Assembly: GCF_038396675.1 (NCBI RefSeq)
Contig: NC_088921.1
Location: 71,684,001-71,748,000 of the forward strand
Direction of reading: 5' to 3'
Length of the DNA stretch: 64,000 nt
From: Hydra vulgaris
Lineage: Eukaryota > Cnidaria > Hydrozoa > Anthoathecata > Hydridae
Below the pieces are notes generated by a model. That model did no database searches. It was not told where the DNA came from and worked only from the letters and a program-made list of their open reading frames with translations. Within the stretch, counting starts at the first letter, position 1. Each line of letters begins with the position of its first letter. Below are positions 1 to 64,000 of this stretch, one piece after another. The position numbers were made by a program, and so were the translations under genes.

Positions 1-1662
1 CGTTTCTCCGCGAATACTTGAAAAAGCAGCTTTAACAATATCTGTAAATTGTGGTAGTACTATTTTTTCACTGGTATAAACTCCGGGTATAGCAGGGTTT
101 TTAGTATCAACATGTTCATTCCATATTTTCCATAAAGATTGAATGCGAACGGCGTCGGTGAACACACGTGGAGTGTATTGGCTAAGAACAGTTTCTATAT
201 TAAAAACGTTGCCTAAATAGGCTATTGTGTTGGTGTTGATTAATATTTTTAATAAAAAAAACGCAATTTGCCACGGTACAAAGTGTTTCATTTTTGATTT
301 TGTGCTTTCTGCAATAGGTAATATGTTGTGAATATAAATATCTAAATCAACGCTGAGAATATAATCATCTGCAGTTAACGGTCTGGTATCCGAAAGTATG
401 TCGCCCTTAGATAATGAGGGGTTTTATAATTGGGTGTCAGCATGATATGAATAAACGGACGAACAAAAGTATCTTCAATACCGTTTAGAATAATCTGTCT
501 TTCGGGTGAAACAGCTGCTATTTCTGTTGCGCTTAAAAGCGGATGTTTTGCATATATTACAAAATTTTTACTAGTGTGAGTGTTTAAGGATAAATTGTAT
601 ATGTTGTCGTATAGAGATTTAGTAGTAACATAATTATATTGTAGTAATTTGGTAAAATCTTCTACAACGTAGGCACTTGCAGATGTTCTGTTTGAAAAAA
701 ACCAAAATAAGACAATCGTCTTTCTTGTACGGTTGAAGTTGAACTAGATCGAATAGGTTGTAAAAAAGAAGGGTTGCTTGCATATTCGTTTCTTTTATTA
801 TAATACCACAATAAGTTATAGTTGGTTCTATTAGCAAATGGGGTGGTATTGACGTTGAATAAATTTTGTTGTACATTGTTGTTTGCATCTAAACTAAACT
901 TTATCATGGGCATATCGACTACAGCTGTTTTGTATCTAAGTACAGTGGAAGGATCAAATAATAATTTTGGATTAAAATATTTTGTTGATGAAATTTTAGC
1001 ATCTTTGTTATAATAACTTGAAAAAAAGTCTGAAAAATAGAGCACTCTATTTAATTTTGAATTATAAAGTTCCAAGTTTCTAATAAAAAATCATCTTGTC
1101 CGCTATGGGGTGTCATAACACCAAAGAGTTTACCTCCACCTGTTGCATAAAAGATCCACATAAAACTCAAATGATCACTACTCATGTTTTCCATATCTAA
1201 TATGTCATAGCAAGGAAACGTGTCACCTGGTAAAGGGATATGATTGACGTACAAGACAACACTTATTGTAACAAGATAAAAATATTTTATGGGTTTTGTA
1301 GGATTAGCAATCATTTCGCTTTGAATATCGGATAACATTTTTTTTATAGCTGGTTTGGATTCCATTCTTAATCCGTAAGCGTTTTCAGAAAAGGATAGGC
1401 TTTCGTCTACTCGAGTTAAATTAGTAGGTACGTCCATACTGGCTAAATGTAAAATGGTGTTATTTTTAAATGTGGGTTTGTCAATATCGTAAGGAGTTAA
1501 GGGTAAACTAAAATCGTTCAAAACATTTTTGAACGATTTTAGTTTACTCAACAACAAAACACACACGCTAGCTTCATTTTTATTTTTAATTTCGCTAAAA
1601 TAATACGTGCTACAATCATATTTATTTACATCTAAAACATCGTCAAACGTTAAATTGTTCAT
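1..1662 (-). pseudogene. Probable virion structural protein, copy A, cut by the window edge
   Basis: A conserved element protein that I cannot assign to a named family. It begins at an ATG at 1662 whose codon overlaps the stop of the integrase gene (ATGA arrangement). The first open segment runs to 1051, a second frame covers 1075-662, and the homology to copy B (42,023-43,786) continues to base 1 in further frames, so there are at least two frameshifts. The protein is rich in Asn, Tyr and Phe without long basic or coiled regions, which fits a capsid-type beta protein. Its position between integrase and the hexon block also suggests a structural role. A penton or minor capsid identity is possible but not shown. 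A perfect hairpin lies inside it at 1503-1547. Confidence 0.55.
1503..1547. repeat. Perfect 21-bp hairpin inside a viral gene
   Basis: The arms 1503-1523 and 1527-1547 are perfectly complementary around a 3-base loop (cat). The homologous place in copy B (about 43,640-43,700) lacks the right arm and instead holds three tandem copies of a gcacgctaat-like unit. Confidence 0.9.
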
Positions 1663-2952
1663 TTTTTCTTTTTTTCTTGCAGTTTTTTCTTCAAAGGTTT
1701 AAAAAAAGTGGTAACATATTCATTAAAGTTTTTATAATAAATGTCTTTGTCTTCTTCGTTAACAGGTAACAAATCTTCTCGTTTTAGTTTAAATGTCTTA
1801 TTTAAATCGCCTACTATTCTCACTTTATAAATATAAACGGGTAAATAACCTTCGACTGAAGGGTTAGTGCGCTGAGAGACTTTGATAATAATCACTTTTT
1901 TGGTAGTGTCCCAATACGGTTGATCGCGAGTAGTCGATTTGCTAGAAGTGTCTTTGGGATCTATTTTATATTTTTTCAAATAACATTCGGTTCCAACGGA
2001 GAGAAGTTTTTATATTTTTAATTTTTTGTTTTTGTATTCTTTTTCTACTCGATGTAACATGTTGGAAGAAAAATGATGTCCTCGTCTTTTGTCGTCTCGG
2101 TATTGATTGACTAAACGAAGAGCTTTACCTTTGGCGTCGTCAGCATCCAATTCATCAGGAGCGATTCCACTCGAAACTCGTTCTTTTTCGTTGAGTTTTT
2201 GTTCCATGTCCTCGATATAAAAACTCCAATTCTTTTTTTGAAGTTCACCTTGTTTTTTTAATTTTTGATAAAGTTGTTTTAATCGTCCTATGGTTGATTT
2301 GGCCAAGTAAGCTTTTCCATAAATTTTAGAACTAAAATGAACAACGTTTTGTTCATAACACCATTCTTCCATTTTGTTGTTAAAAAATTCACCACCTTGA
2401 TCCGTTTGTAAGTAGAAAAATGTTTTATCGTCTCTTTTAATGTCTTCAAAAATATGTTTAAAACTGCTCAGCACTTTCTCTGCTGTTTTTTTACTGGTGA
2501 CTCTCAAATAGACTTTTTTAGATACTCCATCTACCACAACTAAACAAAATTCGGGTCGATGAGAAGAAAATTTAAATTAAAACTGTTCATGTCGGCCAAA
2601 TCAGCTTGAAAATACTGTCGAGGTCTATCGTACGAATATTGATGTGTTTCGTAAACATAAGGTTTCCGAGGGCTTGTTTTTTAACGTTGACATCTGTTGT
2701 TTTTTTAAAAAGCAAAGTAACGTGTGACCAAGCGGTGATGAGACCGTTTCATTTGGCATATATGGAATTTTCTAAAAGCGCTTTGAGTTGATCATAAAAC
2801 TTCAAATCGGTTGGATTTTTTTTTAAAGTGTCAAATTGTAATAAAACTTTTTTAATTTTGGGTACGTCGGTCAAAGCAAACAAACGACTCGATAATTTGG
2901 TCAGTTGATCTTCAACAAGGTTGTCAATAGCATCTCTCAAGACATTGTCCAT
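1659..2952 (-). pseudogene. Retroviral-type integrase (Polinton INT), copy A, inactivated
   Basis: This would insert the linear viral DNA into the host chromosome. The rve core is clear: an ADLADM motif near 2,600 (first catalytic Asp), LQTDQGGEF near 2,400 (second Asp), then the IGRLK helix. A chromodomain-like basic C-terminal part lies at 1979-1659. No HHCC zinc finger is visible at the N-terminus, which starts at the ATG at 2952. Breaks: a TGA at about 2749-2751 where copy B reads Trp, a one-base deletion near 2562, and a TAA near 2007-2009. The third catalytic residue, Glu in copy B, is Lys here (codon 2298-2300). The C-terminus overlaps the start of the next gene. Confidence 0.88.
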
Positions 2953-2956
2953 TTTT

Positions 2957-4859
2957 TTAAAAAGTCGAAATATTTTGATATCAGAGTTTTTCTTTTTCTT
3001 TTTTCTATATTTGTAGATGACGATCTAGTAGTTGGTTTTTTTGTTCTTAATCCTAAACGACCACTTCTAGTTAACATTGGAGTTTCAGTACTAGCAGTAG
3101 CAGCTGACGGTTCAGTTTCAGTTGTTTCAGGTAAAGCAGTAGCTCCTAATAATGTGGGATCAGTTTCAGGTTCAGTAGATGCAGTTGTTTCAACAGGTTT
3201 TTTTTTTTTTTAGTTTCTACCGGACCTAAATAAGGATCGGATGCTCGTGTTCGTGGTTCTTTTTTGGGTGTAGGAATTTCTAATAAGGAAGACCTTGTTA
3301 AAGGATGAGTGAATAAATTTCTTTTTTTAAAATGGGTACTTCTTTCTACGTCTTCTTTTAATAGGGCCACATCTGTTACATCTCTAAAAGGTAAAGAAGG
3401 CACAGTGTTGAAAAAAGTTTTGAACGTTAAATAGATCATCGTTTCTCCGATGGGTCTGCTGGCTAACGCGTTTTCGTTATAGTTGTTTAACATTCGAACA
3501 AACAAACATATCTTTATTAGGTAATAAATAACTGTTGACTTGAATGTATTCTCTCAGTATTTCAAATTTATCACCTCGAAACATTTCGCCATAGTGTATA
3601 CATCTTTGTTGAATAATGTCTTTTGTTTGTGTTAATATTTCAAAAGCTCTACTTCCACCAAAACTTTTTTTTCTAAGAGATTCGCTTTCTATAAAACTAG
3701 AAGTCATAACAGTGTAAGGATCTCGAGCTAGATCGTTAGCATATACACCTTCGGAGGTTAATTTAATTTCGTTTTGGAAAGGTATGTTGTATTTTCTAAT
3801 AAAACTCCATAATTTAGCAAAAGTGAGTTGTCTTATTTGGTAATAATCAGCTACTATTCTCATGTTTGTTACAGATTGAGAAGAAGTGAGTAAAGTTTAA
3901 AATTCATTAGCATAATAGGAATATTGTTTTGGATTGTTTACTTTTTCAAAGGCAAAGTTGCTGACATTGTTAATAATACTAGCAATAGATTCTTCTACAT
4001 CTACGACGTTGGCTAGGTATAAAATATAAATTTTTAAATTGCTTAGAGTGGCTTTTTCGTTTCTCGGTTTGTAAACGCGTAAAGAAATTTGATGCGATCC
4101 AAATCGATAATTGACTTGATTTTTACACATGTCCACCAGCTGTTTAGCCAAGTTGGGAATTTTTTTTACAGATTCGTTTCGATAAAGTTGTTCTAGAATT
4201 TCGCTCGCATTGGCTGTTTCGTGAAAAATTAAAAATTTATTAAAAGGCGTTAAAGTGTAAATTTTTTTATGAGCCGATGGAATAGTATTTAAAGTAGTAG
4301 AACGCGTTAAATTGTTTAATGTAGATTGAATAGAGGTGGGTGGTGTAGCAGTAAGAGAGTTGTCTTGAATAGGAAATCTTTTTAAATTTCTCATCGTTCT
4401 TAAAGATTCGCTTATATTTCTTTGATCAATTTGATCATTAAAATCGCTTTGTTTATTCAAGTTTAAAATGCTTTTAAAAGCGTAAGCATCACCTACGTTG
4501 AGATAGGTTTTCCTTTTTTCTTGATCGCTGATTAAACTTGTAGCTATATCACTATCGAGCCTAGTGTCTAGAGGTAACAAAGCATTTAAACTTTGTTGAA
4601 AGCTCACTTCACCAGCAATTTGATTTTCGAGATTGATGGTATCGGCATAATTGAGAGATGAAGGCAAATCGTATCTCTGGATAAGCTCAGAGACCTTCGA
4701 TGTGTTTGTTTCTCCAGATTGTAGGTTACCTTGTTCGTTTTCTTGTTCGTCGATTTGTAATAATTTTTTGTTGAAAACATCCATGTTGTAGGCATTTTTG
4801 GCTAATACCTTACGTAAAGTTAATAAAGGAGACTCGTGATAAGGTCTATATCTATTCAT
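2957..4859 (-). pseudogene. Conserved element protein of unknown role, copy A
   Basis: Starts at the ATG at 4859, overlapping the stop of the upstream gene as ATGA. Open segments are 4859-3897, 3863-3477 and 3505-3146, separated by frameshifts. Compared with copy B (47,355-45,204) about 250 bp is missing near 3,330. The N-terminal half is polar with Asn/Gln/Ser stretches; the middle is helical with conserved Tyr/Phe positions; the C-terminus of the copy B version is Ser/Thr/Pro and Lys/Arg rich. I do not recognise the family. Its place between the ATPase and integrase genes, and its size of about 600-700 residues, suggest a virion or assembly component. Confidence 0.5.
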
Positions 4860-5547
4860 GTTTCATAAAAATACAAATTATTTTGAAAATACAATTCTTT
4901 TTGACAATAATCAACGTCAAACTGTTGTCTTAATAAATCGATTACAGTTTTTGTAGGTTGTATAGTGTCGAATGAGATTAATTTATTAGCGTAATAATTT
5001 ATAATTTCGTGATAAAGTTTAAAACGAGTAGAGTTGAAATATTCTTTTAAAACGTCGTAATTGTGATAAACAAAGTCTGATATAGCTTGATTTTTATCTT
5101 TAATATTTTCTTTTTTCATGATGACTTTTCCGTTTTCGTTAAATTTTGGATACGGATACAAATATTCTTTGACAAAAAGTTTAATTTCTATACAAACGTT
5201 TTCTTGAAAAGCGTTTTATATTTGTTGTCGTTCGTCATCCGATAAAAGTTCGCATTTTAACATTTTACAGCATTAAAACGCGTCAAAATTTCTTTCATCC
5301 ATATTTTAATTTTGTTTTCATCACTGTTTTTTCTTCATTTCATTTTGGGGATAAAAATTTGTCCTTGAACAGCCAACTTTTGTCTCATGGCTTGACGTTT
5401 ACTCGCTTTGTTTGAAGGATTGCATAATTCGTAATCGTTTTGTAAAATTCGTAAAAATTCTTCGCTTTCCCAATCAATCAGAATCAGAACCGGGTCCACT
5501 GTCTGAAGATTCGTCTGTAGATTCGTCTGAAGATTTGCACAATCCAT
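4856..5547 (-). pseudogene. Conserved element protein overlapping the ATPase 3' end, copy A
   Basis: ATG at 5547; the N-terminus contains a short LQTN repeat encoded by a 12-bp tandem repeat that also encodes the Ser/Asp tail of the packaging ATPase in another frame. Reading frames compared with copy B show one gene continuing to 4856, with a frame change near 5,270-5,335 and an in-frame TAA near 5,210. The C-terminal portion 5161-4856 is still open but begins without ATG, so it is not a separate gene. The protein is hydrophilic with no recognisable motif. Its TGA overlaps the ATG of the next gene. Confidence 0.5.
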
Positions 5548-6736
5548 ATCGTCTTTGCCTTTTAATTTCTTCGCTTAGCTGTGTTGCTCTCTCGCTTTCA
5601 CCCCATTTTCTTTTTTTTATCGGATTTTCTTTTTCCTTATTTATATCGATTTTATCTTCTTCGCCGGGTTTATTCTCCTTCTCTTGATTATAGTTGTTGT
5701 GATGCGATTTGAGATAATAATGATTTTTTAGATTAGGCGCTTTTTCGTAGAAAAAGGATTGAAAACTAACAATTTTTTTGTTCACGCTCATGTCATTATA
5801 ATCAAAGTCCAATTTACCTTGAGCGTCCACTGCAATAAATACTTTTTGTTCTTTACTCGTAATCTGTGTTCTTAAGCGTGCAACGGAAGAATTTCTTTTA
5901 AACAAAGCCAAATGTCCGTGTTGATTAGAAGTTTCTTTATTTAACAAATCGCTGATAACGTGATGTTGCATTTTGCCAGTTGAAGGAAAATCGTTTTTAA
6001 ATATTTTTTCAATTTCGCTGTTGTTATCAAAAGAAATGATACATTTGTAATGAGACACTAAATTGTTCCGACATTGACTGGCTTTAGAAGGTACGGAATG
6101 AAAAACGGTAATGGCACCTACTCCGTGATGAGAACCGCTAGAACACGCGCTCGTGTATTGTTGGCTTTTTAAACAAAAAGCGCTAATATCATCAAATAAA
6201 AGTATTGTTTTTAATACACGGTGATTGCTATTTTGAATACCGTATTTATCTTTGGAAAAACCAATGGCTCTCTGTATTACTGAATCTAAATTTTCTGGAC
6301 TGGTAACTGTTATAATCTGATACGCTTCTAAATTATTTTTTTAAGATTCGATAATATTTATCCATGTTTTGTGTTGACAATCGCTAGGTTCTCTCATTTG
6401 TATCACAAATAACATTTCGGCATCAGGAAATTTTCCACAATGTAATAAATATCTAGCCATAGTTGACTTTCCGCTGTTTGTAGGTCCTGTAATAATTGTA
6501 TTTTCAGGATAGACATCTTGAGTAGGTAAAGAAATCTTAAATTTCACTTGCGAATGGGTTTCTATGTCTTTGAGTTCAGTTTCTTTTGATGTTCCTTTTA
6601 AATAGAAATCATGAAAACCTTTTTTGTTTAATATTTCGGTGATAGATCTACTATCTTTTTTTTCTAAAGGTTTTTCTATAGGTTGTTCTACACTCTCTAT
6701 TTTTTGTTGAAGAGGTTTTTCTTCTTTTTCTTCCAT
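5474..6736 (-). pseudogene. FtsK/HerA-type DNA-packaging ATPase, copy A, one nonsense codon
   Basis: The motor that would pump the genome into the capsid. The Walker A motif GPTNSGKS is at about 6463-6486 and the Walker B LLFDDIS at about 6185-6207. The N-terminus is Glu/Lys/Gln rich and the C-terminus ends in a Ser/Asp/Glu tail. The start ATG at 6736 is preceded by a T-tract ending in TTCGTAG. A single TAA near 6341-6343 splits the frame where copy B has Ser; otherwise the frame is open to 5474. The size (about 420 codons) is somewhat above the usual Polinton ATPase because of the low-complexity ends. Copy B has different breaks. Confidence 0.88.
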
Positions 6737-6808
6737 TTTTTTAACTACGAATAAAAAAAAACAACAACATTTTTTTAATTTATATCCTTTTTTTTATCAA
6801 AAAAATTT

Positions 6809-7057
6809 TTACAAAATACGGTCTAAAATAGTTTTTTTAATGTCCATTCTTGGTATGTTGTTCATTGTGTAAAGTAATTGTTCTTTGGTTCCATTACGAT
6901 TCCATATTTTTAATATTTCAAAAGCTTTATCTTCAATATATCTGTAATCTGCATTAATAAGATCCAGTTCCTGTTCACTCACTTTCAAATATCTTCCACA
7001 CGTTTTCCAATCTCGATTTAATTGTCTTGCCACTTCTGGTAATAATATATTATCCAT
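6809..7057 (-). CDS. Stand-alone death-domain protein (intact)
   Basis: An open 82-residue protein from the ATG at 7057. Nearly the whole chain fits a death domain: LPEVARQLNRDWKTCGRYL (helices 1-2), SEQELDLINADY (helix 3), then KAFEILKIWNRNGT and a final helix through the C-terminus. Such domains build receptor-FADD/MyD88-type signalling complexes by homotypic contact. With no other domain, the protein could act as a decoy or adaptor in apoptosis or innate signalling of the host (inference). It lies 10 bp after the Cys-rich gene and just before the packaging ATPase. An in-frame extension upstream of 7057 overlaps that Cys-rich gene and is probably not used. In copy B the same gene has lost its ATG and contains a telomeric-repeat patch. 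Confidence 0.83.
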   Translation of the reverse strand: MDNILLPEVARQLNRDWKTCGRYLKVSEQELDLINADYRYIEDKAFEILKIWNRNGTKEQLLYTMNNIPRMDIKKTILDRIL

Positions 7058-7067
7058 CTTTTTTATT

Positions 7068-7392
7068 TTAGGAAAGACAAGTGCAATTATAATGAATTCT
7101 ATTGTAATCTTCACAATAAACACAATCTTCTTCATAACATCCCACGTGACACGTAAAATATAAATAATCAATTAAACAATCAAGACAACAACTTAAAAAT
7201 TCTTCAGGAATTAAATCTCGTCCGTTTAGAGTAGAATCAAACGCGAAGTATAAGAATCTTTTTTTTATTTTTAAAGTAATGAATTTCGTTTTCTGTATTT
7301 TCTACTAAATAAAAATTTTTGAAACCAATTTCTTTTAATTTGTTTTCAAGTTGTTGTGTTGTTAATTTTTGTTCTAAAAAATAAAACTCCAT
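7068..7392 (-). pseudogene. Small Cys-rich protein, copy A, frameshifted
   Basis: Starts at the ATG at 7392. The N-terminal third matches copy B (49,951-49,610) in one frame; after a frameshift near 7,250-7,280 the Cys-rich C-terminal half (CC..C, C..C and C.C spacings) continues in another frame to 7068. The Cys/His spacing suggests a zinc-binding fold, family unknown. It sits between PolB and the death-domain gene in both copies. Confidence 0.5.
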
Positions 7393-7416
7393 TTTTTTAT
7401 ATTCATAAAAAAAAAA

Positions 7417-10400
7417 TTACAAATTTATATTCTTTTTGAAATCGTATAATAAAGGGATCAAAACTTTTCGATTAAACATGGCCATTGTTTGATAACGTTC
7501 TGATTGTTTTACAATATTTTTTTCAATTTCAAGTAAATTTTGAATGTGTTCGTCGCTACAAAATTTTTCTATATTGGGTAACACTTTTAAATTGGCTTCT
7601 CGTATCGGTTGCAAAAGATAATGATCTCGAATTTCGGTCATGACTCCGTCATCAAAAACATAATTTTTTTGTGTAAATCTTTTTAAAAAATCAATAGTGT
7701 GCGTTTGTATTTTCACTTGTTTGTAATTGACACTCATTATGTTTTGTTCGATAGGTTGATTTTCTTTTATCACCGAAAAAGAAGCTTGTTTACACAATCT
7801 TTTGGCAGCAAAAGTATCGAATCCGTTGACATAATTTGAAAATAAAAGTTTAGAATTGGGTACTCCCTTAGCTCTATTTTTATAATAGTTTTTTTCTTCG
7901 TCTCCGTTGACGCTGTGAACACTGTAACATTTAGGTCCCATAGCAAAAGCTTGTGCAATGTAATAAGGAGGAGGTATTTCGTTTTGAAAATGATCCGTTT
8001 CTTTGGCGTATAGCGTGGAATGAAAAGGATGACACATTTTATAATTGGAATAATCCATCCAACAATTGCCAAAGTTTGAAAAATAAATCCATTCTTCTAC
8101 CTTTTCGCGAAACGTTGTAGAAAGCATTTCGTGTTTCTTTTGCGTAATGAAAAAACAACCAGAATCAGTATCTGTTACTACCAAATGTTTTTCAGCTCCA
8201 TGATTTCTTAATACTTGTCCCAATTCCCAACTAAAACGTCCTACATTAAGTTTAGCGTAAGATAAAATTTGTGAAGCTACAATACGTAAAGAGGTGTTAA
8301 CGAGTTTGCATTTTTCGCTGGTTGTTAAAATGAGAGCATTTTTATGATCTTTTGATTTTAAAAGTTCAAAGGCGTCTTTCATTTCATGATGATTGTCTTG
8401 ATCATGAAATAAAATACTTTTGGTTTTAACATCACTCATCAGACCAAACAAAGTTTCTTTAAAATAATCATCATAACTAAAATTACTCGTCTCGTACTCA
8501 TCTAAACGTACTTTTTTTTTAAAAACGTCCAATTTATATCTTTCAGGTTCAACAACGATAAATAAGGATACGTTATATAATAGATTTTGAAAATGAAAAG
8601 GGAATATCATTTTAACATTTTCGTCTGTTTGACCTTCTTTAATTAAAACACGACGAATGTTTTGAAAATTTTCAATACTATTTTGAAATGCATTTTCTTC
8701 GTGGTTAATAAAAGTAGTATTTAGTTTTTGTGCAATTTGTTGTCTCAAGGTTCCGTAATGACCGTTAATTTGCAATTTGCAAAAAGCATCCACTACCTTG
8801 TCACCCTTTTTATTAGCTTCTTTTCTTTTTTTCCATATTTCGTTTTACCATTGTTTAAGCTAAAGGATAACGCCATAGAGGAAGTACTTTGTAAATTTTT
8901 TCAACGACACATTCACAGCACGTAGTCAACCATATTAAAGTGTCTAAAAATTCACAAGTCTCATGAGAACTTAATTTCATGACCAATTTAATAGTTTTGT
9001 CTTTTTCTATACCATAGGTTCCATTGTTTTTGAGATAACGTTTGGATACAATTTCAGTGGGAGAACAATCTTGAAAGGATATAATTTCTTTTTCTACCAT
9101 GGGTGAAAAACATCCTACTTGATCTTGATACTCTGGTTTCATAGTAATTTGACAATGACTAAAGCACTAGTTGAGAAACCGTTTAAATTAACGCGATGAT
9201 ATTTTCGAATCACATCGTCTAAAGTAACACATTCCAAATCAATAGAATATTTCATGTGAAAAGGTAAAGGTTTTAATTGAGCTCCTCCGTATTGTCCATT
9301 TTCGTCCATAAAAATTAAACATCCTCTCAATTCGCTGTTTAATTTAAGTTCTTTTATTTTAGGTTCAAAGTAATCTGCATCAATGGCGAATTTTTGCGTA
9401 CCGTTGGTGGACATACCGCCTCGAATACTCTTTTCAATCATTTTTTGATGTTCGTTGGTCGCAGGATATTTGATTGGAATTAAACTGATGGTAGAATTTA
9501 ATTTGCTGGTATAACTAAAAATGCTAACATGATTTAGAATATGAAATTTTATAAATTCAAATGTTCTTTCGTCAAAGTCAATCATAACAGAACCTAATAC
9601 GACCGTATCAAGCACAGTATAGATATGCAATAAGGATTTTAAAGTTTTTAAATTTAAAAAGTTCCACAATTTTTGAACACCTTCATAAGCTTCTTTTAGT
9701 TTTTTAATTTCTTCTTGTAAGTTTTTAGACTTCATTAAATCGTTTTGAGCAAATAATTCAATAGGTGGAAATGTTTTATATTCAATGTTTAAGAGTTCGT
9801 CAGTTATTTGCGAGTAAGGAAATAATGTTTTTTTTAATAAAACAGTTTTTAAACTCTGGATTGTCAGTTAAATCATTTACTTCGGGATGAAAAGGTCGTA
9901 AATAATGCAACATGGTGTTGACAATTTGATTTTGAGCTATTCGTGACAACATACTACTGGCTTGTTCTAAAGAAAAGTTTAAAATTTTTAAACTATCTAC
10001 AATTTAATATGTTTACCGATGCAGATAATATTGACTTTGCTCACATTTTTAGATATAACAAAAACATCTTCCATGTTGCTATATTTTATAAAAGCGTTAA
10101 AAGGTGTAGTTTCAGATTCTGCCAAATGACCGTATAACGGAATATCCAACATTTTTTTTAAACCTTCAACAATCAAAATGCGATTTTCAAAAGGAGCATT
10201 GTGAGCAAAAATAGGACAAGACAAATGCAGACTATATCTACCTAAATTTTTGTTGCAATAATCGTGAGCTAATCCATACACTTGTTCTGAAAAATGATCG
10301 TGATCAATAACAAGATAATCTTTAAAAGCGTTAAGAAAAAAATTGCATTTATTTAAAACTTTTTCTCGAATTTTTTCATCTTGAATAAAATCAGATAAAC

Positions 10401-12149
10401 TAAATTTTGTTTCAAATTGATTATTAAAAGCAACCAACATGGTGTGATACCATAATTCGTAGACGGGTTGCTTCAATTTTCTCATTAGAAACAAAAAATG
10501 AAGGTTATCTGTATTTTGATCACCACTTTCGTTAATACATTTACGAACGATTTCGATTAAAAAGTCGGGATCTTCTAACAACTCTATATCTTCTTGATTA
10601 AAATAGTTTTCAAATTGGTGTTTGGTCATGATAAGCAAAGACAATTGTTTCATATAATCTACAGGTTCACCAGTGGTGATTCTCACATAATCACTCAATA
10701 AACCGTTAGTGGCAGGTAGGTATTGAAATTTTTTCCACCATCTACACCAAATGTAATACAAAGTGGAGACTCGAAATAAATCTTGTTTTATTTTTTCAGC
10801 ATCGTTGTTGATTAAATAATTTTGAACGTGACAAGGTAACATGAACGATTCTAAACGTCCTACTCTTTGAAACACCATGTTCACAACTTGAATTCGTTTG
10901 TCGTTATAAATGCGAAATTCATTATGATTTAATCTTTCAATTTCTTGAGGAGTCATGTGAGAAAGTTTATTTTTATAAACATCAGATTGACGTATTTTAT
11001 CTACGGAGGTTCTACAAATAGAACATAAAGGATTTTCTTCTTGCCATATTAAATCTCTTTCTTCACTTGATATATTTAAATTTTCAAAACACGGTAAACA
11101 AATTTCATAAGTAAATCGAACCAAAGTATCTGCTAAAGCAATGATATCGTAAACTCTCTATTCCATTTTTAATTTTTCATTTTTTTTACAATTTAGCTTT
11201 TCCCACAAGATACGTCTGTGTGTCTTGTGAAGTAAAGAAACTCCTGCTTGAAAATAGTCTGGGAGACAGGTTAAAGGATTTCTTTCTAAACTTTCAACCG
11301 TATTTTCATAATAAAAAATCCATTGAGTAATGACTTGACCTTGTTCGTCCAAACCAAAACATTCTCTTGCTAATTTTTCATGAATGCATTGAATCACAAT
11401 GGAATGACAATAATAATTCAACTCAGATAAAGGTTTGACTTTAAAAGTAGCATTTTCTTCAGACTTTGTAATACTCGTTTCACAATCAAATGTCATTAAA
11501 AAGGAAACAAATTTCTACTTGTACACATGAACGAATTTTGTGGTCGATAGTGAGTAATGCAATCACCGTATGTAAATTTGTCCGGTTTATAATAACCTTC
11601 GCATTTGTGTTTCTCTGTAGTAAATTTTTGTCCACAATCTGAACATTGAAACAAAACACGTAAGTTGTTAGAACAAAAATACTTTGTACAAAATTTTTCA
11701 TTCAACATGCTTATAGCGTGAAAAGAAAACTACTTTTAATAATTCTGCAAGAGAACTTTTATATTGTGATTTTAATTTAGAATGCAACAATCGAATTTTG
11801 GTGTTTTTTTTGTTAACGGCAAAAATTTTAATGATAATACGATCAAAAGTATTTTCGTAAGCAAAACAATGACACAAATCAATCAAAGTTTGAAATGACA
11901 TATTTTTAGATTTTCTATTAATTGTTGTAAAACGTCTCTCCATGCTAGAATATTTTGCTCTTCTTGATCTTCAAAAAGAAGTTGTAAAATATTTTCTTCA
12001 GAATATAAATCTGTAGTGTTTTTTTCCAACACTTTTATATTCCATTCTTCAATGGTGCTCACATTCCATTGACGAATCAACAAAGAGACGAGAAAAGCAG
12101 AATAAAAACATAACCCTGGTTCAAACAAAATACTATAATCTAAAAACAT
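7417..12149 (-). pseudogene. Family B DNA polymerase (protein-primed type), copy A, many frameshifts
   Basis: About 1,570 codons, the replicase of the element. Landmarks in order: ATG at 12149; a zinc-finger-like CSDCGQKF plus HKC segment near 11,640; exonuclease motif I FDCET at about 11,485; an exonuclease region FAHNAPFENR near 10,190; polymerase motif A DENGQYGG at about 9,285-9,306; motif B KLQINGHYG at about 8,746-8,778; motif C DTDS at about 8,163-8,175. The frame changes near 11,900, 11,700, 11,150, 9,900, 9,140 and 8,820. The last 458 codons (8793-7417) are open. The start overlaps the end of the upstream gene. Key catalytic Asp residues are still present in this copy, unlike copy B. 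Confidence 0.9.
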
Positions 12150-12939
12150 TTTTTTTTTGTTGATAAGACAGAATAGTATAAGATGAACTTTTTAGTGATT
12201 TTTCCCATTGTGTTAAAGAATGAGGTCTATACCATTCACCAAACCATTCGTCTATTTCTTTCCTCTTTTGTTGATTTTTTTCGTAATGCGTTTTTTTGCA
12301 TTTCTTTCGATTGCTTTTCCTTCGTTGATTTAATATTTTTTTATTTTTTTCATAATAGGTTTTGTTGTCTTTTTTCTTTTTTTCAATTTGTTCATCTGTC
12401 ATGAGCATTTTTCTTTTAAAACCAGACAATTCAAAATCTCGTAATTTCATCATGGATCTTTCTGTTAAATTGGATAAAGTTTTAATTTTAATATTACATA
12501 TTCGTATTATCTTCCATCCGCTGTCGTTTTCTAAAACATTAAAAACAGCTCGCACATTGGCATCTTGAATAAAACGTAAATTTGTTGGTCCTTCTAAAGG
12601 TTTAATAAAATAAACAGGTGAATTGTAACAACGTTTCATTATTTTACAATAACCATTTTCAATAGACTTGCAACACAAAGTAACAATATTATAACCCAAT
12701 AAGAAATTTTGAAACAAGTCACCAAAAAGAATACTGTTTTTCATTTGTGTTTCAAATCCTTCCATTGTTTTTTGTTCAACATGATAAACAATTTCATCAG
12801 GACTTTGAGTTTCAGAATAAAGTTGTGATTCTTCTACAATATCTTCATCTTTATAATCATCTTTAAAGTAAAAAAAATGTTCAGTGTATATACTGTTATT
12901 ACTAAAACGAGTTTCCTCAGTTTGATATTCAAATTTCAT
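12133..12939 (-). CDS. Basic-tailed protein upstream of PolB (intact, unknown)
   Basis: An open 268-residue protein from the ATG at 12939. The N-terminal part is acidic and aromatic. The middle has conserved Cys and hydrophobic positions. Residues about 175-235 are strongly basic (KKKK and NRKKCKK runs) and probably bind DNA. The stop falls just inside the first codons of PolB, so the two are translationally close. By position, directly before PolB, a replication role such as a priming or DNA-binding protein is a guess only; I recognise no family. A long T-tract plus AG stands 15 bases before the ATG. Confidence 0.55.
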   Translation of the reverse strand: MKFEYQTEETRFSNNSIYTEHFFYFKDDYKDEDIVEESQLYSETQSPDEIVYHVEQKTMEGFETQMKNSILFGDLFQNFLLGYNIVTLCCKSIENGYCKIMKRCYNSPVYFIKPLEGPTNLRFIQDANVRAVFNVLENDSGWKIIRICNIKIKTLSNLTERSMMKLRDFELSGFKRKMLMTDEQIEKKKKDNKTYYEKNKKILNQRRKSNRKKCKKTHYEKNQQKRKEIDEWFGEWYRPHSLTQWEKSLKSSSYTILSYQQKKNVFRL

Positions 12940-12953
12940 TTTTTTTTATTAAT

Positions 12954-12968
12954 CTAAAAAAAAAAAAA
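12954..12968 (-). promoter_or_regulatory. T13-AG acceptor-like tract before the gene at 12939
   Basis: On the minus strand a run of 13 T is followed directly by AG, 15 bases before the ATG. It resembles a 3' splice acceptor. It lies between the helicase... and 12939 genes; the helicase stop is at 12969, immediately beside it. Confidence 0.45.
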
Positions 12969-14201
12969 TTACATGTATTTTTTATAAAATTTTAAAACAT
13001 CAGAATCAACAGTAATACTTTTAAATAGTGTTCGTAAATCAAATTCATTATTAATAATTTTAAATATATCGTTAATATTACAAACTCATGATAAAGAAAC
13101 ATAATAAAGACTATTAATAAAAGCCTTTGAATTATATTGAACAACGGCTTTATTCATGGTACTTCCTTGTGCTTTAGGAACAGTAAAAGAAAATGCTAAT
13201 TTTAAAGGCAAACCAAATCTTGAGCCTACGACAGCATGAGAGCAATCTAAAATTTCTTCTTTGACACATTCAATTTTGACTTCTTTTTTATTCATCATCA
13301 CCCAAACTGCATTATTTTCTATTAAAATGACGGTACCAATAGTACCATTGCACAAACCTTCTTCCACATTAATATTTCTTACAAGCATAACAATAGCACC
13401 TATTTTAAGATAAACAGCTGCTGGAATTTGAAACGTGCATGTAATAATTCGATTTTTAATAACATCTTTAGCATAAAACCAATACCCTTCTTGTTTGATG
13501 GTCTCCATTTTTTGATTGTTATAAACATCCACTTCGATGTTTCTAAAAAATAATCTTGTATATTTAGAGTTTAAATTTTCATCTTTTTCAAAACAACGTG
13601 TCATAAAATAATCAATAGTTTTGTCTGAAACTTGTCCAAAACGTATTTCATTTAAAGGTCCAAAAAATTGTTCATCGTCTTTTTGTCTAAAGCATTGAGT
13701 TAAATCAACACTTCAGTCATGCAGTGTTGCCATATTTGTGATTTAAAAACAAATTGTCCTGTGACAGGTGGCAACTGAAAAAAATCACCACAAGCAATCA
13801 CTTGAACACCGCCAAATAATTCATCGTAACATTGTCTAATTTCACAAGCTATTGAATGTAATAAATCAAATGTTGAAGCGTTAATCATTGAAATTTCATC
13901 AATAATTAAAACATCAGTTTCCAACCACGTTTTTTTAATGTCTGGATGCATATGACGTTTATAATAATCAACACTTTTAACACCAGTTTTTATACCAGCA
14001 AAAGCATGTATTGTGACACCATTGATTAAATAAGCTGCTTTTCCTGTACTCGCAGTAATATGTATTGTTTTATAAATTTGTTTACTTTGAGCAATTTGGT
14101 TGACAATATAAATTTTTTACACAACCAGCGCCACCAGTAATAAAAAAATTCTTTCCTTCATCAAGCCATTGAAGTGCTTTTTGTTGTTGCAAAGATAACA
14201 T
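12969..14201 (-). pseudogene. PIF1-like SF1B helicase, copy A, broken
   Basis: An ATP-driven 5'-3' DNA helicase, expected to help genome replication. ATG at 14201. The Walker A region near 14,130 is disturbed by a frameshift. The segment 13951-13700 keeps IIDEISMI (motif II) and GDFFQLPPV (motif III). The segment 13604-13086 keeps the C-terminal domain with FGLPLKLAFSFTV and AQGSTM. A Lys stands where copy B has His in the HKAQGST motif context (PKAQGST here). Further breaks lie near 13,690 and 13,620, and a stop near 13,086 where copy B reads Arg. Length about 410 codons, normal for the PIF1 core. Confidence 0.88.
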
Positions 14202-14214
14202 TTTTTATTATTTA

Positions 14215-14227
14215 CTGAAAAAAAAAC
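14215..14227 (-). promoter_or_regulatory. T-tract plus CAG before the helicase ATG
   Basis: Minus strand reads a T-run then CAG about 13 bases upstream of the ATG at 14201. The equivalent site in copy B (56,938-56,950) is preserved. Confidence 0.4.
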
Positions 14228-14309
14228 GTTTTTTATTTAGAATAAAAGTACATGCAAGTAAACTTAATAAAAAAAATAAATTTAACATTTTTGTTCGTAT
14301 TTTAAAAAT

Positions 14310-14519
14310 TTATTTTGAATACAAATATATTATAGCATATTTTATAAAAAACATCATATATATAATGTTCTGCTCAACAAGTCGTTCCACTTTACAAAAT
14401 AAATCATCTGGTTCATCTAACAAAATATTCGCAAGTATCATTTCGTTTGCAGGCAATAGGTTTTGTTTAATTAACAACTCCAACATTTTTTTATTATGGT
14501 TTTCTCTTAATTTATTCAT
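14310..14519 (-). CDS. Small helical protein, possibly CARD-like
   Basis: A 69-residue protein from the ATG at 14519, directly after TTTGTTTAG. The sequence predicts as a bundle of amphipathic helices with the pattern MLELLIKQNLLPANEM, a short turn with DEPDD, then CKVERLVEQNIIYMMFF. The spacing recalls a CARD fold, but the match is weak and no invariant residue decides it. It stands between the helicase and Cys-rich genes. Copy B has a decayed copy (57,448-57,230) plus a second decayed paralogue beside it (57,218-57,090), so the gene was duplicated. Function unknown. Confidence 0.45.
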   Translation of the reverse strand: MNKLRENHNKKMLELLIKQNLLPANEMILANILLDEPDDLFCKVERLVEQNIIYMMFFIKYAIIYLYSK

Positions 14520-14529
14520 CTAAACAAAA

Positions 14530-14985
14530 TCAATATTCAGAATTAAAACATTTTTCACAATATATAAACGTACAACTCACTCCATCAGAATATCTATATT
14601 CATCACACTCTTCACATTCGTTTAAATAATGTTTACAATTTTCAATTTCTACACCTTTTTCTTTTACATGGTTTAATACATCTTCTTTAGATTTTAATTT
14701 AAAAAAATCATAAAAATATTCAAAATTTAAATTCAAATAAACATGATAATGTATTTTAATATATTGAAAGACCATCAAAATCAATATATGAGGTATTCTT
14801 TTCATTTCTTCATTGAAAAAGTCATTCCACTTGTAATTCAAATAATACCATTTACAATGATTGCATAAAATTTGTTTTGAAGTAATCGCATGCATTCGAA
14901 TATCTTCCAAAGTAGCTGGGTTATCTTGACTGAATTGGCATATTTTTTCCATCAAAAAATGCAAATTATTTTCTGTTAGTTGCAT
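14530..14985 (-). CDS. Cys-rich protein (unknown, intact)
   Basis: 151 residues from the ATG at 14985. A helical N-terminal half carries one CNHC motif (residues about 41-44). The C-terminal quarter has a cluster C..C, then FIYCEKCF near the end, consistent with a zinc-binding module. Only the last dozen codons survive in copy B (about 57,470-57,515). The upstream spacer carries the ATTACATAATAAAAA block preceded by T8-AG. It belongs to the run of small Cys-rich accessory genes at this end of the element. Confidence 0.5.
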   Translation of the reverse strand: MQLTENNLHFLMEKICQFSQDNPATLEDIRMHAITSKQILCNHCKWYYLNYKWNDFFNEEMKRIPHILILMVFQYIKIHYHVYLNLNFEYFYDFFKLKSKEDVLNHVKEKGVEIENCKHYLNECEECDEYRYSDGVSCTFIYCEKCFNSEY

Positions 14986-15000
14986 TTTTTATTATGTAAT

Positions 15001-15010
15001 CTAAAAAAAA
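15001..15010 (-). promoter_or_regulatory. T8-AG plus ATTACATAATAAAAA leader before the ATG at 14985
   Basis: The 16-17 bases between AG and the ATG are nearly identical to those at 58,743, 58,929 and (one change) 58,450 before three unrelated-looking genes of copy B. Confidence 0.5.
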
Positions 15011-15066
15011 TAAAGTAAAAATAAATTAAAAATAAAAAGTAAAAATAAAAAAATAAATTAGTTTAT

Positions 15067-15393
15067 TTAATCATCCCATTCATAAAACAAATATTTTTTA
15101 AATTTACAATCATCACACAATTGTTCCAAAATACAATTACAACTAGCTAAATCACGTATTTCGTATTTATGAATATAAAAAGTTTTGTTTAATAAATCCG
15201 TCGATAAACCAAGTTTGTTAGAAGCTTTTACTATTGAAATGCAAAATTTTTTTACTGTATCCACACAATAACTGCAACACAAACAAAGAAAATGATATTC
15301 GTCGTATTCCTCACATTGACATTCGGCCGAAAACTTAATCCTTTTCTTTTGAATTCTATATATTTCCAAGAGTTGTTCTTTAGTTAAATCCAT
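15067..15393 (-). CDS. Cys-rich protein, paralogue of the adjacent fragment
   Basis: Chosen start is the ATG at 15393, giving 108 residues; an in-frame upstream extension is derived from the neighbouring paralogue. The core has C.C and then LCLCCSYC, and near the C-terminus C.C plus CDDC. A zinc-binding role is likely; the family is not recognised. It ends in a Tyr/Asp-rich tail. Confidence 0.48.
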   Translation of the reverse strand: MDLTKEQLLEIYRIQKKRIKFSAECQCEEYDEYHFLCLCCSYCVDTVKKFCISIVKASNKLGLSTDLLNKTFYIHKYEIRDLASCNCILEQLCDDCKFKKYLFYEWDD

Positions 15394-15402
15394 TTTTTTG
15401 AA

Positions 15403-15466
15403 GCTGTATCCACACAATAACTACAACACAAACAAAGAAATGATGGGTCGTATTCATCACATTGAC
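15403..15466 (-). pseudogene. Truncated second copy of the Cys-rich gene
   Basis: About 63 bp here repeat 15,257-15,322 at roughly 85-90 percent identity and encode the same LCLCCSYCVDT core. The fragment stops abruptly at 15,466, where the Transib-like relic begins, so this marks the surviving right end of copy A. Confidence 0.7.
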
Positions 15467-15539
15467 TGGGCTGTTCAACGATTTGTTTACTTGTTTTAAA
15501 AAAAGCGGAAATCTGCAAACTATACTGTCAAAAAATTTG

Positions 15540-17085
15540 AAAAGAAGTTTTTGAACTGGGTATTGAATATTTAATTGCAAGAAAAATTGAAAATGAACCA
15601 ACTGCATGTAGACCTGGTCGAAAATCAGTTGGTTCCTTTTCTTAGTTTTATTAGAACTATTATCAATGCATTTGATACTATTTCTAATAAAACTAAAAAT
15701 TGGCGTGTATTTTGTTTAATTAAATCTCATTCATCCAATGAACTATTTTTCGCTGCCAATAACAAATTTAGAGATGAATCTATTGTTATTGCTGCCAAGA
15801 ACGTTTTAAATATTTCAAATACAGATAAAGCAACTAAATATTCAGCAGACGAAGCACTGGCTTTAATAATTGATGCAAGTCTGACAAAAGCTTCGTATCA
15901 ATTAGAAATTAGCCTTGGAGGAAGAATATAACATCTACCCCGCTTACAATGATGTCAGAGATGAAAAATTGAAATGTTATCCTGCAAAGATAACAGTAGA
16001 GGATTATTCAGCTTCCGTTCCTTTAAAAAATTTAATGATTCATACATTGCAAAGAATGTGTGCAGTTCAGGAACCTGTGCTAAGGCACTTGATATTGAAC
16101 GACAAAGCAATAAAAACAATGACATTAACGTGTAAAGCTGGTGATTGAAGAAGATTAGAAGTATTACATTAAAAGTGAGATAAAAAACTTGGGTATGATT
16201 TTATTAGAGGTTTGCGGATCTTTTATTAAAGTGAATTGTATTATTGAACTTAAAATGATTGATGGGAAGGTTCAAACGATATTATCTGATAAAAATAATT
16301 CATACCAATGCTTTTCAATGTGTGGTGTCTCTCAAAAAAATATGAATAGTCTTGATATTCCTAATATAGATTATACTAACAGAGAGTTTGAATATGGTCT
16401 TTCCAGTCTTCATGCATGGATTCGATTTTTTGAGATGGTATTGCACATTGCATATAAAAAAGTAACAAGAAGGTGGAAAGCAAGATCTAAAGAACACAAA
16501 GTAAAGGCACCTGTAGCTAAACAAAAGATTCAGACTGATTTTTTGAACAAAATGGGACTTATTGTTGATTTCCCTAAAAGTGGTGGTTCTGGAACAAGCA
16601 ATGATGGCAATACCTCAATGCGTGCTTTTGCAGCATATGAACAAATAGCTGAAATTCTGGGTATTGATAAAATCTTGTATTCAGATTTTACCTTATCTTG
16701 GTAACGCTTTCTTGAAATAAAAACTGCCTAAAATTCAAGAATTTTTGTTTCGACACTTTTAGACCATATGTGTCCCTTTATTCATGGTATTACATGGCTC
16801 AATTAGTTCACAAAGTATTGATACATGGACATGATATAATTAAAAGCCTTACATTACCCATCGGACTTAAGGCAGAGGAAGCTCAAGAGGCTAAAAAATT
16901 TAGACTTCAAATCTTATCGCAAAAACTTTAGCCGAGAAACATCCAGAAGAGCAACAAATAGTGACCTTATCAATAGACTCCTAGTTTCCAGTGATCCTGT
17001 TATTTCATCACTGCGTAAATCAACATCACACCAAACAAATCATAAAGCATTTCCTTTAGATGTTCTAGGTTTTATAATTTTTTAA
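15540..17085 (+). pseudogene. Transib/RAG1-like transposase relic
   Basis: Plus-strand open pieces at 15575-15931, 15915-16148 and 16189-16704, then frame-shifted sequence to about 17,085. Recognisable parts are a SADEAL block, SLHAWIRFFEMVLHIAY, a GGSGTSNDGNTSMR block, and downstream a LPIGLKAEEAQEAKKF-like segment followed by RLLVSSDPVISSL, which in this family holds the catalytic Glu region. These are features I associate with Transib/RAG1-like transposases; the identification rests on recall of the family plus the terminal repeat at 17,550. Several frameshifts and stops make it dead. It replaced the end of copy A. Confidence 0.62.
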
Positions 17086-17512
17086 TTTAAAATTAACAAT
17101 ATTTCTTGCACTATTTTTTGCTTTTATTATTCCTTAAACATTATTTACCTAAATACTCAATTGTTATTCAATATAGGTGGGTAAAAATTCGATAAAATAT
17201 TCAAATATCAATTTACCACTTTTTAACTAAGGAAGGTATCTGGTAACTAAGCAAAATTGATATTCATAGCAACTAAATTTAAAAAATTATCACTTTTAAA
17301 AGAAGTGTGATCTCATATTGGTACTTATGCCAAGTTTAGTGAATATAGCACTTATAAAATATCTGCAGATAACTAAAATAGATTGTTGCTAAGCAAAATA
17401 AAGGTATCTATAGCAACGAAATAAAAAATTGTTAACTTCATAAAAAGCGCAGACATCTTATTAGTACTCATGTTAATTTTAGTGAATATAGCTCTAATAT
17501 TAAATTAGTTAC

Positions 17513-17550
17513 GAATTTTGTCCAGTAAAAGTGAATTCTGTCCCACTGTG
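17513..17550 (-). repeat. Transib terminal repeat resembling a RAG recombination signal
   Basis: Read inward on the minus strand from 17550 the end is CACAGTG, then 22 bases, then ACAAAATTC. CACAGTG equals the consensus heptamer and the nonamer-like block has the right spacing for a 23-type signal. Just outside lies ctgtg (17551-17555), a possible 5-bp target duplication. The partner end near 15.47 kb was not found, so the left end is lost or diverged. Confidence 0.6.
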
Positions 17551-17555
17551 CTGTG

Positions 17556-18458
17556 GTGCAACGGACTTGCGTATATTTTTAAATGCAAGGACAGCATTTT
17601 AAATTATAAACAACGGATTTTTATTTTATCTCACTTAATAATTATTTTATCTCACTATTAAATGTGCATGCGCAAAACAGCATTTTTAACGCTCTTCAAA
17701 TATTGTATATATGTAAATATTAATTATTTTTGAAATATATAATAATGATTACCGTAAAAAAAAACGTATATATTAAGAAAACTTTAAAATCTAGTTTGAC
17801 AAATCGATATCTTTTTTGCTATAAATTTTTTGCAATAAATAATTACGGCAATGTTAAAAAAATTGAAAAATGTTATATGCCTATGAGTGGATATGAACCC
17901 TCAGAAACGACACTTAGGACAGCGCACTAAACTAATGACCTATCTAAAATACAATTAAGTGAAAACCGAACAATTTCATAAATCTCTCGTACCAATTGCA
18001 ATTATTAATCGGGTTTTCTTAAGTAAGCACAACTTTATGCATAGCCTATGTAAATAATATAACATTAAGCAATTATATTATATAAGAACATTTAGGCTAT
18101 TTTTATAGCTAACGTAAATTTTGTTTATTTTTAAAGGTAAGATCATTTTTGAAAAGATTTTAACGACCTCTTGAGCTTATTTAATCCAAAAATGCTTTTA
18201 AATTTTCAACACTTAATCTTTTTTAAAAATATTTCCTAAAGTATAGCGTTAATTTTTTGGCACCAAAAGTATAATAATAATTTTTTTTTTTTTTTTTTCT
18301 TTGTGCAAAATTATATACAATAACAACTTTTTACTAAAATTCAATTAAAAAAAAAGATAATGAATCCATATTATTTGTATTAAAACTTATTAATGGAAAT
18401 TTTTTTGGCGCTTTGCAAACACATAAAGTTACGGAGTGCGGTGCGGAATGATCAGTTA
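17556..18458. other. Non-coding spacer
   Basis: AT-rich sequence with no credible coding region. It holds a T-run at about 18,281-18,300. I see no promoter, RNA gene or element boundary other than the two flanking transposon ends. Confidence 0.6.
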
Positions 18459-20077
18459 CTGGGTGCGGATTCACAACTTTTGCGTAACTCTTGCGTAGCT
18501 GAGCAAAAGTTACGAAAAACTTACGCAAAATATTTTTTGCGTAACTATTTGGTATTCAAAACTTTTTCGCAGCATTTGCGTAAAGTTAAGGTTGCGCATG
18601 AGTTACGCAAAACTTAGGCAAAAACTTACGCAAAAACTTACTTAAAATTTAAGGCAAATATTTTATAACTATTTGTATAAAGGAAGTAGTTAGTATAACT
18701 ATTTTTTTTTTTATTAAGACACACAGGGCAATGTAACCAAACAGTGAATGTTTCTTTTTCAATGACAGGGCTTAATTTTACTTACAATTTATTTTGTTTT
18801 TGTTTTTGTTGTTGCTATATTTAAAAATGTAGCAAACCATATAGGAGCTATTCAAATAATACGTGACATTCTTATATGGGGTGGAGGAGAGGGGATGGTT
18901 AGCCACATAACAAAATTTTTAAAATTTAAATTCTAATCACAGCGGAATTGTAAACCTTTAGCATAAAAGTACAAACTCAAAAATATATATTTGTTAAAAA
19001 ATAATGTCACGTTTCAAATAGGGCGGGGAGAGATTGTTTAAAATGTTACATAAACAAAGAAGGGAGTCAAAAAAACAGCAAAAATGTGTTTCTTTGTATT
19101 TGAATTGCCCCATATAGCATATACATGCGATTACTTTTAAAAGTAATAGCTTATATAGCATAAACATTCTTTTAATCTATTTTGAGTATCTATCAGCAAA
19201 ATAATCAAAATAATTAATAATTGGATTAAAAATGGAACAAATAGGAGTCGGTTGGTTTTTTAAATGAGACATCGGTTATTAACAAAATGCTACACATCTA
19301 TTATTTTAAATATAAATATTACAAGCACTCATTAAGAAATAATTCGGGCATATTTATTCAAATCCAAATGGGTAATATAAATTGTATTATCCTTGGCTTA
19401 TATAAGATAATTATTCGGCTTCCTGTATGATGCCATCAGTGAATGCCCATTAGTTTTATTCAACCCTAACTCTAAACTTGCAGCAAACCTATTTTGTAAA
19501 CATTACTGGCTAAATAAACTAGCTAAAATATGCAGAAAACTAGCATTTGAAAGAACTTTTTTTCTATTTTTAATATAAAAAGAAAAAGAAAAACAACAAG
19601 AAATTGATATTTTGAGTCATTATTTTTGGGCCCATACCGGTCCTATAGTACCAAAAAAGGTCTGGGTTCACCCCTGATCAGATCATGCAACTTATCTTGC
19701 ATTGCTTCAGGAAGTTAAAATAAAGTACTTTAAGCATAAAATTTCACGTTCATAAAATAATGGAAGTGCTAAACTAAAGTGTTTTTTTTAACTTCTTGTT
19801 TTCATTCTTACTTCATATACCCTTAGGTATAAGAAAACATCATGGTAATTGTTAAATTTTTTTCAGTAGTTTTGTTTTATCATATAATTGACTTGAATCA
19901 AAAACACTTTTATTTGCAATAGGGAATGACAGTTTCATCAAATAAAGAAATTGCTTCAATAAATTCAAAAAATACATTTGATTGCATTCTTGTATATTTT
20001 GAAACTATTTATAAACAAAATTTCTATTGTCAGAAATACAAGGAACATTTTGAAAACATAAGCAAAAGTTCAAAAAC

Positions 20078-20134
20078 TTTTCCATGACATATTATGAAAA
20101 ATACATTGTACTTTTCATAATATGTTATGGAAAA
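20078..20134. repeat. 23-bp inverted repeat, one mismatch
   Basis: Arms 20078-20100 and 20112-20134 pair with one mismatch around an 11-base loop, inside the non-autonomous element. Confidence 0.8.
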
Positions 20135-21070
20135 TGTTTCAATTGTATTAATTAATAAAAGTTGAGTTTGAATTAAAACCCACTTGTTTTTTGTAAATTT
20201 TTTTTCAATGATATTTCAGATTCAGAATTTATGGTACCATACTTGCACGAATTAAAACATGATTTTTATATTTGATGGATAACATAAAGTTAACTCTGTG
20301 AATCGGGTACATGCAGTTTAAAAAAGTTTAACTCTTTGACAGAGCAAGTATTGATTAAATCATAACAACAAGTATTGTATTAGGGTTTCAAGACACCAAA
20401 TACAGTATAATCTAATAGCTACAACCAGTGTGAACAATATGATTTCATCTCAAGAGTTGTAATACTATTTTCAACAGCAACAGATAATAATTTTACTGAA
20501 TTTTGAAAAACACTATCACTCCATTTGGACTAACTGGTGGATCAAGGAACTTTTTATGGAATTTCTGCTCTTTGCAATAACAAACTACACCAATGAGATT
20601 TCATATAGATATACAAAAAAATCTACCAAAACGATTTAAACTAAAAAAGAATATATTTATTATTTGCAAATAACAATATTATTTACCAAGAAATTAGGCT
20701 TTAAAAAACAATGCTCTTTTTTTTTAATAATTTAAATTATCCGTAGATATTAATAATATCTCCTGATAATTGAAATAATTAAAAACAGAGCATTATTATT
20801 CAAAATAATCTTAATATTTTTAATACCTTTGGATAATTGAAATTATCGAAAAACATAGCATCATAATTTAAAGTAAGTTTAATATTTAGGTTATTATACT
20901 TTTTTACTTCAATAGCCTGATTACTCAGATACAATTTTAGCATTATTGTATTTTGAAATAGCCTTGTTCTCATTTACAAATTTCAAAAAAAAAAAAGATA
21001 TTTGAAAAACTAATGAATTAATTACATATTTTTGTGAATATTGTATCTATAATAGGACAAATATTTTCTC

Positions 21071-21096
21071 TCACACACAGAGAGAGTGAGAGAGTG

Positions 21097-21142
<46 letters not shown>
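21071..21142. repeat. GA/TC microsatellite
   Basis: An AGAG tract runs into a long TC dinucleotide run. Downstream (21,240-21,350) is a degenerate minisatellite built on the palindromic unit ATCATTATGATG. Confidence 0.9.
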
Positions 21143-21143
<1 letters not shown>

Positions 21144-22983
21144 ATGCTAGTTATGCAAGTTAAAGTATATACTTCAATAATATTATTGTATATATTTTTG
21201 TATAATATAGTATAGATAGTATAGTATAGATACAACCATAAGTTAATATAGTATGGATACATCATTATGATGTATCCTTTATCCTTACAATGCATCATTA
21301 TGATGTATTATCATTATGATGTATCATTATGATATGATGATTATATAGCATTGATGTATGACAATAACTAGTTATTAAGTTAATTTATTAATTAAGTTAT
21401 CGGCATACTGCAAAACTATATGATATATCCATACTATGGTCGCTCTCCTTGTTTTAGCTAGGCTATGAGAGAGTGAACTACTCATTATATAGATTGAGTG
21501 TATATTTTTTTAACTTTAAATTTAAGGTGAAAACAAGTTTTATAAAGAAAAGTTTATGTAGTACATCTAAATTTTTGGTAAATATACTGCTATTGTTGTT
21601 GTTGTTTAAAAAAAAACTATTTTTGTATTATTTAAATAAATAACTTAACGTATAGCAGTATAAAATTAAGATAAAATTATATTTTATTGGCAATAACAAA
21701 CAAAATCTGAAATCTTTCATAATAATAAAAACGCCATTTTTAATTATTATTAGCTGATTTGAAAATATCAGACGTAACTTTTCTTTCGTAAAGTTTGCTC
21801 AGCACTTTTTAGGAAAATGCTGTGAATACCGTTTTTTAGACTTTTTGCGTTAGTAAAAACTAAGGAATTTTGAAGTTTTTGTTTACGCAAGGTTTGTGAA
21901 TACCACTTAGCGTAATTTTGAACTTAAGCAAAACTTACGCAAACTTTACGCAAATTTTGGACTTACGAAAGTGTTGTGAATCTGCACCCAGATGCGGATA
22001 TATAAATAAAATTATTAAGAATTAGGGTCGTTTTCACATCTACCATAAGTCGACGCTTATCGTAAGTTTTAAATACAAAAATAAATTTTGCAAAAAGTAA
22101 TTTTTTTTTTTTCATATTTTGTGTATCAACAAAATAGTCATGCACTTCTATTACAATCACTGATCTCAAAATATAACTGGATAGCGTATACGGCAAATTT
22201 TTTGAAGCCAGTTTTGGCCTGCCAAGATGGCGACGGTTTCTGTTGATTACAAATGAAGAAATTTTTAATACGAACTTTTATGTCATTTACATATGTAAAT
22301 ATTTTGAAATGTACATGCCTCAAATATTAATATAATTTTTGGTTTTCCATAACAATAATTTAAAAAAAAGGCAATATTATATATTTACTTAAATTTCTAA
22401 ATTATGTATTGTTTAACAAAATATACTCTAGACAATAAGTTTGTATAATATCTTGTTTTTTTAAAGATAAATAAATGTTATTAAATAAGATAAAAATTTT
22501 CAGTTTTTTTAATTAAGAATTAGTTTATTTAACATTAGTAAAGAACAAATAAGGAACTAGTAGTTATCCAAGTTAATAATTTCCAAACAACTTTTGAATA
22601 ATTATTTTAAGCTTGAAAAACTGAAATAATTTTATTCATATTTTGTTTATTTTTCATTTATTTACTTTCTTTGAATTTTAGTTTTACAATAAATTATTTA
22701 TTTAATATTGTTTATAATACAATTTATGCACCTTTTAGTTCTTAACTACCCAATGCTGTGTGCTAAAAGGTTAATAACACAACTGCATGGTAGGCAGCTG
22801 AATATCTTTTTAAAATAAACTATTATGAAATTAGTTTTTCAAATAGATATCACAAATTTACAAATACTGCATGAACTATTAGCTGAGCTCTGTGAGTACA
22901 TACAACTCAGGGGTTCCTTCTAGAATTTTTTTATATAGTTATTTGTGTCTTATTTTATTTGGTTGTACTTTACTTAAATCACA

Positions 22984-22986
<3 letters not shown>

Positions 22987-23062
<76 letters not shown>
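22987..23062. repeat. TA microsatellite
   Basis: An uninterrupted TA dinucleotide tract near the inner boundary of the left inverted repeat of the P-like element. Confidence 0.95.
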
Positions 23063-23067
<5 letters not shown>

Positions 23068-23399
23068 TTTGTAATTAATTTGTCAGCCAAACTGCCAAAT
23101 GAGCTGAAACAAGGAAAATATATTGTTATCGCTTATAGTTGAGTCAAACATGAGGAGCTAGTTCAATTATTTTTTTCAAGAAATTGACTGATCTCAAAAC
23201 AGCACTTGCTAATGCATTTTGAATTCCTATTTCATTTGGAAAGTGGCAATCTATTAAAGCAACCAATTAATTTGAAAACACCTTTTAGTTTCTTTGCATA
23301 TGATAATAACACTTATGGTTGGTTTAATCAAACCTCCAATGTCTTCGAATTTTAAAAAGCTATTTTGTTTTAAATGAAAAGGGAGTACTAGTGCATTCT

Positions 23400-23930
23400 G
23401 ACATTTAATGAGGATATTTTTTTTTTAAGTCATTTTAGCTACGTATCCAGCAATATAAGAGATCAAAGCTTTTTTGTATTCTAATAGATTGTTGCAGTTT
23501 GGAGTATCTGCATTATCGTGATCACTAACAGTTGGTTCTCTCTCCAACAAATCTTATTTTCTTATTAATTCAATTTTAGTCAAAGATATTTTTGTACAGG
23601 AATCACCAAAAGAATCGTCTAAAACATATATATGAGTTTTATCTCTGATGCTGTCATTAATATGTGAATTGTTGGCAATTGATATTGCTGTTAAACATTT
23701 CTGCAGATCTCACAGCACCAAAAAAGAGCTCTAGATGATTTTGACTGAGCTTATATGTTAATAAATAATTTAATGGTGAACCTTCTTTTTCAACCCAGTC
23801 AAGAAATACCTTGAGCAGATTTAATTGCTGACAAATATCCAATGAAATCACTTTTTTGATTATACAAGATCATTTGTGTACCAGTAATCTCTTTAGGACT
23901 AATAATATTATTTTGCAATTCATTTTCTTA
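23400..23930 (-). pseudogene. P-element/THAP9-like transposase C-terminal relic
   Basis: The segment 23851-23657 contains YKLSQNHLELFFGAVRS, the hallmark of the P-element transposase C-terminal region. About 200 bp further on, another frame reads SYIAGYVAKM, the next conserved block of the same family. Upstream regions carrying the THAP domain and the catalytic residues were not found. Frameshifts and the missing N-terminal half show it is a fragment. Confidence 0.72.
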
Positions 23931-25174
23931 AATTTAATGTCATATAATCAATCTATTATTTATAAAATTATTTAACAGCTATTTACAGTTCATTAATATA
24001 AAAAAGTCAGCAAGCTGTAATATATAACCATAATACTTAACAGCATTTAAGCAGGATATTTAAATAAAGTTAAGGAGATATTGCAAAGAGGAGGTAATGT
24101 TTTGAACATTTCTATATAAAGACATAAATACATTTTTTCAAACAAATGTATTTTTACATACATTTGTTTCTTCAATTGTATTGAGTGATTATCCTTCAAA
24201 CTATAAGAAACTATTATTTACTTTTTTATTTGTTTTAAAAGTTGTTATAAATAACTATAATTCAGACCTGGTTTTTTTTTACCAGTATAAGTGACACTTT
24301 AGAATATTTTATTCAAATAGTTTATGCAATAATAGAATTCAAGTATAATATAATTCTAGAAGGAACCCCTAAGTTTTTGTATACTCAGTTAACAATTCAT
24401 GTAGCATTTGTACAAAATGGCAGCTTGCTACAAAAAGTAGAGAATATAAAATTGTAGGTAGAAATGATAGCCGTTTATCACGCTGTTATGTTATTAACCT
24501 TCTAGCATACAGTATTGGGTAACTAAGAACTAAAAGGTACATAAATTATACATAAGACTTAACTAAATTAGTAAATGCCATTTAATAATAAATTCGATTA
24601 TGCAAAAAAATAATTTCTTTTTTTTTCTCTAATGTTTATAAAATTCATTTGATTTCTTTTATTTTTAACAAATTTATAAGCTTATTTAATTATTTTCTTT
24701 TGTAGTTTGATAAAGCCGTTTAAAATATATATCATTTTCAATGCATGGAAATAAAATCGCCGTTATCTTGGGAAGCCAATTTCGGCTTCAACTTTTTTTG
24801 GAAAAAACAATAGAATCCGCTATCCCGTTATATTTTGAGATCAGTGATTACAATACATGGAAACCACAATACATAATTACTTATACATGAACTCAGTGGG
24901 TTTATTACGTCAGCCTTTCAAAATACTTTTTTTAAGTACCAACTGTTAGAAGCGTTTCAAATAAAACAAGAAAATCAAACAGGACAACATAAAATTTTAT
25001 TTTTAAAATGACTTAATTGGTAAATAAGACATGAATCACTATTAATATTATTAAATTAAATCATCATTATAGTATCAATGTAGTATTTCTGAATGTACGA
25101 TAAGTATAAACTAAAAAAAATGTCATTCCATGTACACGTGTATATCTTAGGTCCAATGAATAACCAACTTGTTT

Positions 25175-26590
25175 CTTTTTTACTATAAAATAAACATTAC
25201 TTTACTTAGATTCTTTATAATAGCAAAACAAAAATATGAGACAAAAGTTTGTAGCTCAAAACAAAAATTTCAATATACAAATAGTCAATTATGTGATACA
25301 ATTAGTGGTGTTAAACAACGTATGGTTGTGAACAAAGCAAGAAAGACGTTTAGAATTCCATATCAGACGTTATGTGATAAAATATCTGGTAGAAATTCTT
25401 TGAAAATACAACACTGCGGGTATGAATCGGTTCTAGGTGAACAAATTAAAAACAAGTTAGTCGAGTGGTTACTAACATGCACCAGAATGGAATTTGCCAT
25501 GTCTGTAGTACAGTTATTAAATACTGTGCACAAAATATTTGAATTCCAACAATATAAAAACACAATTTACTAACAACAGTCCTGTAAAAGATTGGTTTTA
25601 TGTACTTCGCCTTCACAAACAGCTATTTCAAAAACGAGGTGAATACTTAAACCGAGCAAGAGGGGGAGTAACTGAAAAAGCCATAAGAGATTTTTTTACT
25701 GAAATTCCGAAGCTTTTAGGTAAAAAAGCTAAATATTTAAATGATTCGACGCGCGTTTTCAATATGGATGAGAGTGGTTTTCAGTTGTCACCAAAAACTA
25801 ACTTATTAATTGGTAAATGAGGAAAAAATACATATGAAGAAAGTGCTCTAAGTAATAAAAAAAGGGTATTGGAAAAAGTGAAAATGATTGGATGACCGCA
25901 GAATGTTTTTTTGGGTATAATACAAACGTTTTTTATTCACCTTTGATAAAAGAAGAAGTTCCTCTACCAGTTATTATTTTTTTAGATAATCATGCGTCAC
26001 ATTTTTAGAGCAAAACTCACAAAGTTCAATAGAACTTTGTGAGTTTTGCTCTAAAAATGGAATAATTCTTGTTGCTTTGTTCCCGAACGCAACACATATT
26101 TTGCAACCGCTCGATGTGGTAGTTTTTTGGCCAATGAATGCACAGTGAAAATGTTTTTGTCGACAATGGCGTATTGACCATGAAGGACAAGAAATCAAAA
26201 ATCAAAATGAACCAAAAGCATTAAATTCTTTTATAATCGATCCTTTTATGGCAAATAATATTAAAACTAGTTTTAAAAATACCGGAATTTCTCCATTTGA
26301 TGCTAACAGTGTTGACTACAAAAAAATTGTTCTGAGTCAACTGTTGCTCCAGCTCCTTATTTAGAAGAGAACCATTCAAGTGCGACATTGTCAGCTTTCT
26401 CTCTCATCAACTTTATTGAAAAGTGCATTGATTTAAGTATTTAAGAGAAGTTTGAAATTGCTGACAAACATGTAGGGTGGAAAGATGATCTTAAATACCT
26501 CCAGTTGTATCATTTTTGGAAAAGATCCTGAAACTGAAACATATAAGATCATAAGTTTACCAGATGAAATACAACAGGGTTTTAACTTTT
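25175..26590 (+). pseudogene. Pogo/jerky-type (DDE_1) transposase relic
   Basis: The N-terminal Psq/CENP-B-like helix-turn-helix region is at about 25,320-25,560. The DDE_1 core follows in broken frames: FNMDESGFQLSPK near 25,760 (first Asp), FLDNHASH near 25,980 (second Asp), PNATHILQPLDV near 26,085, and NTGISPFDAN near 26,280. A perfect hairpin of 28-bp arms interrupts it at 26,000-26,059. At least three frameshifts and stops are present. Terminal repeats were not identified. Confidence 0.75.
26000..26059. repeat. Perfect 28-bp hairpin within a transposase relic
   Basis: Arms 26000-26027 and 26032-26059 are exact complements around the loop aata. The right arm duplicates coding sequence in inverted orientation, as expected of a template-switch event. 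Confidence 0.92.
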
Positions 26591-26648
26591 AACTTTAAAC
26601 ATAATTTTTGTAAAACTCACGGTAAGTGTGGAAACGACCCTATAATCT

Positions 26649-26903
26649 AATTTATGCGGAAATACAAATTAAATTTTACGGAAATAAAAACTAAAAAGTG
26701 CGGAAAAAAGTTAAAACGAGGAATAAAAAAAGTATGAAACCAAAAAAAAAAGATTAAAAATAGACCCTGTAATTTACAATTTTTTTTTAATTTTCATATT
26801 TTATTTTTTTAATTTCCTATTTTCTTACTTATATTTTCTTATTTGATTTTTCTGTTTTAATTTATATTTCTTCATTTTTTTTATTTATATTTCCGCATAA
26901 ATT
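26649..26903. mobile_element. Fold-back MITE, 255 bp
   Basis: Perfect 16-bp terminal inverted repeats (AATTTATGCGGAAATA and its complement) at 26649-26664 and 26888-26903. The left half is A-rich and the right half T-rich, so most of the element can fold on itself. No coding capacity. Confidence 0.6.
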
Positions 26904-27238
26904 ACTTTATATTTCCGCACAACCAAAAAAATTTAAATAACAAAAGATTAAATATTTCAACATCTTAATTATTAGTTCTAATAAAATTTTTGCACAAAAA
27001 ATTACTTTAAACTAATTTTTATTGGAAATTTCTGCAATAAATTATTAGGTGAAAAACTCAGATCTAAATAATACAGGTTCAAAGCGTCAGATTACCTAAA
27101 GATATCAAAATATTATCTAAAATTTATTGCAATATTGAAAAATATATTTAAGTCAACGATTTTTTCTGGTAATAATTTAAGTAACATAGGTTCCATTTAA
27201 TTGCGTCAAGTCAGCTGTTTAAGCTCTAAAGATTTTGT

Positions 27239-28530
<1,292 letters not shown>

Positions 28531-28539
28531 AAAAGGACC

Positions 28540-29160
28540 TCAGAATGCAGGTGGGACCTCAGAATGCCAGGTTGGAAATAAATCAACAACTTAATTTTTT
28601 TAAATCGAGTTCTATGTTGTTTGAAAGCGTTGAATAATCTGAAAAAAAGATTATAATGTTAAGTCATAAATAAAAAAATATTACATGTAATACTTTAAAA
28701 TTGTATAAATTACAAAGGTGTTGAAAAAAGTCTACAAGTTATTAATACATTTTTTAAAACTAATTTTGAATATTTCAAGCATTTTTAAAAATAAGTTTGC
28801 AGAAACTTATCAGAAATGTTGCCTTAAGACTCCAAAAATAGTGCTAAAAAGATGCGTGCGGAAAATAAATCCAATTTTCTTAAAATCTCCTTTTAAAATA
28901 TCTTGCATTTTGAGGTGCTGCACCTTTTGGTTTTGAGGTACCAATTCAAAAACTATATAGCAAACCTCACTGATTACTTTTGATAATTTTTTTAATAACA
29001 TTAGCAAACCTAAAAAAAAAATTAAAATAAAAAAGTATATAATTAAGATCCTGGTGAATCTCGAAGCTCAATTGCTGGTCAAACTTTCTTTCGACATGTA
29101 CATACTTCCTTACATTTATAGAATGTCTCAATTTGTTGTTGTTGCTTGGATTTCCTTTCT
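28540..29160. other. Non-coding AT-rich stretch
   Basis: No recognisable gene or element. Short open frames near 28,718-28,936 have no family resemblance and overlap one another on both strands. Confidence 0.5.
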
Positions 29161-29170
29161 TTAATAGCTT

Positions 29171-29521
29171 TCACCTTTTTGTCTTTGTCTTCCTTGATTG
29201 AAGAAACCGTTTCCAATATATTTTCCCCTCTATTGTGGCGTAAACCTTTGTAACTCTAACATTGTCTTTGTTTATTTTAGGTGCTACTTTGGATATTGAT
29301 TTATCAGATACCGTTTGATAAGCTTCCATGGCGTTTTTGTATTTATGTTTCCAATATCTTGCTGAGCCATAGCGAAAATCTTTTGGAGATGAAGTTGTTA
29401 TTGCTGTTGATAATTGATTATTTTTAGTATTTTCATGAATACACAGCTCAGCTTGTAAAAACTTATCTTCCTGCATCCACTTAACGCTGAGTCCTTGAAA
29501 TGCCAGCTTTTTTACCTGCAT
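29171..29521 (-). CDS. Unassigned 116-residue open frame, probably a repeat-derived fragment
   Basis: Open frame starting at 29521, rich in Lys, Ser and Thr, with a basic C-terminus. It lies among transposon relics and I recognise no domain. It may be part of a degraded mobile element rather than a host gene. Low confidence. Confidence 0.2.
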   Translation of the reverse strand: MQVKKLAFQGLSVKWMQEDKFLQAELCIHENTKNNQLSTAITTSSPKDFRYGSARYWKHKYKNAMEAYQTVSDKSISKVAPKINKDNVRVTKVYATIEGKIYWKRFLQSRKTKTKR

Positions 29522-29712
29522 TGATTGTTTGTGTTGATGCCCATTCTTGCCATAACTCTGCGAGTATATTTATAAAATCTTCCCAGTTGATTGTCATAAA
29601 CGAAGAATAAAGTACAGATTTAGTATTTATTATTTACTATAATACTAGTATTTAGTATTCAGAGAGCAATTTCTGCTTGATTTGATCAACGAGTTGGGTA
29701 ACGCCAGTTGTG

Positions 29713-29997
29713 TCAGGTGGAGTAGATAAAAAGTATATTATTTTTTGAAAGATTGTTAATGTAGATCAAAAAGAGTATAGGGCCAAGGATTGAACCTTGA
29801 GTAACTCCTGAAGTTACAGAATAAGAAGAAGAGTGCTGTCCATCGAGGACAACTTTTATACTACAATTGGAAAGGAAGGATTTAATAATCTTTAAGATGT
29901 TACCATATACACCGTAAGAAAAAACCTTCTCGAGAAGACCAGCATGCCAAACTTTATCAAAAGCTTTAGAAATTTCAAGACAAATGTCTTTTGCCAT
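29713..29997 (-). pseudogene. LINE reverse-transcriptase fragment
   Basis: Contains DISKAFDKVWHAGLL-like and SGVTQGSILGPILFLIYINNL-like blocks of a non-LTR reverse transcriptase (written here in part: GSILGPILFLIYI). The catalytic YADD block just downstream is absent. The first residues read CLEISKAFDKVW, so the frame is in phase with the RT finger/palm region. It is oriented opposite to the adjacent 3' part of the same kind of element. Confidence 0.8.
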
Positions 29998-30009
29998 ATC
30001 TCGGGCGGA

Positions 30010-30440
30010 TCTTCTAATAATTTCCTTTCTCTTTTAGACAAGGTGCAAAAATGCATTGTAAACATAGTTGGATCTGCTCTTGTAGCCAACTTCAAACCAT
30101 TATCACATTGCCGTAATGTTGCTTCACTTTATCTTTTCTACATATAATATAATGGGCACTTCTCTAAAGAGCTAGCGTCTCTCGCGCCATCTACTAAAAT
30201 TCATTCTTGTGTTACTCGTCATTCAATTAAGTCTCAATTTTTTCTGTAACTGTTCCTAAGTGCTCCAAAAACTCTTATTCGTCTAGTTTTTTTGTTCAAA
30301 CCTCAGTTCTTTGGAATTTGCTTCCTTTATCTTGTTTTCCTGATTCATATAATTTGCAATCTTTTAAGACGTCTTTCAATCGTTATCTTGCTCTACAATC
30401 TTCATCTTTTCTCTTCCGGGTACTTCCAACTCTAATTAAT
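30010..30440 (+). pseudogene. LINE C-terminal fragment, opposite strand to the RT fragment
   Basis: Plus-strand broken frame with LDKVQKCIVNIVGSAL, PLSHCRNVASL, then SSFFVQTSVLWNLLPLSC and NLQSFKTSFNRYL, the usual C-terminal tail after the RT domain in jockey-like elements. The junction with the minus-strand RT fragment is at about 30,000. No poly-A tail is obvious at 30,440 where the Tc1 relic starts. Confidence 0.75.
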
Positions 30441-30444
30441 GATT

Positions 30445-31861
<1,417 letters not shown>

Positions 31862-31865
31862 TGGT

Positions 31866-32035
31866 GACCAAAACTAAAAATCGCAACTAACTAAACTTAA
31901 AAAACCGTAAATAAAACTAGCCGATTAGTTTTATAGTTAACTAAAACTAGTCAACTAACTTTTTAGTTAACTAAAAATAGTCGACAAACTTTTTAGCTAA
32001 TTTAATTTAGTCGACTAAAGTTTAAGTCTTAATAA
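31866..32035. repeat. Degenerate tandem repeat with TAGTCGACTAA motifs
   Basis: About five imperfect units containing the palindromic core AGTCGACT within AGTTAACTAAAA context, period roughly 30-36 bp. This could be the subterminal region of a hAT-type element; no partner end was found. Confidence 0.5.
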
Positions 32036-32049
32036 TGCTAGCATTGGTG

Positions 32050-32610
32050 TCGATAGCCTTTATGCCGCCTGGGACAGAAAAACCAAGTCAGCGCCTCTAT
32101 TTCTAAAAATTTTCCAATATTTTCAGGGAAAGAATCTTTTTTTTTTTTTCAGATACCTTCTTTTTCTTTGACTCCCCTTGGACATCTGTCGCCTTGGACA
32201 AACTGTCCCTTTCGCCAAACTTGTCCGTTTATAAATTATTTTATAAATTAAAAATATATATAAAATATTATTAATATATTAATAAATATATAACATATTT
32301 ATTTTGTATAATATATTTATTAATAACTATATTATATAAATTAATTATATTATATATAATACAATTAATTTATTTAATATAGTTATTAATAACTATACTA
32401 TATAAATTAATTATGTTTATATATTTATTATTATATTAATAATATATTTTTATCTAAATAAAAAGTCGACAAGTATTCAGGGCCGCCGAGAGGAGAATGG
32501 GGAAAGAGAAAAGGACAGTTTGTCGCACTCGACAGAAGTCCTAGAGGCGCCAAAGAAAAATAATTATTTTCAAAAATTCTGACAGAAACGACACCATGAA
32601 CTTTAATTAA
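32050..32610. mobile_element. MITE-like inverted repeat pair
   Basis: Outer segments 32,066-32,225 and 32,462-32,600 are imperfect inverted repeats sharing GGTGTCG, GCGCCTCT and a CTGTCG...GACAAACTGTCC block. Between them is a pure AT palindrome-rich core. No coding capacity. Confidence 0.5.
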
Positions 32611-34379
32611 AACTCTATCAGAATTTTAAAAAAAAAAGTTTGTTAGTACATGATCGTTGTACCGCAAAATACCGCAAAAATAAAAATAATAAAAATATCC
32701 AGAAATTTAACGAGATGCCGGCGTGAAGAAGTGGGCTGGTTGGTTGTAAAGTGTGTGAAACCCCATCAATTAACTTTTAGTTCATTTGGTTGGCAAATTT
32801 GATTTTTTTAGATAAGTCTATCAGGAATTGTAGACCTTTCAGACCAGCCAGTCAGCAAATTTTAAAAAGTGAAGACTTTCATTTTCTTTTCCAGTCAGCA
32901 ACAATTTTAATGGCGCTCTGGACGTGATACCAACTTGCGCCGGCCGTGTAAGTAGCAGAGGTGATTACAACCATTTTAAAAATGAAATATCTTAAAAAAT
33001 GCAACTTATTAAAAAAAACTTTAAGTTGGCCTAAAAATTATATAAGCTCCCAAATTATGACTATTATTCAAAATAATTTTTATAAATCATGTTATGTGTT
33101 AGTTGTAAAGAGGTTAGATCTCCAAGAATTTATTCATTTGCCTTTACGAATTTCTGTAAGTTACAATTTACAGTTGTAATTTGCTAAAGCGCATGAATTT
33201 AAAGGTTTGCTTTTCAGAGTTTTTCAGGTTTTTCAAGAGCAATAGTTTTCAATTTTTTATTTAAACTATATGTAATAATAAAAAGAATTATGTGAAACAA
33301 ATTTATAAAAAATAGATGGTGCAATATTTTTTTTAAAGTTAGGTTTTGTGCCGGAACTATATTCGGATTTCCTTTATGTAACACCTCGAATCATTTTTTG
33401 ATGTAAAAACTCGTAAATTAGTTAGCTCTACATTCTTAAAGCGCTAATATATTTACTTACGACAATTAGATTATAAAATTAGGACGATTAAATTTTTTTA
33501 TTAAACTTTTATTGTTTAATTGAATAACTGTTAAACTATTTACTTTTTTTTTATTTTAAAAATTGTAAAAAATAAATTAACTTATTATACATTCGATATA
33601 ACGGCGGATTTTTTATAAGATAAACTAAGCAGTTACCTTAGGTCTGCTTAAAAAAAAGGCTCGTAATTTTAATCTGAAACATTTATATAAAAGATATAGA
33701 TATATACCGTATTAAATTAAAAGGAAAAATAATAAATTAAATAGCATATGTTAGTTAAATGTTTTTGTTACTAATATTGTTTAATATTAGTAATTTTATG
33801 ATTTAATTTAAACAGAAAAAATGGTTTATCAAAATACAACTTCCAAAAAAAATTTGGTAGTGAAATGCCTAAATTTATGGGCCATGACATGACATTTTAA
33901 TAAAAAAAAAGCAGTTAAAAAAAGCCTTTTGAAAAGACCCTCAGTTGGCATCAAATTAGGCCCTCGAAGTGTCTCTGCCTAAAGCCTGAAATACTTTAAT
34001 CCGTCATTGGTTCTGTATGAAATTATTTTTTATTAAAATATCAGCTGTTTTAACCAAGTTATTCTGCTAAAAATCCGATTGTTAATTAATTCAGTAAAAT
34101 ATCATTTGGGGCAATACATGTACAGACAAAACATTTTATTTACCTATTTTTCACAAATCAAATATGGTTTTTGATATTTCTGAAATTTAAAGGAAATTTA
34201 ATGAATGTCTTTGAGTTAATTTGATTGTGATAACTTCATTAAATTTCTCACCGCAACAAATTTTATGCAATGCCCTTATTGCATAAAACTTCTGCCTTTC
34301 CTGCTTCATACTAGATAAATAGTTCTTCTAAACAATATCTTTAAATTTATTTTAAGAAATTAAATTATTAAACTACGTC
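32611..34379. other. Non-coding stretch between transposons
   Basis: AT-rich DNA without recognisable coding sequence. The small open frame at 32,961-33,179 has no family features. I see no RNA gene. Confidence 0.5.
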
Positions 34380-35702
34380 AAGCAATATTACGTTTTCTCC
34401 AATTCAAAACGGTTGCAAAACCAGTTTAAGTTTTTTATCCAGTCAAAAAGAAATTGAAATTGATACACAGTCCATTGAGGAAGCTAATAAAACGACATAC
34501 GAGTATTACTCAGATGAGGAGGAAACTTCAAAATGGGTATACAATGAATGTAGTAATAACTGATCTAAAAAGTACTCAAGTGAAACATCAAAAAGTATAC
34601 TAGGTTATCATCTTGAACATGATTACGAAATTATAACGCCGAAAAAGAAGCGAAACATTAGTGGTTTATCAAAAGAAAATAGCAATTAGATTAATAGAAG
34701 TCTTTTGATATTCATTATTGCCTATTGTGTTTCATTTATGTTGGTAGAAAGCGTTACGGAAAATTTTAGAAAAATTCAAGGTAGACGATAAAATAATGAG
34801 TGTAGACGATAAAATAATGAGTGTACCGACAACGCGAGTAACGTACGCAACTGTTTAAATTCTTGAAAAGTTAGTTTAAACATCCAACCAATAAGATGCA
34901 TGGGGCATGTTTTGCAATTAGCAGTAAAATATGTCATAGATTTAGTTAAAGAAGGTGAAAATGATCGTTCATCTAAATTCTTTTTTATTGCAAAAACATT
35001 AACTAAGTGCAGAAAAATTGTTTTTTTCCTTTCAGACAATACTTATGCAACATGTTCTTTAATTATTCCAAGTATAAAGTACCTTGAAAAGCAACTAAAT
35101 AAGAAAAAAAGTGAAACCCCTCCTTTAATTATGAATTTAAAATTGCATTTATTAGAATCTTTAAAAACTTACAAAGACTCATATGATTTAGAGAACAATT
35201 CGTTTTTATTATGAGCCACTTTTTTGGATCCAAACTATAAAAGTTTTTAGTTCTTAGAAAAGTATGACATTTAAAATGCTTGAAGGAATTTTTTTCAAAT
35301 TTTTACCTGACAAAAAAAATTTGTGAAATAATTCCAGTTAAAAAGGTGACAATCAAATCAAAAAAATTTAAGCTATCATTTTACGATGAAAATGATGATT
35401 CAGGAAATGATAGTGGCATAACAATAAGTTTAGATTTAAAAAAAGAAATTAGTGGCTATATAGAATTGTCAGTACATGATCAAAATGTTTTACACTTTTG
35501 GCATCAAAATCAACATGTGTTTCCAATATTGTATTGTATTTCAACAATGATTTTGTGTACACCTGCTACCAGTGCACCTTGTGAGCGCCTTTTCTCTGAC
35601 GCATTAAATAATTTGTATGCAAAGCGAAACAGAATGACAACTGCATGTTTTCAAATGTTGATGTTTTTGTACAAAAATTTGGAATTTTTTAATTTAGTTT
35701 AA
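34380..35702 (+). pseudogene. hAT-type transposase relic
   Basis: Fragments of the hAT protein in several plus-strand frames. RCMGHVLQLAVKYVIDL near 34,890-34,940 matches the conserved block preceding the insertion domain. The segment 35280-35702 holds the C-terminal dimerisation region with SAPCERLFSDALN and RNRMT. Stops at about 35,215 and frameshifts elsewhere destroy the frame. The zinc finger (BED) is not identifiable. Confidence 0.75.
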
Positions 35703-35861
35703 ATTTATTAAATGTAATACGAAAGTTTTTTCTAGTAATAATTATATTTTTAGTTCATTTTATTAATATAACTCTTTTGTGTAATAAGCTATTATAAACT
35801 CTTTTGCGTTATAAAGTTTTACAGTCGCGTTGCGAGGAGAGGTGGCAAAGGGGCAATTGTC

Positions 35862-35965
35862 TACCCAGTACGCACAGGACGTTTTTAAAACGTTTAAAAA
35901 ACTTATTGAAACAAATATTACAGTTTTTTAAATGTTTTATCTGTACGATCTGTGCTTACTGGGTA
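35862..35965. mobile_element. Tiny MITE, 104 bp
   Basis: Terminal inverted repeats TACCCAGTACGCACAG / CTGTGCTTACTGGGTA (one or two mismatches) flank an AT-rich centre. Confidence 0.5.
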
Positions 35966-36149
35966 CGGCATGAAGGCTTAAATGGGAAAAAAGAAACAAA
36001 AGAAGAAAAAAAAACTATTTTACATAAGAACATTTTTTTAAATTTATTGTAAATAAAAATTTTATTTATTTTTACCCTGTGCGCAAAAATCCCCGGTACG
36101 CCGCTGCATCTTTATATTATATCCAACAAAGCGTAGGGTGTGATGATAT

Positions 36150-36284
36150 AGTATGTTGGATTTCCGTGTTACGGGAAGAGTTCAGCCTCCACTTGTTTGA
36201 GAAGGGGGGGGGGGAAGGTCTACAAAAAAGCAAAAAAATGGGGCCTGAGCAAAAAAAAGGGGGCCTGAGCAAAAAAAAAGGGGG
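36150..36284. repeat. G-rich low-complexity block at the left flank of copy B
   Basis: Runs of G and repeated GGGCCTGAGCAAAAAAAA units. The same phrase AGTTCAGCCTCCA followed by a G-run appears again at about 36,505-36,560, so the block is duplicated around the 58-bp repeats. It probably belongs to the terminal repeat of the element. Confidence 0.5.
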
Positions 36285-36516
36285 ATCAGGTGTAAAAAGT
36301 TTTAATTTGATCCGTAATGCGTGTGCGCAGATTTAATAGAGAATCAGGTGTAAAAAATTTTAATTTGATCCGTAATGCGCGTGCGCATTTATAATACAGG
36401 ATCAGGTGTAAAAAATTTTAATTTGATCCGTAATGCTAGTGCGCAGATTTAATAGAGAATCAGGTGTAAAAAATTTTAATTTAATCCGTAATGCGCGTGT
36501 TGCGGGAATAGTTCAG
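36285..36516. repeat. Four tandem 58-bp repeats with a dyad, near the left end of copy B
   Basis: Units begin with ATCAGGTGTAAAAA at 36285, 36343, 36401 and 36459, an exact 58-bp period. Each contains a near-palindrome of the type AATGCGC-GT-GCGCATT. Related degenerate units continue near 36,725-36,800. The regular spacing and dyad look like iterons or integrase/replication-protein sites in a terminal repeat. Confidence 0.8.
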
Positions 36517-36812
36517 CCTCCAATTGTGTGAAAAGGTGGAGGGGGAGGGAGGGGGGGAGGGCCTGAGTAAAAGAATGTTAGGAATTTTAATTTGGGGATT
36601 TCCGTGTTCAGGGAAGAGTTAAAAGTTGTTTAAAAAGTTAAAATGAGGGGGACCGTCAAATGAGGCTGTCAAATGAGGGTCTAAAAAAAAGTGACTAAAG
36701 CGAGAAACGGCTTGAGCAAAAAAAGGAATTTTAATTAGTTTAATGATCCGTAATGCGTGTGCGCAGACATAATAGAGGAATTTTAATTTGTTTGATGAAG
36801 CGTGACAAAAAG

Positions 36813-36820
36813 TATATAAA
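36813..36820 (+). promoter_or_regulatory. TATA box of the first rightward gene
   Basis: TATATAAA stands about 30 bases before the start of the small membrane-protein frame, in a unit derived from the terminal repeats. Confidence 0.45.
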
Positions 36821-36849
36821 GAGTGAAAAAATAAAAAAAGTAGGATCAT

Positions 36850-37119
36850 AACGAATGGAATTGGAAAAGTAAACCGTTACAACAATTTCAAACTCCAACG
36901 ACAGTGGCAGTAGTTCAACCTTACAAACCTGATCCTCCAATAGATAATGGTAGTACGAACGACTCGCATGGGAATCGTATTCGATATTTTGAAGTGTATT
37001 AATAAAGAAAAATATTGACGATATTAGCACTTTCGAGCTTGTTTATTGTTATTGTAGTGGGAGGATATTTATTTGGAGCGTTATTGGCAGCTTTTATATT
37101 ACTTGGAACAATGTTGTGA
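36850..37119 (+). pseudogene. Small transmembrane protein relic
   Basis: One frame runs from 36850 to the TGA at 37117-37119, interrupted by two adjacent TAA codons at 37000-37005. The first part is Pro/Asn rich (PTTVAVVQPYKPDPP). The second part is a strongly hydrophobic stretch, LALSSLFIVIVVGGYLFG then LLAAFILLG, one long or two short membrane segments. No ATG is present in frame. It is transcribed towards the core genes and probably encoded a virion or host-membrane protein; family unknown. Confidence 0.45.
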
Positions 37120-37185
37120 TTATATATTTGTAATAAAATAATAAAAAGCGAATTGTAAATTTTTTTATATTATATATTATAAATA

Positions 37186-37392
37186 TTATTTTCCAATTCT
37201 ATTAATACCGTACGAAATTCCACCAGAGATAGCTCCACCCAAAACAGCTTTACCAATGGTAGGTAGAAGAGCGCTAGTAAAGGAAGGTAAAACGGCTTTA
37301 GATACCATTCCTAAAAGAGATCCAAAAAATTTTCCACGCATTCGTCTTGTTCTATGTTTATAATGTTTTTTATAATGTCTTTTTTTATACAT
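37186..37392 (-). CDS. Adenovirus pX/pVI-like basic core peptide (intact)
   Basis: 68 residues. The N-terminus is made of Lys/His/Tyr/Arg (YKKRHYKKHYKH), followed by RRMRGKFFG and then a Gly/Ala/Val/Leu segment with GGAISGGISYG. A basic head, a MRG(K/G) processing-like junction and a hydrophobic amphipathic tail are the architecture of adenovirus-type core precursor peptides (pX/mu or pVI-like). Expected role is DNA condensation or membrane interaction in the virion. The MRGK motif might be cleaved by the adenain-like protease, which is inference. It is open and has an ATG at 37392. Confidence 0.6.
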   Translation of the reverse strand: MYKKRHYKKHYKHRTRRMRGKFFGSLLGMVSKAVLPSFTSALLPTIGKAVLGGAISGGISYGINRIGK

Positions 37393-37420
37393 TTTTTTAT
37401 CGCGGTATAAGAGACGATAT

Positions 37421-37621
37421 TTAAGTCGGTGCTAAAACTGCAGCTAACAAGGGAAGAAATTTACCACGCATGCGTTTTCTTAATTGTATTCTTAAACGTT
37501 TTCTACCTGGGCTTTTTAACGGAGGTAAATAAACTCATCCTCTTCCTCTCTTTCTATGCATTACGACATGTTTGAGGTCGGTTAAAGTAAATTTATATTG
37601 TAAAGTTGAGTTTTTTAACAT
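37421..37621 (-). pseudogene. Core-protein paralogue 2, one in-frame TGA
   Basis: In frame from the ATG at 37621 (or 37561) to 37421, broken only by a TGA at 37535-37537. It carries the block VYLPPLKSPGRKRLR, then RKRMRGKFLPLL. The first block is shared with the next gene and the second with the gene at 37392. It is therefore a link between the two core families. The TGA lies exactly where the paralogue has an Arg codon. Confidence 0.55.
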
Positions 37622-37652
37622 GATCAAATTTAGTTTTTTGCATTTGTTTCTT

Positions 37653-37800
37653 TTAAGCTACATACCAATGGTAAACTTTAAATTTTCTTAAAGTGTTTGC
37701 TAAATCTCCTGTTCCTAAATTTCTTCGTCTTCTTAAGCGCTTTCTACCTGCGCCTTTTAAAGGAGGTAAATAAACTCTTCCCCTCCCTCTTTTTTAACAT
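37653..37800 (-). pseudogene. Core-protein paralogue 3, frameshifted at the start
   Basis: The frame containing RGRGRVYLPPLKGAGRKRLR and ending at 37653 has no ATG; the ATG at 37800 is one base out of phase. About 47 residues, rich in Arg and Lys, tandem duplicate of the neighbouring gene. Confidence 0.5.
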
Positions 37801-37839
37801 AAATTTTTTTTTATTTTACAAGCGGTGCAACAAAATTTT

Positions 37840-38019
37840 TTACGCATTGCGTTGCTTTTGAAGATAATCTAAAGCGTAGCCTCCTACGTTTGATTTTAGT
37901 AAACGTTTAGCAAAATTTTTAACTTTGGTAAAAAATTTTCCTTTCCCTCTATGATGTCGTGCGCTACCTCTATGATGACGACGACGGTGACCGCTTCTTC
38001 TCGTACGCCTGCGAGCCAT
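37840..38019 (-). CDS. Arg/His-rich core protein (pVII-like), intact
   Basis: 59 residues from the ATG at 38019. The N-terminal half is almost entirely Arg/His/Ser/Gly (MARRRTRRSGHRRRHHRG). The C-terminal part has Lys/Phe/Leu and ends in YLQKQRNA. This composition fits a protamine-like DNA-condensing virion protein. It is first in the minus-strand core cluster after the hexon gene. Exact family cannot be proven from such low-complexity sequence. Confidence 0.58.
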   Translation of the reverse strand: MARRRTRRSGHRRRHHRGSARHHRGKGKFFTKVKNFAKRLLKSNVGGYALDYLQKQRNA

Positions 38020-38153
38020 TAACACAAGAAATAAAAAAAAAACAAGATTTTTGATTTTGAGATTTTTTTTAGAAATAAATAGTCGTTTGGTTATAAAATA
38101 GTAAATACAAATAGGGTTCGTTTAATAAAAGTAAAATTGTTTTTTATAATAAA

Positions 38154-39857
38154 TTAAGACGATTTAAATTTGGTAGGAATATAGTTGACTTCAGTTTCGT
38201 CTCTTACCCCGCTTTCTACAACTGCAGCTGGATATTGCAAATACCTAACAAGTACACCTTTAAATTGTTCTGTAAATTGTACATTGATTTGAAACGAATT
38301 ATTTCCAGCAATTGTAGCAGGAGGTTTATTGTTGATAAAATTAAAATCGCTGGTGGTGTCTATGACTAAAGGTTCGGTAGTGTTAGCAGTACTAAAGTAT
38401 AATTTAGGATGTCTCAAAAAACTATCATCATCTCTATTATAAAAATCTGCAAAATTGTTATTGTTAAAAGTAGAGGGTGTATTTCCATTAGACCAGGAAG
38501 CGTAACTTCTCCAAATTGTCCATTGATCGTCTTGCTTTGTCAAATCGTATTCAGTAGTATCACCTGCTGAATTAACATATGTTCTTCTGTAATTATAAAG
38601 GGTGATTTTTTTAATAATGTTGCATGCCATTTCAACCGGTGTAAAACAACCTTTGCTTAAATGATCACTTTCTTTTTTTGAATTAACAAAAAATATAATG
38701 CTGTGAGGCACAAGATCTGCTCTTTTTATACTTCCCAAATTGACAGTGACTTCTGTAATATTTTCTACATTGGTGACAACTTGTTCGTAGTGAGCAATAC
38801 GTAGTAAAGTATACATTTCGTCTTTTTTACTGTTGAGATATAAAGATTTTTCCAAGGGTAAACTGGGTTTGAGTCTATACGTATTGCAATATATCATTGG
38901 GTTTTTAAAAGCCACTCCCACATTAGCAAGCGCTGTTATGTCAGCGTCTACAATAGGTCTTACTCTTTCTAATAGTTGATTCATATCATTTTCAATATAA
39001 AGTTCCAATCTAATTGGTTTATATTTTCCAAAATGTTCTTTCATTTGAAAAACTTCACATAATAAACTCAAAGGTACTCTAAATTTACAACCTTTTTCTC
39101 CAGTCATGAAAGCATTATATTTATTTCTTTGTGCTGTTTGATAACCAGCAGGTGCCACAGTGGCAGGTGCTGTTGCATTAAGAGGTCCAATGAGTCCAAT
39201 AGGGTCTGCAGCTTGTATAAGCGCTTTGGTTTCAGCATAACCAATAGGGTTTGTTGCATTTTCAGTTTCTTCGGTTAAACCTAAATTAGGATTAATCATC
39301 AATTCTCCAAAAGATTTCATATAACTTTTTTTAATCAGCATTGCTCTAAAACGATCATAAGAACGATTAATGATAGCGTTGTTTGCATAAGTAGTATTAT
39401 TTTTTGAATAATTGGGATAAAATTTGACAGTTTTAAATAATGCATAAATAAAGTTGTTGCAAAGACACACTTTTTTTGCTAAATCATCGTCTGTTGTAGG
39501 TGTAAATCTTGTTTGCGTGCTCAAATTTTTATAAAGAAATAAATCAAAATCCAAATACCAATCTTGTGGATATGTCCATTCGTTAAGTACAGTCGTAAAA
39601 GTAATTAAATTAGCCATGTCAGAAGTTAGATCGTAAGAAAATTTTTGATTATTAACAGCAATGACTTCATCTTGAGCTTGAGCTGTTTGAAAACCAGGAT
39701 ATTTTTCATTTAATATAGCTTTATGTTCTGCGCTAATATTACAACTTGTTGCTTCTTTCAATAAACGATTTTCGTTGTCGGCTTGTGCCAAAACATCTTC
39801 AATAGTAACATGACCGTTTGTATTGGGTGTATAACGATTGCCGTCACCATCTCTCAT
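38154..39857 (-). CDS. Hexon-type major capsid protein (double jelly roll), open
   Basis: 567 residues from the ATG at 39857. Length, composition (Asn/Thr/Phe/Tyr rich, few Cys) and the order before the core genes fit the Polinton/adintovirus hexon. Recognisable stretches include YCNTYRLKPSLPLEKSLYLN near the middle and a beta-rich C-terminus with QINVQFTEQFKGVLVRYLQ. An upstream in-frame ATG at 39878 is followed by TGA at codon 3 and may be the ancestral start, so seven residues could have been lost. It is the best-preserved large gene of copy B. Assignment to the double-jelly-roll family is by context and general pattern. Confidence 0.7.
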   Translation of the reverse strand: MRDGDGNRYTPNTNGHVTIEDVLAQADNENRLLKEATSCNISAEHKAILNEKYPGFQTAQAQDEVIAVNNQKFSYDLTSDMANLITFTTVLNEWTYPQDWYLDFDLFLYKNLSTQTRFTPTTDDDLAKKVCLCNNFIYALFKTVKFYPNYSKNNTTYANNAIINRSYDRFRAMLIKKSYMKSFGELMINPNLGLTEETENATNPIGYAETKALIQAADPIGLIGPLNATAPATVAPAGYQTAQRNKYNAFMTGEKGCKFRVPLSLLCEVFQMKEHFGKYKPIRLELYIENDMNQLLERVRPIVDADITALANVGVAFKNPMIYCNTYRLKPSLPLEKSLYLNSKKDEMYTLLRIAHYEQVVTNVENITEVTVNLGSIKRADLVPHSIIFFVNSKKESDHLSKGCFTPVEMACNIIKKITLYNYRRTYVNSAGDTTEYDLTKQDDQWTIWRSYASWSNGNTPSTFNNNNFADFYNRDDDSFLRHPKLYFSTANTTEPLVIDTTSDFNFINNKPPATIAGNNSFQINVQFTEQFKGVLVRYLQYPAAVVESGVRDETEVNYIPTKFKSS

Positions 39858-39914
39858 ATATTTAGCTAATCAACCCATTTTTTTTAAAAAAAGAAAAAAT
39901 AACTTTTTTTCTAA

Positions 39915-40175
39915 TTATTCATCTTCTGATTCTGAAGTGGTTTTTTTAAATGGTATTTTTTTATTTTTAACGTCTTTTAAAGCGCGAGTGTAACCAAGTT
40001 CAATTACACTTTTTTTGTTCAATTTCTTTTTATTTTTTTCGTTATTATGCATGAGTGGACTTGATAAATTGGCTCTTTGTTGAATAATGCAGTTTCTACA
40101 TAATCCGTTTATTTTGTCGACTGCATTGACTTCTTGAAAGCATTGTGAACAGATGTGTAAAGGAGTTGATTTCAT
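39915..40175 (-). CDS. Small zinc-ribbon-like protein
   Basis: 86 residues from the ATG at 40175. ICSQC near residue 8 and LCRNC near residue 26 make a C4 zinc site; the rest is Lys-rich with an acidic SESEDE tail. The same frame stays open upstream through a Glu-rich stretch to a stop near 40,247, and another frame carries an ATG at 40269. This suggests an original start at 40269 and a one-base frameshift. Role unknown; between the hexon and a coiled-coil gene. Confidence 0.5.
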   Translation of the reverse strand: MKSTPLHICSQCFQEVNAVDKINGLCRNCIIQQRANLSSPLMHNNEKNKKKLNKKSVIELGYTRALKDVKNKKIPFKKTTSESEDE

Positions 40176-40274
40176 TGTAGGTTTTTTTTCAACAATTTCT
40201 TCTTCTTCTGAACTTTTGGTTTGAGATTCTGAATATTTTCGTTTTTAGGTTTGGGTTTGATTTGTACATTTTTT

Positions 40275-40529
40275 TCATTTTTTGGGAGGTTTTCCTTCTT
40301 GAATTTCTTCTTTTTTATTTTTCATTTTTTTAATTTCATCCAATTCAGTTTTCATGTTTAGTAATTCAGATTTAGTAGAATATTGAGTAAGTTGATTTTG
40401 TAATTGTTGCATGTGATTTTTAATTTCATTCATTTGATCTTTAGGATTTATTTTTGATTCTTGCATCATTTTTTCTTCTAAATTGACTAAATTTTTATGA
40501 TATCTTCCTTTAGCACAAAAAAGACTCAT
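40275..40529 (-). CDS. Small coiled-coil protein
   Basis: 84 residues from the ATG at 40529. Residues about 15-72 show heptad-like Leu/Met/Ile spacing with many Gln, Lys and Glu (for example HMQQLQNQLTQY), predicting one long coiled coil. A basic tail ends in KPPKK. Preceded by a CT-rich tract. Probably a structural or scaffold component; family unknown. Confidence 0.5.
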   Translation of the reverse strand: MSLFCAKGRYHKNLVNLEEKMMQESKINPKDQMNEIKNHMQQLQNQLTQYSTKSELLNMKTELDEIKKMKNKKEEIQEGKPPKK

Positions 40530-40635
40530 TTTTAGTAAAATAGAGAGAGAAAAAAAATAACAACTTTTTTTTCATTTTATATTTTCTTAATCATAATAAA
40601 AAATAAAAGACATTTATTTATATCAATCAAACTAG

Positions 40636-41030
40636 TTAATTGTAAAACGGAACCATTTGAATCTTTAACGTAGGATTAAAAAAAACAGTAGAACTAAGAT
40701 ATTAAAGGTGAGGGGTTCAGATTTTGAATTGAGAAACGACCATCTTGTTTGTTTCCAATCGTCAACATCGTTGATATCAAAGGTGGTCAATTGTCCTTGA
40801 GTAGAAGTCTTACGATCTTTTGTAAAATCAATATTGGTGGTGAATTGGGTAGAATTAGTATAGTCTAATAAAGTAAAAAATGCAACAATTCCAGGAACAT
40901 AAATTTTGTTCATATACATTCCACATTGCACAGCTTGATCACATTTAATAAAAATGTAAGTGTCTGTAGTTGAAGGAAAATTGGAAACGGTGTTATTAAA
41001 GTTACTAATTTGAACGAGAGCACATCTTAA
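40636..41030 (-). pseudogene. Virion-type protein fragment
   Basis: One frame is open from about 41,030 to 40,665, including a FTTNIDFTKDRKTSTQGQL stretch. A frameshift near 40,690 separates it from a natural-looking end at 40,636. No ATG remains at the start, which abuts a T-run. The beta-rich, Thr/Asn-rich composition is like the neighbouring structural genes. A penton-like or minor capsid identity is possible, not shown. Confidence 0.4.
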
Positions 41031-41063
41031 AAAAAATAGTCTTTTTTTTTTTTTTAAATCTAG

Positions 41064-41945
41064 TTACATGGCGTTAGTCATATTTTGATCGACTTGCATA
41101 ATAAAAGGATTGATTTGTTGAATCAAACTGTATTGATCTCTTTGTAAAAGTAAAGTATAAGGTATAGGATTGTTTCCAACAGGTTGATACATTTTTAAAA
41201 TGATATTTTTTAAAGGTAAACTGTCTGTCTAAGTTTGTACAATAGTACCATCGCTCTTTTTTTGATAAATGAATTGCCCATTAAGTGAAGTGCAATAAAA
41301 TAATAATTCTGTTGGATTATTTCCTTGTAATATACCTTTGACACTATTTAACCATGTTTTATGACTCGGTGTAGTAGCTCTTTCGAAACTAGTTGTAGTG
41401 ACAAGAGGTACTTTGATGGTATTTGAAAAAACAGGTTTGCTTTGTTCGCAATATATTAAAACTTCAATAAAAGTTTCTGCGCTATATTTAGCGATTAAAG
41501 AGCTATCAGATGTCCATATTTTATAAATGTCATCAGGTAAGTTTGAAGGTAATACTTGAAAGGGAGTGCCTTTTATTTCGGGAGTACCATTATATAGGAA
41601 TATAATAGGAACATTATTCCATGTATAACTGGTATCATAATCTGAATAGAAGTTACTTTTCATTTCAAAATAGGCGTTACTTTTCATAAGTAATGTGCTG
41701 AATTTAATGGGTGATAATAATTTTCTTTGGAAGGATAATAAAGAAAAAAAAGTATAATAATTTGAAGTTCCGTCTATAGGATTAGGAATGCATGAAGGCA
41801 CACCCCTTGCTTTATTTGTAAGATATTTACTAAACATGTTAAAATCGGACCCTGCATAAGTATGATCGTCGAAAGTCAAGTTGTTTAAATTGAGATTGAG
41901 TAAATTGTTTGTCATGATTAAACTTTCGTTAAATACATCCATCAT
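41064..41945 (-). pseudogene. Probable structural protein, one TAG
   Basis: ATG at 41945 (ATG ATG). The frame is open for 238 codons, meets TAG at 41229-41231, then stays in frame to 41064. Its N-terminus contains LNNLTFDDHTY, similar to the first residues of the upstream protein (NNLTFDDVL), so the two may be related. Asn/Tyr/Ser/Phe rich, no Cys cluster. Not recognised. Confidence 0.45.
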
Positions 41946-42022
41946 TTTTAATTCTCTTTCAGGCCATATGACTTGATCTTCCTTTAAAAAAAGTAAAGGT
42001 AAAGAAGCTTACGGTATATTTT

Positions 42023-43786
42023 TTAAAGTATAACGATAATATTTTCTTTTGGATGTGAGAGGAAAATAATTTCATAAAAACTTGTTAATAATTCTGTAGG
42101 TTCTACGCCTAAATCAGCTGCTGTAATATAGATAAGTTTTGTACCAAATCCAGTTGGAAAAGGCAGTTGTAAAAGCAGCCTTGATAATATCTACAAATTG
42201 TGGTAGTACTAATTTTTCATTGGTATAAACTCCAGGATAAAGTGAGTTTTTAGTGTCGACATAATCGTTCCAAATTTTCCATAAAGATTGAATACGAAGG
42301 TTGACATTATAAGGTGTGTTGAAATCGTTAAGATTAGTTTTTACGTTATATAGGTTGCCTTCAAAGGGTTTTGTGTTGGTGTTGGTTATTATTTTTAATA
42401 AAAAGAAAGCAATTTGCCACGGCACAATGTGTTTCATTTTTGATTTTGTGCTTTCTGCAATAGGTAAAAAAGTATTAGGATACACATCTAGATCAACACT
42501 AAAAATATTATTGTCGTCGGTTAAATTTGTTCCAGTTAAAGCCGGATTTATATAATTGGGTGAGAGCATAATATGAATAAAAGGTCGAACAAAGGTTTCT
42601 TCTATACCGTTTAGAATAGTTTGTCTTTCGGGTGAAATAGCTGCTATTTGTGCGGCGGTTAAAAGCGGATGTTTTGCATAAATTAAATAATTTTTACAAG
42701 TGTTAGTATTTAATGATAATTTGAATATGTTGTCTTATAGAGAATTAGTAGTAATATAATCAAATTGTAATAATTTTGTAAAATCTTCTAGAACGTACAC
42801 ATTACCACGTGTTCTATTTGAAAAAAAAACGAAATAAGATAAACCTCTTTTTTGTAAAGGCGAGATCACGCTTAAGGTAGATCGAATAGGTTGTAAAAAA
42901 GAAGGATTTCTTGTGTATTCGTTTCTTTTTTTATAATACCATAATAAATTATAATTGGTCCTATTACTAAATGGGGAAGTATTAAAGTTAAATAAATTTT
43001 GTTGAACATTGTTGTTGCTATCTAAACTAAACTTTATCATGGGTAAATCGATTACAGCCGTTTTGTATTGAAGCTCAGTTAAAGGATCAAATAAATATTT
43101 TAGGTTAAAATATTTTGTTGTTGAAATTTTACCATCTTTGTTATAATAACTTAAAAAAAAGTCTGAAAAATATAAAACTCTATTTAATTTAGAATTATAA
43201 AGTTCTAAGTTTCTAACAAAAGAATCATCTTGATAGGCGGTGGGTGACATAACGCCAAAGAGTTTACCTCCACCTGACGCATTAAAGGTCCACATATAAC
43301 TCAAATGAATGGCGTTCATGTTTTCCATATCTAATTTATCATAGCAAGGAAACGTGTCACCTGGTAAGGGTATATGATTGGTGTACAAGACAACATTTTT
43401 AGTAACAAGATAAAAATATTTTATGGGTCTTGTAGGATTGCTAATCATATCGTTTTGAATATCTGATAACATTTTTTTTATAGCAGGTTTGGATTCCATT
43501 CTTAATTTGTAATTGTTTTTAGAAAACGATAGGTTTTCGTCTACTCAAGTTAAATTAGTAGGAACATCCATACTCGCTAAATGTAGAATGGTATTATTTT
43601 TAAATGTAGGTTTGTCGATATCGTTGGGAGTTAACGGTAAACTAAAGTCATTCAAGACATTATAATGCACGCTAATGCACGCTAATGCACGCTAGCTTCA
43701 TTTTTATTTTTAATTTCGCTAAAATAATAAGTAGTACAATCATATTTATTTACATCTAAAACATCGTCAAATGTTAAATTGGTCAT
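42023..43786 (-). pseudogene. Probable virion structural protein, copy B
   Basis: Homologue of 1-1662. ATG at 43786, overlapping the integrase stop. The best open parts are 43499-42735 and 42569-42114; the frame then continues in another phase to 42023. An inserted gcacgctaat triplication near 43,670-43,692 disrupts the N-terminal part. The full length would be near 580 residues. It separates integrase from the hexon block in both copies. Confidence 0.5.
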
Positions 43787-43857
43787 TTTTTCTTTTTTTT
43801 TTTTTTTTCTTGCAGTCTTTTCTTCAAAGGTTTTAAAAAAGTATTAATACATTTTTT

Positions 43858-43970
43858 ATAGTTTTTATAGTAAATGTCTTTTATAGTAAAGTCTTTTATA
43901 GTAAATGTCTTTTATAGTAAAGTTTTTTAGTAAATGTCTTTTATAGTAAAGTTTTTATAGTAAATGTCTT
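43858..43970. repeat. Minisatellite expansion in the integrase C-terminus
   Basis: About four alternating units of ATGTCTTTTATAGTAAAG type, where copy A has a single unit at about 1,725-1,750. Confidence 0.8.
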
Positions 43971-44840
43971 TATCTTCTTCGTTAATAGGTAATAAATCTT
44001 CTCGTTTCATTTTGAAAGTCGTATTTAAATTGCCTTCTACTCCCACTTTATAAATATAAACGGGTAAATAACCTTCTACTGAAAGTTTAGAGCGCTTAGA
44101 GATTTTGATAATATTAACTTTTTGGTAGTGTCCTAATAGGGTTGATTACGAGTGGTCGATTTGCTAAAGGTGTCTTTGGGATCTATTTTATATTTTTTCA
44201 AGTAACATTCAGTTCCAACGGATAGAGGTTTATAAATTTTAAATTTTTCGTTTTTGTATTCTTTTTCTACTCGATGTAACATGTTGGAAGAAAAATGAAG
44301 ACCTCCTCTTTTGTCGTCGCGGTTTTGATCGACTAAACGAAGAGCTTTACCTTTGGCGTCGTCAGCATACCAATCTTCAGGAGCTATTCCACTCGTCACT
44401 TTTTCTTTTTCGATGAGTTTTTGTTCCATGTCCTCGATATAAAAACTCCAATTGTTTTTTTGAAGTTCGCCTTGTTTTCTTAATTTTTGATAAAGTTTTT
44501 TTAAACGTCCTATTGCCGATTCGGCCAAGTAAGCTTTTCCATAATTTTTAGAATTAAAATGAACAATGTTTTATTCATAACACCATTCTTCCATTTTGTT
44601 GTTAAAAAAATCTCCACCTTGATCGGTTTGCAAGTAAATAAATGTTATATCGTCTCTTTTAATGTCTTCAAAAATATGCTTAAAACTGCTAAGCACTTTA
44701 TCGGCAGTTTTTTACTGGTGACTCTCAAAGACTATTTTTTAGATACTCCATCTAACACAACTAAACAAAATTCAGGTCGATGAGGAGCAAAATTTAAATT
44801 AAAACTGTTCATGTCGGCGAAATCAGTTTGAAAATATTGT

Positions 44841-44905
44841 CGAGGTCTATCGTATGAATATTGATGCGTTTCGTAAACTTATCAATATTCATACGATAGA
44901 CCTCG
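44841..44905. repeat. Perfect 25-bp hairpin, copy B only
   Basis: Arms 44841-44865 and 44881-44905 are exact complements around a 15-base spacer. Copy A has the left arm sequence once, followed by unrelated ancestral coding sequence. Confidence 0.92.
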
Positions 44906-45203
44906 TATACTATTCGTAGGCGCTTGTTTTTTAACGTTGACATCCGTTGTTTTTTTAAAAAGTAGAGTGACTTGTGACCAAGCTGTTATGAGACCGTTCC
45001 ATTTGGCATAAATGTAACTTTCTAAAAGCGCTCTTAATTGTTCATAAAATTTTAAATCAGTTGGATTTTTTTTTAAAGTGTCAAGTTGAAGCAAAACTTT
45101 TTTAATTTTGGGAACGTCTGTTAAAGCAAATAAACGACTCGATAATTTGGTCAGTTGATCTTCTACAAGGTTGTCAATAGCGTCTCTCAAGACATTATCC
45201 ATT

Positions 45204-47355
45204 TTAATAGTCGGAATATTTTGTTATTGAAGCTTTTTTTTTTCTTTCTTCTGGATTTGTGGATGACGACCTAGTAGTTACTTTTTTTGCTCTTAATTCT
45301 ATACGACCACTTCTAGTTAACATTGGGGTTTCAGTACTATCACTAGCACTTGTTGGTTCAACTGTAGTTGTTTCAGGTAAAGCAGTAGCACCTAATAATT
45401 CGGGAGCACTTTCAGGTGTTTCACTAAGTTCGGCTTTAGTTGTTTCAGTAGGTTCTTCTTCTTTTTTAGTTTCTATTGGTGCTAAATAGGGATCGGATGC
45501 TCGTGTTTGTGGTTCTTTTTTGGGTGTAGGAATTTCTAATAAGGAAGACCTTGTTAACGGATGAGCGAATAAATTTTTCATTTTAAAATTGGTAAGTAGT
45601 TTTAAAGCGTTGGCAAAATTTTCAATATTATTAGAACCCATTTCAAAACATTTTTTATAAGATATTAAAAGTGAATTTAAACGAGCAGGTTGAAAATTAT
45701 ACATTGCACCCATTATCATCAACATTTCGAGTAAACTTTTTTCTTTGATTGAATTTTCTGTGCTGTAAAATTGATTTGAATTTGATTTAATATGTTGCAA
45801 TAATCGCAACGCTCCTTCTTTAGCACAAGTTTGTTCTACATCTTCTTTTAATAGGACTACATCTGTTACATCTCTAAAAGGTAAAGAAGGTACAGGATTG
45901 AAAAAAGTTTTAAATGTTAAATAGAGCATGGTTTCTCCGATGGTTCTGTTAGCTAATGCGTTTTCGTCATAGTTATTTAACATTCCAACATAAATATCTT
46001 TATTAGGTAGTAAATAACTGTTCACTTGAATGTATTCTCTCAAAATTTCAAATTTGAAACCTCGAAACATTTTTCCATTTTGTATACATCTTTGTTGAAT
46101 AATGTCTTTGGTTTCTGATAGTATTTCAAAAGCTCTCTTTCCACCGAAACTTTTATCGGTTATGGATTCGCTTTCTATAAAACTAGAAGTCATAACAGTG
46201 TAAGGATCTTGAGCTAGAGCGCTAGCATATATACCTTCGGATGTTAATTTAGTTTCGTTTCGAAAGGGTATGTTGTATTTTTTAATAAAACGCCACAATT
46301 TCGCAAAAGTAAGATGTCTTATTTGATAATAATCGGCAGCTATTCTCATGCTAGCTACAGAGTGAGAAGAGGTTAGTAAAGTTAAAAATTCGTTAGCATA
46401 AAAAGAATATTGTTTTGGATCATTAACTTTTTGAAAGGCAAAGTTGGTGACATGCTTAATAATACTAGCTATGGATTCTTCTACATCTACGACATTGGCT
46501 TGATATAAAATATAAATTTTTAAATTGTTCAGAGTGGCTTTTTCGTTTCTCGGTTTGTAAACACGTGAAGAAATTTGATGAGATCCAAACCGATAATTGA
46601 CTTGATTTTTACACATGTCGACGAGATGTTTAGGTAAGTTGGGAATTTTTTTTACAGATTCGTTTTTATAAGGCTGTTTTAGAATTTCGCTCGAATTGGC
46701 TGTTTCGTGAAAAGTTAAAAATTTATTAAGAGGTGTCAAAGCATAAAATTTTTTTATGAGTCGATGGAATAGTATTTAAAGTACTAGAACGCGGTAAAGT
46801 GTTTAATGTTGATTGAATAGAGGAAGGAGGCGTAGAACTAAGAGAGCTGTGTTGAATAGGAAATCTTTTTAAATTTCTCATCATTCTTAAAGATTCGCTT
46901 ATGTTTCTTTGATCAATTTGATCATTTAATTTGCTTTGCTTATTCAAATTTAAAAGGGTTTTAAAAGCGTAAGAATCTCCTCCCACGTTGAGATATGTTT
47001 TCCATTTTTCTTGATCGCTGATTAAACTTGTAGCTATATCGCTGTTAAGCATAGTATCAAGAGGTAAAAAAGCATTTAAATTTTGTTGAAAGCTTACTTC
47101 CCTAGCGATTTGATTTTCGAGATTAATGGCATCTGCATAATTAAAAGAAGAGGGTAAATCATATCTTAGGATAAGCTGAGACAAATCCGTTCTGTTTGTT
47201 TCTTCAGATTCTAGGTTAACTTCTGTGTTTTCTTGTTCATTAGGGTTAGGGTTAGGGTTAGGGTCAGGGTTAGGGATAGAGTAAGGGTTAACCCTGAGTT
47301 AGGGTTAGGGTTAGGGGTAACCCTGAGACTCGTGATAAGGTCTATATCTATTCAT
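45204..47355 (-). pseudogene. Conserved element protein of unknown role, copy B
   Basis: Homologue of 2957-4859. ATG at 47355. The first ~35 codons are largely replaced by telomeric repeat (47,240-47,327). The segment 47184-46726 and the long segment 46739-45204 (511 codons) are open but in different frames. The long segment contains the part deleted in copy A, including CAKEGALRLLQHI. The C-terminus is a Pro/Glu/Thr-rich linker followed by a basic tail (RSGRIELRAKK), which could be a nuclear localisation signal. No known domain recognised. Confidence 0.5.
47240..47327. repeat. Interstitial telomeric repeat 1
   Basis: TTAGGG units with variants (TCAGGG, TAAGGG), including short inverted pieces ending CCCTGAG. 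It replaces roughly 80 bp of coding sequence present in copy A near 4,750-4,830. Confidence 0.95.
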
Positions 47356-48035
47356 GTTTCATAAAAATCCAAATTATTTTGAAAATACAATTCTTATTGA
47401 CAATAATTAACCTTAAACTGCTGTCTTAATAAATCGATTACAGTTTTTGTAGGTTGTATAGTGTCGAATGAGATTAATTTATTAGCATAATAATTTAAAA
47501 TTTCGTGATAAAGTTTAAAACGAGTAGAGTTGAAATATTCTTTTAAAACGTCGTAATTGTTATAAAAAAGTCTGATATAGCTTCATTTTTATCTTTCATT
47601 TTTTCTTTTTTCATGATGACTTTTCCGTTTTCGTTAAATTTTGGATACGTATATAAATGTTCTTTGACAAAGAGTTTAATTTCTATACAATCGTATTCTT
47701 GAAAAGCGTTTTTTATTTGATGTCTTTCGTAATCTGATAAAAATTCGCATTTTTACAGCATTAAAAGGTGTTAAAATTTCTTTCATCCATATTTTAATTT
47801 CGTTTTCATCACTGTCTTTTCTTCTATTCATTTTGGGGATAAAAATTTGTCCTCGAACAGCCAACTTTTGTCTCATGGCTTGACGTTTACTCGCTTTGTT
47901 TGAAGGATTGCATAATTCGTAATCGTTTTGTAAAATTCGTAAAAATTCTTCGCTTTCCCAATCATTTAGAATTAGAACTGGGTCCACCGTCTGAAGATTC
48001 GTCTGAAGATTTGTCTGAAGATTCGCACAATCCAT
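47352..48035 (-). pseudogene. Conserved element protein overlapping the ATPase, copy B
   Basis: Homologue of 4856-5547, ATG at 48035. The first 119 codons are open to 47676; after a frameshift near 47,755 the remaining conserved part continues to 47,352 with another break near 47,575. The N-terminus carries three LQTN repeats from the 12-bp tandem unit. Confidence 0.5.
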
Positions 48036-49220
48036 ATCGTTTATGTCTTTTAATTTCTTCGAATAATTGTGTTGCTCTTTCGCTTTCACTCCGCTTTCTT
48101 TTCTTTAGCGGATTTTATTTTTCCTTATTTATATCGTTTTCATCTTCCTCGTTGGGTTTATTCTCCTTCTCTTGATTATAGTTGTTGTGATGAGATTTGA
48201 GATAATAATGATTTTTTAATTGGATAGCTTTGACATAGGGAAAGGATTAAAAACTAACAATTTTTTTGTTAACGCTCATGTCTTTATAATCAAAGTCCAA
48301 TTTGCCTTGAGCGTCTACTGGAACAAATACTTTTTGTTCTTTACTCGTAATCTGCGTTCTCAAGCGTGCTACCGAAGAGTTTCTTTTAAATAAAGCCAAA
48401 TGTCCGTGTTGATTAGAAGTTTCTTTATTTAACAAATCGCTTATAACGTGATGATGCATTTTGCCAGTAGAAGGAAAATTATTTTTAAATATTTTTTCAA
48501 TCTCGCTGTTGTTATCAAAAGAAATTGTACATTTGTAATGAGTCACTAAATTGTTCCAACATTGACTGGCTTTAGAAGGTACAGAATAAAATATGATAAT
48601 GGTACCTACTCCGTGATGAGAATCGCTAGAACATGCGCTAGTATATTGTTGACTTTTTAAGCAAAAAGCACTAATATCATCGAATAAAAGTATTGTTTTT
48701 AATAGTCGATAATCGCTATTTTGAATACCGTATTTATCTTTGGAAAAACCAATGGCTCTCTGTATTACTGAATCTAAATTTTCTGGACTGTTAACTGTTA
48801 TAATATGATAAGCTTCTAAATTATTTTTAGAAGATTCGATAATATTTTTCCATGTTTTGTGTTGACAATCGCTAGGTTCTCTCATTTGTATCACAAATAA
48901 CATTTCGGCATCAGGAAATTTTCCACAATGTAATAAATCTCTAGCCATAGTTGACTTTCCGCTGTTTGTAGGTCCTGTAATAATTGTATTTTCAGGATAT
49001 ACATCTTGAGTAGGTTTAAAATATTAAATTTAACTTGTGAATTGTTTTCTTCGTCTTTGAGTTCAGTTTCTTTTGATGTTCCTTTTAAATAAAAATCATG
49101 AAAATCTTTTTCGTTTAATATTTCGGTTATAGATCTACCCTCTTTTTTTTCTAATGGTATCTCTGCAGGTTGTTCCACAGTTTCGAGTTTTTATTCAAGA
49201 GGTTCTTCTTCTTTTTCCTA
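47962..49220 (-). pseudogene. FtsK/HerA-type packaging ATPase, copy B
   Basis: The ATG of copy A is not conserved here, a TAA replaces Gln near 49,190, and a frameshift near 49,015-49,020 puts the Walker A region out of frame. The segment 48948-48247 is open and keeps LLFDDISAF (Walker B). The Ser/Asp-rich tail to 47962 has a further stop near 48,115. Identity with copy A is high throughout, with different lesions. Confidence 0.85.
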
Positions 49221-49286
49221 GATTTTTTATATTAATAAAAAAAAACAATTTTTTTTAATTATATCTTTTTTTTTACCAAAAAAAAT

Positions 49287-49605
49287 TTACAAAAAACGGT
49301 CTAAAATAATTTTTTTAATGTCCATTTTTGGTATATTATCCAATACGTAAAGTAATTGTTCTTTTGTCCCATTACGATTCGATATATTTTTAACATTTGA
49401 AAACTTTTTTCTTCGATATTTATTTTATAATCGTAAGGGTTAGGGTTAGGGTTAGGTCACGGTTAGGGTTAGGTCAGGGTTAGGGTTAGGGTCAGGGTTA
49501 GGGTTCAGGGTTAGGTGTTTCTCGGGGTTTTAAATATCTTTCACAAGGTTTCCGATTGATCGCCAATCGTCTTACTAATTCTGTAAGTAATATAGTGTCC
49601 TCTAT
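49287..49605 (-). pseudogene. Death-domain protein, copy B, destroyed by telomeric repeat
   Basis: The aligned start codon is ATA at about 49,603-49,605. The first helices survive (LLTELVRRL), then the telomeric patch 49,434-49,515 replaces the helix 3 region, and the C-terminal helices follow with a frameshift. Comparison with 7057-6809 makes the identity clear. Confidence 0.7.
49434..49515. repeat. Interstitial telomeric repeat 2
   Basis: TTAGGG repeats with GTCAGGG and GTCACGG variants, inside the death-domain gene. Confidence 0.95.
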
Positions 49606-49609
49606 TAAG

Positions 49610-49951
49610 TTATGATTCGTTTTTTTTCTCTAAAAGACAAGAACAATTATGTATTCTATTAAAATCTTCACAATGCTCACAATCTTCTTCATAACAGCCT
49701 AGATGACATACAAAACTCAAACATTCAAGTAAACATTCTGTACAACAACTTAAAAATGCTTCAGGGATTAACTCGCGTCCGTTTAGAGTGATTAGAATTA
49801 AACAAGAAGTAAAAAATCCTTTTTTATCGTGATAATATTGAACTTCGTTTTCTGTATTTTCTACTAAATAAAAATTCTTTAAGCCAACTTCTTTCAACTT
49901 TTTTTCGAGTTGTAGGGTTGTTAATTTTTGATCAAAAAAACAAAACTTTAT
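49610..49951 (-). pseudogene. Small Cys-rich protein, copy B, start codon lost
   Basis: The frame is open for about 113 codons, but the position of the copy A ATG is ATA here (49949-49951). The C-terminal half shows CCTECLLEC, CHLGCYEEDCEHCED and CSC spacings typical of a zinc-binding module. It shows the complete protein that is frameshifted in copy A. Confidence 0.55.
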
Positions 49952-49974
49952 TTTTTTTATTGACAAAAAAAATT

Positions 49975-52900
49975 TTACAAATTTATATTGTTTTTAATAT
50001 TGTATAATAAAGGTATAATCAAGGTCTAATCAAAACTTTTCGATTAAACATCGCCATTGTATGATAACGCTCTGAATCTTTTATAATATATTTTTCAATT
50101 TGAAGTAAATTTTGAATGTGTTCATCGCTACAAAATTTTTCAATATCAGGTAAAACTTTTAAATTGGCTTCTCGTATCGGTTCCAAAAGATAATGATCTC
50201 GAATTTCAGTCATGACTCCGTCATCAAAATCATAATTTTTTTGTGTAAATCTTTTTAAAAAATCAATAGTGTGCGTTTTTATTTTAACTTGTTTGTAATT
50301 GACACTCATTCTATTTTGTTCGATAGGTTGGTTTTCTTTTACCACTGGAAAAGGAAGTGGTCTACACAATCTTTTTGCAGCAAAGGTATCAAAGCCGTTA
50401 ACATAATTTGAAAATAAGAGTTTAGAATTGGGTACTCCTTTAGCTCTATTTTTGTAATAGTTCTTTTTCTTCGTCTCCGTTGACGCTGTGAACACTATAA
50501 CATTTAGGTCCCATAGCAAAAGCTTGAACAATATAATAGGGAGGTATTTCGTTTTGAAAATGATCCGTTTCTTTGGCGTAAAGAGTGGAATAAAAAGGGT
50601 GAGTTTTTTTATAGTTGGATTAATCCATCCAACGATTGCCAAATTTTGAAAAATAAATCCATTCTTCTACTTTTTCGCGAAACGTTGAAGAAAGCATTTT
50701 TTTTTTTTTTGCGTAATGAAAAAACAACCAGAACCAGTATCTGTTACTACCAAATGTTTTTCAGCTCCATGATTTCTTAATACTTGTCCCAATTCCCAAC
50801 TAAAACGTCCTACGTTGAGTTTTGCATAAGATAAAATTTGTGAAGGAACAATACGTAAAGATTTATTAATGAGTGTGCATTTTTCGCTGGTTGTTAAAAT
50901 GAGAGCATTTTTATGATCTTTTGATTTTAAGAGTTTTAAGACGTCTTTCATTTCATGATGATTGTTTTCATAGTGAAATAAAATACTTTTGGTTTTGACA
51001 TTGCTCATCAAACTGAAAAGAATTTCTTTAAAATATTCGTTGTAATTAAAATCGATAGTGTCGTAATAATCTAAACACACTTTTTTTTCAAAAACGTCCG
51101 ATTTATATCTTTCAGGTTCAACACCAATAAACATGACTCCATTATATAATAAATTTTGAAAATGAAAAGGAAGTAACAACTTAACATTTTCATTCGTTTG
51201 ACCTTCTTGAATTAAAACATGTCAAATATTTTGAAAATTTTCAATAATGTTTAAAAATGCTTTTTCTTTGTGATTAATAAAAGAAGTATTTAGTTTTTGC
51301 GCAATTTGTTGACTTAATGTTCCATAATGTCCGTTAGTTTGCAATTTGCAAAAAGCATCGACTACCTTGTCACCCTTTTTAATGGCTTCTTTTCTTTTTT
51401 TCCATATTTCTTTTACCATTTTTTGAGCTAAAGGATAACGCCATAAAGGAAGTACTTTGTAAATGTTTTCAACAACACATCCACAGCATGTAGTCAACCA
51501 TATTAAAGTGTCTAAAAATTCACAAGTTTCATGCGAACTTAATTTCATGACCAGTTTAATAGTTTTGTCTTTTTCTATACCATAGGTTCCATTGTTTTTG
51601 AGATAACGTCTAGATGCAATTTCAGTTGGAGAATAATCTTTTAAGGATATAACTTCTTTTTGTACCATGGGCGAAAAACCTCTTACTTGATCTTGATACT
51701 CTGGTTTCATAGTAATTTGACAATGAACTAAAGCACTAGTTGAGAAACCGTTAAAATTAACGCTATGGTATTTTCGAATCACATCGTCTAAAGTAATTAA
51801 TGTGAAAAGGTAAAGGTTTTAATTGAGCTCCTCCATATTGACCATTTTCGTCCATAAAAATTAAACAAACTCTTAATGCGCTGTTTAATTTGAGTTCTTT
51901 TATTTTAGGATCAAAGCAATCTGTATCAATGGCGAATTTTTGCGTACCGTTGGTTGACATGCCGCCTCGAATACTCTTTTCAATCATTTTTTGATGTTCG
52001 TCGGTCGGAGGAAATTGAACAGGAATTAAACTGATGGCAGAATTTAATTTACTTGTATAGCTAAAAATACTAACATGATTGAGAATATGAAATTTTGTAA
52101 ATTCAAATGTTGTTTCGTCAAAGTCAATCATAACAGAACCTTATATGACCGCGTCAAGCACAGTATATATACCTAATAAGGATTTTAAAGTTTTTAAATT
52201 TATAAGGTTCGATAATTTTTGAACACCTTCATAAGCTTCTTTGATTTTTTTAATTTCTTCTTGTAGGTTTTTAGACTTCATTAAATCGGTTTGAGCAAAT
52301 AATTTAATAGGAGGTAATGTTTTATATTCAATGTTTAATAGTTCGTCTGTTATTTGCGAGTAAGGAAATAATGTTTTTTTATGAAAAACAGTTTTTAAAC
52401 TCTTGATTGTCGGTTAAATGAATAATTTCAGGATGAAAAGGTCGTAAATAATGCAACATGGTGTTGACAATTTGATTTTGAGCTTTTTGAGATAACATAC
52501 TACTGGCTTGTTCTAAAGAACAGTTTTAAATTTTCAAGCTGTCCACAATTTTAATATGTTTACCAATGCAAATAATATTAACTTTGCTCACATTTTTAGA
52601 TATAACAAAAACATCTTCCATGTTGCTATATTTTATAAAAGCGTTAAAAGGTGTTGTTTCAGATTCGGCCAAATGACCGTATAACGGAATATCAAAAAAA
52701 TTTTTTAAACCTTCTACAATCATAATACGGTTATCAAAAGAAGCGTTATGAGCAAAAATAGGAAAAGACAAATGTTGACTATATCTGCCTAAATTTTTGT
52801 TGCAATAATCATAAGCTAATCCATACACTTGTCGTGAAAAATGATCGTGATCAATAACTAGATAATCTTCAAAAGCGTTGAGAAAAAAATTGCATTTATT

Positions 52901-54855
52901 TAAAACTTTTTCTCTACTTTTTTAATCTTAAATAAAATCGGATAAACTAAATTTTTTTTCATATTGACTATTAAAAGAAACCAACATGCAATGATACCAT
53001 AATTCGTAGACGGGTTGCGTATATTTTCTCATAAGAAACATAAAATTGAGGTTATCTGTATTTTGACCGCCTATTTCGTTGATACATTTTTTAATCAAAA
53101 TCTGTCGTTGAAAGATTTTGATTAAAAAGTAGGGATCATCTAACAAGTCGATATATTCTTGATCAAAGTAGTTTTCGAGTTGATGATCGCTCATGATAAG
53201 GGAAGCCAATTGTTTCATATAATCTACAAGTTCTCCACTGGTTATTCTCACATAATCACTCAACAAACCGTTAGTGGCAGGTAGGTATTCAAATTTTTCC
53301 CACCATCTACAACAAATGTAACACAAACTTGATACTTGAAATAAATCTTGTTTTATTTTTTCCGCATCATTGTTGATTAAATAATATTAAACGTTACAAG
53401 GTAACATGAACAATTCTAAACGTCCTACTCTTTGAAACATGATGTTAACAACTTGAACTCGATTGTCGTTGTAAATACGAAATTCGTTATCATTTAATCT
53501 TTCTATTTCTTGGGGAGTCATGCGAGAAAATTTATTTTTATAAGTATCAGATTGACGTATTTTATCTGCAGGATATCTGCAAATAGAACATAAAGGATTT
53601 TCTTCTTGCCATATTAAATTTCTTTCTTCAGATGATATATTTAAATTTTGAAAACGCGGTAAACATATTTCATATGCAAATCGAACCAAAGTATCTGCTA
53701 AAGCTATTAAATTGTAAACTCGTAATTCCATTTTTAAATTTTCATTATTTTCACGAGTCGAATTTAACTTTTCCCACATTATACGTCTGTGTGTTTTGTG
53801 AAGTAAAGAAACTCCTGGTTGAAAATAGGCAGGTAGACAGGTTAAAGGATTTCTTACTAAACTTTCAATAGTATTTTCGAAATAAAAAATCCATTGAGTG
53901 ATCACGTGACTTTGTTCATCCAAACCAAAACATTCTCTTGCTAATGTTTCATGAATGCATTGAATCACGATATAATGACAATGATAACTGAACTCAGATA
54001 AAGGTTTGACTTTGGAAGTGGCATTTTCTTCAGACTTTGTAATACTCGTTTCACAATTAAATGTCATTAAAAAAAGAAATAAGTTTCTACTTGTACACAT
54101 AAACGAATTTTGTGGACGATAGTGAGTAATGCAATCGCCATATGTAAATTTGACCGGTTTATAATAACCTTCACATTCGTGTGTCTCTGTAGTAAATTTT
54201 TGTCCACATTCTGAACATTAAAAAAGAACACGTGACTTGTTAGTAGAAAAATGTACAGTAGAAAATTTTTCATTCAACATGCTTATAGCATGAAAAGAAT
54301 TGTTTTTTTGAAAAATACAAATTTTTATAGTGTTGTTTGTTTTTTTCCGTTGATTGGCTTTATTTCTTTCCTCGTCGTTAATAAAAACTCTTTGAGAATC
54401 TTGATCGTATTTGGTAATGTTTGCACTTTCGTAGACCACTTTTAATAATTCTTTAAGACTACTTTTATATTGCGACTTTAATTTAGAATGCAATAAACGA
54501 ATTTTGGTATTACTTTTGTTAACGGCAAAAATTTTAATGTTAATACGATCAAAAGTATTTTCATAAGCAAAACAGTGACACAAATCAATCAAAGTTTGAA
54601 ACGACATACTTTTAGATTTTTCTTTTAAATTTTGTAAAACGTTTTTCCAAACCAGAATATTTTGCTCATCTTGATCTTCAAAAAGGAGTTGTAAAATATT
54701 TTCTTCCGAATATAAATCAGTCGCATTTTTTCCAACACTTTTTTATTCAACTCTTTAATGGTGCTCACATTCCATTGGCGAATCAACAAAGAGATTAGAA
54801 AAGCAAAACAAAAACATAATCCTGGTTCAAACAAAATACTATAATCTAAAAACAT
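49975..54855 (-). pseudogene. Family B DNA polymerase, copy B
   Basis: Homologue of 7417-12149, ATG at 54855. Open pieces include 54100-53387 (with FNCETSI exonuclease motif), 52131-51763 (motif A DENGQYGG), 51782-51222 (motif B KLQTNGHYG) and 51179-50667. The motif C region reads DTGS rather than DTDS near 50,740, so a catalytic Asp is lost. About eight frameshifts or stops. An extra stretch of about 160 bp relative to copy A is present near 54,300-54,440. Confidence 0.88.
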
Positions 54856-55679
54856 TTTCCTTTTTGTTCATAAGAGAGTTTAGTATAAGATTGACTTTTT
54901 AGCGAATTTTGCTATTGTGTTATAGAATGAGGTTTATACCATTCACCAAACCATTCGTCTACATCAATTTCTTTGCTCCTTTTTTGTTGACTTTTATATG
55001 AAATTGATTTTTCGTTTTTTTTGTAATATGATTTCTTTTCTTTGCTACTCTTTTGTTGTTTTTTTATCAAAAGTATTTTTTTATTTTTTTCGTAATATGC
55101 TTTGTAGCGTTTTTTCTTTTTTTGAATTTCTTCATCTGTCATGGACATTTTTCTTTTAAAACCTGACAATTCAAAATCTCGTAATTTCATCATTTATCTT
55201 TCTGTTAAATTGGATAGAGTTTTAATTTTAATATTACATAATCGTATTATCTTCCATCCGCTATCGTTTTCCAAAACATTAAAAACAGCTCGTACATTGG
55301 CATCTTGAATAAAACGTAAATAAGTCGGTCCTTCTAAAGGTTTTATAAAATAAACAGGCGAGTTGTAACAACGTTTCATTATTTTACAATATCCATTTTC
55401 AATAGATTTGCAACACAAAGTAACAATATTATAACCAGTTATGAAATTTTGAAACAAGTCAGCAAAATGAATACTGTTTTTCTTTTGTGTTTCAAACCCT
55501 TCCATTGTTTTATGTTCTACGTGATAAACAATTTCATCAGGACTTTGAGTTTCAGAACAAAAGCGTGATTCTTCCACAATATCTTCATCTTTTTAATCAT
55601 CTTTGATGTAAAAAAAATGTTCAGTGTAAATAGTGTTATTACTAAATTTAGTTTCCTCAGTTTGATATTCAAATTTCAT
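54846..55679 (-). pseudogene. Basic-tailed protein upstream of PolB, copy B
   Basis: Homologue of 12133-12939, ATG at 55679. In-frame stops near 55,594 and at 55,194 and a frame change near 54,910 break it. The Lys-rich segment is retained (KKKKRYKAYYEKNKK). The end overlaps the PolB start at 54855. Confidence 0.55.
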
Positions 55680-55697
55680 TTTTTATCTAAAAAAAAA

Positions 55698-56926
55698 TTA
55701 CATGTATTTTATATAAAATTCCAAAACATCAGAATCAACAGTGATACTTTTAAATATTTTTCGTAATTCTATTTTATTATTAATAATTATAAAAATATCA
55801 TTAATTTTACAAACTCGTGATAAAGAAACATAATAACGACTATTAATATAAGCCTTTGAATTAAATTGAACAACGGCTTTATTCATTGTACTTCCTTGAG
55901 CTTTATGAACAGTAAAAGAAAAAGCTAATTTTAAAGGTAAACCAAATCTTGAGCCTACAACAGCATGAGAGCAATCTAAAATATCTTCTTTGACACATTC
56001 AATTTTGACTTTTTTATTCATATTAACCCAAACTGCATTATTTTCTATTAAAAAGACTGTATCAATAGTACCATTGCACAAACCTTCTTCCACATTAATA
56101 TTTCTTACAAGCATAACAATAGCACCTATTTTGAGATAAACAGCTGCTGGAATCTGAAACGAACATTGTATGTTTTGATTTTTAATAACATCTTTAGCAT
56201 AAAACCAATACCCTTCTTGTTTTATAGTCTCCATTTTATTATTATTATAAACATCGACTTCCATATTTCTAAAAAATAATCTTGTAAATTTAGTGTTTAA
56301 ATTTTCATCTTTTTCAAAACAACGCGTCATAAAATAATCAATAGTTGGTCTGAAACTTGTCCAAAACGTATTTCATTTAAAGCTCCAAAAAATTGCGCAT
56401 CTTCTTTTTGTTTAAAGCATTCAGTTAAAACCAAAACTTCCGTCATGTTTTGTTGCCATATTTTAGATTTAAAAACAAATTTTCCTGTGACAGGTGGTAA
56501 TTGAAAAAATTCACCACAAGCAATAACTTGTATACCACCAAATAATTCATCATAACATTGTTTTATTTCACAAGCAATTAAATGTAATAAATCAAATGTT
56601 TGAGCATTAATCATTGAAATTTCATCAATAATTGAAACATCAGTTTCTAACCACCTTTTTTTAATGTCTGGATGCATGTGACGTTTATAATAATCTAAAC
56701 TTTTAACACCAGTTTCTATACCAGCAAAAGCGTGTATAGTGACACCATTTAACAAATGAGCTGCTTTTCCTGTACTCGCAGTAATATGTATTATTTTATA
56801 AATTTGTCTACTTTGAGCAATTTCTTTGACAATATAACTTTTTCCACAACCAGCACCACCAGTAATAAAAAAATTGATTCCATCATCAAGCCATTGAAGC
56901 GCTTTTTGTTGTTGCAAAGATAACAT
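55698..56926 (-). pseudogene. PIF1-like helicase, copy B, one frameshift
   Basis: ATG at 56926. The first 200 codons carry GGAGCGKS (Walker A), TASTGKAA, IIDEISMI (motif II) and GEFFQLPPV (motif III, usually GD). A single-base deletion near 56,347 shifts into the second open part, which has FTVHKAQGSTM and YYVSLSRV, the PIF1 C-terminal signatures. Otherwise complete, about 410 codons. The preceding T-tract plus CAG at 56,938-56,950 is conserved with copy A. Confidence 0.9.
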
Positions 56927-57089
56927 TTTATTTTTTACTGAAAAAAAAAATATGACAAAACATGTTTTTATTCTGAATAAAAGTACTTGTAAGTACACTT
57001 GATAAAATATATCAAAAAAATAAGTTTAAAACCCAAATTCATTTGTAGTTTAAACAAAAAGTCACTGTCATTCTCATTCAACAAAAATT

Positions 57090-57218
57090 TCAAAGATAAT
57101 TTTTATCGTTATTTAAAGTTTCATTTTCTAAATGATATTTTTGATTATTTTCCTCATCCAAAGAGTTCATATTTAATATTTTCACCAACATTTTTTTATT
57201 TTGATTTATAGTATTCAT
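57090..57218 (-). pseudogene. Decayed paralogue of the CARD-like gene
   Basis: A 42-codon frame from an ATG at 57218 whose first residues (MN..NQ.KKML) mirror those of the gene at 14519 and 57448. It then diverges into Asn/Glu/Lys-rich sequence. Probably a truncated tandem duplicate. Confidence 0.35.
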
Positions 57219-57229
57219 TTAAAAAAAAT

Positions 57230-57448
57230 TTATTTTGAATATAAATATATAATAGCATATTTTTCAAAAAACATCATAAAAATAATGTTCTGGTCGACAA
57301 TTTTTTCCACTATAGATAATAAATCGTCTTGTTCATTAACAATCGACAAAAACTTTAAAGCCATCATTTCATCTTCTGTTAATAGGTTTTTTGTTCACTT
57401 AATAATTTGAGCATTTTTTTTATTATTATTGTTTCTTATTTTATTCAT
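57230..57448 (-). pseudogene. CARD-like small protein, copy B, frameshifted
   Basis: Homologue of 14310-14519, start ATG at 57448 directly after T9-AG. Two one-base frameshifts near 57,415 and 57,390 break the first half; the C-terminal half (NIIFMMFFEKYAIIYL) is conserved. Confidence 0.5.
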
Positions 57449-57469
57449 CTAAAAAAAAATTACATATAA

Positions 57470-57515
57470 TACACTTCATCAAAACATTTTTCACAATATA
57501 TAAAAAAAAATTTTT
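57470..57515 (-). pseudogene. Last codons of a Cys-rich gene
   Basis: FIYCEKCF and the following few residues match the C-terminus of the protein at 14530-14985. Everything upstream is replaced by sequence containing the hairpin at 57,553-57,624. Confidence 0.55.
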
Positions 57516-57552
57516 TTCTGGACGTAAAATCTAACTTTGTTGCTGCTTTAAG

Positions 57553-57624
57553 AAAATTAAGATACTGAGACAAAGACAACAGATAATTTATTATCTGTTA
57601 TCATTATCTCAGTATCTTAATTTT
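57553..57624. repeat. Compound hairpin, 18-bp perfect outer arms
   Basis: Outer arms 57553-57570 and 57607-57624, inner arms 57578-57586 and 57591-57599, loop ttta. It stands where a Cys-rich gene was truncated. Confidence 0.9.
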
Positions 57625-57729
57625 ATTCATCTAAAAAAAATTGACATTTTTTTAATTCAAAAAACATTTATCACTCTGACTGAAATAGATAAAGTAAAAA
57701 TAAATATGCTTTTATTATAAAAAAAGTAT

Positions 57730-58140
57730 TTACATGTCCATATATAAAAAATGTTTATATTTCTTTCCATAATCATCAAATTCTGAATGTATAATCGCTT
57801 TTTTGTTTATTTGACATTTAAAACACAAATTGTTATTTTGACATGGACATAATCCCAAACAAAGAATTTCGCTTTCTCTATATTTCCTAGTCTTTTTTAG
57901 CGAAACTTCTGACAAACCAAACTTTTTTGCTGGGTTAGGGTTAGGGTCAGGGTCAGGGTAAGGGTTAGAGTTAGAGTTATGCACACATTTCACGTTTTTT
58001 ACAAATAACATGGAGTAATGTTTCCATACAGCTTATTTTTTCGCAACTTTCTCACATATTTCTGAATCATGTTGAGTTAAACCATATCCTGAAAACGCTA
58101 TTGCTGATAAACATTGTAATAAAATTTCTTTTTCAATTGC
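57730..58140 (-). pseudogene. Cys-rich protein interrupted by telomeric repeat
   Basis: A plausible N-terminal part (AIEKEILLQCLSAIAFSGYG) lies at about 58,140-58,030, and a C-terminal part with CLGLCPC and CFKC at about 57,900-57,730. Between them is the TTAGGG patch 57,932-57,979 and a stop. No ATG is visible. Unknown family, probable zinc site. Confidence 0.4.
57932..57979. repeat. Interstitial telomeric repeat 3
   Basis: Short TTAGGG array with TCAGGG, TAAGGG and TTAGAG variants inside the Cys-rich gene relic. Confidence 0.92.
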
Positions 58141-58149
58141 TAAGGTTTT

Positions 58150-58434
58150 TTATTCTGAATAATTGATAACTCGAAATTCTTCTGATTTGATTTGACGAAC
58201 TTCTTTTACAAAATCATCAAATTCTTTTTGAGACATTTCTTGAGACATTTCTTTACGATTAAAGTCTTCCAAACAGCCCCATTTTTCTAAATCATTACGA
58301 ACATTATTGTAAATATCACTTCCCGCGAGTTCAAAGAGAAGAGGTGCAAGATCTATGTTCACAATTTTATCATTGACGATACCAAAAGTTCCATCTTCAT
58401 TTTTAACAATTTCACCTTCATAAAATACATTCAT
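58150..58434 (-). CDS. Unknown 94-residue protein
   Basis: Open from the ATG at 58434, after T8-AGGTTACATAATAAAAA. An N-terminal beta-hairpin-like part (VKNEDGTFGIVNDKIVNID) is followed by helices with a duplicated MSQ/EMSQ unit. Acidic overall. Not recognised. Part of the accessory gene run between helicase and dUTPase. Confidence 0.45.
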   Translation of the reverse strand: MNVFYEGEIVKNEDGTFGIVNDKIVNIDLAPLLFELAGSDIYNNVRNDLEKWGCLEDFNRKEMSQEMSQKEFDDFVKEVRQIKSEEFRVINYSE

Positions 58435-58478
58435 TTTTTATTATGTAACCTAAAAAAAAATAATTACAAAAAATTTAT

Positions 58479-58727
58479 TTATAATAAAGTATAATTTTTA
58501 AATATTTCAAATACAGTTTCTTTAATATTTTCTTCGTGAATATAACGATGAATGTAATCATAAGTTTTTTTACAAGATTCACAAACACTAAAACCAGTAC
58601 AATTTTCTTTTGGACAAGATTCAGCTTCTTCCAGTAACCTTCGTATCGTTTGACTTTCATCATAAATATCAGCTGATATTAATATAAGTTGATTGATTAA
58701 TTTTTCAACTTGATTTTCGAAAGACAT
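58479..58727 (-). CDS. Small helical Cys-rich protein
   Basis: 82 residues from the ATG at 58727. A first helix (ENQVEKLINQLILI), then CPKENC and CESC making a likely C4 zinc site, then a second helix. Same leader block upstream as its neighbours. Family unknown. Confidence 0.45.
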   Translation of the reverse strand: MSFENQVEKLINQLILISADIYDESQTIRRLLEEAESCPKENCTGFSVCESCKKTYDYIHRYIHEENIKETVFEIFKNYTLL

Positions 58728-58773
58728 TTTTTATTATGTAATCTAAAAAAATACAATTAAAAAAAAAAATGAA

Positions 58774-58912
58774 TTATAAATTTTTTTTCTTTGGTTCGTT
58801 CATCGCATAAACAATTTTAGCCTTTTGACAATTGGGACAGTTCTATATATCGAGATGTCATTACTACAGGTGTCATAAAACTATTGGTTGCTCGTACTGT
58901 TATTTTTACCAT
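58774..58912 (-). pseudogene. Tiny zinc-knuckle protein relic
   Basis: ATG at 58912 begins a short frame; after a frameshift near 58,845 another frame reads CPNCQKAKIVYAM and ends at 58774. About 45 codons. The leader T8-AG-ATTACATAATAAAAA is perfectly preserved, which supports a former gene here. Confidence 0.4.
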
Positions 58913-58928
58913 TTTTTTATTATGTAAT

Positions 58929-59456
58929 CTAAAAAAAATTAAAAATACAATTTATCATCATTACAATAAAAAAAATTTTAAGAAGAATTTTAAAATAATT
59001 TTTAATTGTTTTTTGTAACAAATATCTTTCTTCATGCTTTGAAATATAATGAAAATCTTTCATATCCACAATTGTTTTTATATAGGAGAACATGACTTCA
59101 TCTCTTCTCGAAAATTCCTCTTTTTCTTTTGTTACTATAAACTGATCATCTTCAATCGCAAGATTGCAAATGACAATCATATGATTTATCAATTCTATTA
59201 AAAAATTACGTAGATTTAGGTAATTTTTTATCAGCTCGTTATTTTTATTTATACCTTCTGTTATTTTTTAAAACTCTCCCAATATTCCATCTTGATGCTC
59301 ATATTTGGTTAAAAATTTTTCAATGATAACAAAATGACAATAAAAAACAGGTGATAATTCTTCCAAAATCTTCCACAATTCCTGTTCAGAATGATGTGGC
59401 TTGTAATATTTGGTAATTCATTGAACACGATCTTCAGTCCAATTTTCATTATTCAT
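58929..59456 (-). pseudogene. Unknown helical protein with two in-frame stops
   Basis: One frame from the ATG at 59456 to 58929 (about 175 codons) interrupted by TGA at 59418-59420 and TAA at 59268-59270. Mostly helical, ending in hydrophobic residues (FFIVMMINCIFNFF), perhaps a membrane tail. No recognised family. Confidence 0.4.
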
Positions 59457-59494
59457 TTTTTAATTAGTTGTCTAAAAAAATTACAATAAAAAAA

Positions 59495-59911
59495 TTAGAA
59501 AAGCAATACATTATCATGAAAATTAATACTTATTAACATTGTTCTTTTTATCAAATTTCTAAAATAATTTCTCAAACATCTTCTACAATTTAAAATTTTT
59601 TTATCGTTTGGTGTTATGATAATACCATTTTTTTGAAAATTATAAAACAAATTGACAGATTTATTGCACTCTGTAAACATTTTCATAAGAAGTGACAAAT
59701 ATATGTTGTGTATTTCGATATCCTCCCAAACATAAGATAATAAACCACTATCTATAACACAAACATCATTTTTGATTTCTTTTATTTTTTCATCATAGAT
59801 TTCGATCAATTGAGCTGCATCAACCATTTGTAAAAACTTTAACACCTTTTGAAACGTATTATACATAACGTTGTTTTCTTTTTCCACCAAATCCCAAATA
59901 TTTATTTCCAT
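59495..59911 (-). CDS. Unknown 138-residue helical protein (intact)
   Basis: Open from the ATG at 59911, preceded by T6-AG. All-helical pattern with acidic and hydrophobic residues, one CRRC near the C-terminus. A death-fold member cannot be excluded but no diagnostic motif is present. Adjacent to the MATH-domain gene. Confidence 0.45.
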   Translation of the reverse strand: MEINIWDLVEKENNVMYNTFQKVLKFLQMVDAAQLIEIYDEKIKEIKNDVCVIDSGLLSYVWEDIEIHNIYLSLLMKMFTECNKSVNLFYNFQKNGIIITPNDKKILNCRRCLRNYFRNLIKRTMLISINFHDNVLLF

Positions 59912-60004
59912 GTTTTATTAGTTAATCTAAAAAAGTTATTACAATAAAAAAATTATTTAATTTTTACTTAAAAAATAGTATCCTCAGAAGGTTTTTAAAA
60001 ATAA

Positions 60005-60565
60005 CTAAAAAAATTTTTTAATTTTACATTTAATGTACAATTTATTTTCAATTAAATAATCATTATTGTCTGCTTTTTTTATAAAGTTGCAATATCCATA
60101 ACCAACATTTTCTCCATCTCTAGCTGGTCGTTGAAAAGACACATTATTCTCAGTAATAAAACTTTTTTTCATTTGTTTACCATTAGGTCCAGACAGTTTA
60201 AATGTAATGACGTGATTTAAAAAAGGCCATTTTAATAAAGCATCATAAGGTGAGGATCTCATTATAATATACAATCCAATTTCTTCTTCCTTATGGCTAT
60301 CACATTTCATATTGATATTCAGTTTCATTAAAAATTGATAATTTTTATAATAAAAGGGAACACTATAATAAACTTTGCCTTCATTTTTTAATTTCTCCTT
60401 AAAATTTTCAAAAATCCATATCTTACAACCATGTATATTATTATTGTGCATTTCTTCTAAAATGGTTAGTCGAAAATCTAAATTCATTATTTTCTCATTA
60501 TAAAATCCATTGAATAAAATACTTGGATTGTCAGTGTAAATGGTAAATGAAGGTTTGTCAGCCAT
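60005..60565 (-). CDS. TRAF/MATH-domain protein (intact)
   Basis: 186 residues from the ATG at 60565 (MADKPSF). From about residue 50 the chain follows a MATH (TRAF-C) domain: KIWIFENFKEKL, YYSVPFYYKNYQFLMKLNIN, then GLYIIMRSSPYDALLKWPF, VITFKLSGPNG, SFQRPARDGENVGYGYCNF and a final YLIENKLYIKCKI strand. The DALLKWPF block is especially TRAF-like. No RING, zinc fingers or coiled coil precede it, so it could bind receptor tails or partners without the signalling part (inference: decoy of TRAF signalling). It sits between dUTPase and the helical gene at 59,911. A longer frame upstream overlaps the dUTPase end and is unlikely to be used. Confidence 0.82.
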   Translation of the reverse strand: MADKPSFTIYTDNPSILFNGFYNEKIMNLDFRLTILEEMHNNNIHGCKIWIFENFKEKLKNEGKVYYSVPFYYKNYQFLMKLNINMKCDSHKEEEIGLYIIMRSSPYDALLKWPFLNHVITFKLSGPNGKQMKKSFITENNVSFQRPARDGENVGYGYCNFIKKADNNDYLIENKLYIKCKIKKFF

Positions 60566-60626
60566 AATTTTTTTATTACTAATCAAAAAAAATAAAAAAA
60601 TATATAAAAATATATTACAAAAAAAT

Positions 60627-61148
60627 TTATTTTCCAGTGGTACCAAAACCACCCTTTCTTTCTACGTCTTTAATCATTGACATTTTCACTTGACGACAAT
60701 AACACCCATCAATTTATATTACATTTTTTATAGCTTTAAACATTTTCACAAATCCCATCTGAGCAACAGCGTCTCCATGTTTAATAATATAGTTTTCTTT
60801 GGAAAGATTCATCAATAGGACTTTAATTTCATCTTTATAATCAGCGTCTATTATTCCTGGAGAATTTAACACTACAACACCATATTTGTAAGCTATACCT
60901 GATTTTGAATATACATGTCCTGCTAAATTTGTATCTATTTTGTCGATATAAACTCCAGTACTTACTAAATTACGCTGTTGTGGTTGAAGTATATAATCCT
61001 TTGTGCTCCTTAAATCAAAACAAGCACTCTCTTTTGTTTCATAAAAAGACCATTCTTGAATATATCTAATTACGAGTCTTTTAAACTCTTTTACTTCATA
61101 AAGAGACCATTGATCTTGTTTGCGATGTGCATCTCTTATTTTAATCAT
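60627..61148 (-). pseudogene. dUTPase, single in-frame stop before motif V
   Basis: Hydrolyses dUTP to dUMP, keeping uracil out of viral DNA. ATG at 61148. Motif I ACFDLRS, motif II YSKSGIAYK, motif III GIIDADYKDEI and motif IV HGDAVAQMGF are present in order. The frame meets TAA at 60714-60716, yet the same frame downstream carries motif V, GGFGTTGK, ending at 60627. The N-terminus has an unusual extension of about 40 residues containing a repeated WSLYE/WSFYE unit. With the stop the enzyme lacks the glycine-rich lid. Confidence 0.88.
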
Positions 61149-61159
61149 TTAAAAAAAAT

Positions 61160-61612
61160 TTAAATACATACATTGTGCTTTTTTTCTAAAGAATAAACTA
61201 CATGTTCTCTTTTTTCCTTATGAGAAACAATACAATTTTTACAAAAACTTAATTTACAAAAAAAAACAATTAAAACAAAACAAATATATTTTTTCACAAA
61301 GTTCACAATGTCCAAACCAATATTATTAAATTTCAAACTGTTTTAAATCGTTTTTGTTTAATGGTCCATTAAAAAGTTCATTAATATAAGGTAAAAAGGT
61401 ACATCAGTATTAAACTCAGTATATTTCCACATATTTAAAAATAAATCATTTATTTTTTTTACTAATTTTCTATCGTGATTTTCTACAACTAAAGATTTTT
61501 CTAATTGAATACTACCATAAAAATGTTTGTATTTTAATTTTACAATTTCCATTCTTGTTCTTTCATAATAACTATTTTCTTCCTTTTCCATTTTTTTACA
61601 ATCCAAACACAT
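61160..61612 (-). pseudogene. B-box-like zinc-finger protein relic
   Basis: ATG at 61612 starts an 84-codon frame with CLDC. A frameshift near 61,400 leads to the frame ending at 61160, which contains two adjacent TAA codons near 61,330 and then the spacing C-x2-C-x7-C-x2-C-x2-C-x4-C-x2-C-x4-H-x5-H. The last part, FCKNCIVSHKEKREH, resembles a B-box type 2 zinc finger of TRIM proteins. Together with the MATH gene two positions further on it suggests captured ubiquitin/TNF-pathway modules. Confidence 0.5.
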
Positions 61613-61614
61613 TT

Positions 61615-61872
61615 TTTAATCAATTAAAATCAGTTGAGTTTAACGGTTTTGGTATACGTTTAGCAAAAGAAGATGATGAGATTCATGTTACAGAGTACAA
61701 AAGATTGTTGGCTGTAGAACCGTCTTTCCACAACACGATGAATAAAAATGGTGTTCCAAGAAATTATAATCAAAATTTGAAGAAAGCCTGTGCCGAGTTT
61801 GCTGAAAGCAAAGCTAAAAAAGCCAAAATCGAACCTGAAGTACCAGAAGTACTAGAAGAAGACGAAGAATAA
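61615..61872 (+). CDS. Acidic-tailed protein, 5' end uncertain
   Basis: An open plus-strand frame ending at 61872 without a convincing ATG; the coding-like part starts at about 61,630 (FNGFGIRLAKEDDE). It has an Ala/Lys-rich helix (ESKAKKAKIEP) and ends in EVLEEDEE. It begins head to head with the B-box gene, so either its 5' end is lost or it uses a non-ATG start. Function unknown. Confidence 0.4.
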   Translation, partial: FNQLKSVEFNGFGIRLAKEDDEIHVTEYKRLLAVEPSFHNTMNKNGVPRNYNQNLKKACAEFAESKAKKAKIEPEVPEVLEEDEE

Positions 61873-61952
61873 TTTTTTTTGTAATTTTTTTAATTGAATT
61901 AAAAAAACCTGTTTTATTAATAAAAAACTTGTTTTTTCTTATCTATTTTTCC

Positions 61953-61960
61953 TATATAAA
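61953..61960 (+). promoter_or_regulatory. TATA box of the rightward gene at 62,000
   Basis: TATATAAA, 40 bases before the ATG at 62000, in otherwise non-coding sequence. Confidence 0.5.
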
Positions 61961-61999
61961 GGGAAAAAAATAAATTCTAGTTCATTTTTGAAAGAGAAA

Positions 62000-62947
62000 A
62001 TGACTAGCAAACAACTCGACGAAAGTCTAATCAAAGCTGTTCAACTTTTTTATCCAGATAATTAATTACATCCTATGTTATTTGAATTTCACCATTTAAA
62101 TAAAACGTATGAAGATTGGCAAGAAATTATATTTACTTATTTAAAAAATTTTAACTTGGAGTTGAACTTGGAAGAAGAAAAATACAAGGATTTGTATTAT
62201 ATATTTATAGCTAAAGACTATAAAAACTGGCTTCATTTGTTTGAAAAACCTTCTCGTCGTTATATGAATTTTGCAGAACAGTCACCTTCATGGAGAACGA
62301 CCATGTTTGAAGTATGTCGCATGATAAACGATGATTTTTTAAATATAACCAAAATAACAGTAGAAAAACAACACGAAGAATTAAAAATAAAACTAGAAGA
62401 GTTTATTAAAATATATAAACTTTATTACAAATCAAAAAACATGGAAAAGAAATGCACTTCATGGAAAAGCAAACTTAAACAGTCTTTAAAATATCATTTT
62501 TTGTTTCCTTATCTATCTAACAAATGGGAGTATGATAACTTGAAGAAAAATTGTAAAATATTAAAACACGTTTATCCTGCTTGCATGGACCAACCGCCTT
62601 GCTTTTCGTTCAACGATAAAGTTTTTCATAATGCCTATTACACCATTTATACACCTGCTCATATTTATGAATATTTTATAGAAAAAAAAGTACAACAAGA
62701 AGGAGATAAAGTTTACATTTATAAAGCCTTTGAACGTTGTAATTTTCACGAAAAAAGTTTAATAGAAATGTTCCCTACTGCTCAATGGTTTTTTTTCTTT
62801 AAAAGAAACTTTAACATTTTAATGGTATTATACAGAAAAGAGGACGAAGTTTATAATTACAATACTAACGAAATAGTATCGAAACAACCTATACACAAAA
62901 ACACTAATTATACCAAACATTATGTAACCGCGAAAGAAGGATTATAA
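62000..62947 (+). pseudogene. Unknown 315-codon protein with an early TAA
   Basis: ATG at 62000; TAA at codon 22, after which the same frame stays open to 62947. A start at the internal ATG 62075 would give 290 residues. The chain is rich in Lys, Tyr, Phe and Trp, with a CMDQPPCF segment in the middle. No family recognised. Its own TATA box suggests a separately transcribed gene. The early stop may be recent because the rest is undamaged. Confidence 0.5.
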
Positions 62948-62969
62948 GTAAGACATTTTTTTATTTTTT

Positions 62970-63122
62970 TTATTTTTTTTCCATTTCAAAAAGTTGATAT
63001 ACAAGTTTGTTAATACGAAATATATTATCAAAACATTCGCAAGTGTCTTTTTTTAATACGTGCACGCAACGAATATTGTCTTTTATTAAACGAATAAAAC
63101 TTAATAAAGAATTAAGAAGCAT
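62970..63122 (-). CDS. Small 50-residue open frame
   Basis: ATG at 63122, stop at 62970, convergent with the preceding gene. Contains IRCVHVLKKDTCECF, three Cys. It lies in an otherwise empty interval and composition is like the other small element proteins, but the evidence is only the open frame. Confidence 0.3.
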   Translation of the reverse strand: MLLNSLLSFIRLIKDNIRCVHVLKKDTCECFDNIFRINKLVYQLFEMEKK

Positions 63123-63200
63123 ATTCTTTAAATAAAATGAATAAAAAAGTATAAAAAATTATTTTTAAAAAACTTTTTTACATATTTTTTTTATTAAAAA

Positions 63201-63473
63201 ATGAATTGCGTTGATAGCATCATTAAAAAAATTCACAACAATTGCGCAGTGTGCGCGCTAGATGAAGTGTCTCAAAGATATAAACATTATGAAAACAAGT
63301 CTGGAAATTCTTCACCCTCATCTGATCGTGTAGAAGAAGAACATTTTACTGATAAAAAATCATATGATTTTCTACAAAATGTACTCGATTCTAAAAGAAT
63401 AACATTAAATTCTTACAGTATTGAAAAATGTTTTAAAAACAGTCAATTTAAATCCTCAACTTTGTCCTATTAA
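63201..63473 (+). CDS. Unknown 90-residue protein
   Basis: ATG at 63201. N-terminal NNCAVCALDE segment with two Cys, a Ser-rich middle, and a C-terminus with KCFKNSQFKSS. Open and ATG-initiated, not recognised. Directly upstream of the protease gene and on the same strand. Confidence 0.45.
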   Translation: MNCVDSIIKKIHNNCAVCALDEVSQRYKHYENKSGNSSPSSDRVEEEHFTDKKSYDFLQNVLDSKRITLNSYSIEKCFKNSQFKSSTLSY

Positions 63474-63531
63474 TTAAAAAAACTTTATTTGTTAATATAT
63501 TACACGCTATTGTAACTATATTTATTACGAG

Positions 63532-63540
63532 TTTTTTTAG
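63532..63540 (+). promoter_or_regulatory. T7-AG acceptor-like tract before the protease
   Basis: TTTTTTTAG lies 23 bases before the protease ATG at 63564, the same arrangement as on the minus-strand genes but on the other strand. Confidence 0.45.
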
Positions 63541-63563
63541 TTTAGAAAAAGAAGAAGAATAAA

Positions 63564-64000
63564 ATGGCCGCAGATGAATCTTTGTCTCGCTTTTTTAAAA
63601 ATTCAGAATTTAAAAATTATTTTATAGGAGTATATGCTTTTGATCAGTTGAGTCAATCAAAAACTCATATTCATATTATTAATCAAATGAAAAAAAAATG
63701 GTTCTTTTATCATTTACGGCAATGAAACCAAAAAAGAAGCAAGTCAACATTGGAGAGTGTTGATGAAATAGACAAGGGTCTTTTTTTTTGTTTTGATAGT
63801 TTAGGAGAAGAAAGTGTATTACAACAAATTCCAAAACATTTAAGATTTAATAAATATTTGTTTGAAGCAGTAGAAGAAGATAATAGCAATATACAAATCA
63901 ACAATATTAATATAAGCTACAATGAAATTGAAATTAGTTCTTAAATACGACAATCAAATCATTTACCTACAGAATGGACAGCAGAGAATTGCGACTTTTA
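63564..64000 (+). pseudogene. Adenain-like cysteine protease, frameshifted and cut by the window edge
   Basis: Adenovirus-type maturation protease that would cleave capsid and core precursors. ATG at 63564; the N-terminus includes EFKNYFIGVYAFDQL, typical of the Polinton protease. After a frameshift near 63,700 another frame has ASQHW (catalytic His), and a second shift near 63,770 leads to CFDSLGEES (catalytic Asp/Glu region). The Cys region should lie around the window end; a possible ENCDF is at about 63,983-63,997. Two frameshifts make it inactive as read. Confidence 0.72.

Follow-up and report, generated by a model that had tools for sequence, protein, structure and literature searches.

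A stand-alone TRAF-C/MATH gene and a second, opposite-strand TRAF-like gene in Polinton-like elements of Hydra vulgaris

Are Polintons transposons, or are they viruses that act against their hosts? The question is raised by a stretch of 64,000 nucleotides of Hydra vulgaris DNA (hereafter the window; G000:C2:71684001-71748000), in which an open gene for a small protein, here named vTRAF-A, lies beside a dUTPase gene. A reading made from the letters of the window alone (the sequence-only reading) had taken it for an intact TRAF/MATH-domain gene of an endogenous Polinton-type virus and had proposed that its product acts as a decoy. The features of the window are collected in Table 1. All genome-wide counts given below refer to one Hydra genome, the assembly searched comprising 911.5 Mb in 15 contigs.

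Table 1. Features of the vTRAF-A gene, its neighbours and the adjoining element in the window (positions counted from the first letter of the window).
Feature	Position	Strand	Basis or remark
vTRAF-A, 186-aa stand-alone TRAF-C/MATH protein	60008..60565	-	stop codon 60005-60007
vTRAF-A N-terminal helix, residues 21-44	60434..60505	-	model mcf20b1516df2
vTRAF-A TRAF-C (MATH) beta-sandwich, residues 45-186	60008..60433	-	structure alignment covers model 45..184 of 186
dUTPase of 144 aa, upstream of vTRAF-A by 151 bp; frame stops before motif V	60714..61148	-	PF00692, 8.1e-21
dUTPase motif V codons, outside the open frame in the window copy	60627..60680	-	motif in frame in the relative L093
Next gene downstream, no Pfam match	59495..59911	-	ORF; related frame after vTRAF-A at L093 (by eye)
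Element part common to the sister element 18-14568, same order	42167..57504		self-blastn
PIF1 helicase, N-terminal piece	56327..56998	-	PF05970, 7.5e-34
PIF1 helicase, C-terminal piece, other frame	55698..56330	-	PF21530, 1.9e-11
Candidate packaging ATPase (P-loop)	48247..49023	-	sister ORF 5474-6340 resembles Pox_A32 below the cut-off

Self-comparison of the window with blastn identified two related element stretches, 18-14568 (cut off) and 42167-57504, which were collinear over five blocks of 82-88% identity and one 282-column block of 76% identity. The alignment of the two stretches ended short of the MATH-gene region, and a single MATH gene was seen in the window.

The elements are labelled Polinton-like with qualification, the label being drawn from PIF1, dUTPase, copy number and two profile matches of the sister element that fell below their cut-offs, one to the rve integrase (2010-2576; 2.7e-6, 28 bits vs cut-off 32.6) and one to a Pox_A32-like ATPase (4.2e-4, 20.3 bits vs cut-off 22.8). 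To this extent the assignment to a Polinton-type virus stood, while the polymerase and capsid profiles and the terminal repeats were not found. The window frame 44133-44570 had no rve integrase profile match. None of the candidate frames tried matched the polymerase B profile, a DTD-like motif being recognized by eye, and the capsid candidate (38154-39869, 571 aa) gave no informative profile or PDB match. The polymerase and capsid candidates, one of each, had no relatives in IMG/VR, and also the polymerase candidate gave no informative PDB match. No terminal inverted repeats were found in the window, where a low-complexity stretch filled the repeat list and beyond the end of which the element extends.

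Two minor observations concern the surroundings. The sister element includes an Endonuclease VII-like match at 9997-11157 (PF02945, 1.5e-5); homing endonuclease insertions are reported in Polinton polymerases (PMC11071308). Approximately 50-66 kb before the window, dUTPase and PIF1 matches are present on one strand (C2:71617838+ and C2:71632651+), and another element of the family may therefore sit close to the window.

Fold and genomic neighbourhood of vTRAF-A

The Pfam profile search placed vTRAF-A above the cut-offs of two MATH-type profiles (PF21355, 68 bits vs 27.4; PF22486, 65.8 bits vs 32), and all 28 solved-structure sequences that matched it at E<=0.01 were TRAFs. The AlphaFold model used, built with 15 sequences and replacing a 5-sequence model (pLDDT 56.9), was compared with known structures, and the predicted fold was a TRAF-C beta-sandwich. 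Profiles and fold thus bore out the TRAF-C/MATH domain recognized from the order of motifs, and also the statement that the 186-residue protein has no RING or zinc fingers agreed with the Pfam search, which gave no profile match to either. The best-scoring PDB TRAFs were TRAF2, TRAF5 and TRAF3, and the identity to the TRAF structures listed was 22-26%. No single TRAF subgroup can be named, however, because a Notothenia TRAF4 chain (7ypc) reached 2.8e-10, the remaining TRAF4 chains staying at about 1e-5. In the N-terminal helix K25, L29 and R32 were invariant among 14 aligned sequences. As modelled, this helix sits where the TRAF-N coiled coil would end and is possibly a short trimerisation stub, although a trimer is doubtful with a helix of only about 24 residues.

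Searching the Hydra assembly yielded at least 150 vTRAF-A matches genome-wide (150 of 150 scored, out of 583 candidates, fragments included). A hundred copies were fetched, including the top 80 by rank and 20 lower-ranking ones picked for odd or distant frames, and in 90 of these a dUTPase was present upstream on the same strand, mostly at a distance of 120-210 bp. Among the matches listed, 95 of the 150 MATH places paired with 95 of the 150 dUTPase places. For 79 of the 150 listed vTRAF-A matches a listed PIF1 lay downstream, at 1.4-9.1 kb and on the same strand, and none was arranged differently within 10 kb; the 200 shifted controls averaged 0.18 and never exceeded 2. These counts uphold the earlier placing of the gene next to dUTPase in an element of viral kind, one that is present in many copies.

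Four dUTPase loci without a listed vTRAF-A were sampled, of which one had a broken MATH gene and three had none within 1.5 kb downstream. Its absence downstream at three of the four indicates that vTRAF-A is an accessory and dispensable gene, missing in some sub-lineages. In the sub-lineages without it (L102-L104) small genes follow directly after dUTPase, some of them alike by eye (cf. window 59495-59911).

The protein search with vTRAF-A returned two proteins of Hydra (P0001, P0002), which the database calls 'TNF receptor-associated factor 2-like' and '1-like', together with three cellular-looking TRAF proteins, and a mixed query added further cellular-looking TRAFs. The Hydra entries agree with the cnidarian host that had been supposed for the element; their names call for caution, as entries of this kind can be members of the viral family. 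Relatives of vTRAF-A were detected neither in IMG/VR, whether a single sequence or an alignment was used as query, nor in phage records.

vTRAF-B and the origin of both genes

A genome search with a cellular TRAF (P0004) recovered host-like TRAF exons and a second repeated MATH family. This second TRAF-like gene, here named vTRAF-B, lies on the opposite strand and often in the same elements as vTRAF-A. Altogether 98 of the 150 scored matches of this search fell no more than 25 kb from a listed vTRAF-A or dUTPase; at that distance the 200 shifted controls averaged 1.7 and never exceeded 7. Eighty-nine of the 98 were on the opposite strand and 8-20 kb upstream, with a median of 12.7 kb, and nine were arranged otherwise. 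Of the dUTPase loci, 95 have a listed vTRAF-A, and a listed vTRAF-B was present at 46 of them; among the 55 without a listed vTRAF-A it was present at 33.

Four copies chosen for their long listed frames (L109-L112) encode 346-359 aa from the start codon (approximately 358 aa), with three CxxC..H..C units followed by a long coil-like stretch and MATH. The three units were recognized by eye in these four copies and in L116 (see below), and residues 5-44 of L109 had one weak PDB zinc-finger match (0.0079). L109 also matched PF21355 (2.6e-19), and its coil and MATH aligned with TRAF3 (8.9e-12). No RING profile match was found in L109 or in the pieces of L108, and the zf-TRAF profile did not match vTRAF-B. 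Among the four open copies, picked as they were for long frames, dN/dS was 0.25-0.47.

By position, the vTRAF-B of the window element is L108 (G000:C2:71755000-71757200), which lies 7-9.2 kb past the window end with its match 8.05 kb past it, on the strand opposite to vTRAF-A. It is broken, the fingers and coil being in one frame and MATH in another, and intact copies are present elsewhere. Lying outside the window, vTRAF-B was invisible from the letters of the window.

A more distant vTRAF-B family included six equal-score matches, five of them with 332-aa frames, away from the listed dUTPase and vTRAF-A markers. The only copy of this family fetched, L116 (G000:C2:11992950-11994250), has the architecture of vTRAF-B with the finger cysteines and histidines present. 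The family is perhaps a separate, younger element lineage.

The tree included nine vTRAF-A, five vTRAF-B and 13 cellular or host-like sequences. Both vTRAF-A (100/99) and vTRAF-B (100/98) were monophyletic and apart from the 13 cellular or host-like sequences. The two groups were joined at 93/82, a node which was not starred and at which long branches meet. Grouping with the Hydra host-like sequences was not rejected for vTRAF-A (p-AU 0.158) or for vTRAF-B (p-AU 0.212). With both viral groups on long branches and these host groupings not rejected, the tree singles out neither a host donor nor a number of captures. The matches to the zf-TRAF profile in the genome were dense on G000:C8 at approximately 19-58 Mb and on G000:C15 at approximately 34.7-35.9 Mb (50 listed, all above the cut-off, most on C8), and such dense runs suggest that TRAF-type genes have expanded in Hydra. 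With many TRAF-type matches in its genome, Hydra is a system in which the question whether Polintons are transposons or viruses is testable.

Viral TRAFs are already known from fish iridoviruses, and two of the four viral structure matches at E<=0.001 were iridovirus TRAFs (1.1e-9 and 5.8e-9). PMC3352826 describes ISKNV ORF111L as a viral TRAF with RING, coiled coil and MATH that binds TRADD and induces caspase-8 apoptosis. The Megalocytivirus vTRAF is thus alike in being a TRAF-domain protein of an animal DNA virus, but it combines RING, coil and MATH, whereas vTRAF-A has neither RING nor finger and vTRAF-B has finger-like units and a coil with no detected RING; also the host and the virus group are different. 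Another likeness is found in planarian Burro gypsy-like retrotransposons, which are mobile and carry MATH_TRAF_C together with a dUTPase-like domain (PMC6431247). They differ in that they are retrotransposons and encode a large polyprotein, MATH being placed in an upstream accessory ORF in one species, and the passages on them mention no PIF1 helicase.

The Hydra Polintons on record (P1-HM and relatives; legend of PMC11071308) share the host genus and the putative element class, and a Polinton capsid protein of Hydra magnipapillata is recorded in PMC4028283. Within their accessible parts, PMC11071308 contains neither 'TRAF' nor 'MATH', PMC4028283 has no 'MATH' and a single 'traf' in its reference list, and the single 'traf' of PMC10120064 belongs to 'trafficking' in a reference. 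No TRAF/MATH genes of Polintons, Mavericks or adintoviruses were found in the literature searched, the adintovirus description PMC8502044 being outside its scope.

Receptor groove and possible roles

The groove was compared at positions 393, 395, 399, 447, 453, 467 and 468, which are taken here as receptor-peptide contacts of TRAF2; a literature search on TRAF2 contact residues found nothing. In none of the 34 vTRAF-A copies compared was position 393 R/K, 395 Y/F, 453 S or 467 S (0/34 each). They had instead N/T/S at 393, N/H at 395, N at 453 (32/34) and Y at 467 (34/34), and D399 (31/34), F447 (34/34) and G468 (32/34) were kept. In the six MATH sequences of Hydra that were regarded as host ones, R/K393 was present in three, Y/F395 in five, S453 in three, S467 in none and G468 in all six; position 467 is therefore not special to the viral proteins, save for its fixed Y. 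All five vTRAF-B sequences had K393 and Y395, and none had D399. A groove that is altered and yet conserved points to a specific partner of vTRAF-A other than the usual receptor motif. Among animal TRAFs, most of which carry an N-terminal RING, TRAF1 is without one; vTRAF-A differs from TRAF1 in having no finger or long coil and in its changed groove positions.

We give roughly even odds (probability about 0.5) to the reading in which a Polinton-like lineage in Hydra carries vTRAF-A as an accessory gene that together with vTRAF-B damps or redirects host TRAF signalling. The data suggest that virus-like elements of Hydra may have interfered with host TNF-receptor/TRAF signalling, and our best guess, an unproven one, is that the interference takes place inside host TRAF complexes with vTRAF-B as the more canonical part. 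With its coil and part of the receptor groove, vTRAF-B would become part of host TRAF trimers or compete with them while bringing no ubiquitin-ligase activity. Instead of the usual receptor motif vTRAF-A would bind some other partner, either a host TRAF, an adaptor or vTRAF-B, and the outcome would be TNFR/NF-kB/death signalling damped or redirected while the element replicates. TRAF1 and TRAF2 form heterotrimers (PMC6262405), and a RING-less TRAF could thus join host trimers. The interference reading is weakened by the dispensability of vTRAF-A at some loci, by the altered groove, which may equally reflect a role unrelated to host TRAFs, and by a tree that singles out no donor and leaves the joining of the two genes unstarred, together with the negative zf-TRAF profile search of vTRAF-B. 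It is also weakened by the contact positions being partly atypical of the Hydra TRAFs themselves (S467 in 0/6, S453 in 3/6).

It is possible, although we consider it less probable, that the two genes form a RING-less two-part TRAF system, in which vTRAF-B would be the trimerising scaffold and vTRAF-A its partner or a separate reader, and which would rewire TNFR/TRAF signalling. If so, these 'transposons' would be viruses whose conserved genes are dedicated to immune modulation, and some of the annotated Hydra TRAFs would be viral.

The decoy proposed in the sequence-only reading, with vTRAF-A trimers titrating receptors or adaptors that have PxQxS/T-type TRAF-binding motifs, seems rather unlikely. 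A lone TRAF-C domain that has a short helix but no RING would suit it, as would the three positions mostly kept, and S467 is missing also from all six host-like sequences. However, four of the contact positions compared differ from TRAF2 in every vTRAF-A copy, while the host-like sequences have the expected residues in 3/6, 5/6 and 3/6 at 393, 395 and 453, respectively, and the short helix makes the trimer doubtful; the simple form of the decoy is weakened accordingly.

Also unlikely, in our judgement, is that the MATH proteins are internal scaffolds or substrate adaptors of the virus and have no contact with host immunity. The solved-structure sequences that matched vTRAF-A at E<=0.01 were all TRAFs, and vTRAF-B has the finger-coil-MATH order of a TRAF.

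Selection on vTRAF-A and the state of the window copy

An essentially open frame is kept by 33 of the 100 fetched vTRAF-A copies, a few of them with a shifted C-terminus. Among these 33 copies (528 pairs, all kept; pairs here and below being non-independent), pairwise dN/dS was 0.80 at dS<0.05 and dropped to 0.23 at dS 0.5-0.8, 0.19 at 0.8-1.2 and 0.14 above 1.2 (two pairs). When 88 copies were compared with stops skipped (3828 pairs, all kept), dN/dS decreased from 1.12 to 0.17-0.27 with rising dS. The codon model, fitted to 30 of the 33 copies (three with shifted C-termini dropped) and 179 of the 246 columns, gave an omega of 0.202 with lnL -4147.1, as against -4286.6 for the best fit tried at omega 1 (approximately 139 units worse). 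Purifying selection has thus acted across the history of the vTRAF-A family. The simple reading is that vTRAF-A is constrained during replication of the element and decays near-neutrally once inserted.

In comparison to its nearest relative, the window copy has 10 nonsynonymous and two synonymous private changes, a small number which fits drift; that its frame is open therefore does not speak for host use. The earlier remark that the gene is still open although most of its neighbours are broken was correct for the frame itself, but does not show that Hydra keeps the gene, since a third of the copies fetched are open and close pairs are near neutral. Domestication of the window copy as a TRAF-like host gene, to which the open frame among broken neighbours and the database name 'TNF receptor-associated factor 2-like' could point, is for the same reasons very improbable. 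That a functionless host exon was captured by chance in one element is hardly credible against the copy number, the fixed neighbours and an omega of 0.20, even though giant elements acquire genes and planarian Burro retrotransposons carry MATH_TRAF_C (PMC6431247).

Two TRAF-like genes in fixed places that were constrained in the family's past and seem to drift once inserted are the trace expected of a virus with host-interaction genes.

For the dUTPase, pairwise dN/dS decreased from 1.11 to 0.37, with values of 0.58-0.59 in between (820 of 946 pairs, those with fewer than 120 shared codons or saturated being left out). At dS>0.1 the dUTPase, with dN/dS of 0.37-0.59, seems to be under weaker constraint than the MATH gene.
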